Shown here: one piece after another, positions 1 through 64,000 of the stretch
How the letters are laid out: every line of letters begins with the position of its first letter
Position numbering within the stretch: the stretch's first letter is position 1
Source: Mesodorylaimus sp. YZB2_4
Lineage: Eukaryota; Nematoda; Enoplea; Dorylaimida; Dorylaimidae
Reading direction: 5' to 3'
Assembly (NCBI GenBank): GCA_030248295.1
Contig: JASANH010000585.1
Span: 1-64,000, forward strand
DNA: 64,000 nucleotides
The notes under the pieces: generated by a model
Databases searched by the model: none
Told to the model about the DNA's origin: nothing
Seen by the model: the letters and a program-made list of their open reading frames with translations, nothing else
Translations under genes and position numbers: made by a program

Positions 1-308
1 GCACTTTTGCACTTTACTCCCCAAACCCGCCATCCCGCGAATCCCGCGGTTTTTTCGCGGGATTCCCGCCGTGGGCGGGGCTTTCGCGTCGGGATGTTTA
101 GAAACATCAGGCGAACGGGTTGAAGCCTGCGTTATTGACTGCTTTGCCGAGAACGCGCGCACAGTTTGGGACTGCAACGAAAGAGGTGCCCCGCCCCTTT
201 GCGACTGCAACGAAAGAGGTGAGCGCGTAGTTTCTTTGGGGTGGGTGGGGGGCGAAGGGGGTATAAATACCTATAGGAGCTGATAAGAAAGCACTGTAGC
301 TAATCAGA
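1..308 (+). promoter_or_regulatory. Upstream region of the Merlin-type transposase, with TATA box
   Basis: GC-rich sequence ahead of the transposase ORF. A clear TATA box (TATAAATA at 262-269) lies about 40 bases before the ATG at 309. A 19-base block, GACTGCAACGAAAGAGGTG, occurs twice at about 171-189 and 203-221. Near 35-75 there are short inverted stretches of the CCCGCG/CGCGGG type. These could be subterminal repeats of the transposon, but its left end is not identifiable and may lie outside the window. The TATA and duplicated block are seen directly; the promoter role is inferred. Confidence 0.45.
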
Positions 309-1295
309 ATGGCTGTTTCGTCGTGTACCGGTTTGGATTTGTTAAAAGAGTATAACTTAAGGAAGCTTTATTTGGATTTGAATTGCAGTGATGAAGAATT
401 TATTCACCGTTTGGCGTCATATAACATTTTGCGGTCCCCGGAAGATTCGGTGAAGTGCGACAAGTGCTCCGGCGATATGACGTTTCGAAAACGGTTGAAG
501 AGAACAGAGAATGGTGAAGAGAAGGCGATGTTCAGCTGGCGATGCGGGAATTCGGGCCCCAATTGCAAACGTCGCGAACGAGGGTTCTTCGTGGATACGT
601 TTTTTGAGAACGCGAATTTAGCAGCCTCGGAAATTTGGCAGCTGTCGTATTTTTGGGCGAAAAACGTTTATTCACTTGAATTTTGTCAGAATGAATTGCG
701 ACGTGGCGATGGTTCAACGATTAGCGAGCACACATTTACCGATTGGGGCCAATTTTTTCGTGATGTCACGGCGGAACATTTTATTGCCCACCCGGTTTTG
801 ATTGGCGGTCCCGGTAAAGTGGTCGAAATTGACGAAACCGTGTTGACCAAGCGGAAGTACAACCGTGGCCACTCGGTTGGTGAGCAATGGATTTTCGGCG
901 GCATGGAACGTGGCTCGACAAATTGTTTCCTTGTGCCCGTTGAACGTCGCGACAAGGCGACATTGATCCCGTTGATAAAACAATTCATCTTGCCGGGATC
1001 GATTATTATTTCCGATTGCTGGGCTGCGTACGGTGGTATAGAACAATTGCCCGAAGGATATTCGCATTTGACGGTGAACCACAGCGAAAATTTCGTCGAT
1101 CCTGTGACCGGTGCGTGCACGAATGGAATCGAGGGAACGTGGCAGCATTTCAAAAGGTATCATAAAGATCGCTTCGGAACTAGGAGAGATTTATTGTTAG
1201 AATATGTTAATGAATTTATGTGGAGAAAACGGTTCCGTGGCGAGAATTTGTTTTTTCAATTGTGGAAAGATGTGGTGGAAAAATATCCGTGTTAG
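309..1295 (+). CDS. Merlin-superfamily (ISXO2-like, IS1595-type) DDE transposase
   Basis: A single uninterrupted 328-residue ORF. The N-terminal third carries a CDKC pair and a later Cys pair around WRCGNSGPNC, consistent with the zinc-ribbon that precedes the catalytic core in ISXO2/IS1595 transposases. The core shows the expected acidic triad: D in VEIDETVL (about residue 176), D in IIISDCWAAYGG (about 236) and E in NGIEGTWQHFKR (about 275), with the conserved N/H-rich approach (TVNHSENFVDP). Merlin elements use this enzyme for cut-and-paste transposition with 8-9 bp target duplications. The intact frame, the TATA box 40 bases upstream and an AATAAA at 1308-1313 just after the stop suggest a recently active autonomous copy. 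The terminal inverted repeats were not found, so element boundaries are unknown. Confidence 0.88.
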   Translation: MAVSSCTGLDLLKEYNLRKLYLDLNCSDEEFIHRLASYNILRSPEDSVKCDKCSGDMTFRKRLKRTENGEEKAMFSWRCGNSGPNCKRRERGFFVDTFFENANLAASEIWQLSYFWAKNVYSLEFCQNELRRGDGSTISEHTFTDWGQFFRDVTAEHFIAHPVLIGGPGKVVEIDETVLTKRKYNRGHSVGEQWIFGGMERGSTNCFLVPVERRDKATLIPLIKQFILPGSIIISDCWAAYGGIEQLPEGYSHLTVNHSENFVDPVTGACTNGIEGTWQHFKRYHKDRFGTRRDLLLEYVNEFMWRKRFRGENLFFQLWKDVVEKYPC

Positions 1296-1307
1296 GATTG
1301 GTTAGTA

Positions 1308-1313
1308 AATAAA
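1308..1313 (+). terminator. Polyadenylation signal of the transposase gene
   Basis: AATAAA 13 bases after the stop codon of the Merlin transposase, the canonical eukaryotic poly(A) signal. The position is right for a very short 3' UTR. Confidence 0.5.
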
Positions 1314-1344
1314 AGAAAACGGATGTTGTGTCCTTGTGTATTGG

Positions 1345-1682
1345 TTAACCCTTAGTTGGTCGAACTCTTGGGTCCACAGACCCAACGCATGTTATAACAC
1401 ATGGCGAAACGGTTTTATCTGCATATCTCGACAACCAGCCATTATTTTGCAAAACCGTTTGGTAGTATCATAGGTTGATAGGTAGGACATGCTAGTACCA
1501 AAAATTATCGAAATCGATCAAGCGGTTCTCAAACGGCAGCCCGAAAACCCCAAAAAAGTGCCCCAAAACAATAATAACTTCAATTGAAACATGAATCGTA
1601 CGAAAAGAAGAACTATCTTCTAGCACAGGCATCGTACAGTTGCTACTTGATGCTGCAAACAGTGAGACCAACTAGGGGTTAA
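1345..1682. mobile_element. Short piggyBac-like non-autonomous element (MITE), TTAA-flanked
   Basis: About 338 bases bounded by TTAA on both sides. The left end reads TTAACCCTTAGTTGGTC and the right end is its reverse complement with one mismatch (GACCAACTAGGGGTTAA). TTAA target duplication plus inverted repeats starting CCC is the signature of piggyBac-type elements. Internal sequence also has an imperfect inverted pair (AACGGTTTT near 1408 and AAAACCGTTT near 1453). No coding potential. It sits between the Merlin transposase gene and the TTAGGC minisatellite. Confidence 0.6.
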
Positions 1683-1687
1683 AGCCA

Positions 1688-2015
1688 GTCTTGGATGGGC
1701 TGGATGTAGGCTTAGGCTTAGGCTTAGGCTTAGTCTTGGATGGGCTGGATGTAGGCTTAGGCTTAGGCTTAGTCTTGGATGGGCTGGATGTAGGCTTAGG
1801 CTTAGGCTTAGGCTTAGTCTTGGATGGGCTGGATGTAGGCTTAGGCTTAGGCTTAGTCTTGGATGGGCTGGATGTAGGCTTAGGCTTAGGCTTAGTCTTG
1901 GATGGGCTGGATGTAGGCTTAGGCTTAGGCTCAGTCTTGGATGGGCTGGATTTAGGCTTAGGCTTAGGCTTAGGCTTAGTCTTGGATGGGCTGGATGTAG
2001 GCTTAGGCTTAGGCA
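1688..2015. repeat. TTAGGC-based minisatellite, 8 units of about 39-45 bp
   Basis: Eight tandem units, each a 21-base head (GTCTTGGATGGGCTGGATGTA, with one or two variants) followed by three or four GGCTTA hexamers, giving units of 39 or 45 bases. The hexamer is a rotation of TTAGGC, the nematode telomere repeat. All unit lengths are multiples of three, so both strands stay open: the minus strand would encode Ser-Pro-Ser-Lys plus Lys-Pro repeats for 121 residues (2037-1672). I treat that as a by-product of the repeat, because no signal peptide or family match accompanies it. Confidence 0.85.
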
Positions 2016-2265
2016 GAGAAGAAAGACAACACACCAACAGAAACCTGCGTGACAGAAATGCGGATCAAAGGATTGGGCATAACCACCCCCTCTGAACGTT
2101 CTCGCGCGGATCTTCAGTGCTGAGCATTGAGAGCGCGTGGAGGCGTGAGTGCGTATGTGCGCACTCGCCTTGAGTCTCTGTCAGTCGAGGCTATTCGTGC
2201 TTCGTTGGCAGAAAACCGTAAAAAAGAATCCAAAAAAAAACGGGAGAGTAAAGTGCAAAAGCGCC

Positions 2266-5200
2266 GGTGCGCGCTGGTGCGAACACGTGCGTGACAGTGC
2301 AGACAGGTGCGCATAACCAATGCAGACGGGTGCTCGCTGAGACAGGTGGACCAGTGCACAGGTCGCCCAATGCGGACAGCTGCGCGCTGCTGAAGACCAG
2401 TGCGTGACAGTGCGGACGGGTGCGCATAACCAATGCAGACAGGTGGGCGCTGCTGCAGACCAGTGCGTGACAGTGCAGACAGGTGCGCATAACCAATGCA
2501 GACAGGTGCGCGCTGGTGCGAACCAGTGCGTGACAGTGCGGACAGGTGCGCATAACCAATGCAGACAGGTGCGCGCTGCTGCAGACCAGTGCGTGACAGT
2601 GCGGACAGGTGCGCATAACCAATGCGGACAGGTGCGCGCTGCTGCAGACCAGTGCGTGACAGTGCGGACAGGTGCGCATAACCAATGCAGACAGGTGCGC
2701 GCTGCTGCAGACCAGTGCGTGACAGTGCGAACAGGTGCGAGTAACCAATGCGGACAGGGTCGTGCTAGTGCGGACGAGTGCATGACAGCGCGGATAGGTG
2801 CGCATAACCAATGCAGACAGGTGCGCATAACCAATGCAGACGGTTGCTCGCTAAGGTGGACCCGTGCGTGCCAATGCGGACAGCTGCGCGCTGCTGCAGA
2901 CCAGTGCGTGACAGTGCGGACAGGTGCGCATAACCAATGCAGACAGGTGCGCGCTGGTGCGAACAAGTGCGTGACAGTGCAGACAGGTGCGCATAACCAA
3001 TGCAGACGGTTGCTCGCTAAGGTGGACCCGTGCGTGCCAATGCGGACAGCTGCGCGCTGCTGCAGACCAGTGCGTGACAGTGCGGACAGGTGCGCATAAC
3101 CAATGCAGACAGGTGGGCGCTGCTGCAGACCAGTCCGTGACAGTGCGGACAGGTGCGCATAACCAATGCAGACAGGTGCGCGCTGGTGCGAACCGGTGCG
3201 TCTCAGTGCGGACAGGTGCGCATAACCAATGCAAACAGGTTCGCGCTGGTGCGAATCAGTGCGTGACAGTGCGGACAGGTGCGCATAACCAATGCAGACA
3301 GGTGCGCGCAAAACCACTGCGGACAGGTGGGCGCTGCTGCAGACCAGTGCGTGGCAGTGCGGACAGGTGCGCATAACCACTGCGGACAGGTGGGCGCTGC
3401 TGCAGACCAGTGCGTGACAGTGCGGACAGGTGCGCATCAACCAGTGCGTGACAGTGCGGACAGGTGCGCATAACCAATGCAACAGGTGGGCGCTGCTGCA
3501 GACCAGTGCGTGACAGTGCGGACAGGTGCGCATAACCAATGCAGACAGGTGGGCGCTGCTGCAGCCGTGCGACACAGTGCGTGACAGTGCGGACAGGTGC
3601 GCATAACCAATGCAGACAGGTGCGCGCTGGTGCAACCAGTGCGTGACAGTGCGGACAGGTGCTCCTCCTCCGCCGGTCTGCGCGCATAACCAATGCAGAC
3701 AGGTTCGCGCTGGTGCGAATCAGTGCGTGACAGTGCGGACAGGTGCGCATAACCAATGCAGACAGGCGGGCGCTGCAGCAGACCAGTGCGTGACAGTGTG
3801 GACAGGTGCGCATAACCAATGCAGACAGGTGCGCGCTGGTGCGAACCAGTGCGTGACAGTGCGGACAGGTGCGCACAACCACTGCGGACAGGTGGGCGCT
3901 GCTGCAGACCAGTGCGTGACAGTGCGGACAGGTGCACATAACCAATGCAGACAGGCGGGCGCTGCTGCAGACCAGTGCGTGACAGTGCGGACAGGTGCGC
4001 ATAACCAATGCAGACAGGTGCGCGCTGGTGCGAACCAGTGCGTGACAGTGCGGACAGGTGCGCATAACCAATGCAGACAGGTGCGCGCTGCTGCAGACCA
4101 GTGCGTGACAGTGCGGACAGGTGCGCATAACCAATGCAGACAGGTGCGCGCTGCTGCAGACCAGTGCGTGACAGTGCGGACAGGTGCGCATAACCAATGC
4201 AGACAGGTGCGCGCTGCTGCAGACCAGTGCGTGACAGTGCGGACAGGTGCGCATAACCAATGCAGACAGGTGCGCGCTGGTGCGAACCAGTGCGTGTCAG
4301 TGCGGACAGGTGCGCATAACCACTGCGGACAGGTTGGCGCTGCTGCAGACCAGTGCGTGACAGTGCGGACAGGTGCGCATAACCAATGCAGACAGGTGCG
4401 CGCTGCTGCAGACCAGTGCGTGACAGTGCGGACAGGTGCGCAAAACCAATGCAGACAGGTGCGCGCTGGTGCGAACCAGTGCGTGACAGTGCGGACAGGT
4501 GCGCATAACCACTGCGGACAGGTGGGCGCTGCTGCAGACCAGTGCGTGACAGTGCGGACGGGTGCGCATAACCAATGCAGACAGGTGGGCGCTGCTGCAG
4601 ACCAGTGCGTGACAGTGCGGACAGGTGCGCATAACCAATGCGGACAGGTGCGCGCTGCTGCAGACCAGTGCGTGACAGTGCGGACAGGTGCGCATAACCA
4701 ATGCAGACAGGTGCGCGCTGCTGCAGACCAGTGCGTGACAGTGCGGACAGGTGCGCATAACCACTGCAGACAGGTGGGCGCTGCTGCAGACCAGTGCGTG
4801 ACAGTGCGGACAGGTGCGCATAACCAATGCGGACAGGTGCGCGCTGCTGCAGACCAGTGCGTGACAGTGCGGACAGGTGCGCATAACCAATGCAGACAGG
4901 TGCGCGCTGGTGCGAACCAGTGCGTGACAGTGCGGACAGGTGCGCATAACCACTGCGGACATGTGGTCGTTGGTGCAGACCAGTGCGTGACAGTGCGGAC
5001 AGGTGCGCATAACCAATGCAGACAGGTGCGCGCTGGTGCAAACCAGTGCGTGGCGGTGCGGACAGTCCTGCGACAGGTGCGCATAACCAATGCAGACAGG
5101 TGGCGCTGGTGCAGACCAGTGCGTGACAGTGCGGACAGGTGCGCATAACCAATGCAGACAGGAGCGCGCTCGTGCACAACAGTGCGTGACAGTGAGGACA

Positions 5201-8200
5201 GGAGCGCATAACCACTGCAGACAGGTGGGCGCTGCTGCAGACCAGTGCGTGACAGTGCGGACAGGTGCGCATAACCAATGCAGACAGGTGCGCGCTGCTG
5301 CAGACCAGTGCGTGACAGTGCGGACAGGTGCGCATAACCAATGCAGACAGGTGCGCGCAGGTGCGAACCAGTGCGTGTCAGTGCGGACAGGTGCGCACAA
5401 CCACTGCGGACAGGTGGGCGCTGCTGCAGACCAGTGCGTGACAGTGCGGACAGGTGCGCATAACCAATGCAGACAGGCGGGCGCTGCTGCAGACCAGTGC
5501 GTGACAGTGCGGACAGGTGCGCTTAGACAGGCGGGCGCTGCTGCAGACCAGTGCGTGACAGTGCGGACAGGTGCGCATAACCAATGCAGACAGGTGCGCG
5601 CTGGTGCGAACCAGTGCGTGACAGTGCGAACAGGTGCGCATAACCACTGCGGACAAGTGGGCGCTGCTGCAGACCAGTGCGTGACAGTGCGAACAGGTGC
5701 GCATAATTACTGCAGACAGGTGGGCGCTGCTGCAGACCAGTGCGTGACAGTGCGGACAGGTGCGCATAACCAATGCGGACAGGTGCGCGCTGCTGCAGAC
5801 CAGTGCGTGACAGTGCAGACAGGTGCGCATAACCAATGCAGACAGGTGCGCGCTGCTGCAGACCAGTGCGTGACAGTGCGAACAGGTGCGAGTAACCAAT
5901 GCGGACAGGGTCGTGCTAGTGCGGACGAGTGCATGACAGTGCGGATAGGTGCGCATAACCAATGCAGACAGGTGCGCATAACCAATGCAGACGGTTGCTC
6001 GCTAAGGTGGACCCGTGCGTGCCAATGTGGACAGCTGCGCGCTGCTGCAGACCAGTGCGTGACAGTGCGGACAGGTGCGCATAACCAATGCAGACAGGCG
6101 GGCGCTGCAGCAGACCAGTGCGTGACAGTGCGGACAGGTGCGCATAACCAATGCAGACAGGTGCGCGCTGGTGCGAACCAGTGCGTGACAGTGCGGACAG
6201 GTGCGCATAACCAATGCAGACAGGTGCGCGCTGGTGCGAACCAGTGCGTGACAGTGCGGACAGGTGCGCATAACCAATGCAGACAGGTGCGCGCTGGTGC
6301 GAACCAGTGCGTGACAGTGCGGACAGGTGCGCATAACCACTGCGGACAAGTGGGCGCTGCTGCAGACCAGTGCGTGACAGTGCGGACAGGTGCGCATAAC
6401 CACTGCGGACAGGTGGGCGCTGCTGCAGACCAGTGCGTGACAGTGCGGACAGGTGCGCATAACCAATGCGGACAGGTGCGCGCTGCTGCAGACCAGTGCG
6501 TGACAGTGCAGACAGGTGCGCATAACCAATGCAGACAGGTGCGCGCTGCTGCAGACCAGTGCGTGACAGTGCGAACAGGTGCGAGTAACCAATGCGGACA
6601 GGGTCGTGCTAGTGCGGACGAGTGCATGACAGTGCGGATAGGTGCGCATAACCAATGCAGACAGGTGCGCATAACCAATGCAGACGGTTGCTCGCTAAGG
6701 TGGACCCGTGCGTGCCAATGCGGACAGCTGCGCGCTGCTGCAGACCAGTGCGTGACAGTGCGGACAGGTGCGCATAACCAATGCAGACAGGTGCGCGCTT
6801 GCACCAGTCCGTGACAGTGCAGACAGGTGCGCATAACCAATGCAGACGGGTGCGCGCTGCTGCAGACCAGTGCGTAACAGTGCGACAGGTGCGCATAACC
6901 AATGCAGACAGGTGCGCGCTGCCTGCAGACCAGTGCGTGACAGTGCGGACAGGTGCGCATAACCAATGCAGACAGGTGCGGCGGACAGGTGCGCTAACCA
7001 ATGCAGACGTGCGGACAGTGCGGACAGGTGCGCATCCAAGGTGGACCCGTGCGTGCCAATGCAGACAGCTGCGCGCTGCTGCAGACCAGTGCGTGACAGT
7101 GCGGACAGGTGCGCATAACCAATGCAGACAGGTGGGCGCTGCTGCAGACCAGTGCGTGACAGTGCGGACAGGTGCGCATAACCAATGCAGACAGGTGCGC
7201 GCTGGTGCGAACCAGTGCGTGACAGTGCGGACAGGTGCGCATAACCACTGCGGACAGGTGGGCGCTGCTGCAGACCAGTGCGTGACAGTGCGGACAGGTG
7301 CGCATAACCAATGCAGACAGGCGGGCGCTGCTGCAGACCAGTGCGTGACAGTGCGGACAGGTGCGCATAACCAATGCAGACAGGTGCGCGCTGGTGCGAA
7401 CCAGTGCGTGACAGTGCGGACAGGTGCGCATAACCACTGCGGACAGGTGGGCGCTGCTGCAGACCAGTGCGTGACAGTGCGGACAGGTGCGCATAACCAA
7501 TGCAGACAGGTGGGCGCTGCTGCAGACCAGTGCGTGACAGTGCGGACAGGTGCGCATAACCAATGCAGACAGGTGCGCGCTGGTGCGAACCAGTGCGTGA
7601 CAGTGCGGACAGGTGCGCATAACCACTGCAGACAGGTTGGCGCTGCTGCAGACCAGTGCGTGACAGTGCGGACAGGTCGCATAACATGCTGAAGTGCGCT
7701 GCAGACCAGTGCGGACAGTGCACAGTGCGCAAACCAATGCAGACAGGTGCGCGCGTGCAAGTCTGACAGTGCGGACAGGTGCGCATAACCACTGCGAACA
7801 GGTGGGCGCTGCTGCAGACCAGTGCGTGACAGTGCGGACAGGTGCGCATAACCAATGCGGACAGGTGCGCGCTGCTGCAGACCAGTGCGTGACAGTGCGG
7901 ACAGGTGCGCATAACCAATGCAGACAGGTGCGCGCTGGTGCAGACCAGTGCGTGACAGTGCGGACAGGTGCGCATAACCAATGCGGACAAGTGGGCGCTG
8001 CTGCAGACCAGTGCGTGACAGTGCGGACAGGTGCGCAAAAAAAATGCGGACAGGTGCGCGCTGCTGCAGACCAGTGCGTGACAGTGCGGACAGGTGCGCA
8101 TAACCAATGCAGACAGGTGCGCGCTGGTGCGAACCAGTGCGTGACAGTGCGGACAGGTGCGCATAACCAATGCGGACAGGTGCGCGCTGCTGCAGACCAG

Positions 8201-11200
8201 TGCGTGACAGTGCGGACAGGTGCGCATAACCAATGCAGACAGGTGCGCGCTGCTGCAGACCAGTGCGTGACAGTGCGGACAGGTGCGCATAACCAATGCA
8301 GACAGGTGCGCGCTGGTGCGGACCAGTGCGTGACAGTGCGGACAGGTGCGCATAACCACTGCGGACAGGTGGGCGCTGCTGCAGACCAGTGCGTGACAGT
8401 GCGGACAGGTGCGCATAACCAATGCAGACAGGTGGGCGCTGCTGCAGACCAGTGCGTGACAGTGCGGACAGGTGCGCATAACCAATGCAGACAGGTGCGC
8501 GCTGGTGCGAACCAGTGCGTGACAGTGCGGACAGGTGCGCATAACCACTGCGGACAGGTGGGCGCTGCTGCAGACCAGTGCGTGACAGTGCGGACAGGTG
8601 CGCATAACCAATGCAGACAGGTGCGCGCTGCTGCAGACCAGTGCGTGACAGTGCGGACAGGTGCGCATAACCAATGCAGACAGGTGCGCGCTGGTGCGAA
8701 CCAGTGCGTGACAGTGCGGACAGGTGCGCATAACCACTGCGGACAGGTGGGCGCTGCTGCAGACCAGTGCGTGACAGTGCGGACAGGTGCCAAAACAATG
8801 CAGACAGGTGGGCGCTGCTGCAGACCAGTGCGTGACAGTGCGGACAGGTGCGCATAACCAATGCGGACAGGTGCGCGCTGCTGCAGACCAGTGCGTGACA
8901 GTGCAGACAGGTGCGCATAACCAATGCAGACAGGTGCGCGCTGCTGCAGACCAGTGCGTGACAGTGCGAACAGGTGCGAGTAACCAATGCGGACAGGGTC
9001 GCGCTAGTGCGGACAGTGCATGACAGTGCGGACAGGTGCGAAACCAAGCAGACAGGTGCGCATAACCAGCGCAGCAGAGGGTGCTCGCTAAGTGGACAGT
9101 GCGTACCAATGCGGACAGGTGCGCGCTCTGCAGACCAGTGCGTGACAGTGCGGACAGGTGCGCATAACCAATGCAGACAGGTGCGCGCAGGTGCGAATTA
9201 GTGCGTGTCAGTGCGGACAGGTGCGCACAACCGCTGCGGACAGGTGGGCGCTGCTGCAGACAGGTGGGCGCTGCTGCAGACCAGTGCGTGACAGTGCGGA
9301 CAGGTGCGCATAACCAATGCAGACAGGTGCGCGCAGGTGCGAACCAGTGCGTGTCAGTGCAGACAGGTGCGCATAACCAATGCAGACGGTTGCTCGCTAA
9401 ATTGGACCCGTGCGTGCCAATTCGGACAGCTGCGCGCTGCTGCAGACCAGTGCGTGACAGTGCGGACAGGTGCGCATAACCAATGCAGACAGGCGGGCGC
9501 TGCTGCAGACCAGTGCGTGACAGTGCGGACAGGTGCGCATAACCAATGCAGACAGGTGCGCGCTGCGCACGCTGACAGTGGGACTGGTGCGCAACCATGC
9601 GACAGGCGCGCGTGACAGTGCGGACGGGTGCGCATAACCACTGCGGACAAGTGGGCGCTGCTGCAGACCAGTGCGTGACAGTGCGGACAGGTCCGCATAA
9701 TTACTGCGGACAAGTGGGCGCTGCTGCAGACCAGTGCGTGACAGTGCGGACAGGTGCGCATAACCAATGCGGACAGGTGCGCGCTGCTGCAGACCAGTGC
9801 GTGACAGTGCAGACAGGTGCGCATAACCAATGCAGACAGGTGCGCGCTGCTGCAGACCAGTGCGTGACAGTGCGGACAGGTGCGCATAACCAATGCAGAC
9901 AGGTGCGCGCTGGTGCGAACAAGTGCGTGACAGTGCAGACAGGTGCGCATAACCAATGCAGACGGTTGCTCGCTAAGGTGGACCCGTGCGTGCCAATGCG
10001 GACAGCTGCGCGCTGCTGCAGACCAGTGCGTGACAGTGCGGACAGGTGCGCATAACCAATGCAGACAGGTGCGCGCTGGTGCGAACAAGTGCGTGACAGT
10101 GCAGACAGGTGCGCATAACCAATGCAGACGGTTGCTCGCTAAGGTGGACCCGTGCGTGATAATGTGGACAGCTGCGCGCTGCTGCAGACCAGTGCGTGAC
10201 AGTGCGGACAGGTGCGCATAACCAATGCAGACAGGTGGGCGCTGCTGCAGACCAGTCCGTGACAGTGCGGACAGGTGCGCATAACCAATGCGGACAAGTG
10301 GGCGCTGCTGCAGACCAGTGCGTGACAGTGCGGACAGGTGCGCATAATTACTGCGGACAGGTGGGCGCTGCTGCAGACCAGTGCGTGACAGTGCGGACAG
10401 GTGCGCATAACCAATGCAGACAGGTGCGCGCTGGTGCGAACCAGTGCGTGACAGTGCGGACAGGTGCGCATAACCCCTGCGGACAAGTGGGCGCTGCTGC
10501 AGACCAGTGCGTGACAGTGCGGACAGGTGCGCATAATTACTGCGGACAGGTGGGCGCTGCTGCAGACCAGTGCGTGACAGTGCGGACAGGTGCGCATAAC
10601 CAATGCGGACAGGTGCGCGCTGCTGCAGACCAGTGCGTGACAGTGCAGACAGGTGCGCATAACCAATGCAGACAGGTGCGCGCTGCTGCAGACCAGTGCG
10701 TGACAGTGCGAACAGGTGCGAGTAACCAATGCGGACAGGGTCGTGCTAGTGCGGACGAGTGCATGACAGTGCGGATAGGTGCGCATAACCAATGCAGACA
10801 GGTGCGCATAACCAATGCAGACGGCTGCTCGCTAAGGTGGACCCGTGCGTGCCAATGCGGACAGCTGCGCGCTGCTGCAGACCAGTGCGTGACAGTGCGG
10901 ACAGGTGCGCATAACCACTGCGGACAGGTGGGCGCTGCTGCAGACCAGTGCGTGACAGTGCGGACGGGTGCGCATAACCAATGCAGACAGGTGGGCGCTG
11001 CTGCAGACCAGTGCGTGACAGTGCGGACAGGTGCGCATAACCAATGCAGACAGGTTCGCGCTGGTGCGAATCAGTGCGTGACAGTGCGGACAGGTGCGCA
11101 TAACCACTGCGGACAGGTGGGCGCTGCTGCAGACCAGTGCGTGACAGTGCGGACAGGTGCGCATAACCAATGCAGACAGGTGCGCGCTGCTGCAGACCAG

Positions 11201-11525
11201 TGCGTGACAGTGCGGACAGCTGCGCAAAACCAATGCAGACAGGTGCGCGTTGGTGCGAACCAGTGCGTGACAGTGCGGACAGGTGCGCATAACCACTGCG
11301 GACAGGTGGGCGCTGCTGCAGACCAGTGCGTGACAGTGCGGACGGGTGCGCATAACCAATGCAGACAGGTGGGCGCTGCTGCAGACAAGTGCGTGACAGT
11401 GCGGACAGGTGCGCATAACCAATGCAGACAGGTGCGCGCTGGTGCAAACCAGTGCGTGACAGTGCGGACAGGTTCGCATAACCACTGCGGACAAGTGGGC
11501 GCTGCTGCAGACCAGTGCGTGACAG
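2266..11525. repeat. Large 63-bp satellite array (about 147 copies)
   Basis: A continuous tandem array with a 63-base period, deduced from the 21-residue period in every open frame (plus-strand unit NQCRQVRAAADQCVTVRTGAH). A typical unit contains GCATAACCAATGCAGACAGG, then GTGCGCGCTGCTGCAGACC or the variant GCTGGTGCGAACC, then AGTGCGTGACAGTGCGG. Most units carry a CTGCAG site. Because 63 is divisible by three and the consensus lacks stops in several frames, long ORFs of up to 967 codons appear on both strands. They are broken wherever unit length slips (about 3300-3700, 6780-7050, 7670-7770, 9000-9270, 9560-9620). I see no signal sequence, family resemblance or codon preference, so I call this non-coding satellite DNA. 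The borders are sharp: unique sequence resumes at about 11526. Confidence 0.9.
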
Positions 11526-11539
11526 TGACGACTGGAAGT

Positions 11540-12206
11540 CGGCCCCCGACGGTGGCGACTCGCCTGAGCTGTTTGATGACTCCTCACTACCTTCATCGGT
11601 CGAGCTTGATTCGGTTGAGATAGATGCTTGTTTAGCGCTGCCGCGGTGTTGGTCCCTCTTTTCTTCGTCATTCGACCTGCGACCGGCACCTCCGCTGCTC
11701 GCAGTAATTGCTGCATTGTTGCTGCATTCGCCGCGGCAAAAGCAGATTGGTACATCGGCGTCGCCACTTTCGGCATTGGCAATTGCGTGTCGAGCACGGA
11801 CGTTTTGTGGTCGAGCTTTTCTTTCCGCACATGCAGAAGGGGTGATGTTGCTCGCGAAACGCCACTTGTCCAATGGATGTCCGATTTTCCGAAACACTCT
11901 TGAATATTTTTTGTCGGATGCAGCCGATTTGCGACATGTTTTGCAGAGCAGGACGGAAAGTCGACCGGCCAGGTGCTCCTCGAAAGCAGAATGAGCAAAA
12001 CCTATTCAGTCTCTCCAGCCTAGGATGTCAGTCTGTGCCAGGATATCCGTATTGTAAAGCCGAAGGAATCGCAACAGCTGACTGATTTTAGTTAATGTCT
12101 TCCGTACGCCAAAGTTGTTGCGATGGCGGGGGATCGAGGAGATGCAGAGCTCCCGTCCGATCGATAACGAATGTTTCGTCTGCCGATCGCCGTCGACTTT
12201 CTTCAT
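11540..12206 (-). pseudogene. Decayed retroelement and cysteine-rich ORF remnants
   Basis: The minus strand between the satellite and the AlaRS gene holds broken coding-like pieces. At 12206-12006 the frame contains NNFGVRKTLTKISQLLRF, resembling the His-Gly-Val-x-Lys-Thr segment of the H2C2 integrase zinc-binding domain of Ty3/gypsy-type retrotransposons. Further downstream, two overlapping frames carry a cysteine-rich run: CSTRNCQCRKWRRRC in one and CFCRGECSNN in another, so a frameshift interrupts it at about 11745. Neither piece is long or intact. The retroelement reading is a weak motif match and the cysteine-rich part is unassigned; I am confident only that this is degraded coding sequence. 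Confidence 0.33.
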
Positions 12207-12624
12207 ATGATTACCATTTCAGTCGCCTTCATCCATTATAAACGTTTTGATGCACAAGTTTTTTTGATCTTCTATTTCGCGACTACTGGCACCTTGATTT
12301 TTAGCAGAGCATAATCAACATATGTTAGAAAGAAAATCTTCGTCTACAGCAAGTCTTTTTTGGACATTTCTTTGTCTGGCAGGGATTTAAAATCTTTACT
12401 GCACAAAAGGTCCCAGGTTTCGTTTGGGTTATCTTTGGATGTCCCTGATCTTGAGATACGCGAGCCACTCGAAACAACAAGCTTTTTTACGGCAGCAAGC
12501 CCGAATAACAAATACGCAGCTCTATTAGAGTCACTTGCATAAAGTGTACATAACCGTCAAGTCAACAGTCATCTAACCCTAAAATTCACTATTATTGCTT
12601 CATCAGCTAAAAGCCTTCCTAAGA
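12207..12624. other. Intergenic, no feature recognised
   Basis: AT-richer sequence 3' of the alanyl-tRNA synthetase gene, presumably including its 3' UTR. The one plus-strand ORF (12360-12542, 60 codons) shows no recognisable feature. Confidence 0.4.
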
Positions 12625-15600
12625 CTACGACTGACTTTGCGAACCAATTAAACTTTTTAAATGCGTTTTCCTAAAATCCAAAATATCATGAAGCAGATGG
12701 GTCTTCGTCTCGAATGGGATCACAGCATCGACCACCTTCGCCCTCAATGCCAGGAGTGTGTCCGCCTTAGCACCACCGTTCTGTACTTTCTCCCAGGCCA
12801 CCGTGATCTCGTCCCTCAAAGCCTTGCCACGCTCCTCGGCCGCCACGGCACTCGGCCCAACAACGAAAGTGACCGTCTTGACGCTGCTACCGCTGCCTTC
12901 CAGCGACACGATTCTAAGCTGCTGGATATCGCTGAGCAGGTGAACGTGCGTGCCACTGCTCAACTCGGCCGATATGAAATTGGACGGCAGCAATTCGTCT
13001 CTGATCGATTCTCGATCGCGTAATGCATTCGTCGATAGAATAGTACTCGGCGGCAGCCCACTGCCCCCAGAACCACCATCGTCTGGGTGCAAGTCCAATA
13101 AGCGGCTGGGTGGCAAGCCGATACTGACCACACGTACGAAGCCAGGGTAATAGACGCCAATGAGCGATCGAATGTACGAGCACTGCTTTGCTTTCTCCAA
13201 AGGCATCTCTTCCACGTAGACGGTGAGGTTGCGGCGAATGACCTCGTTAGCTTCCTTCTCCACACGCAGTATCAGCTCTGGCGTAGGCACTGTGGCGCAC
13301 CAGAACCCTAACTTAGCCGACTCGGCATCGATGGAAAGAGATCGCTGTCTCACTGGACCCAGAACATGTTCTAGCATAGACTTTATCAAGTGAGTGGCCG
13401 TATGATGTTGCGTGCACCTAAAACACATGCAAGGATGTATTCATTAGGCTCCAACCCAAGTATGGGCAAAGAGGTAGGGGGTTAGCCCCCTGCTGGGCCG
13501 GCCAGGACACCGAACCCTTCCTCTCAACCCCCCTTACCTCAGGTCCAGCAAGAAGAAAGAAAAGGAAGGAAGCAAAAGCGATCAAACTGTATCTGGGCTG
13601 GACCAAGACCTGAACTGACTGACCAAGCCCTGGCCTCCAAGCACAGGCCAATTTTCTAGCCAGCCTACAGTATTGCATGTAAACAGTCATACAACTCACT
13701 CACTCGACTCGACCCAAACCTGACCTGGCCTGGCCTGTCCCACACGCGATCTGATCAGGCTTAGGCGATCTGACCTGATCTGATCTCTACCCCGCCCCCA
13801 AGCCCAGCCGATATTGTCCATAAAAAACTCAAAACTCTATCACCTTTGCAGCCTGACACTGATCGAGTTTCGTGAGCTCATCGAACAAGCTGAGCTCAGT
13901 GTCGCCATGGTCAGTGACCCCCAAAACAGCATTTTCCTCTTTATGAATCCAAGCTACCATGACTCACCCGAGCCTCCACTTTCCATCAACGAAGGCTTGT
14001 ATGGCATCACTGCGGGCCAGCCCTCCCATGGACAGGTACCCTCGATGGAATACGTATCCACCACGACCGAAAGTTGTCTTGACATTGAAGACAGCCGATC
14101 CCCATCGCAGCGTGCCTCGATCACCCGCTTGACCACCCGATTGAGCAAAGAAAGGAGTCCGATCAAGGACAACATCGCACTCCTCGTTGGGCGGGGCAGT
14201 GGCCGACAGATTGTTATTATGCACGATGGCCACCACTTTGGACTCGCATGTGGGAATGGTATAGTGGCCAAGGCTGTCCCGCTTGACTTGATACTTGAAA
14301 CTGTCGTCTGTCATGGCGATCCGATGGGCCTGAAAGGATTATCCTAAAGTTTGTGAGCCAACAGCTCAGGTAGATCTCTCATTTTCTGTGGTAACCCTTC
14401 CTCGAGCACCTCCTTCGACCAGTCTCATGCTTATTAACTGACATATCCTTCAGCTCACCTGAAGATCGCTGACCGTCTTTGCGATATCGGCTTCGGCACC
14501 AGCAGCCATCGTCCCAGTCGGGGCCCTGGCGGCCGCCATCGCTTTCTTCAGTTGCTTGTCGAGTTCGAGTTCGAATTCTTTTTCGTTCACTTTTAAACCG
14601 CGCTTCTGAGCAATGGCTACGAAGACAGCATAGGGCAAATCGTACGCACGATAAAAGGAGACTAAATCGGCCGTCGACAGATTTCCACCGTTATCCTTGA
14701 TCAGTAAGCCCAGTCGTACTTTAGCTTTGGTCATGGCCGCGTAGAATCTGGCTTCTTCCTGCGCCACCACCTCCTTCACGTACTTCACACCATCGTACAA
14801 TTCCGGATAGGCGCCACCCAAAATAGAGGCTACCGTCGTGCACAGATCGTGCAAGGCCAACTTCGGACGCGCGCTTTGAGCTTTCCCTTTGTCCGCAGTC
14901 AGACCAGGAGCCAACAAGGACGCTTGATAAGCCGCACTGCGAATGACGCGACGAAGAATATTGCCCGCCTTGTCCGAGTCGTTCGGCGTGATGCCATCAG
15001 CAATCGATACGGTGAACATGCGAGCGTGATCGGCGATGATCCTATACGCAGTATCGATGCCCAACATGTCCGCCTCTCCAAATCGTCCTTCGTAAGGCGG
15101 CGCCCCGCTCAAAATCTCAATTTTTGTCAACAATGGTTGGAAGAGGTCGGTGTCGTAGGTGGTGGCCACGCGTTGGAGGACGCAGCACAATCGTTCCAGC
15201 CCCATACCCGTATCGATGTGCATGGCCGGCAACGGAGTCAGCTCTCCCTCTGACAGCTTATTATATTGCATGAACACGATGTTCCATAATTCCACGTTCT
15301 CGTCAGCCCGCGGCGGATCAGTAGCGCTGTACAGGATCTCCGTGCAAGGGCCGCACGGTCCACCCGATGGACTCATTTCCCAGAAATTATCTTCGATACC
15401 GCGACCAAGAATATGATCAGCCTCAACTCCCATTTCTCGCCACAGTTCTTTGCATTCGGTGTCCGGAAGTAAGCCCAACGGCTCGTACCCTTCGAAGTAA
15501 GTTACGAACAAGCGCTCTCTCGGAAGACGATAGACATCGGTCAGCAATCTCAGCGCTTGTTGGCACACTTCCTTCTTCGGCAAATGCCCGTTGAACGACC

Positions 15601-16022
15601 AACTGCCCAACATCTCTGAAACAGAATATTCCACCAACCGCAACCATGAGCACGCACTGACACGCCTTACCGAAAAAGGTATGGTGATATCCATCCTTGC
15701 CCACTTGCTCCAAATCCTTCTCCTCGGCCCCCGCTCGCACGCACTTTTGATTGTTGACCGCCAGTCGAAGTCGAGCTCGTTTGGCCGACGGATTGAGCGT
15801 GCCCAAGAAAATCGGTTTGAACTGATTCATGCCCGCATTCACGTACAAAAGCGAATGGTCGTCGTAGGGAACGATCGACGACGACTGAACCAGTGTGTAG
15901 CCCAACGAGGAAAAATAGTCCAGGAACGTGTGACGGACACGATTCGATGGCCATTCCAATTTGGTTGCCGTCGAAAAATAACGAAAATTAAGGCGCCACG
16001 AACTCAGTCGAAGTAGTCCCAT
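12625..16022 (-). CDS. Alanyl-tRNA synthetase, mitochondrial type
   Basis: Four exons on the minus strand join in frame: 16022-15671, 15615-14459, 14329-13968 and 13417-12625. The product, about 888 residues, charges tRNA-Ala. The start MGLLRLSSWRLNF gives an Arg/Ser-rich presequence, so mitochondrial import is likely; an upstream in-frame ATG at 16055 is possible. The class II catalytic part includes HHTFFEMLGSWSF (split by intron 1), DTGMGLERLCCVLQR and FQYN-like segments; the editing domain has TPFFAQSGGQAGD and HTATHLI. The usual second zinc motif CGGTH reads SSGTH here. The protein stops soon after the editing domain, with no room for the C-Ala domain. Intron 3 is unusually long (550 bases) and CT/GA-rich; the other two are 55 and 129 bases. 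UBR4 ends 485 bases upstream on the same strand. Confidence 0.9.
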
Positions 16023-16506
16023 CTCCTTACAGTCCCCGGCTCGATCTAAAAACAAATCGCCTTTGAATTCAACGATTCGATTTCTGCTTAAATCGATTGC
16101 ACTAAATCGAATCCCTTCCCCGCTATATGCGATCCAAACTGGCCTATCTTCACGTAGCTCCGCGGGGTCAGCCTACGCTGTAAAGCATGACGCTACAAAA
16201 GCATAAATTACAGCGAAATGCAGAGCTCAACCTGTCGTAGCGCTCAACCGCTTATCGCTACAATATTTTTCTCGCTATAAATGACTTGACGCTATGGTGT
16301 CTATGCTGGACTGATCGCTTTGCAGTCACCGAAAGCGCTAATTTACTTGACCAATCAAAACACTGCGACATAAATCACCATGACAAAGAAAAAAGAAAAA
16401 GAAAGAAATATGTGATGCGAAGTAGATCGCATTTGTCTTTTCACTAGTACTTAGGAACCTCAGCTTAGATAACTTGAACTAACTTATGCCTCAAATCGAT
16501 TTACAT
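16023..16506. other. Intergenic between UBR4 3' end and AlaRS 5' end
   Basis: About 480 bases holding the AlaRS promoter and the UBR4 3' UTR. I see no clear TATA box or other gene. Both neighbours are on the minus strand, but the gap is too wide to argue for an operon. Confidence 0.4.
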
Positions 16507-19500
16507 TCAAGCCACTGAAGCCAACGTTGACGTCAAAAATTCATCCGGATTCGTAATTTCTGACAGGAATCCTAAAATAGCAGTCAGTTGAGACTGGTCA
16601 CCTGGGGAAGACCCACGTCACTTACCGCACACTTCCAACATCTCCCCGAACGTCTCGCATGGCAACAAATCTTCTTCGAAATGTTTTAACAGCTTGGCCG
16701 TCGTTTCCGTCAGTTTGGCATCGTTGTGACGAATGTAATTTTGCAGCGCTGCAGGCCACTCGGGAGCGTTGTCACACTTGATATCCTAAACATAACATCA
16801 TACAAACCTGATCCGATTGAGATACAACGGGCACTCACCGAGAACAAATACTTATAAAACCCATTCACCAATCCCAGAAATAGCACATACGGCTTATAGA
16901 CTATGTAATCTTTCACAGTCACGTCCGGCAACCTGAAACTTCTGACGATTGTCAACGAATGTCTTTTAGTTCCAAAACTTCACTTACGTTTTTGAAGCTC
17001 CATTACGAGCGACTTGACGCGCTTGCGCCGTAACGATCAAACGTTTCAACAGGTCCACCCGACGACGTTCCCACTCCGCTGGCGGACTCAACAAGAACGT
17101 CAGTAAACTGTAGTACAAATGCCCGTCGCTCTAAATAAACTCGCCATTATACATCTCTCAGACTTGCACGTCCATAATCATTTACCTCAAATGCAAAGCC
17201 GACCCAATCCGAAGGACGCTGAGCGAGGTAGGTCTGCAGCGCTTTCGCTTGAGTTTGCGTTTGGTTCGCCGAAATCATGACATATAACGAAAGCTGAGCT
17301 AAATATGGGATCAGATGAATATTGGACGAGCGACCTCCACCACCGCTTTCATCGGCGAAAGATTTCCCGTGAGCAAAACGATTCAAAAGTAACTTCAAAT
17401 CGTGAACAGCCGACGTGAATCCCATATCAGCCACTCCAGTGTGCTCCTGAACGTATTGATTGTGCCTGAAACACAGCACGATTCAAGCATCCCCATACGA
17501 TATGGACCATATTTCCTTACCTCGACAAATAGCTAGCATATTCAGACTCGGACACATTTGGACCCCACAGCGGCAGCAGACCATTGCAGCGGGTATTTGC
17601 GTTATGCAACATTGCACTCTCCCATTCGTCTCGTCCCCTTGCGCTCCTGAAAAGTTTCAGTTCCATGTCTATCCTCGTGACCAGAACTCGCCGACGCACC
17701 TGACAGCGCTTTGGTGACATTCCACGTGAATAACATTGAAGTGCGTAACAGTGGAATAGGCGGGCGTCTTTCGAGCTTTCGCCTCGTAATCATCCGAATT
17801 CACTCGCTTCGAATATGTGTAAATTCCCAACACCTGAAAATGCTGTATCTAAAGCCGCTGCATAGCACGAGACAGCTTTCGCTCACTTTCTGCGGCGCGG
17901 CGGCATAGCCTTCTTGACAAATCGAGCAAATAAGACCCGTTTCTTCCCTCAGATCCGCGTCTTTCAATACCCCGCTTTCCACACGCACCAATCCTTTGTC
18001 CCCAATCTACAAAAAGGGTATCAGCAACTGCGCCACACTGCAAGTAACAGAAGCCTACCTTCATGCCCATTTCACCCAATTGTTTCTGCCGCATGGCCAT
18101 AGCCATTTGCTTCTTCTTCGCTCGAGTTTCTTCTCGCACTTCAATAATCTGAAAAGTAAATCCACATACTGGCATTATTTCACATCCCAACCCTCAGAAT
18201 TCAGACACCTCACCCTCTTTGCAACAGAAGGATTTTCTCGTAAAGCTTCCATGACAGCCTCGGCCAACGTACCCAAATGTTCTTCGCTCGACACTTGTTC
18301 CAACCGATGAATAATCGGTATGCAGTCTTTGGCTATCGCCATCTACAAATCGCGTGCCACATGATTCAGAGCCTATACAGTACTGACATCAAGGCAGACT
18401 TACTTGCGATGGTTCATGTCCTCGCGCAAGCCCAGCTAAAAGGCGCAAAACGTATTTCAAAGATGGACGCGACAAAAATTCTTTCCAGTCGGGCGAGTCG
18501 ATGCTAAAATTCAATCAATAAGAACATTTCCACTGATCGGTCTTACATTAGCGACTTACGTCGATCCAACTTTGAACAACGGTGGACAATAATCCGTCAA
18601 GTGCTTCATAGCGGCATCTAAGAAACCAGCCTTGATAAAGCGCTGTTTCAACTCGTTACCATATTTTGATTGCTAAAATATGACAGTGGTCACAAACCGA
18701 GCAGACACCAAGTCAGGCAGCCATAACTTACCACAATGCCTTTGGCCAAAGTGCAGAACGAATCCAAAGCTGACGAAGATTTCGGAGTCGGATCAGCGTC
18801 ATAACTGAAGCAGAAACGAAGCTGTTAGAAGTGTGGATTACAGAAGAAAATCTTCAGTATACATACGTATCGAAATTGATATACGGGCCAAAACAATCGA
18901 TTAGAACCTTCGTCCGGGCGTCCGAACCCAAACTCAAATTGGGCAAAGTACGCAACAAAGCTTCCTTGATTGGGCCAATAAAAACAGCTTGATCGTCCAC
19001 AACCAAGTTCAACAAGTACTCGAAATCCTTGTTTGTATCCGCCGGTCCAAACAACGCCTAAAAGATTACGTGCGGTTTAAGTGCACCAAAACGCTTAGGT
19101 CAAATCTTACAGCAAACTGCGATTCCGATAAATCATTGGCTTCTGTGATGACTCGATCCAAAATCAGGAATATCTTTTCAGCGAATGGAAGTAAAGCTGC
19201 ATCCTTCATTGACAAAATCTAAACAGCAACTGACCTTCAGCAAGTGACGCATAAAACAAGAGCTTCCACTTACCAGCTTCAGACACGCCATGAGCTTTGA
19301 AATAGCGTTCAGACTGGGCTCGATCAATTTCACTCGATTCCGTTTCACTTTGACGCAATGCTCGAACAAATTGAGTAACACCGACAACAGTGGACTCGCG
19401 AGTGATACGTTCTTCACCGAAGTTAGCCTAAACAGACAAGAAGGATCTTGACAGAAAGGCAACTTCGTCACACGCATCTTACTTGTTCAACATGACCTCG

Positions 19501-22500
19501 ATTCCACCGCATTCACTCATTACACCAGACAGTCGGAATACTTCTTCCTCGTTTATTTTTTCACCTAAAAAACCAAGATTATTAGAATGCCACTCAAGCT
19601 CCGTTGAACCGACTACCACGGCACATACCAGTCTTCGGAGCCAACGTCTCGATAAATTCCTCTGAAAATAGATTAATTCAAAATCAACAAGTTTCGAGAT
19701 GGCAAAAACCAAAGTACATTACCTGTCGCATCCCCAAGCAGACCACGCATACGATAGACAACCAACATAGCCTCTCCATTGTGCTGAGCTTGCCACACCT
19801 TCTTGTATACTTCCACCACTTGTAAATCCAACGATATAATTTTTCCACCCACCAAAAGCTAAAATGAGCCTTTTGCATCAGCCTCTGAAACTAAAACTAA
19901 ACTAATCTACTTACTTCCATTCCAGTGTCATCTTCCAACAAAGAGAACAATTCGCAATCTCGACAGATCTTGTTCTTGATATCTCGCATCAAAGGTCCCA
20001 TTCCAGGATCGTTAGAATGATACGGATTTCCGGCCATTCGTCCTTGCAAGAAGTCCTCTTGCGCAGGATCCTTTTCGATGTTGATTAAAAACTCTCCGAC
20101 CTCTTTCTCTTCCTGAAAACAAAGGCCACATACCATACATAACTTTTCCATACAAAAATACAACCTCCTACCGGATAAATAATCGAACACAAACGTTCGA
20201 AAATGAAAACCGGAGTCCGCACGTCATCTGGTGGGCATTTCTTCACAGTCTCGACGCAGATCGTCATGAATTCTTTCGTCTCACTTTCGGTTCCTGCAAT
20301 ACAGCACGCATAGGAAGCCAGGTTTGAGCATTACCAAACAAAACATACCCGTCGTCAGAAGCTCCAATAGCTCCAGCAGCTTCGCCTGGGCATCATCGAT
20401 CAATTTAGTACGCTGCACAACAATCGATCGGACGGCCAAGTAGCTGTGCAGGACAGGACTCAGCAATTGGCTTTTAAATCGTTTCCGAACCTTCTCAATT
20501 TCAACAATCGATATCAAGATATCTGAAAATAGAAGCTTACGTCAAATTGCTGATTTAAACGACACAATCACAATGCTCTACCTGACAATACTTTGATCGT
20601 ATAGCCTTGAGCAATATCAGTCGCCAACGTCGTGCTTTCCAAAGCGCTCAACGTTTCCATCTCCTGCAACGAATTATTTTCAGCCCGAATACGATAATCA
20701 CGTCTTGTCTTCCTACCTTCAGAAGTAAAGCGGAAATCCGAGGCAAAACACCTTGAAGAGCGACGTAAACTTTCCACTGTTCCTCCTCGATCAAGGTCTG
20801 ATACAAGGACACAAACTCGTGAGCTCGATCGCCCAGTTCACTTATTTGCTTCAGATGTCTGCAATAAACCAAACCGTCTCACGTCAGTAAAAACTCCTAC
20901 ATTCTTCTATCCCGTACCTGGTCAGTAAATTCAAAACCACCGCTTTGCGCATTGGCGCTGTCGCACATATCTGCTTGAAAATAGCCGCCGCAGTTGTTCG
21001 TAATTGTATGGAGTTGGGACAGAATAAAGCCCGTTCTAGCCACGACTCTTCCTCCATAATGGCTACAAATAAGATGTAAGATCAAGCAACCCATTTGACA
21101 ATGCTTCAGACTTACCACTTTCCGTAGGAATAGTTTGCTTCTTCGGTGGGGCTGAAACAACAAAACGATTGATCAAATCCATCAAACAGCAAAACTCGCA
21201 CGACCACTCATACCTGGTTTCAAATGCGTCAGCCATTCACTATACGATTCACATAAGGGCAATGGCGAATCCTTGTTCGGATTTCCCAACCACTCCATGA
21301 TCGAAACGCGCAAAGTGTTCGCATTAACAGCCGGTTCGACTGAAGCTGCGTCGGCCACGGATTTACCCTATAACGAGCTCATCAATAGTAGCATCAGTAG
21401 CTAGCTAACAGTAAAATAAAGTTCTCCAACCTTTAGTTTTTCAGAAATAAACGGCGGAGGATAAATGATCGATTGCAGCATTTGCAACAACGGCATTGTA
21501 ATCGCTTCAATCACCGCACTGCTCGATGATATTGTGCTTTTCACAAATAAATCGAGAGCTAAAATCGAGACAAGATATATCCATAAAATAAACAGTCAAA
21601 AAATACACTTACCACAACGCAAACGTCTCTCCCAACAGTTGTCCATCAATTGCAATGATGCAGCCAACAAATGAAGCTCCACCTGCACCAAGCTCGTCTG
21701 GAAAGTGAAAAACGAGGTCCATATACCCTCCGAAAATGCCGCACATACTCACCACAACTGCAGTCGACCAATTGGGCTCATCCAAGGCACGCGTAACTTT
21801 GTCTGTAATGTGATTGCAAACCATGTCCGTTGCTTCCGCTTGACCATTGATAATGCTGCACACGAGTTCTCTAGCAGCTTGACGTGCACGCGCACTGTTT
21901 TGTTTCACGGCAACATCGATCAGCTCCTTCATCAGTTCCTAAAATTGCATAATAAATGTCATTTATTGTTATGTGACAAGCTATTCTCAAAGCGCACCTT
22001 CTGCGAAGTGATAAGCTGCGTCGTAGCAGCGGACGAAGACGTCATTCCTCGAATCAACATAATACACTGCTGGGCTGATGCAGCCGCGCAACCGAAGCAC
22101 TTCGGACTGGACTGCAGTAAGCGCAGTTTCTCAGTTCCTGGCGGCAATCCCAAACTTTCTCGGACACGACGGTCGTATTCAACCAGCTCCGCTCGATTAG
22201 CGATGATTTTCTTAAAACGGAACCACTTATTAGAAACTTCACAGAGAAAATTGTCAATTCTTTTTCTTACCTGCACTACTTTAGACAGTTCGTCGAAAGC
22301 AGTTCGACAATCTCGATTATACTTGATGGCTACTTGCTGAATATTCTTCGTAACAAATGTCATGGCGCCTGTGGATGCTAGCTGGCCGGTGACATTCGCA
22401 GGAGCTACAGTCAGCGGACTCGTGGTCGACGGATCATCACCCTAAACATTCAAAAATAATCACACGCCCTAAGAACAAGCACACTCATACTTACGCTCAA

Positions 22501-25500
22501 ATCCTGCCCGCTAATACGAGCCAAGGCGCCTTCAATTTGCTGTCGATTCACTTGCAGTTGCCGATATATCTGATCCGCCTTCTCCAACAACGAATTTATC
22601 AAACTGCAAACCTGCAAGAAGACAAAATACAAAACCACATGCCTCTTCGATCGTACACCACCATACCCTCTTTCGGTCCTCTTCGTTTTCTATCGGCTCC
22701 ACACCGGCCACAGGACGAGCAGTGACCGTATAGTCGAACTTGCCGTACTTGGAATAGCCGCAAGCATTGCACAAGAATGGATCTCGTTCATCGTAATTGA
22801 TGGCACGACACTTGTGGCATTGATAAACATTCTCGCCACAATTGTTGCACACGCCAGGATGCGCTGGTACTGAAGCTGAACATCGAGGGCAATGCATCAT
22901 TTCGCTGGCCGTCAATGGCGTATCGTAGAAATCGGTGTACTCCATAACGAGATTGCAAGCAACAATAGGAACCGCGAATTCCATCTTCAATTCTTGCTGA
23001 TTCTGGGCCAAATTAAAGCGTTTCGCCAATGTCCATAAATCTGGCCTGAAATCAATACATCGCTTCGCAGTCAATACACCGAATCGATCACAACACACCA
23101 ACACACTAGCTTACCTGTTCTTTAGTTCTACGGCCGATTGAACCGATTTATTGCTGTAATACAAACTCAGCCGCTTCACCATTTTTGTTCGTCGTATTTC
23201 CGATATTTTCAATGTAATCTTCGATATCTCATGACTTCCAACGAGTTTCAAAATTTGGCTGCTCGTCGTAAACCTAGCGTCCATTTTAATCGACGACAAC
23301 TTCAGATTCTAAAACCACACCTCTCATCCCGAGTTAATGACAGTACGTACCCTACTCGCACATACCGTCATCTGGATCTCCGGATTGTTGCATACTAAAC
23401 ACGGATTACTTTCCAAGTAATAGCCATCAAATTCCAACAGCGACGCTAATGCGCTAAAACCAATCCACAAAGTTTCTCCTCAGACTCACGCAAGATCAGT
23501 TATCCATACTTGTAAACATTCGCATTCGTATGTTGCGACAGCATTTGATTCTGAGTCTTCAGTAATGCCAAAACATTCGCGGCATATGCGGCGATCTAGA
23601 AAATTTACTTCAACAATAATTCTCTAAATCTTGAACAAACACATACCCTCTGCGGTGTGGCCAAGGTCAACGTGAAATATCCGAGCAAGTCGACAAACTG
23701 AACCGCCTTGCGACCATGATGAGGAACGTCAGGCCACAAATCACGCCACAGTACGTCCAACAATCGCTGTTGCGAACTCAGATCCGTGCATCTGAAAAAT
23801 ACAGCATGTCAAGAAACAACCACAATTTGAAGAATGCACGACGACTTACCCGAACAACGCTCTCACAAACGCATGCATTTGCCACCGCAGGTCCGTTGTG
23901 TTGCATTCGAACAAATATCGCCTCAAGCTAGTCACGAACAGTGTCAGACGCTTTTCATTCAACAGCAGTTCCGACAGCATGGTAGCGTGTTTGTTGGAAA
24001 ATGAGGATCCTTCGGCCTCTTCTGAAACAGCTATCTTAATACTACATTCTAAAGAGGGCCTATAAAATTGATCGGCTTACCTCGTCGACCTTCCAGTTTC
24101 TTTTTCGATTCCTTTCCTTCGGGCAGACATACAGCCGCGTTCAAAAGGATCAAAATCGTTGAGGCCACATTGTCATCGACCATTACCGACAGTTGCAGTA
24201 AGTAGGAGAACATTTCTAAAACACAAATCATGTCTGATGGCTCTAGAAAGGCCTAGTGAATTTACCTGGATTGGCTACGCAAAATTTTTGCCAATTCCCT
24301 GGTCGATTCAACGCGATTTCGCAACATGATTTCAAGTGATCCATCTGAAACCAAGAACATGCACTAACTTACAGGTAAATACAAGCGACCGTACGGGATA
24401 TTCCAACAACCAGTCTAACAATCCCAAACTTACAACAACATTCAAGGTTCCGTAATCCAACGTCACGTGCCGCCCATGAGTCGATTCGGCTGGCGAAAAC
24501 AACACTTGGACTGCCTTCAAATCGAATTCCAAAGAATGCAAATCCCTCATTTGACGATATTTGTCTTTCGAACCACAAATGAACATGAACAGCTGAAACA
24601 CACGAACAGATGAAACTGATCGTGAGTTGTAGAAGAGAACCTCAAATGAAACCTTCCTTACTTTGCGGATATGCTTTTTCACAAAACTCGATTGCTCGCT
24701 TCGCAGGAACTAAAGACCAAAACCCCAATTGATTCCAGATTTAGTCCCGACAAACATTTTTCATACCTCGCATAAAACAGAATTCCAAGCCGGTTCAAAC
24801 TGAAGCTGAGGAATAGAACCTCGGCACATCTCCGCTACTTTTTTCACCTAAAACTGTCCCGCCCTATTGGGTACCCAGTGTGACCAAGACACCATTCACT
24901 CCATACCTGATAGGGAAGACGCATCGCCATTTCAGTCACCAGCTGCGTGTACGACTCAAACACATCACGCGAATGTTCTTTGACATAAGGGCGCAAGAAA
25001 AATGGGGCCAAATCCGGTGGACTGCTTTCCGGTCTCAATTCCAACACCTTCGAAGATGTCGACGACTGAAATTCAATGTCGAGATTACAAAGAAGCCCTT
25101 CAGATGGCATCAGAATCCACTTTTTTCTGAACTTACATTATCTGCCAACTGATCTTGCTGAAGCAGTTTCTTTAGAATAGCCAGACAATAATCCAACACG
25201 CCTCGTTTGACCAGTGCACCAGCCGTGTAGGAACAAATGAATATGTCCACCTTAATCAAGCAGCCACCTAAATACATTCTTCAGTCGAAAATCAATAAAA
25301 CTGCATTACCTCAGACATCTGCTGTTTGTTTCTGCTCTTCGAGCGCGACAATAGAACGGTAATAAAACGCAATTTGAGCAGCGTTACTTCTGAATGAGGA
25401 CTGCGTTCGCAGAACGCCGCCGCTGCCTAAAAATTCAATGCAAATGAAGAGCCGCAACAAAAAATTTCTTTACTACCTAACATACCTCTGGGCTCAAATC

Positions 25501-28500
25501 CAGTCCGGCCAACATGGCATCCAACAGTTTCATAATTAGTTTCTTCTCAGCACTGTCCGTACACTCGAACGAATTCAATAGGCTCGTGATCACCTAAAAC
25601 AAACGATATTCAGACGAAACGAGACTAGAAGCTGGAAAATCCCCAGCGTACCTGCATATATGATATGCAGTGGATACCATTCAGTTTGTCCAGCTCTGGC
25701 ATAGCATCGATCAGGCAATCCAAAAATGTCAACAAAAGTTTATGATTCCTGAAAACATGAAACCTAAACGACTAATTTCAAGACTAACAAGAAAAAATAC
25801 TTTTTCTTGATCTCTCCTTCGTTTTCTGCATGGGGCGCTGGCTGCAAACTGCCAGGGCTCCCCGCTCGTGCATGCAACTGTTGCGCTGCGGCTACGACAT
25901 CGCCGTCATTGCTGCTTCGTCCACTGCCTGCGAAACAGACACACTCAAAGCACGAAGCATAAATCCCAGCCATTGTTTCTAACCAGATTCGACTCCCGAC
26001 CCTCCAGACTCTGACGCTGTACGAGCTGCTGCTTCAGCAGCTGGCCGATCCTCGGATGGAGAGACTCGCAACGTCGAACCTTCCGTCGCTGCGGTCGAAC
26101 CTTCTTCATCACTGAGTCCCGAACCAGTGGTGTCAGACAAGTGACCGCCATCGATCGATTCTTGAACGGACACTGATGGAAAATTGCTATTATCAGCCAC
26201 ATTAGCGGCGCCGTGCCCAGCACCAGCATTGGCCTGAAATCAACCAGCATTATATCTACCATTCCAAGGCCACAACGCAGTCTCTAACCTGGTCCTGCAA
26301 GCTCAGCGCGATGGCCAGTTCCATCATAGCTTCCTCGTCTCCATCGGCATGAATTTCGAAAACTTGATCAGGGGCTTCCGCGTCCGCTTCGCCATCCGTA
26401 TCATCCTCAACTAACAACGCATCCGGGGCAACTGGCTGATCATCGCCCATCAAAACGAATGGTGGCTGCTGATCCGGTTGCTGCATCAAGAACTGTTGCT
26501 GGTGCTGCAATTGAGCCAAAATTGCCAACTGCTGCGGCGTTGGCCCAAGGACTTCCGAATCAACCGAAGGTACGATAGGATCGAGTGGTTTCGGTGGCAC
26601 TAAAATTGGGTGAAATCAGTGATGATTCGTCCAAATAAAACGTCAGCCAGCTTACTAGGCGGCTTTACAAATGCTGGAACGACAACACGTTTCTTTTTCG
26701 CTTTTCGACGATAAATCCAACACAGCGCTTGACGACACGCCATGGCTATTTGCACATTCTGTAACACAAACTAGCTTCGGGATGAACTCCACTCCAGCCA
26801 CTCCATTCTCACCATACCTCGCAGAGTAAGAAATTCATCAAAGCCTTTACGACCACTGGTGTCAACGATATATCGGCCACGCAGTGTCCATGCAATATGT
26901 CCACAATTGCTCGTACCAGCCCGTCCACGTTCTCGATCTCCACACTGCCAATTGGACCGACAGACGGCCACGGCGAGACCAAATTCCGCAGATGCCAAAA
27001 TGCAGCAGGCAGTAGGGCCATCAAGTTGTCATTGGCATCGACGCCTAAAGCGAGAAAGGTGCAGAATGCAGGGTTCCACATTTGAATTTTGCACAACTAT
27101 CTCACCTGTCAGTATGGTCAGCGACTGGGGTCGACTGGCGGCGATGTTTCGAGCCAACGAGACCAAGAAAGCGAAAAATTCGGGATCCTTGTTCACTTCG
27201 ATGCGTTTCAATCCGACCAGCACGAATTTCAATATTAACAAGTCCTAAAACAGATAAATTGAAAAATATTTTTCTACTCATCCACTGCTAATCTTACCTT
27301 ATTACAATAATAATCGGTTTTCGATGACGAGAGCAATCGTAAAACGTTCTTCACGCTCTGAATTGTATCCGCATGAATCGATGTCGTCAATAAACTAGTC
27401 GCAAGATTGACCGTAAGACGGTGGTACTCCTAAAAACAGAATTCGATTAAGCCCAAGGCCGAGTCTTCTCATCAGTCCCACGACGTACCGTCAAGTCGAT
27501 AAACGTTGAAAATGTAGCGGCTAGTGCGTCAAAGACGTCTTTAATCGATCGTTCGAACTCGCCCATGTCACGCGAAGTACGTTTCTGTTGCAATAGTAAC
27601 TGCTCGTCAGCCTGCATTGACGATACTTGAGTCGACAGTGCGCGTGGTTCGGACGACAACAGCATCGGCGGCAAATCTTCATCGATATCATCCGGCCATC
27701 CAAAAGCCTCTTTCGTCTTTCCATACACCTTGACGCTATCGACCACGCACACGCCCGACTGGTCGCTAGTCGGACCAACTGCAAGAAAAACCAAAAGCTA
27801 TAGTAAAACAATCCTCATCTAATAAAACTCCAAAACTTACAAGTGATCGATAGCTTATTCCCAGTACTTATCGATTCCTCTTTCGAAAACGGCAAATCCA
27901 CCCATCGACTATGACTTAACGAAATCTAAAGAGATACCGCGCGCATACCTTCGTTGTCCCAAATAAATCATCAATGACTTACTGGTCTCCGACTTCCAAA
28001 CACCTCAATGTAGAGCGGCGCTTTTTCGATGCTGTGCTTGCCAATTTCGATTCGAACACCACAAATGACCATCCCAGATTCGCGATTAATAACTTCTAGC
28101 TGAAAGCCACCACCCTAAATCGAACGGCACATTATACGAGGCACTATATATTAAAGCACAGCAGCATACCTTTGCGCACGCAACGTACAGATTATTGGTC
28201 TGCAGACGATTACGCAATTGCAATGTGTTGTATATTTGCAATAGATCGCTACCACCGAACTGAAACGCGGTAATTTACAATAGACTCAAGCCCATCAGGC
28301 TTTAAATCATACCTCAACATCCATCAGCTGCTGACATTGCTCGAAGAAATCCACGGGAAATTCCGCCGTTTCGGGACGGTCTGAAATTGAGAAGAAATCT
28401 TCTCTAGCTCTGCACCAATCGAATATAGAAATTACCAGTTTTCCAAGTTCGTTTGTTGCGAGAGCGATAAGCCGTTTGTACGACGGGAAAGCGAAACGAC

Positions 28501-31500
28501 GATTGTCTCTTTATCCAAAACGATGTCAAATCTCTGTGAATAGAGACTGTACGCACGCTGCCGTCTTCACACAACAGCAGAACTGACGATTGCTGCAAAA
28601 AGAGAAGTCACGTCGATGCGTCATTCAGTGGCTGTCAAGAAGTGGCATTCACTCACCGCGTCTTCCCCTGGTCCCACGCTGCGGCACAGAACTGCGTCCA
28701 AGACCTAGAATACGATTCCGACGTCAAATAATCGATCGAATCGATCACATACATTGCCACAACAACATACCTTAGCTTTTGGTGGCAGTGTCAGTTCTTG
28801 AACCAAAATCGAGCGTGGCCGAAGGAAAAGAACCACAGGGGTTTGACTAGAATGCGTCAAAGCAACTAGAAGACCCCCGTGACCGTGAATCTCATTCCAA
28901 CGATATAACGATTGAGATGCGACCGATTTTTGTCCACTAAAAAACGCAAGAAATGATAACTCCGGTCCACATTATAAAACAACCGTACCTTTTCCAAGTA
29001 ATGAAATGTATTTTCTTCACAGTTCCCAGACCGGACGAAGACGGGTTGATTGAACAAAACATATTTTTTCCTGCAAAGCAAGACTGTGCTCGTGCTTCCA
29101 AGACACTGGCGCCTCGTCTTACCCGAGGTGTAAGAAACGAACAGCAATTGCAAACTGTGCGAATAATACACCGAGACACCGCCTCCTCCAAGATTACCAT
29201 TCGATTCTTCCAACTCGTCGTGGCGCATGTCCAACACGTCAGTGATGTAGAACGACCCATGCCGTTCGTTGTGACAATGATCGCCGAGACTTTGCGTGTA
29301 GATATAGCCGCTGGATGTCATCAGCAATAAGTAGCGTTCGATTCCTTGATTGCCATTATTCTTAGTTGCTAAATACAAAACACATGCCACCACCTCTTAT
29401 CAGTTCACTAACTACAATACCAGCTGCTGACCAGGGTTGGCCCTCCCGATTTCACAACTGTCGGGACATGGACATTGCAAAATTATCCATAGGCAACGAG
29501 CACCACTTCTACATATCTGGCAGCCAATACACTCACTTGGCATCGAAAGCACTCAGCTTTGTCCTCAGCAAAAAGCCAGCTCCTCTGACCCTCATTTTTC
29601 TTTAACGCAGCATCGAATACTACCAGGCCATTTCAATTCTAATTCATTCCAGCATCGACCGATCCACCGATCCGGCCGAACCGATCCGCCGATCCAGGGG
29701 GTGGATCGGATCCCGATCCGATCCGACCGCTGGATCGGCGGATCGGCATTTCAAATTTGCCGCGCATTACCTGCTTGAAAAACACGCGTATGACTTGTTT
29801 TACGATACTCCTCTGACATTTGAGTTCTCTCCCATAATCATTGTCTCTGTGACATCGTGTACGTGAAGTTTTTTAATGGGTTCCAGAGGTCAGAGAGAAA
29901 TCAGATGCAATGGCGAATAGAAGAAGTGAATAAGGAGCTTAACGATAGCTTAACGGAGCTGGATCAGGATCAGGGCGATCCCGATTGGGATAGGATTTTT
30001 CTGTGTTTTGCGTTTGAGCCTTTATACCTCACTGAAGCACTTTTCAGTCATACAGCTTTTTTGAAACTTCTCCAATCAATTATTATTATAGATAATTTGA
30101 AAATTGATTTGAAAAATAGGTAGTTCTGATACAGGCCATATATAGATATGCCATGCCAGCTCACGTCATGTCATGCTTTATTCCTGACCAAGCACCATGC
30201 AGCACTATCGGGGGTTAGGAAACATATGTCATGTATTGACAATTAATTTTACCCAGGCGAGAGTCGAACTCTCCCCTCTAATCGTAAGTGCGCACCTAGC
30301 GTGACAGGCAAACGACTACCGCAGGCTACGCCCCAGTTTTGCTTCCACCCCCAGAGCTGCTACAGACTACGATAAACAGACTAGCCTAGCTAGCGTGCTT
30401 TTTTCTTTATTTATGCAGAATCCCCATGCCTAATCGTCGGGATCCTGGCCTGTCGTTGAGGATCACGCGAAGAAACGAGCTTGTTTGGAGTCCCGCTTAT
30501 TGGGCCTGAAGGCCCAATTAAGATATGTAAAACGATTTGAAATCAGAGTTTTTTAAATCAGTGAATGAAGAACAAAGATTGCGCAGAATTTTGGACACAG
30601 TTTTTGGCTTGGGATCGGTTAGGATCGGATCGGCTGGATCGGATCGGATCGGATCGGATCGGCCGGATCGGATCGGATCGGGATCGGATCGGGCCGATCC
30701 AGAGCATGGATCGGATCGGGATCCGGACTGAGGGTCGGATCGGTCGATGCTGGAATTCATTCCTGGAGAACGAATTAGAAGGTCAGTCCATCGTCACTCA
30801 CTGTCCTCTACCTGTGATGTTTGGGGCGCCAAACTCAATTTTCAATTAGTTGATGGGTGCAGGGTACCAGTACGGTATAATTTTCATACCCATGGACCCA
30901 TTATCCATGGACATGGTTGCACTGATTGTGAGAAGCACAGATCTTTCATCAATACTTTAATTTTTTGCCCTTTAGCTTGCTCACAGCAAACAATCTCACA
31001 TTGTTTTGAATGCATCGGTTTTGACTCCAAATATTCGAGAAAATGAGCAGTTGGAGCAAAAATTTTCACAATTTCTACAAAGTCACCCAGACCCGACAAC
31101 TTTACCCTCTCCCCAAGCCCCGACTCCAGTCATAGATTTTTGCCCAGATCGCTAAAACCAACCCATGGCAACTAATAAAATCAGCTACTCCCTTTTCTCC
31201 ACGTACCTCGACAAACAAACGTCGCATCACGAATTTTTCCAGCTGGTAACAAAAAATCATATTCGGGTCGGGCGGAACTCTTTGCCAAATCGTACACGCG
31301 AACAAAATCTGCCGTTACTAAGGCGATTTCCGTCGTGCTTCCAGGCAACCATATAGCCTAAAAACGCGTGGAGTATATGTATCCCGTCCACAAATGTCCC
31401 TGATCCCTATATCGTACCTTTATCACGAAATTTCCAACGTCCAAATTCAGTGACAGCGTCAAACGATCGCAAATGGAACCAGTTTGTGACAGCGTGACAA

Positions 31501-34500
31501 TAACGCATTCCTGGAACAAATACGTCCATCGTTGGAAATCGCACTGGCTAACACCGTAACCTCACTTTTAAGCCGCAAATAGCGATATAGTCTTCGCAAA
31601 GTGGATTTTCCGATGCCGACAAGATTGTAAACGGGAATGAATCGGCAGCGCTACGCTATAATTACAAAAATATTCATTATTTCAAAGCAGCGAGCCGAAA
31701 CAACGCATTACCGAAAACGTTGGCTTCTTTTTCCCATTTTCCACTTGCTTCAGGAAGCTCGACAAATGCATAATGGCCACCTACAATAAAAAAGGGACAG
31801 TCAGAAAGCGCAATGACTAATCACATCTTCCATTACCTTGCAGCGATCATGCACTACGGCCAGAAATTGTTTCCGTTTGTTTTGATTACTAGCGCAAGCC
31901 AGGCAAGTTCGATGCAAAATATGATTCAATAACAATTGCTTGATTGTCTGTCCTTGATCGCCCGCGAAGCTAGTTTTTACGGTCACATTCTCGAAAGCAT
32001 TCTCTTGAGAAGCGCCACTTATACTCTAAAAGAATCAAATGGGTCAAAACAAACTTTTAGAACCTCACACAACAAACCGCCATAGATTCCACCGTATCAC
32101 ACCAGAATTCTTCGGAATCGTGCAATTCAGATAGCGAATGCCTTAAATTTGCCAGATTCCCAATCGATGAATTGGATTCAGCCGCGACGGCAACGGCTGG
32201 AGCTAGCTTTTCCACGAATTCCAACAGATTCTTAACGACACCGCCTTTCACAGCCACCTGCAATTTACATACTCAGAGAATCTCAGACTTGCCAAAAACT
32301 AGAGGAAATCTTACTAATTCTTTCCGCAATTCTTCACGATCCCGAGCATCTCCGTAGAATTGCACTAGCTTTCTCTGCTCTTCACTCGACTTTTGCCCAT
32401 CGAGTCCCAACTTCGAGTCAGCTTGGCTCTTCGATTGCGACCGACGGACACCAGAAGCTGATTTTTCGGCGGCCCTGTCATCCGATGCAATCGGCGCAGA
32501 TTTAGTTGCTGATTTGAATTTTGTACGCTTTACCAAAGCCTAGAATCCACACTCGTTCTATCGTTTCCCCAAATAATAACAAGCAAATCCACATTACCTG
32601 ACAGCTGGGTTCCGACTTTGCTCCGCAATCGCAGAAAAACGATCCGTATTTTGAATACGACAAATCGTGGCCCTTGTGGCATACTTTAGCGCACACGGTG
32701 CACACGCCCTCGCCATCGACCATGCCACACGTGTGACAATGATACCTACAGTATGATCATACATTACAAATGCACTGTCGATCTCTACCTGAACACATTA
32801 CCAATGCTGGTTCATGAATTCCTTCTGTGTGACAGTAAACGTGCATAACTTGCTGTCCAACGCATCATCCTCCGAATCTTCGCCACCGCTTTCATCATCT
32901 TCCGCTTGGGCTAAAATGCTACGCACTCTCATCTTTGTCAAGCAAACAGTAGAGCAGGACTTACTCGTCAGTTCTTCAATGCCTTCCGGTTCCTGCTCCC
33001 CCGAAGACAAATCACTATCGTAGCCAGTAGTTGATACTTGATTCTGCCGCTGATTATACAAGTCCATCAATTCTTTCACGTAATTCAGTATCGTAGACAC
33101 CGCTTCGCCCAACATTCTCAAAACGGTATTCGCATCACCCGTCTTAATCCGAGTCAACGAATCGCCCGAACTCATTCGACTCGTGCACAATTTCATCCAA
33201 TCATTGGCGGCTTTTAGTAAATCGCGATGACCAAGCCCTAAAATCAAAATAGTCTGCAATACTCACTCTCACAAGCAAGCATCACAACACATACCTCGAC
33301 CAACGGACGCAAAACGAGACGCTGATGAAAACAAGTGAGCAAACGGTCCCCGTGCACCACTCTCTTCCATTCCACTCGCCGAGTGATTCGTCGACAGAAC
33401 TGAGGTCATTACTGGAATCATTGTCTCCAATAACAGACGAGAAATTTCGATACTATCGCACGATAAAGCGCGATTTGCTGATCGAGCCAACGCTTCCAGG
33501 AACAAACAGCATTCGGTCATCACTAGCGACCGACCAGACAACGAACTTTCAATATCCTATACAGACCTAGTGTACGAGCAGTAGAATAAACTATAGCAAA
33601 TACACCTTACCTCACTGACGACAAACACACGGTTCAACAGCTGCTGTAGCAACTGAGGCTCGAAGCTGAACGATTTCGTGATTCGATGACAAAACTCATT
33701 AAAGGTCTGTTCATGAGGAACCATTTCAGCTAAACCGCATAAGCCATCGTATCCGAACCCAGTTCGCATCCCATCAAATACTAACTTACTCGTTTGAAAT
33801 ATCTTAGCCAATAATCGGACAAGGGCGATCGTGAATCCTAAACTCGCTACTGGCCGAGCCGCAGTTCGAAGCAAATTGCTTGTATCTACAAAGCACACAA
33901 AATAAAACACAGCCCAACATTGCACCAGCCTCACTTCGCACCTCCAATACTGGTCAACACGTGCACCAGTACTTTTCTTCCGGGCAACACTTCCAACGCC
34001 GATTCGAACAATGCCAAACATTGATCCGCCACTTTCGGCTCGAATGCACTAAAATGAATAAGAGAACAACTTCACAACCCACCCCCCAAACTCGATCAGC
34101 AAACCTTACCCGTTATCATTAACGGAATGATCAACCACAATTTCGTACGCCGTCGGTAGAGCGTGTCGATACACGCTCTCTTGAAAAACATCATGCTTTT
34201 GCGCGGCATGAATATTCATTATCACTGAAAAAGCCTGCAAAACAAAAAAATTACAACACACATCAGGCTTAAATCTAGAAAGACTTACGAAATCGCTCAA
34301 ATGAGATGCCAAAACATCGAATAAAATAGGCATCATTATTTCGTCGACAGCCTTCTCTTCCACGATCTTCGGATACCAGCTGAAATGGTCATATCCCATA
34401 AACACTACTTTCTTCCAGCGTAATCACCCCATCTTACCTAATCGTATCTGCCACCAAGTGAAAACTTGTGTGCGTCACTCGCTTTACCATAATCAACTGG

Positions 34501-37500
34501 GACGATGGCCAATCATCTACAAAAGCTTCCCCCTAAAACCCTCCCTCATTGTCCCATAGAAAAAGGCTTACTAGTTGCCAAAGTCTCGACATGAGCCAAA
34601 TAGACTGAACGTAGATAATACTCGACCGGAGCCAAATCTTGTGCGAATTCGTTCCTCTGCAACCCGTAATCCATTATATTCAGATAAAACCAAAAGAAAA
34701 ATACTCTCCTACCCAAGATCCAGCCGCTGGAAACTGGTTCAGATTCCGACGATTCCAAAATTCGATCGAAGCCCTCAGCGACGGATGAGCATTATACCAA
34801 CACCCATTCGTTATCGTACTGCTCTGATGTGGATGCGTGCCGCACAGAGACATCAATTTCAGCGCCGCTTGTCGCGCCTCCGGAGTAGAAGGAAACCCAC
34901 CACTTGGCATCCTGATCGCACGTTCGATCAATAGCGACCTACAAACATTTCCCACATCCCAACTAGCCTACTTTCTAGATTCCAACTCACTCACCTCGCC
35001 GCCGAAAAGAAGTCCATCAATACGTTCCTGAAAGTTCGAATCGGTATCGCATCTGCGGATATTTTGGTTTTCCCACCATCCTGCAATATAAAACACTTCA
35101 TCATTCCCATTCCTCAGCACACAGCAATCGACTTACTGATTGACGCGCTGAATCCAAGAGAGCGTAGGCGCGACAAAGCAATACATCGGAGTAAACAATG
35201 TCCACGAACGATGGAAACTCGGCCAGATTTGAATAGGCAACATCCACAACCCATTTGCCCTTCTGCAAATAACCAAACATGACCCAGTGAACAGTAAACG
35301 CTCACTGTCCTTCCCTTACCATATTTTCGATAGCTTTTCCAATCAAAGCCAAAATTAAAGCAGCATCGTCATTTTTTGCCGTTACCTGACGCACGATTTC
35401 TTCCACTTGTTCCGCATTTCGCCCTTGTTTTATCAAACCGTCCTAAACCAACTAATGCATAGAAGTGGATCAAAACGACATAAATGTCACACACCTTAAC
35501 CCAGCCACCAAAACCAGCTTCCGTCATTCGAATTCCTGTCGATAATAAGAACACACGAGACTTGCCGACTGGAGCCGTCGATACTGTCTCCGTCGTCCAC
35601 GAAGCCACTTCTTCCAAAAATTTCACCGATGGCGGTAATAAATTGAGGATTCGCCAAGTCAATGTGCAACAATAATGCAGCACTGCACGTTGGAAAGTGC
35701 TCGTCTGTTCGCTCGGGCGAAAATGATCGTAGAAAGTGGTCAGCTCGCAACACGAATCGTACAGTTCGCTATAACTTGCCACAGTTTGGATAAAAGTCGC
35801 AGCTAAGCCATCAAGTTTCGGAATAGTATCCATCGATACATTCCATAGCAAAGTATAGAAAAATGGTGCCATTTTCACTAAAATCCACAAACAATCATCA
35901 TCTTCCCGCTTCTTATAAATTCCGCTTACCTTGTTGCATATTAGGAGTTTCTGTTCGATAAATCTCTTCGATACTCTCGCCAGAACAATGAACTGAAATA
36001 GGACGTCGACTCGATTCCAGGATGAGCGACGGCGGACCCGTCTCCTCTATCGTCGACTGAATCGGGAATACATCTCTCTTCAACTAAAAATACAACGCCG
36101 CTACGTACAGTCAACCCGAATCCAACAAATTTGTTTCCAAGTACCTGTACAAGGAATTCCTGCGGCGGCTCATTGAAATATTGCAACAAATATTCGAAAA
36201 TGATCATTAAACGAGCGAAATGAGACGACACGTTGTTGTGCAAGATTCTGTAATCGATCAGAACCCATTCAATACACTCCTCCCACAGATCACCGTGCTC
36301 TTACCTGGTTTTACGGTTTTCGTTAACAACCTCCGTTATGGTCTTGTTCACGGCCATAAGAACGGTCTTCTTTTGCATCAACTGCAGCGAATGAAATAAC
36401 GACAGTAACACCAGCAAATGTTCGATGTTCACATCTATAGCAAAGCATACGTGCCGATCAATACCACAACAGTCATCATCACGCCTCCCCGCTTACCCAC
36501 GATATCAATTTGGTCGTGCTCCATGAATGTATTCTGCTTCAAACTATTCAAGAATCGTTTCCAAATCGTGACAATCACAGCGCCAGTTTCGCTGTGCCCG
36601 GATTCGTCTCGTTCTCTGGAAATCAATAAAACGTTGAATTATTTTGAAATGTCCATTCATAAAAGGACACATTCAACCCACTTGTTTTGTCTCAATAATA
36701 ACATTTGACATAGTATTCCTGCGAGACACGGCGATAAACTCAAGGGCCACTCAACGTCCGTATCCTCCGTTCTAATGCTAATATTCAATTTCTCCAATAA
36801 GCAAATCTGAAAATCCATCAACACACTCGTATGACGCCAAAAAGATAAGTGCAGCTGAAGAAACTCCTCCACACTCACCTCCAAAGCTTCATTCAATAAC
36901 CCGTTGGCAATCAGATTATGAACAAATTTGGTCAACGTGGTCGAGAACTCTGCCACGGATTCGTCTAAAACACAAAGACGACTCCCAACCACAGAGCTCG
37001 CTCGTTTAGATTAGACGATCATTAGTAGGACTCATCCCCTCCGATACCTTCCCCCGAGTGATCTCATTGAATTAGGCTTCCATAACTCGAGACCCATTTT
37101 AACGAGGCTACGTAAGAGCTTTTCATCCCACCAACAACATATAAGAAGCAAAAGCATATAAGAATAGCCCGAGGAGAATTCGGTCAATTCGACATCGACA
37201 GCCGCACAAAGGAGGTACGCATACACCAGTCTATGGCGACCATGACTTCCCTTAGTTTTTATGCGCTCCTCTTTCTCATCCTCTCCGTCAATCAACTCCA
37301 TTTTTCGGTCGTAGCCGAGTCGCATCACAACACTGCGGCCATGGCCAACGGCCAGCAGACCAACACGGTATGTTTATATCCTTACTTTTGATCCCCATCC
37401 CCCAGTCACTGCCCTAGCCCTTTCAGCGTTACCTAACCAAACGATCGTCGGGTTACATGGAAAGACTGCCGAGGATCAACGACGACTACGAGAAACGTTT

Positions 37501-40500
37501 GAGAACGTTGCCCCTCCGTTTCGGCAAACGAAGTCAACCCCTACTCTGCTACATCTCGCCATCAGCGTGCGTTTACTGAACGGATCGAGAAGATTAGAAG
37601 CGAGTGATCAGTGATAATAACTTATCTAACTTACCAACCAAACTTCCTGGCTCCCGTTGTACATCAACGGTGCGGATTAGCGTCGCCAAATGTCCCACTT
37701 CCCGTTCCGTCCAGCAAGAACTTATACTTTTCTTTAACGAGTCCATACGATAACCGTACAGAAAATCATCGTTCAGCATCCGTACGCAGCTTATTGACAA
37801 CGACATATACTGAAACCAGAAGAATGGATCAGTCTCTATGTGTCTCTCTCCACTCTCTCCAGAGCACTTTTTTAGGCTACGAGTTACCGTGACATGACAC
37901 ATGCGTTCCAGAGCACGTAGTGCCAAAGTCCCACAGCTATCAATCCCCCAGTAACCCACATCCGCTACTTACCGTGTGAGCATCCTCTTTCACTCCCAAT
38001 ATGGCGGACGATTCAGACGTTGCTGTTGTACGTCGTCGTAGTCCACTGTGCAGAATGCCAGCCGATTGCTTGACGGCCGAATCGACCAGTTGTGGCACGC
38101 TAGACAGCAGCTCTTCCAACCATGACCCCAAGAGAGGTTCGTTATCTATAAGATGCCATAATCAATACTTGACACACACTCAAACACGCGCTCATACCTG
38201 ATTCGCTCGGCGTATTTGGCACCGACTGAATCTGCGTAGCGTCCGACTCGGAATCTTGACGTTTACTGCCATTGGCCATTTCATTTACACTAGCTTTGAT
38301 CGACGTACGGTTTTCGCGTACCGCATCGACGCCCTGCAATACTCATCGTTCACTTCATGATGATACAAGAAACCTTTTCTTACCTTCAAGAACGAGTCCC
38401 GTGCAATGGTCACGAGTACAGGGAGTATCTTGCACCGTCGATTTATAAAATCGAATCGTTGCCAGGATGTGAGAACACTGTTCACATTCAGATCCGTCAC
38501 CATATCCTGCAATCGCCCTCTATTATTTCACAAACTCTTAAAAACTTACTGTTTCTCACAGATTTGCCAGTATCCGTTTTCAAATCAGCCAACAATGGTT
38601 GCAACAGAGTCAAGAACTGTTGCGCGATGCATACGATTACTCCGCTAAAAACTCAATGCTCAATTAGCCTCAAAAAAATAAAAATAAAACCACCATACTT
38701 CATATCATATTCCCGCAACATAAAATCCAACGCGGACGAAATGCACCAAACACCGAGGGCCCGCATGTTTTGCAATTGCTAAAATAGGAAAACAGTGACA
38801 TAACAAAACGATCGCCAAGACACCTCATGCTTACCGTGCCGCCAATATTGTGCGAAAGCTGGATATTGTTCAGAATTGTCGAAAATATAACCAACTACAA
38901 TTATAGATTCCCTGGCATATAAATTAAAGATGCTGATCAAAAAATATAACTTACCGATTTCTCAACGACGTTGTTTACGAACGTTTCCAAATCTTGAGCC
39001 GCAGTCGCTTCCGCATCCGATTTCGGCGCGTAGTTATGATACGCGATCACGACCGTGCAAGCTGCCAGTATGCAAGTACAGCCCAACGAGCACAGCTGCA
39101 ATCAAATGCATTTGATACATAAGCACGCACTTCCATTGCCTAGTCCACACCTCAGCAAATCTCACTGCAAGACAACTGGACCTGAAAGATCGACAGGCCC
39201 AGCCCACAACCAGAACCACAAGATACAGTAGCGTTCTCAACGAGCTGGGGGGGGGGAGAACGGCTTTCACAAAATGCACAAGTCCTGCTTTTTCTGAAAT
39301 ATAGAGACTTTGGGGAATGACTGAACTGATAAAGAGGAAGGAAGGGATTTGTTTTCTAATTGGTGACTGATTCTTCGCTTTTTTGCTTGTCTGATCTTAA
39401 ATGCAATGATATAAATACCGCACTACAAATTATCCAAGGAAAGGGAATTTCTGGCTGTTTCTTCGCTGGTTACTTAGAATGAGTTGTTGGTCATCTACAG
39501 GGAGCGAAAAATGCTCGTTTAAAAAATGTCGATTTGTGGTCGGGATTGAGGAGTTTCGACCTGGAACTAACGCCACCCACAAGACGCTTACCTTCGATAG
39601 ACGATCGGGTGTCAATGGCTCCAATAAGGGCAATACTACAACCCTCGACACCATCACTATGTCATTCAAAAACGACGAGTGCCTGCAAGGAAAATGCAAA
39701 GATATGCACAGGACAGTCGCATACCAAAGTGTTTGAACAACGTACGAATCAAATATGCTTTGGCATTCACTAGCGTTTATGTTGGCGAAGGGCGCTTCCC
39801 CACGCATCATATCTCGGAACATTAGGTTATAGCGGGCCAAAAATGGTAATTTCAAACATACGTCGATCAAAATTGACCCGGCGTTCAACAGGGACAAGTG
39901 CTGCATGCACTCACTGACGAACTGATCCTAAAACCAAACCTTTAAGGCCAGAACACAAGCAGGGTGTTGAAGCTACAGTACCTTGACATCTTTCGCAGCG
40001 TCTGTCGGAGTGGTTGGTTTTGATGACTCTTTCGATTTCTCGACCACTGAATCCGGCGGCACAGATACGCTCAGGAAATCAATAAGGTTTGTCATAACGG
40101 TCTCTGCTCTTGGAGGGGTTGAAGGTGACAATAACGCAGGAACACGATCCTTTTTGCGACCTTTCATGCTCATTTCATCCTCTGATAATTTGTCGGCTGA
40201 AAAGTAATCATCAGGCAACTTTTATTCAAAGAAAGAGCTTTAATTTACCGCCAATGGTAGCTCGAATATGCGGCGGCAATTGCGACGATTTCAATAAAGC
40301 TGCCAATGTAATCACATCCGATCGCTGCAAAAATCCTAGCCCTTTGCAAAGGCTTTTCACTAACAGTACGAACTGTTTCTGAAAAGTTTTAGAGATTGTC
40401 ATGAATCGAAAACTGTGGAAATCTATCCTCCACGTACCGGCATTACAGAACAATGTCCGTGTGGTGTTTCCAATCGATTTAATATAAATTCGGCCAATAT

Positions 40501-41094
40501 CCGACATGCATTGACGACCGTCGATAGATTAGCTTTTGGTACTGAAATTAACTTGCAATAAGTTACTCGAAGAAAAGACGCAAAGGGGAAATGCTTTCTC
40601 ACTCGACGACGAATTAGAACATGTGTGATGTGTAGCCAGAGCGACAAACAGCGAATAGAACGGTTCGTACTCTGGGTCGTGATTCATTATTTGATCGCTA
40701 CTAAAACGAAAGTGAGCTTGAGTTAAGGCAAAAATCGGACACCGGAAAACGAACAGTTCACTTAAACTAGATTCGATCGGTGTACGATGTTGCAAGTTGC
40801 AAGAAGCAATCCAAGCGGGCCCCCGTAGAATAGGGTGCTCCAGAATTGGGCCTATGCCTAATGGGGTACGCCCTATACCTACTGCAAACCTAATCTACAC
40901 AGCCCGAATCATGAAACTACAGTCGCTAAGACCCTAATTTACCTTGCTTCGATGCATTTTGCCAGTTTTACCAGATCGTTCGGCTGAAAATTACCATATG
41001 TGGCTCCGAGCAACGGTCGAACCGCAGTCGCCCAATCGAACGATGCCGCTCCTCCCCCGCCCGGTGGTGTTTTGGCCGTTTCGGACGACGCCAT
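16507..41094 (-). CDS. E3 ubiquitin-protein ligase UBR4 (pushover/poe family), several dozen exons
   Basis: A giant minus-strand gene whose exons follow the order of animal UBR4 from end to end. The N-terminus is near 41094 ([16 protein letters not shown]), then [16 protein letters not shown] (about 40650), the UBR box (32.6-32.9 kb), a propeller-like region with [17 protein letters not shown] (about 29100), [16 protein letters not shown] (about 27720), a UIM-like helix (26.3 kb), [17 protein letters not shown] (about 25000), a Cys-rich module (22.8 kb), [12 protein letters not shown] (about 20190), [19 protein letters not shown] (about 20030) and the hemi-RING (17.8 kb). The last two exons, 16785-16626 and 16571-16507, end [13 protein letters not shown] plus 9 residues. 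UBR4 recognises N-degrons and ubiquitylates substrates; the hemi-RING supplies E3 activity. Most introns are 45-70 bases. Two large ones hold a transposon (29649-30753) and a nested opposite-strand peptide gene (37233-37579). I did not define every exon. Confidence 0.93.
17695..17960 (-). other. UBR4 hemi-RING zinc-finger coding region
   Basis: Two exons encode the C-terminal catalytic module. One ends with [11 protein letters not shown] (17955-17889). The next gives [10 protein letters not shown] and [10 protein letters not shown] (17838-17700), supplying the later His/Cys ligands. In UBR4 proteins this hemi-RING plus its UZI helix binds the E2 enzyme. All expected Cys/His positions visible to me are present. 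Confidence 0.8.
22690..22920 (-). other. UBR4 internal multi-cysteine (zinc-ribbon-like) module
   Basis: Encodes four CxxC-type pairs in a row: [25 protein letters not shown] and [18 protein letters not shown], followed by [10 protein letters not shown]. This block is nearly invariant in animal UBR4 and probably binds two or more zinc ions; its function is not established to my knowledge. Confidence 0.8.
26040..26350 (-). other. UBR4 UIM-like helix and conserved Ser/Thr-rich linker
   Basis: The upstream part (about 26350-26290) encodes [17 protein letters not shown], an acidic-patch/Ala/Ser pattern matching ubiquitin-interacting motifs. After a short intron comes [19 protein letters not shown] (about 26120-26060), a low-complexity linker that is strikingly similar to vertebrate UBR4 as I remember it. 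Confidence 0.6.
29649..30753. mobile_element. 1.1-kb non-autonomous DNA transposon with 17-bp TIRs and 8-bp target duplication
   Basis: The element begins CCAGCATCGACCGATCC and ends with the exact reverse complement, 17 of 17 bases. Immediately outside both ends is the same 8-mer AATTCATT (29641-29648 and 30754-30761), a perfect target-site duplication. Both ends are packed with subterminal GGATCGG/CCGATCC repeats in inverted orientation (about 29660-29745 and 30615-30745). An 8-bp duplication points to the hAT, P or Merlin class; the superfamily cannot be fixed from the ends alone. There is no transposase ORF, so it is non-autonomous. It lies in a UBR4 intron of about 1.8 kb (roughly 31205 to 29370), between the exon encoding [14 protein letters not shown] and the one encoding [13 protein letters not shown], so UBR4 coding is not interrupted. 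Confidence 0.85.
30251..30336 (-). other. tRNA-like segment inside the transposon (probably tRNA-derived)
   Basis: Read on the minus strand, this 86-base segment has a strong T-arm (GAGAG-TTCGACT-CTCGC), a B-box-like GAGTTCGACTC, an A-box-like GTAGCCTGCGGTAGTCG, and an acceptor stem (CTGGGGC with GCCTGGG) with one mismatch and two GU pairs. The D stem does not pair well and the anticodon stem-loop has an 8-base loop, so it is unlikely to be a functional tRNA. A tRNA pseudogene or the head of a tRNA-derived SINE is more likely. Confidence 0.4.
37139..37164 (+). promoter_or_regulatory. Tandem TATA boxes for the nested neuropeptide gene
   Basis: The sequence CATATAAGAA occurs twice, at 37139-37148 and 37155-37164, 69-94 bases upstream of the neuropeptide ATG at 37233 and on the same strand. 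The spacing suits a short 5' leader starting near 37185-37195. The motif is seen; promoter function is inferred. Confidence 0.45.
37233..37579 (+). CDS. Secreted neuropeptide precursor (RFamide plus C-x6-C ring peptide), nested in UBR4
   Basis: Two plus-strand exons, 37233-37367 and 37427-37579, with a 59-base GTATGT...TTTCAG intron in phase 0, give a 95-residue precursor. Residues 1 to about 28 form a signal peptide with a hydrophobic core ([12 protein letters not shown]). Three KR dibasic sites follow. They release a linker peptide beginning [23 protein letters not shown], whose Gly is the amide donor and predicts LRTLPLRF-amide; and the C-terminal [15 protein letters not shown], with one C-x6-C disulphide ring like allatostatin-C/somatostatin peptides. 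RFamides and AST-C-type peptides act on GPCRs. I do not recall a family combining both. The gene lies wholly inside a 670-base UBR4 intron (36965-37634) on the opposite strand, so its 3' UTR may overlap a UBR4 exon antisense. The gene call is firm; peptide family is inferred. Confidence 0.82.
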
Positions 41095-44000
41095 CCCCGA
41101 AAACCAAAAGGCCAAATCCGATAGTTTATAACTGCAATTACCAATTTCCAATACGAAGTCCAAACTATGTCGAAACTAGAAACTATCGAAAACGCAAATT
41201 CACGGCGGAACGTAGCGATCGCCCAAATCGCTGTTTACAGATTACTGTAGCTCCGCACAATCCTCGTAAAATAAAATTTTGGATTCAGCTGATTCTTGTC
41301 TTATATTTCAGCAAAAAAACTGATTAAGAAAACAATTATTACAACAATTATTTTTTGCTGTTTCTAAACTTGCTTGTACTTTCGGAAATCACGTTATTAG
41401 TGTATTAGTTTTTTATCATAAACTTTAATTTACCTTGAACGTGTTGTTAAGGCAATTTTGGATAAAATCGTGGGTGGGCTTGGTGGTGCGGTGGTGCGGT
41501 CAGTACATTGTGCTGGGAAGTGTGTGCTCCTTTTTACGAAATCGATAAATTTTCGTGCTTGATTTTCATCTGTGGCAGGGAATACTATCGTGGATTGTCG
41601 AAGTCGATCATGACGAAGATGGAAATTAACCAAGAACCCAAGCAGGCGTGCTTTGAAGGGTAAGTTGTCGGCGTTTTTACAGTCTTGCTCTATATACACA
41701 GTTTTAAACGTTAGTTTTTGAGGCAACTTATTGATCGGTAGGTAGGGCTCTGATTTTGAGAAACAGACATGAATATTACAAGAAGTGTGGCGGATCAAAA
41801 TACAAATTCACATAGTCAGGTCCCTCGAAGAACTTTTTCTCATAAGTGTCCTAACAGTGGAATATCGATTTATGCAAATTTTGACAGGAAAGTGTGATTA
41901 CTCAGTCGATGTGTCACGTGGGAATTGAATATCAGCCTTTCACTAGTTTTATTGGAATGGCCTTAAAACTAAAATAATTCTGTGAGGCTGGTTACGCAAT
42001 AAGGTTTGTGAAACAGCTGGATTTATTCTCTTTAATTAGGCACATACACAAACGGGCGAGGAGGCGTGCGCGCTAATGGCCGATATCAAAAGATCGGATC
42101 CGAACTGATGAGCAAGAATCGATGATGAAATCGAACGTAAAGTGTCTTGTTTATTCATTTCAGTATTATCATTGTATATCACGCTGTTTCTACACTGCAG
42201 ATCTCACTCGCGTACTTTGTGTCGACAGCCGGCTGAATGACTATTGTCTCAGTAAGAAGTCTTTGATCAATCACTGGCATCTTGGAAATGGAGTAAGTGG
42301 CTTCACCTGCCCCGGGCTTTATTTGTTTCCGGTCGTGTACAGCGCCCCCATTGTCAGATATGGTAGTTGATTGCTTAGTGCGGAGGACATTATCCCCATA
42401 TGATCTCGACCCGCAATCAAAGTGTGTTCAGACCAGACTATTTTTGGTGTTCGTACAGTCTGACTGGGCTTCTATTTTCAGTAGGCTCATCTCATCTGGC
42501 TTCCTTCGGTCAAGGTCTGTCATCAACGTGACAGATGACAATTCCGGTGTCGCAAACGAAGAACGTCTTTCGGGTGTGCTAAAAGTTAGTTTTCGCCATT
42601 TGACAATTATGGATGGTTGGGGAAAAAAAGGGGCTTTTCGCTTATTATGGTTTGGAATGGGAGTAAAACTGGTTTCTCTGTGTTGTAGTGTTTCTCATAT
42701 GCGATTTAGAACATCGCTGCAATATGTTTTGGCAATTTTTCGTTTCCGTTTTCTTATTTTGTGTACCTATTATTGCCATTGACGTGTGGTGTGCGAGCAG
42801 CGTGCTCGTGTTCTCCGGCTTGACGCCATTGCTGTCGATGGGTAGTGTGCAACTGTTGCCGTGCGGACTAGGGCCCGGAGGATGGCGTGACGTACGCCGG
42901 CTCTCCCTCCGTCGACTGACTGCCGTCGTCGTTTTCGCTCTGTCAAAAGCGTCCGCGTTAGCTATTGCGCCTAGCGATAAATATCTTTCCTCGTCCCGTG
43001 TGTAAATTCTGTGCACTTACCTTGGCTGGGATGGAGAAAGGAGCATGTGATGGGTGCCTATATTTGGAAATCATAGCTAAATTCTCGTCTAATCACTTCG
43101 AATTGCATCGCGTTAGCTAAATCAGTTGATTGTTTTTTCCAGGCTTCTTGATGCCTAAGATTTTTGTTGTAGGGACGCTAGTCCAGTTTCCGGCCTAACC
43201 TTATTTGTCATTGTTTTGGTCCAACATTATCGACACCACGTGTTCGGGATTGTGTTGAAGCGGCGGTTTGTGAAATCGGTAAGTAACGTTTTCTCATGTC
43301 AAAATATGGTGGCCATATAAAATCTGTCCGCCCACTCTTAAATCTCGTTGTGTATAGTTTTGAAATTTCATAATTTTGAAGTAAAATCATAAAACTTTTG
43401 ATGAAAAGATATTCAAACTACAGTATGTTCTAAAAGGAGCCTGACCTTTTCGAAATATTCAGGCTTTAACTTTCGAATAAAATATTTGAAGAGAGTTATC
43501 ATTTAAATTCATGATGGTCAAGTTGCCACAGGGAAGGTGGGCCCGAGTGATGGGTGCCACCTTGCTGCCTATGATTTAGTGCATGCGCTTCATTTGCATA
43601 TTTCAGTTTTGACAAGAAAAGGTAGCGATGCAATTTGAGGGGAAAAGGGGGCGGCAGTTGTGAGTATGTGTTAGCAGCTTTACCTGTTGGACGTGTTTGT
43701 CGGTGGCTTGGTGCAATTCATTCGAGCAGCTCTAGCTAGGTTTCTTTAGAGTTGCGTGCCAGGGCATTGTGAGTTGTTGCTAGTATTCTATGGTTTGGAC
43801 GTCCTCTTACGTCTTTTGCATGACGCACTAGCTAATGGTCGGAATTGGTTTGCAATTTCCGCACGATCGCCCACCCATCGATCAGCTTCCGTTCGTTTTG
43901 TTTTGGCGTACCTCGGGGAAAGCTATGAGATGTTTTTGCCTTTTCCTTTGAATTCGGTTCTGTTTTCGTCAGTTTTGTTTGAAAGCTTTACTTTTTTTAT

Positions 44001-44508
44001 TTGCTGTTGGTTATTCTCCCTGCAAACCTCTGTCAGAGTCAGTTCTCACTGTTGACTGATCGATCGTCACAGTCTTTCCTAGTGCGTGCTGTGCATTTTT
44101 AGAGAGCACAAGTCAGACTTTCTTGGAGCACCTATTGATTGATTTTGGTGTATTTTCCCACGACCGATCTGGTGCATAATTGCATGGATGGACGGGTATC
44201 GGCGATCGATTGATTATGGCGCGGGCTGGGAGTGACTTGGTTTTTACTGAATCTGCGACGTATTGGCCAATTATCCTTGCTTACTAACCTAACTAGCAAC
44301 AGCACTATCCTAACCCTTGCTGGAAAGAGAGTGGCACGTCAGTTTTCCTGACTCATTTATTTTGAACTGCTTGCACTGGTGATTTGTGAGTCGTCTGTTT
44401 CTGTATCGAGGCACTTACGCGCGTACTGGTGATACGCCCGGGCCAAGACGTTGCGGGCCCGCATCGATTTCGCATCGGCCATTATCGTAGACTAGATCAT
44501 AGACGATC
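41095..44508. other. Divergent intergenic region between UBR4 and casein kinase 1 gamma
   Basis: About 3.4 kb separating two divergently transcribed genes; it must hold both promoters and probably 5' non-coding exons of the kinase gene. ORFs here (for example minus 41430-41798 and minus 42645-43016) have no recognisable domains or homology I know of and are not called. No repeat stands out. Confidence 0.5.
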
Positions 44509-47500
44509 ATGTTGTTGCTGAGAATGCAAGAGAAGGATAAGGATAAAGGCGGGCGCAGTGAACGCGATTCACAGAGCGCTGATCCATTTAGGCGCGGATC
44601 GTCGGCAGTTCAACGTGGACAAGTGAAATCGCCAGGCGCCGGAGGTATGGCTGCGGCCAGAAGTTCGGGAGCAACGGCATCGGCTAGTACTACCACGACA
44701 AGCACAGGAGTGCTCATGGTCGGTCCGAATTTCAAAGTGGGAAAGAAAATCGGGTGCGGAAATTTTGGTGAATTGCGTTTGGGTAAGGTTTTATTATTAC
44801 TCTGGTTTGAATAGCTTCATTAATTGTCTCGTTTCAGGCAAAAATTTGTACAACAATGAACACGTGGCCATAAAATTGGAGCCGATGAAATCGAAAGCGC
44901 CGCAACTTCATTTAGAATATCGATTTTACAAACTACTCGGGCAGTCAGGTAAGTTTGGTCTTTTTTGTTTCGTAAAACTGTGAAAAATAGCAGATTGAGA
45001 AAGAGGCAGTGCTAGTCTGGTTTATATGTGAACGATTGCAAATGGAGAGCGCGAAGGCCAGACGGAAGTGGCTTAGGTTAGTTTCTTGAAGCATTCAAAT
45101 AAGGATGGCACGTTGCCTTTGATGGTTGATTAGGCGGGCGTAAGTCAATTAGTTGAAGGGAGAAAGGAGTGAAGCGACGTTTGGTTCGAGGCTTCTGACA
45201 GGCATTGTTATGCTAAAAGTCAGTCGAGGCGTGAGAAAGAGTATTTTTTCTCAACTGACGCCAAGAGAATTATCAGCAAATTTCTATCGGGGATGGTGGA
45301 AAATTCTGAGTTTCGCATTGGCTCTGATGGGGATTCCCAGTAGGCTTGGCATTTTTTGCATCCCTTTCTTTGTCATCCGTCTGACAAACATTGCTGTGCG
45401 TGCATGCGAGCAACTGGGCGATGTTTCTGGATACTTGGGTTATGAGAGGGACGAGAATAATTGAAGGCTCGTTGCTTAGTATTAGTTGATATCGCAATGT
45501 TGGTGCGACAGGGAGACTACCTCCGCCTGTGCGGCACGTCACTGGTACATTGTGTTTGAATAGACTGTAACTTTCTTATACTATAAATGTAAAATAGTAG
45601 GACGGAAGGGAGGGCAACGAGAGTCGCTGGCGAGTTATTGATCACGTAGGGCGAGGGTGGTTCGAATCGAGCTAAGGCGACGTAAGCGGGCGTCGAACGC
45701 CGTTGAGCTAGGACACACGTTTTAGTGGCGAATAGGCATTTCTTCGATGGAGCGAAAAAGGGGCTTCGCGTTCGGACGTCTACATTAAAGGCATATATAG
45801 GCGCAGACGGAAGCAGTGACTAGAGCCGTAAAAGAGTCCGCTGGGCGAATGGAGATAGGAAAAGGGTCGGGCGACTGGCGTATCGATCACAACTCGGGAC
45901 ACGGCCCAGTGCTAATTTCGCTTAAAGAAAAAGGCCAACCAGGGTCGGGGCTCGTGTCCCAGTTGCGGCAGACGCCGTCAACGAACGTTAAGCTCATTTT
46001 AGGCCACTTAGCTCGACGTTGACTGAGCGAGCCGGGCGTTAAAGTGATACGGCCATGTCAACTTCATAGAGACGTATCGAGATTAGGGGGATCAGAAAAT
46101 AATGAGTTATACTTTCGCCTCGACTCACTAGACTTGGTTATGACATGAGAGCAATGATAAAGTGCTACAGGCAGCGACAGGAAGGTCACAAAAACTACAG
46201 TATATGACGCAGCACTATTGTACTGTACTCGTATTGACGAATACTGTAGATGAGCAAAAGTTAGCATCTTGATTGCGCAGTCATTCGTTGAAAATAGTCG
46301 TGGATTGTTTTAGAAGGCATTCCGCAAGTGCATTATTTCGGGCCTTGCGGCAAATACAACGCATTAGTTATGGAATTGCTCGGTCATTCCTTGGAAGATT
46401 TGTTCGATTTGTGCGATCGAAGGTTCACAGTAAAGACCGTGTGTATGATCGCTATGCAGTTGGTAAGTGGGTTTGGATGGAGTGTGCTGTTGGCTGGTGG
46501 TTATGGCCTTGTCTTTAGATTCGACGAATAGAATATGTGCACAATAAGCATTTGATTTATCGCGACGTCAAGCCGGAGAACTTTCTGATCGGGCGGCATT
46601 CAACCCGTAAACAACACGTTATACACGTCATTGATTTCGGTCTGGCCAAGGAGTACATCGATCCGGAAACGGGCAAGCACATCCCCTACAGAGAGCATAA
46701 GTCGTTGACGGGCACGGCGCGGTATATGAGTATAAATACTCACCTGGGGAAAGGTAAGTGAAAGAGGGGCTGGCGAGTGGCATCGGGAATTGGGGAATGT
46801 AACAAGTAGGGGGATAAGTGACGGGGCTTAATGCGCTTACGTATTTCAGAGCAAAGTCGGCGCGACGATTTAGAGGCGCTAGGACATATGTTCATGTATT
46901 TCCTACGTGGAAGCCTTCCGTGGCAGGGCTTAAAAGCGGACACGTTGAAAGAAAGATATCAGAAAATTGGAGACACCAAGCGGGCTACTCCGATCGAGGT
47001 TTTGTGCGAGGGTTTTGCAGGTGAGGGGATGGCATTACGGGGACGAGTAGATAGGCCAGACGGTTTGGTTTCAGACGAGTTTGCCACCTATCTACGGTAT
47101 GCAAGACGACTGGACTTTTTCGAAACGCCAGATTACGACTATTGTTGGAATTTGTTCAAAGCAGTCATGGATAGAGGCGGTTATTCGTTCGATAACGAAT
47201 TCGATTGGACGCCTAAACTGAACCAAGTTGTAAGTTGTTCTTTTGTGCTCACACACGTGCAATAGGTCTGTGGGGTGAGTGAGTAGACTTGTCTAGACAC
47301 CCTTTTGTTTCAGTCGACTCCCAGCGGCTCATTGATTACGCCAGATCCGGCGACCAATACTAGCCGCGATAACAAAGGCGATGCTCGCACACGACACCCG
47401 GCCAACCAAACCAAAGGCGACGAGCAACGTCGGAACACGAAAAATGCGGCGACGCTATTGCCAGGCAATGCGAATATCGACAGCACGAAACACGGTGGTT

Positions 47501-47828
47501 CAGTCGTGGTAAGAGTTGGCCAAGGATTGTAGGTCAGTTGCCAGTACTGACATTGGTTGCGCATTAGCAGGCTATCAATTCGACTGGTGACGTTGGCGAT
47601 GACCCGGGTGGTCGATCGCAACAGCCAATTAATCCACATCCCGACGTCGAGGTCATTAGCGAAACGAAGTGAGTGCTGCGAGGGGTTGATGACAATGTCA
47701 CACTACTTGCGAGATTGCCTTACGTGAAAAAATGGTGTCCTGCTTGTGGGGATCGATAACCGAGGACTGCCTTTTTCAGATGCTGCTGTTTTAAACGTCG
47801 ACGCAGGAAGGCGGCTCAGCAGAAATGA
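44509..47828 (+). CDS. Casein kinase 1 gamma (CK1-gamma; gilgamesh/csnk-1 type)
   Basis: Nine exons join in frame to about 478 residues: 44509-44782, 44838-44948, 46314-46462, 46519-46753, 46850-47020, 47075-47229, 47314-47508, 47571-47668 and 47780-47828. The kinase domain starts after a Ser/Thr-rich leader: [18 protein letters not shown] (Gly loop), EHVAIKLEP (catalytic Lys), [13 protein letters not shown] (catalytic loop), [10 protein letters not shown] (the DFG motif), then the CK1 segment [20 protein letters not shown]. The 14-codon last exon makes the C-terminus [16 protein letters not shown], the Cys cluster plus basic tail that is palmitoylated in CK1-gamma and anchors it to the plasma membrane, where it phosphorylates the Wnt co-receptor LRP5/6. 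This distinguishes it from CK1 alpha, delta and epsilon. Intron 2 is 1365 bases; the others are 51-134. The ATG at 44509 is the first in frame; a later Met is possible. Confidence 0.95.
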
Positions 47829-48722
47829 GGCATCGGTGAGATTGGCGCCGTAGAAGCGAGAACTGCTCTTGGACATTTTTACGCGTTTTATCCTGTCTGG
47901 CATATTCGGCTCGAAACAACTCGCTGCGGCTTTGAGGGGCGAATCCATTTTAAGGTACTTTTCTTGTTGTCTGTACCACTCGCTGCTGGACATGTTTCTC
48001 GATCGTACTTGGCTTTCCCAGTATAAAAATCATGTTTTCACTGTTAACAGCCGAGGAGTGTTTATCACACGCGTTCTGTGATTTGCTTGTATTGTCCTAT
48101 TTGCAGCGATGAAGAAATGGATTCGGCTTTCTTGGCATGTCCACGCCGGATGAGGTTATTCGCATGTGCCAGTGTTTGTTGTATTTCTCGTCAACTCTCT
48201 TTGGTCGCGGTCTGTATTCCCTGTTTCTCTAGACTGTTCCTGTCCAGCTGGTAGGCCGTGTAAGTAGGAATTGGAAGAAGGCCTAGTTCATAAAACGCCC
48301 AAGATTCTTTCTTTGACGCTTTCCTTTGGACGGCACCAATTTCTTTGGCTTTTTTGTACGCGGATAAAATATTTTTTGCATTAGGACATGGGAGTGAATG
48401 TGCTCGTTGTGAATATACACGTGTTTGTTTTCTTGAATATCAACTGACGTCGTTAATAATTTGAAAATTTCACTGAAAATGATTGTCTTATGTGAGCCAC
48501 CAGCCGCTATCAGTGACACGCACCAAGTGATACACCCACAGCCCGATCATCCGAACCATAAAAATAAGTAAACATACCGACGCTAGGCGCGGAATGTGAT
48601 TTAGAAAAGGCAAGAGTATCAAACTCGTAAGTACAAGACGATAAAACTGCATTGAAACTAGGTGTGCGGGAAAGAGATGCCGTGTGTGAGCAGGGAGGTA
48701 TAGTGCTATGGACGAGGGGAAA
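47829..48722. other. Convergent intergenic region (CK1-gamma / ADPGK 3' ends)
   Basis: About 0.9 kb of AT-rich sequence between two converging genes, presumably their 3' UTRs. No gene, structured RNA or repeat recognised. Confidence 0.4.
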
Positions 48723-51991
<3,269 letters not shown>

Positions 51992-52524
51992 TTGCGAGGA
52001 CGTTGCAGATGGCAGTTTCGTAATTCTAGAAGGAGCGGATATTCTTAAAACGTGCAATGACACCTCCGATTTCGATTGAGAAATTGGACAATAAAAATGA
52101 ATTTACCTTTTTACAAACGGGGATTACGAAAAGGGCATATTGTCAGCCAATGGTTAGAAGAATACTAAAATATCTAAGCCTTCCCTCGTCCTCCGATAAG
52201 TCCTTATCAGGTACTTTCCATTCCATTTTTTGGCAGGCATTTGGCCAAATGCTTCATTGGACAGCAACCGACCAATTGTCTAATTTGGCACTCGCTAATT
52301 GGTCGGTCTACCTCCATAGCCCCGCCTTCAGAGCACAGCAGTCCTAGTCTGAAACTGAAACTATATTGTACTAGAATATGTGCGCGGAAATTGCCATGGC
52401 TATACTCAAACGTAGAATACGTTAAGTACCGGTACAGCCATGGAAATTGCATAGAACAAGATTCGCACATTGTCTGTTTTCGGAAAATTTGAGCTGTGTG
52501 TTAACTAAATTTGTGAAAAAAACG
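51992..52524. promoter_or_regulatory. Bidirectional promoter region, ADPGK / nicalin
   Basis: About 0.5 kb between two divergent start codons. It includes a short run of alternative upstream ATGs on each strand but no convincing TATA box. Because both products work in the ER membrane, shared control is plausible but not shown. Confidence 0.35.
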
Positions 52525-54918
52525 ATGATTGACGACGTTTTGGAATTGTTTCGCGGTCAATACGTTGCGGTTTATTTCTTAATTATATTACCTGTTACGT
52601 TAAGTTTGTCACCGACGCACAAAACGAGTGGAGGAGCGCCGAATGTTGTTCAAGAGTTCAAGGTATTTCGGCTGCAACATTTCGATTTGCAAGGGACGCA
52701 GCATGGTAAGTGTATCCGCAAGGGCTGGAAATGCTTCTCGAACTGGTTTGTTTCAGGCAGCCGAGCTTGGCGTGTAAATTTCGAAGCGGTCTCTCTGAAC
52801 AGCCGCCATATGATCAGGCGTTGTTTGGTATTGTGGTGGAAAGATTTAAATCCAGATTCCTTGCATCAAACAATCACGAGCAATCTTGGCGCAGTACTTA
52901 TTGTTTTGCCGGAATCATTGAATGCGCTGGATGGTACCGAGTGGCAGGTTGTTGGCGAGCATTTCGTTTGTTGCATGGATTTTGTTTTCGACATGTTTAT
53001 TATTTTTAGTTGCTAAGGACGCTTGAAGAGCGCCTTTTGGAGAAACCGTTTGCTGTTCCCGTGTACGTGACATCAAAATCTCCAACGGTGACGGACATCT
53101 TGCGCAATATTGATACGCAAGGCAAATCTGAGAATGGCAGCGCTTTGAACGGTTAGTTTCGAATCGTGTTGATGCGAGTCTTAAAAAGGAAAGTAGATTT
53201 TGGAACTTTGCAGCCATGTTCTCGGCGGTCGTGGCCAATGGGTATCAATTAGTCAATGGCAATCAAGCGAGCTCAGTTACTATCGAAGCGCCCACTTACA
53301 ACATAATCGTAAGAACCCTGATATGTTCTCTTTTTATGTTTGTAACGTAACTGTGCGGTTGATTTTCAGGGAAAACTGGCTACGTATGACCGAAGCGAAC
53401 GCGTTTCGTCCATCGCAATCGTTGCTCACTATGACAGTTTTGGGTTGGCCCCGGTGTGTTGTGCTACTCGTGGAATCCATTGTTTTTCTACTAAGCGCTG
53501 TTTAGGCACTCTCATTTGGTGCTGATTCGAATGCCAGTGGTGTTGCCGCATTGCTGGAACTACTTCGAATATTTTCTAAGCTTTATCAAACGTCCAAGAC
53601 TCGTGCCAGGTGCGTGTTTCCAGGGCTTGCTCTTGTGGATGTTTGGTTATATAATATGCTCGTTTCAGGTACAATCTGATTTTCATCTTGACTGCCGGTG
53701 GCAAATTCAATTATCAAGGTGCCCGTCAGTGGATTGACGAACATGTCGAACAAATTGGTATGCTATGGCGCACATGTCGCTTAGCGTAGTTACTAGTGGA
53801 AATCGATTTGTTTAGAAAGTGGTCATAGTCCAAAACTCGAGTTCGCCGTTTGCTTTGATTCATTGGCCAAGTCGGGACAAACTTTGAATATGCATGTGTC
53901 AAAAATCCCGAAGGAGACCAGCGCTGTCGGTCGCTTTTATCAGGTAGGTGTAAATCCACGGTTTTGTTTCAAGGTGAACGGATGTGCTCATTAAAAACTG
54001 ACAATGTTTTCAGACTTTGCAAAGCGTGGCTCAGCCGAATGGTCGGAATATGACAATGATACAGAAGAAAATTAATTTGGGGGAAGAATACTTGGCGTGG
54101 GAACACGAGCGATTCAGTATCAAGAAGCTGTACGCCTTCACGCTTTCTGGTTTCGAAAATCATCGAGATTCATTACGTTGGTCGATGATGGACACTCAGT
54201 ATGTCTTAGATGACCTAAGTAGATTCGGGAAGAGCATCTTATGCATTTCAGGGACAAAGCGGATCTCGATGCTTTGTATCAAAATACGCAGTCAGTCGCC
54301 GAAGCATTGGCAAGGCACGTGTTTGAATTAAAAGACACTGGTGGGGATCACTTTTTTGATGACTTTAAGGTATGGCTGGGCATGCTGCTAACGGGTAACA
54401 TTTTGCATCACTCACGATCAGTAATTTCTTTAGGTTGAACGAGAAAATCTGAACGCGTGGATTCGCGCGTTGACCTCGAAAGCTCGCAGTATGCAAACCC
54501 TAGTCGGAACAGGCGGAGGGGCAACGTCATCGACAGCTAAATTGACTGATCCACTGCTGCATGATCTGCTGCTGACTGTCGAGCATTACGCGCACGAGGC
54601 GCACTCAACGCCAGTAAAGACTGATAAGAGGTGAGTGCGAAGGTTGTACGTGGCTTGATGATGGTACATGCAATTACTTTTTAGGGACCCTGATTTCCTG
54701 CTCTATGGCGCCACGACCGATACGATGTTTGCTTATCGGTAATAAAAGACACTCACTATTTGCTACTCGTTAGATCTCCCGGTGTGTTCCAGGGTGAAAC
54801 CTGCGATATTCGATTTGATCTTGGCTTTGATCATTGCAGCACATTTAGGATTGGTTTATTTCCTAGTTCTGGTACGTTTTTTGAGATTTGTTTTCATACT
54901 TACTAGGTTCCCCTGTAA
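52525..54918 (+). CDS. Nicalin (NCLN; nra-2 type), ER BOS-complex subunit
   Basis: Exons 52525-52705, 52757-52947, 53010-53151, 53214-53308, 53370-53453, 53506-53609, 53669-53757, 53816-53943, 54014-54198, 54252-54369, 54434-54630, 54685-54738 and 54793-54871 join in frame, about 550 residues. Nicalin is a single-pass ER protein of the M28 aminopeptidase/nicastrin fold; with NOMO and TMEM147 it forms the BOS complex of the multipass translocon, and nematode NRA-2 controls acetylcholine-receptor assembly. Visible are an N-terminal hydrophobic helix (VAVYFLIILPVTLSL), EFKVFRLQHFDLQG, IAIVAHYDSFGLAP, LSFGADSNASGVAALLELLR, ILTAGGKFNYQGARQW, EYLAWEHERFSIKKLYAFTL, and a C-terminal membrane helix (AIFDLILALIIAAHLGLVYF). 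The exact C-terminus is uncertain: splicing at 54872/54907 stops at 54918, while read-through stops at 54997. An earlier in-frame ATG exists at 52447. Confidence 0.92.
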
Positions 54919-55235
54919 AGTATCCACGGGCACAGACATCCGTTTTAGAACGCATTTTCGTTACAAGTGCGCTTGCGAAGTTACTTGTCAGCGATGAAGA
55001 CGAAACAAACTTGAATTTTTGTGATTCGATTAGGATTCATGAATTAAAGGGTATACGTTTTTTTTGTTACTAACGGCTTTCTAGTAGGCTTCACGCATTT
55101 GCTTTATGCCCAAGCTTATACATAGTTGGTAAGTAGATGATAGGCATTGATTACAAATAAGTGGTATGACATTGGTGCAAACCAGAACTCGGTGGGGAAC
55201 GGCACGCGTGGGCATGAACTGATGAATCGTTCAAT

Positions 55236-56951
55236 CTAGACTCTGTCTTGACGTGTGTAGTAGTCGGCAGTGCCGACACGGTTGCTGGCGAATGGTCTTG
55301 GCTCGGTGGGCGGGCGTTGCAGCTGCTGGTCGTTATCGATGAGGGGTTTCTTGTCCTCGGTCTTGGCGTTGGGGTCAGCCACGATGCCCAGTTTCTGGCC
55401 GAGCCATCTGAACTTGCTGAACATTTCCTCCATCATCAGGTTGAAACTCATGGACAGAACGGCCAGGCCGAAGACGATATAGACGCAGGATATGGCCAGC
55501 TTGAGATCGCTTTGGGTGCTGCCCACTTCGTCCCAGCCGGGGACCAGGTCGCCGAACCCGATGGTGGACAGCGTCACGAAGCTGAAATAGGCCCCCTTGA
55601 TCCACGACCACTTGTTCCACGATGCGAACAGGACGGCCCCGATAAACACGTAGGCGGCGATGACGACCAGGGTCAACGAGATGGGCACATTGATCACCTC
55701 GTCGTCCGGGTCCTCCATCATCTCCACCACCTCGTATTGGCTCACCGCGTTCGGATCCACTCTGAAGAAGGGTTGCGGATATGAGAGCCACCCTCGTCTA
55801 TGAGACGGTCCCCATCTTACTTTCCGTTGCGATGATCCAAGACGGTGCCGTCGGGCGACGTGAGGGGTCGTCCATGCTCCTTCATTTCCCTCAGTCGCTG
55901 CTTGTTCAGCTCATAGTTTGCCTTCCGTTTCTTCCAGCAGAAGTAGCAACAACCGCGGCCATAGGCCAGTCGGAAGAAGGTGGCCATGGCGTCACCGATA
56001 TTGGCCAAGAACATGAGCATGAGCGGCACGCCGATCAGGGCGTAGAAGATGACCGTCAGTTGACCAATGGGCGTCACTGGCGTCACATTACCGTAGCCTA
56101 GGCGCAACAGGTTTGATCAATCAGTTGTTTCTTGGCCAAGTGGTGGAGGGGCCACCCTGCGTGCAAGACGTTGCTACGCTCCTCTCGAGCACCAGGTTAC
56201 GCTCACTGATCAATGCTTCCCCACCCCCTTACTCAAAGTCCTAATGGTCGCCGTAGTCTCGCCAGCCATCGTTCAATCACAGTCTGGCCCCTATACCGTA
56301 CACCACAAGAGCTTGGGTGGCTACACCCCCGAAGTCAGAATTACGACATGCCTTCCAACAAGGACCCGGTTTGACCCGGCTGGTGGGTCGGAAAGACAGC
56401 ACATTCTACTATCATGTACTAGCGTAGCGGTCAGGCCGCCATGCTCAGTCCTGTGCGTGACTTGTTTGTCCCGCCCACTCTCGCAAGGTGGTCACGGAAT
56501 CTAGAACAACGGGCGATCTCTTACCGATGGTCGTGACTATAGTAATGGTAAAGAGCAGGGCGCTTGTGAATGCCCACGAATTCCTCAGCTTCGTGGCGTT
56601 CAACGGGACGCCCACGTAGACATCGGACAAGCCGATCATGTCAGTCACGTTCTTATGGTACTCCTGAATCATGGCCGCCACTGTCTCGTTGAAATTGCTG
56701 GCCCCCTTGTAGATCCACAAGTCGACGGCCAGCTTTTGACGTTGCCTGTCGATGTCAATGGACGTGTTAATGGCCAGCTGCCTCTTCTCCTCCACACCCG
56801 ATTCCTCCAGATGTATGAACAGATAGGCCCCGCCCACGCAATACGCACCCACCAATATGAACAGACCCACGTGAGAAAACAGGCCTTTGCCGATCCATTT
56901 CACCACCCGAATATGCTTCTGGCTAGGATCAGTGACTGCTTGCTGCGACAT
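55236..56951 (-). CDS. Two-pore-domain potassium channel (K2P/TWK family)
   Basis: Three exons, 56951-56525, 56097-55821 and 55761-55236, give about 409 residues. K2P channels carry background K+ current; two subunits dimerise in the plasma membrane. The order is the family's: cytosolic start MSQQAVTDPSQ, M1 (GLFILVGAYCVGGAYLFIH), a long extracellular cap with Asn-x-Thr sites (NTS, NET, NVT, NAT), first pore TTIGYGN (split by intron 1 after TTIG), M2 (LTVIFYALIGVPLMLMFL), a basic loop with a GCCYFCWKKRK patch, M3, second pore STIGFGD, M4 (LAISCVYIVFGLAVLSMSF), then FSKFRWLGQKLGI and a Pro/Gln-rich tail. Both selectivity filters are intact. Codon third positions are notably GC-rich compared with nicalin and CK1-gamma. 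Which nematode TWK subfamily it belongs to I cannot say. Confidence 0.93.
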
Positions 56952-59900
56952 GGCGGGCTCAATATGATCAACACTAACCAGGCCTCAGCCCAAAAGACGA
57001 TCCACACCCGAACACTCTCCTGTCCAAGGTGAATAGGAGGCGGAAAGTGCCAAGCAACAGGCAGCCGAGCATAGCCGACTAGCACAACTCGGCAACCAGG
57101 ACAATGTTACCCCAGCAATGCTAAGACGACCATGCGTCAATGGTCCAAGAAAGAACAAACCATAATCACGGATCGATCTCGCCGGCCCCACCAGCCAAAT
57201 ACGAGCACAATGGACCCATTAGAGCAATGATCGCCTCGAGCAGCCACTACTCCAGCATACTGTAATCGCTATCAGTCAATGAAGACCAATAAAAGCACTG
57301 CCGCGTGAAGCTTGCAGTATCCTAGTGACCAGCCCACCTTCTCCATTCTTCAGTCCGCGTCCAATACTCATAACACTCACCCACTTCTGAGGGCACTCAG
57401 AAAACATCCCCTCTTTCTCTTATCGACTCACCAGATCCCACATCCAGCGTGTGTGGTGCGAGGTGCAATCGACTAGAGTATGCAACCAACTTCTCTCGGG
57501 CGGGGTTGTGTGTGAGATCAGTGAGATTCACTCGCACACCACCTGAGTGAGCCAACCCGCACGCCCTCATGTACACCCTTTTCCGTTTCTTATATAGTAG
57601 GCCAGTCCAGAAAAGGGCCGGTTTGGGACTGGCACAATGCAAAATTATATCTCTTATCCCAACACCCTAAATCCCCAGGTTGAACCCCTCTGAAATGCTG
57701 TCACGTACTGAGGTGACCTATGGGTGCCCACGCCATCAGATACATTTGCCATAAACTTGTGATCCACTGTTACCCCGACCATTTTTATTGCTGTCGCTGC
57801 GAAAAGCGTCTGCTATTAGATTCTGCGATGGCCTAGTAATTGACACTTTTGTGCACTCTGGGTGTTTGAAATCCTGTGTCCCAGTGACAGTAAGCCAGAT
57901 TTTGTAATCAGCAATTTCCAAAAGTTGCCAACGCCCAGAAACAAGAACCTTATGCAGTATATGATTCAATCTTCCTTGGCTGCTAATTTCGATGGGGAAC
58001 TTTTCAGTTTCTTGATCAGATCCGGGAAAAATGCAATGAGTGAAGTACGTGCCCAGTTGCACGGCATACGAAAATGAAAATAATCAAGAGCCAGTCGAAC
58101 AATAACACTTTGTTGTCTCTCTTGGCAACCTTCTACATTCGTGCGATCCAATTCAACAATTCCAGAGCAGCGTTGCCTTGCGCAGGGCAGGTTTTGGCGC
58201 CCCTTTCCAGGGCAAGCTGAGATTTTCAGGGCATCCTTAGGGCGTCTTGAGATTTTGGCACTTTGCCTTAGCTCTCTCGACAATGCCATTTTCAAATGCC
58301 ACTGCTCTAAAAAAGGTTTCCCATGATGGGGAGTTGGGTGGAGATCTCGACGAAGCATTGGATGTTGTTGGCGCATTTGAATAATACGTGCCGCCGTATT
58401 CAATGGCGCCTGCGAAGTTTGGTTTTAGGGCACTCTGAACCTGCGTCTAGACCATTATTGTGTTGCGGACCTGGTAATGCTGTCAGGGTGCGCCACAGCA
58501 GTTTACCCGATTATCACCCCCCCCCCCCCATCAAGATAACGACCACCAAAAGGCTCGGAGGGAAAGGACGGGTCCTGCTCCTTGCTGGGGTCTACGCTTG
58601 GGCGAAGTCAAGAACTTGAATGTCAGCCACGGCTGGTCCAAAGACTGTTTGTATTATACGCTACGGGTTTTTTAAGTGTTGCCTCTACATATACATAGAT
58701 CAAACGCAATGTATGGGATACAGGGTTGAATTACTGCGCAGCTATTGCAGTGGCATGTTTGAATATGAGTCAGCGCGGGTATAAGAGCAGTTGGTAGACG
58801 GTGTGGGGGGGGGGGGGGGGATCAGTTGTGAGTAGTATGTGGAGCCGTTCAGTTAACGGTTGATGATGTCTGAGTGCGCTTCCACGCGCACAAGACGCCA
58901 CACAATGCTGCAAATTTCCGCTATTTTAGCAGCGAGCACAACAACAACACGTACTGAAACGATCATTCGCCATGTGTGAATACAATCATTCGTCTCCACT
59001 TTGTCCCATGCTGCGAAGGGGCTACTTTTAATTTTTATGCTTGACCGACTTGATGACCTTACGGAAAGTTTGTGGAATAAAATTTTTGTGGATGGCCACA
59101 GTTCAGTTCACAATCACCGCATAGTCAGGATGAACACATACGGACTGCCATACTGTAAGGACTTCCCTGTGTCTACAGAGGCAATTTACAAATACCCATA
59201 TCGAGTCATACAACCAGTCTCGACAAACTGTGGCTGACATTGAGGCTCTTGACTATGAGTTCAACTGGAACTGTCCACACTGGGACTTTTACGATTTACA
59301 GTTCCGTAACAAAGTTTCTTTGAAGAAAAGCTACCCGTATTTTGAGATAAATTTTTAATGTCTCTAAGCTGTTTCCTTTGACGAGGCCGTGTTTTCAGAC
59401 ATATATCGCAGCAGCCCATTTCAGGTTCCCAAATGTTGACTTTACTTTTCTGTGAAAGTACTTTAGGATAATAAGAATCCAGCTCAAAGCAAAATTCATC
59501 CAAGAACCAATAATTCAGTTCCATTAGCAGCCGCTCGCAGGTGCATAGTGTCATTTTACAATGTTGCAGTGCCATACTTATCGAAGAGTCACCAGGTGAG
59601 TTGCGCATCCTCCCCTGAGCGGGATGGACGATGAGGACATTGCACCCCTCGAATCCTGACATGCCCACTACCAGTGCGGCTGGCCGTTCCTAGAACCCAC
59701 TAGCAACACTGGATATGGCAGGGCCCGGGTAAGCTGAGAGGGAGACCGTATCGCTTGGCGAGAGGGCGGCCCAGCGGGTCCATGATGAAAGAGAGGAGTC
59801 CCTATCGTTTTGCATGTCATCTTTATTCTTGAAAAATGTACAACCTCATTGTGCAAGCTTTGAAAAACGTTCCAGTGTAAAAGTAAGGCCTGCGCTAAAT

Positions 59901-59964
59901 CCTGCCCCATCGTGCTTCATCGTCATTGCTTTAGATGCAGCGCGTATGAAATCACCGCCTTACT
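56952..59964. other. Long intergenic region with poly-C/G tracts, no clear gene
   Basis: Three kilobases upstream of the K2P gene. It holds a 13-C run near 58517 and a 16-G run near 58805, and several short ORFs on both strands (for example minus 57966-58403 and minus 59261-59668). The latter contains a GCCDICLK cysteine pair but nothing I can assign. The K2P promoter and 5' UTR should lie at the left edge; no TATA box was recognised. Confidence 0.4.
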
Positions 59965-60180
59965 TTTATCGATGAAATTGATTCCTACGGTGGACGAAGG
60001 AAAGCGGACGGCTCCATACACAAAAATCAAGTGGCCTATCAGGTGAGCTCAGATCTTTTACCTGGTACTTCAGCGCTGTTTTTGCAGCTAGCAGCGAAAT
60101 AGATGGCTTTGTAAAAAACAGCGATGTCATTGTGCTTGCCGCAACCAATCGACATTTCCAAGCACAATTACATCGCACAT
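59965..60180 (+). pseudogene. Broken YME1/FtsH-like AAA protease fragment
   Basis: Block 1 (59965-60042) encodes FIDEIDSYGGRRKADG and HKNQVAYQ, matching the Walker B (hhhDEID) and following segment of YME1-type AAA proteases. It ends at a good donor (CAG/GTGAGC). After about 45 bases an acceptor TTTTTGCAG precedes block 2, which encodes EIDGFVKNSDVIVLAATNR (the MDGF and ATNR sensor region), but in the +2 frame, so the join is frame-broken. Walker A, the rest of the AAA domain and the protease domain are absent nearby. A preserved intron-like gap suggests a genomic duplicate rather than a retrocopy. A second-site real gene elsewhere is presumed. Confidence 0.55.
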
Positions 60181-61294
60181 AAAACGTACTGTGCCTCTCA
60201 TCTTGCACTCCAGTCAGCCTTGTTTTCTGGCCTGATACGGAGATCAGTTTCCACCAGTACCACCTGGAGGTCGTCACGTCGCAGCCTGGGGATAGCATTA
60301 CAGGCCAGCAGGCTTGGGGAGAGAGTCCACATTCTCCAGCACAGACCCATCCGGAGTTGATGGCACGGACTGACGGGCGTGCAGCTAAGACCATTAACGT
60401 GAACGAGGAGTCAATCACAATGACAAAACCCTCTGGGGGGGGGGGGGGTATGAGTGTCAAATATGCAGTACTTTCCGTCTGACAATTGTCGATTATCTCG
60501 ATAACTACGCATCGCATTCAACTGACAATAGGCCAATGAAATAGCGCAAAAGGTTGCACAGGTCGTTTCAGTTTCACCTGAGCAAAGGGTATGATGTGAA
60601 AATAATATAACAGTGAATATGAATATGAAGAATGTGAATAGAACAGTGAAAATCGCTTTTTTCTAATTGACTTTTTTTGTCAATAATCAGGCATTTGACA
60701 AAATTCAATGAGTTCTGCAGTGAATGTGAGGCAAAATGAATTGCTGATCAAATTTTATCAAGATCGGGTATTCGGGGAAATGAATCAGTGAATACACCCA
60801 TGGCCAACGCGGCAACACATTTGAGTTTATTTAGTAGAATATGAAATACACACGCACATATGATGTGTATTTGGGTCATTTGAGAAAAATTGAGGGTCAA
60901 AGTGCTTTTATATATGTAGCACATAGCAAAGAATGTGTGAATACAACACCTTGAATAGGCGAAAAATTTCAAACTTCCCACCTTTCTTACAACGAGGCTG
61001 CTTTACACTGCGGGACGACAAACCCAATAATACGGCAACGCAGCAGAAGAGGAACCTTCATGATGGTCAGTCGGTTGTGGATAAAGGCAATGAGAAAATG
61101 ACGCCGTCTGCGTCGATCACTGCATTAGTCGCGACTATTCGTTCGTGACAGAATAAATGGACTTGCATTTCTATGTACAAGGGTGTGTTCTATTTTGTGT
61201 CGTGCTGACTATGTTTAGCCTGGCCTACCAAACCTGTCTTATCACCTACCAGGGCTTGCTCAGCCGCTTCGGATAAAACCAGCATTTTCACTCA
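60181..61294. other. Intergenic, one unassigned open stretch
   Basis: The plus strand stays open without stop from about 60184 past 60440, encoding pieces such as PDTEISFHQYHLEVVTSQPG and ARTDGRAAKTINVNEESITM before a 14-G run. There is no early ATG and I recognise no family. The rest, to 61294, is AT-rich and featureless to me. Confidence 0.25.
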
Positions 61295-61460
61295 GCCAGG
61301 CAGGTCGTGGCGAGTGGGAGAGTAATCAATACTCTATCCTGGATGGGATAAGTCAACCGCTCGGGTTGATGTTTCAGCCGCAGGTATAGTCGTAAGACTT
61401 ACCTGCTTCACTTGGAGTTTTTGCCATGCCGCACTCTCTCCTACGCCTGCCCGGCCGGGT
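61295..61460. repeat. Dispersed MITE-like repeat, copy 2
   Basis: Same family and orientation as 50156-50335. It shares GGCGAGTGGGAGAG, CTCGGGTTGATGTTTCAGCC, GGTATAGTCG and the CTCCTACGCCTGCC end, with scattered substitutions and a small deletion of the CCGACTTCGGTCGG hairpin seen in copy 1. Ends are again inverted (GCCAGGCAGG and GGCCGGGCAGG on the complement). Confidence 0.6.
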
Positions 61461-61748
61461 TGCAAACACATGCTAAATTCTTAAACAGATAGTATTGACA
61501 CGAAAATATACTTACTCCAAGAACCCCAATACAGTTACGACTTCCTATGGAAATATAAAGCTATCGAAAACTCCCTGACCAGATTATTATCGAATGCGAC
61601 TAAAGCTCGCCACAACCCTCAAAACTATTAGGCCCACTCACCAGGGCACTAAAAAAGACATGGCAAAATGCTGAATCAAAAAATATTAAACTTGAAGGAT
61701 ATCAAAACCGAAATTGCCCCGATTGATTATTGAATATGCAGCACTTAT

Positions 61749-63351
61749 CTACAGCTTCGATTCCATATCGACACGCAACGGTATGGTAGCATCCACCCAC
61801 GTGTTCGGTCTGGCCAGCATAGCCTTCCACGCGAACGCTTCCTCCACGCTGCTATCCATCCAATCCACTTTCTCGCCGTCAGAGTAACCTGCAGAAGAAA
61901 AACCATGCGTCAGACTACAACCACACGAGCAGCCCGACATCCCTTACCACTGCCAACATTCAAGCGAGTCCCACCAAGAAATTCATTCGAGCCAACGCGC
62001 TGATGAGCCCACACGGTCAGCTCCAAACATCGTTCTTGTAAATCCTCCATCGACAGGTCATCGTAAACAAAAGTGTGCTTCCATGTCGAATCAGCTCCGA
62101 GCTTTATCACTGGCGATTTCTGCTTGGTCAGCTTGCGACGGTCCGGATAGAGATAGCTAAAACAAATCGTTCAGTCCGTCGTGCAATGATCACTAACACA
62201 AGTACCTCACCATTTTATATAACACAGAGCGCCATTCGCCACACGCGACGCTGGAAGGTTCTGAGGACACCGCACCAAGCACTGCAACGAACCAGCCGCC
62301 GACGCTCGACGTCCTCCCACCACCGGGCAATTGAATTTCAAGCTAACCATCACGTCGGGCAGTTGAAGCCTTTTCTGAGGTTTCCGTTGCGACTGCAATA
62401 AACAATCGTTTCACCAATCATTCGAGGAAAACTGACTTTCGCTTACCACATGCGGCCCAAATGGCACCCAGTACGTCTCGCCTGGCAGCCACGGATAGTC
62501 GGATAATCTCAAATGAATTTCGCCCATAAAGTGACTTTTGTTCAACACGTCGCAATGCCAAACCGTAATTAACAATGTTCTCGATTCTACCTCCGATTTT
62601 GTCAAACCAGGAAACTGAAAGAACACACAATTCATCCTCAAACAATTCCAAATACAACTCGCACATACCTTCAACACTTCATCGAATTCTGGATCTATAG
62701 TTCTACGTTTCACACGCGTCTTTCTCTTTCCCGTCGCAGACACATCCGGCAGCAAATACATCTTCACGTACCTGCATAAAAACAAATTGTTTTATAAAAA
62801 ACACGCATCGAAGTCAAACAAATGTTTGAAAGCAAACGAATAAACAGAGCCGAGCGTGACTTCCCTGTTCACAGACCGCTTTCTTATATTTTCCCTCTCG
62901 TTCTGAGGCGACAAACAGGCATTTCATTTGCACCCAAATAGTGAGAGGCTACTTCGGCGAGATCCACTAGAAGCACTCAATTTACTTACGGATTCGAACG
63001 ATTCTTCTTCGAATTCATTGGATACAGATTTCGACATCTGATCACGTGCACTTCCAACGATCCGTCCACACAATTATAATTACAAGCCAGCAATATTTCC
63101 CCTTGAACAGTGATCTTCGTAGAATAATCCGAATTCATCGAGCTGCGAGAGTCTTCTTTTGCGCGTCTTGTCGTCTACAGTAAAAGTTGGTCATATAATC
63201 GTGAAACACTTTTTTATCTTCGAAAAAATCCTACCTTTTTTACTGACGAACTAACCGAGCACGAGCCCAGGCTAATTACACTTTCGCACGATAAAGACGT
63301 ATTATCATCCCACGATTCCGAAATATCGTTCGTCGTTCCGCTTGAATTTTG
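61749..63351 (-). CDS. Synaptotagmin-like protein (Slp/bitesize type), C2A-C2B part; 5' end not found
   Basis: Minus-strand exons 63351-63235, 63174-62990, 62771-62669, 62614-62447, 62392-62211, 62156-61948 and 61888-61749 join in frame. After a Ser-rich linker, C2A runs from ITVQGEILLACNYNCVDGSL through EVHVIRCRNLYP, YVKMYLLPD, GKRKTRVKRRTIDPEFDEVL and LLITVWHCDVLNKSHFMGEI to PLQP-like WVPFGPHV. C2B shows LQCLVRCPQNL, YIKCYLYPDRRKLTKQKSPV, LELTVWAHQRVGSNEFLGG, KVDWMDSS and PNTWVDATIPLR, ending MESKL. The FLGG, VDWMDS and NTWxxATxPLR signatures separate Slp/bitesize proteins from ordinary synaptotagmins. Slps tether Rab27 vesicles to membranes and bind phosphoinositides; the polybasic RVKRR patch fits that. 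The N-terminal Rab-binding (SHD) domain is not in this window, so this is a partial gene or a C2-only isoform. Confidence 0.88.
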
Positions 63352-64000
63352 CTAAATTAAAACATCATTTTAATACTGGCCAGTTAGCGTCCGGTCAGAG
63401 TGGAGCAAGCTCCTGGCTGACGGTTCGCAACTGTTTGAATCTTGGACGAAAAATTTTGATGTGACATTCTTGTATCTCCATTGATTTTGACATAGCACAG
63501 AAAAACTACAAGAATGCTCTGCATGCAAGCGTGATGCAAACACAAATAACACTGCGACTTGTTGAATGGAAAATACTGGATGTTATATGACTGAGCTTTA
63601 GCGAAGTAGGACTGCCATAAACGCATCTAGGGTAAGAGCGTTATGCAGATTGTAGAAATAATCGGGATAGGGCACAGGTCACACAGGCGGTGGTCGTGGA
63701 TGGTTAAAACTGTTGAAAATTAGATGCTACAATGGAAAATGGACCTTGGAAATGTGCAGTAATAGTGCTTGGCCGGTTAAACTGAGGTTAAAGACCAGTC
63801 ATATGCACTAGGTGGTGGTGCAATATCAATTAAAACAGTCCGCAGTACATGCCTGGAAGCCTCTTACCCCCGGTTGGACCCTTTTCAAAGTCCTCTAGGT
63901 ACATATCACCCCTTAACCAATGTCTACGCATTTTCAATTAAGACGCACGTATTGATGATGCATAGGCTAATACGAAGCATTGCTGCGGTTAGTCCTCTCC
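63352..64000. other. Presumed intron or upstream region of the Slp gene
   Basis: About 650 bases at the window edge. No further exon in frame with the first recognised Slp exon was identified and no other feature stands out. Confidence 0.35.

Follow-up and report, generated by a model that had tools for sequence, protein, structure and literature searches.

Can one small gene supply both an RFamide and an allatostatin-C-like ring peptide? Allatostatin C is an insect hormone, and RFamides and allatostatin-C-type peptides normally come from separate genes. The locus that raises the question lies on the plus strand within an intron of a minus-strand UBR4 gene, in a window that covers the initial 64 kb of its contig; this contig measures 309 kb, and the genome 145 Mb in 1067 contigs. 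Judging from sequence, we consider it probable that the locus is a real, single-copy nematode neuropeptide gene, antisense in the UBR4 intron, that gives a PLRFamide and a ring peptide of the allatostatin-C/somatostatin type.

Two plus-strand exons, when joined, encode a precursor of 95 residues, probably a disordered chain, composed of a signal peptide, three KR sites, an RFamide and a ring peptide. Coding exon 1 (37233..37367; 135 nt, 45 codons) was defined by motif scan and codon score, and coding exon 2, including the stop (37427..37579), by its frame and a protein search; they are separated by a 59-nt, phase-0, GT-AG intron (37368..37426) that reads GTATGT...CCCTTTCAG. The predicted signal peptide spans residues 1-28 (37233..37316) and would be cleaved after ...SVVA. 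This assignment is based on hydropathy, which reveals a single hydrophobic stretch in the precursor, at its N-terminus, and on a cleavage position judged by eye from the -3/-1 residues. The motif scan places the first KR cleavage site at residues 50-51 (37439..37444), followed by a 16-residue spacer (37445..37492) and a second KR site at residues 68-69 (37493..37498). Next come LRTLPLRF with its amidation Gly (37499..37525), a third KR site at residues 79-80 (37526..37531) and, directly before the stop, the 15-residue allatostatin-C-like peptide with its C-x6-C pattern (37532..37576), all on the plus strand. The marks of a neuropeptide precursor (signal peptide and dibasic cleavage sites, by hydropathy and motif scan) and that of an FLP (RFamide) precursor (a basic-flanked peptide ending in RFG) are thus present. 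The model and the scan agree with the first-pass annotation, which had described a small precursor with a signal peptide, three KR sites and an amidation Gly, and the two peptides that it had predicted from this one precursor can both be read from the joined exons.

Upstream of the coding region, two CATATAAGAA boxes that are 17 bp apart (37138..37164, plus strand) form a candidate core promoter. In the 64 kb scanned, the plus strand carries this motif at 37138 and 37155 only and the minus strand not at all, so that the tandem TATA boxes noted earlier hold up as a TATA-like pair. On the plus strand between 36900 and 37900, AATAAA is absent and AATAAC occurs only at 37616, which counts against the gene. 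The genome holds one copy of the gene: we rejected a paralogous copy or a repeat, as no second copy was found by a DNA search with 601 bases or by a protein search with the 50 residues of exon 2 at E up to 10.

Several signals point to UBR4 as the host gene. Pfam E3_UBR4_N weakly matched two of three minus-strand open reading frames (E 3.5e-5 and 0.024, both under the curated cut-off), and the frame at 37594-37968 had no Pfam match; for the frame at 35369-36046, each of the five distinct PDB sequences retrieved with E no higher than 1 was UBR4 (best E 0.0019), and a UBR box can be seen by eye in the minus-strand gene model. This approximate exon-intron model extends over 20026..40541, with both ends rough, within a modelled stretch of 20001-46000. 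It yields an intron of 670 bp (36965..37634, minus strand) with GTAAGT...TTTTAG ends, which bears out the claim of an antisense gene in a 670-base UBR4 intron: the nested gene lies entirely within it, on the opposite strand, and a UBR4 exon starts 55 bp past its stop. We rejected the reading of the locus as a UBR4 exon or read-through because its coding frames lie on the opposite strand and the intron has splice ends of its own.

The enclosing intron is long for its host. Statistics were drawn from 86 of the 100 modelled introns, the 14 upstream of 40602 (one of 785 bp) being dropped as unreliable because of 5-nt exons; the median length is 57 bp, 74 of the 86 are 75 bp or shorter, and one, of 1205 bp, exceeds 670 bp. 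The enclosing intron therefore ranks second among the 86, or third if all 100 are counted. The 59-bp intron of the nested gene resembles the adjacent UBR4 introns in length and borders.

Is this a gene at all, or a chance reading frame within an intron? The core combination of two dibasic sites, RFG followed by a dibasic site, C-x6-C and the end of the frame occurs 0 times in 214 Mb of sequence simulated with a third-order Markov model (trained on positions 12001-64000 of the window, gene included) and 0 times in 311,954 reversed real bases, partly from overlapping loci. Its components are found more readily: the looser combination of RFG-dibasic, C-x6-C and end occurs twice in the same simulated 214 Mb; RFG-dibasic alone is expected by chance about 8.5 times per Mb in six frames, and CYxxPxxC alone 2.7 times per Mb, both in simulation; C-x6-C near a stop appears 63 times in the reversed bases and is hence common by chance; and a dibasic site with C-x6-C gives six matches in the real window, the nested gene among them.

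A codon-preference score trained on 35 open frames, each 340 aa or longer and drawn from 34 receptor loci, gives the coding sequence +3.6 bits in its own frame; the shifted frames score -13.5 and -7.4 bits. The 95-codon stretches of the training frames have a median of 6.7 bits, with the lowest tenth at about -0.3, so the codon evidence is supportive, not strong; the synonymous-codon score of the coding sequence (p 0.016) is modest because the sequence is short. Searches with the precursor returned 0 families in Pfam, two weak and irrelevant matches only in NCBIfam, and 0 matches among PDB sequences at E up to 10. A chance frame would account for the modest codon signal and for the lack of a matching database family, but it would also have to produce a core combination that the simulation never produced, even with no demand for a signal peptide, splice sites or promoter boxes, together with a codon preference in the correct frame; we regard it as very improbable and read the nested gene as a real neuropeptide precursor.

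To what family does the ring peptide belong? The accessible part of PMC7536072 gives as marks of the somatostatin/allatostatin-C (SS/ASTC) family two Cys, the motif FXP (in the allatostatin-C branch), one C-terminal ring peptide and a phase-0 N-terminal intron. Three of these four are found here: the predicted mature peptide contains two Cys as C-x6-C, the disulphide itself being predicted; the single ring peptide sits last in the precursor; and a phase-0 intron follows codon 45 of 95. The FXP mark is absent, with I-S-P in the ring. The same portion of that paper describes a phase-2 C-terminal intron in the C. elegans and Drosophila family genes, not stated as universal, which the nested gene, with its one intron, lacks.

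The closest comparison is with C. elegans NLP-99, a somatostatin/allatostatin-C ortholog whose sequence is given as GDGYGWNDCEFSPLSCLL, with a C9-C16 disulphide, in the available portion of PMC13082328; NLP-99 activates NPR-16, which is Gi/o-coupled. The two peptides share the C-x6-C size, an S-P in the same place and, by eye, a two-residue hydrophobic tail after the second Cys, and synthetic NLP-99 is unamidated, as the peptide here is predicted to be. Their ring residues differ (Y-I-S-P-S-A here, E-F-S-P-L-S in NLP-99, with I for F), and the precursor here, unlike that of NLP-99, has an additional KR-flanked RFamide upstream. Other nematode allatostatin-C-like precursors (nlp-55, -62, -64, -66, -67, -71, -79 and -88 to -96) carry a ring peptide too. 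For nlp-88 to -96, which are those that this comparison covers, the accessible part of PMC8764417 gives the motifs RNCFF(S/T)P(V/A)QC (nlp-88 to -91) and (K/R)NC(F/Y)F (nlp-92 to -96), neither of which the ring peptide matches. A search of the genome with the 20-residue NLP-99 peptide returned nothing at E up to 10, and so no second nlp-99-like gene; this query, which missed even the nested gene, lacks the power to decide on orthology.

We read the ring peptide as belonging to the allatostatin-C/somatostatin type, and its gene is perhaps the counterpart of the gene for C. elegans NLP-99. One could instead see a divergent flp-15/flp-21-type gene whose C-terminus is a cryptic remnant, its two Cys not part of a ligand, which would suit the PLRFamide ending, the I in place of F in the ring and the frequency of C-x6-C near a stop. 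We think this distinctly unlikely, however, in view of the C-x6-C spacing, the S-P in register with NLP-99 and the position at the end of the precursor, which fit the allatostatin-C type, and of the phase-0 intron. The allatostatin-C-like reading of the first-pass annotation is thereby strengthened by the N-terminal phase-0 intron, the C-terminal position and the likeness to NLP-99, and further by two somatostatin-type receptor genes.

The second peptide, LRTLPLRF, shares its PLRFamide ending with C. elegans FLP-15 (GGPQGPLRFa, RGPSGPLRFa) and FLP-21 (GLGPRPLRFa), which, according to the accessible part of PMC4196577, are ligands of NPR-1, NPR-3 and other receptors. In contrast to flp-15 and flp-21, the gene here has one PLRFamide copy, next to a ring peptide. 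We read this RFamide as an FLP-15/21-like PLRFamide. Conventional RFamide precursors exist elsewhere in the genome: four contigs carry repeats of KNEYLRF, KHEYLRF, KNEFVRF and KTEFLRF (the repeat search gave 11 rows, several of them the same frame). These FLP-14-type precursors have KR-flanked RFamides, as does the nested gene, but they are repeat arrays, and no ring pattern was found when they were scanned; the nested gene was the sole match to the ring pattern in the approximately 0.3 Mb scanned of the 145 Mb. The Pfam family FARP gave 0 matches in this genome and 0 in 14 control genomes, even though RFamide arrays exist, so that this search shows nothing.

Does the genome encode receptors for both peptides? 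Our survey of G protein-coupled receptors covered translations of 10 of 30 7tm_1 loci and of six further loci, and three of the genes, L050, L052 and L026, were run against PDB sequences. L050 and L052 are receptor genes readable in one open frame, and their best matches are somatostatin receptors (E 5e-38 for L050, among the best 60 of 777 matches; E 1e-42 for L052, among the best 60 of 740), which take up the top 22 rows for L050 and the top 15 for L052, ahead of opioid-family receptors. L051 and L053 resemble these two by eye, and both match a fragment of human SSTR2. The best match of L026 is NPY2R (E 2e-57), with prolactin-releasing-peptide and NPFF receptors also ranking high. With the human SSTR2 fragment as query, the NPY-like L026 came out on top, not one of the somatostatin-type genes, so a ranking by this fragment alone would mislead. 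Given the PDB matches of L050, L052 and L026, the genome seems to encode receptors of both kinds, and their pairing with the two ligands is inferred.

The same evidence bears on whether both peptides are signals. If the gene were of an nlp-99-like allatostatin-C type, with the ring as its sole ligand and the RFamide processed but inactive as a by-product, the phase-0 intron, the single C-terminal ring and the somatostatin-type receptor genes would all be expected; the accessible part of the paper that gave C. elegans nlp-99 its name mentions 'a mature peptide', and the chance frequency of RFG-dibasic given above would allow for a fortuitous cassette. Against this stands the full RFamide cassette, with its amidation Gly and receptor-activating ending, which is much to keep by accident, and we hold a by-product to be unlikely. 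We lean slightly towards a gene that gives both an allatostatin-C/somatostatin ring and an NPY/sNPF-type PLRFamide, whereby two systems that otherwise belong to separate genes are hard-wired for co-release.

On this two-ligand reading, the gene would be transcribed and its precursor would enter the secretory pathway, where cleavage at the three KR sites would free an amidated PLRFamide and a disulphide-closed, unamidated ring peptide. Both would be co-released from the same neurons and the same vesicles; the target of the ring peptide may then be a somatostatin-type receptor of this genome, and that of the RFamide an NPY/NPFF-type receptor. Both peptides may be active, and the arrangement may be conserved.

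How new is such a precursor? The pair had been put forward as an unreported combination, and a literature search, to which most subscription papers were beyond reach, gave no precursor that joins an RFamide to an allatostatin-C ring. The principle of two peptides from one precursor is not new, because vertebrate preprosomatostatin also yields neuronostatin, used in amidated form according to the accessible part of PMC7355908. Preprosomatostatin, like the precursor here, thus combines a ring peptide with an unrelated second peptide; unlike the second peptide here, neuronostatin is not an RFamide. The new part would be the pairing of an RFamide with allatostatin-C, as predicted from a single species. 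If true, the pair would allow one to study, in a natural setting, the reason for which a somatostatin-type ring is co-released with an RFamide. A nested gene of 95 residues, spliced and antisense, is easily overlooked in annotation, and more such genes may therefore exist.

The genome is that of a nematode, as its cuticle collagens indicate: the nematode cuticle-collagen N-terminal domain has 133 matches, and the two loci that were read, L010 and L011, both have a membrane segment and an RxxR-type site, with a Gly-X-Y stretch that is long and in another frame at L010 and short at L011. The collagens displaced two earlier candidates, a tardigrade and a chaetognath. Canonical SL1 was not found in the genome within two mismatches. 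In a nuclear copy of mitochondrial sequence, cox1 is directly followed by nad4, an order not seen in the accessible parts of two mitogenome papers. The lack of SL1 and the cox1-nad4 order would fit a non-chromadorean nematode. The available portion of PMC11658156 puts the flp genes of Clade 2 nematodes at a low number, with an average of 3.9; if this worm is near Clade 2, bifunctional precursors could be one means by which such worms maintain RFamide signalling that escapes a count of genes.

Elsewhere in the same genome, a cox1-nad4 block occurs twice, in inverted orientation, on a nuclear contig (G000:C73, at about 250-256 kb; positions 5098-9855 of locus L007 and 1-1017 of locus L008). Both copies present open frames when read with the invertebrate mitochondrial code, and of the cox1 pair one is full length while the other has its 5' part disrupted. 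On either side of the blocks lies a further gene, itself present in inverted copies, which to the eye looks like one for an M13-type peptidase. This arrangement could reflect recent insertion of mitochondrial DNA into the nuclear genome, a palindromic duplication, or an artefact of assembly. Cox1-like matches in the genome number 15, of which 12 lie on other contigs.

Many seven-helix receptor genes (L013-L020, L024, the NPY2R-like locus L026, L030, and others) hold the whole domain in one open frame, and the eight best matches of the 7tm_1 search all span the entire domain with no stop. UBR4, in contrast, has approximately 86 modelled introns. The longest of these (window 29369-30573; 1205 bp) contains GGATC-like sequence and lies close to a GGATC-rich repeat that begins at 30612.

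A 63-bp satellite occupies 9 kb of the window (2367-11527; ~146 copies), with a GC content of 60-62% and strong strand asymmetry. Since the unit length is divisible by 3, long frames stay open across it, up to 486 aa among those listed. Near it, an array at 1686-2014 contains runs of TTAGGC, the nematode-type telomere repeat.

Several FLP-14-like precursors, conventional RFamide precursors in whose loci a scan for the ring pattern found no match, contain KNEYLRF, KNEFVRF, and KTEFLRF repeats (L057-L062; contigs G000:C393, C25, C74, and C65) and perhaps form an expanded set.
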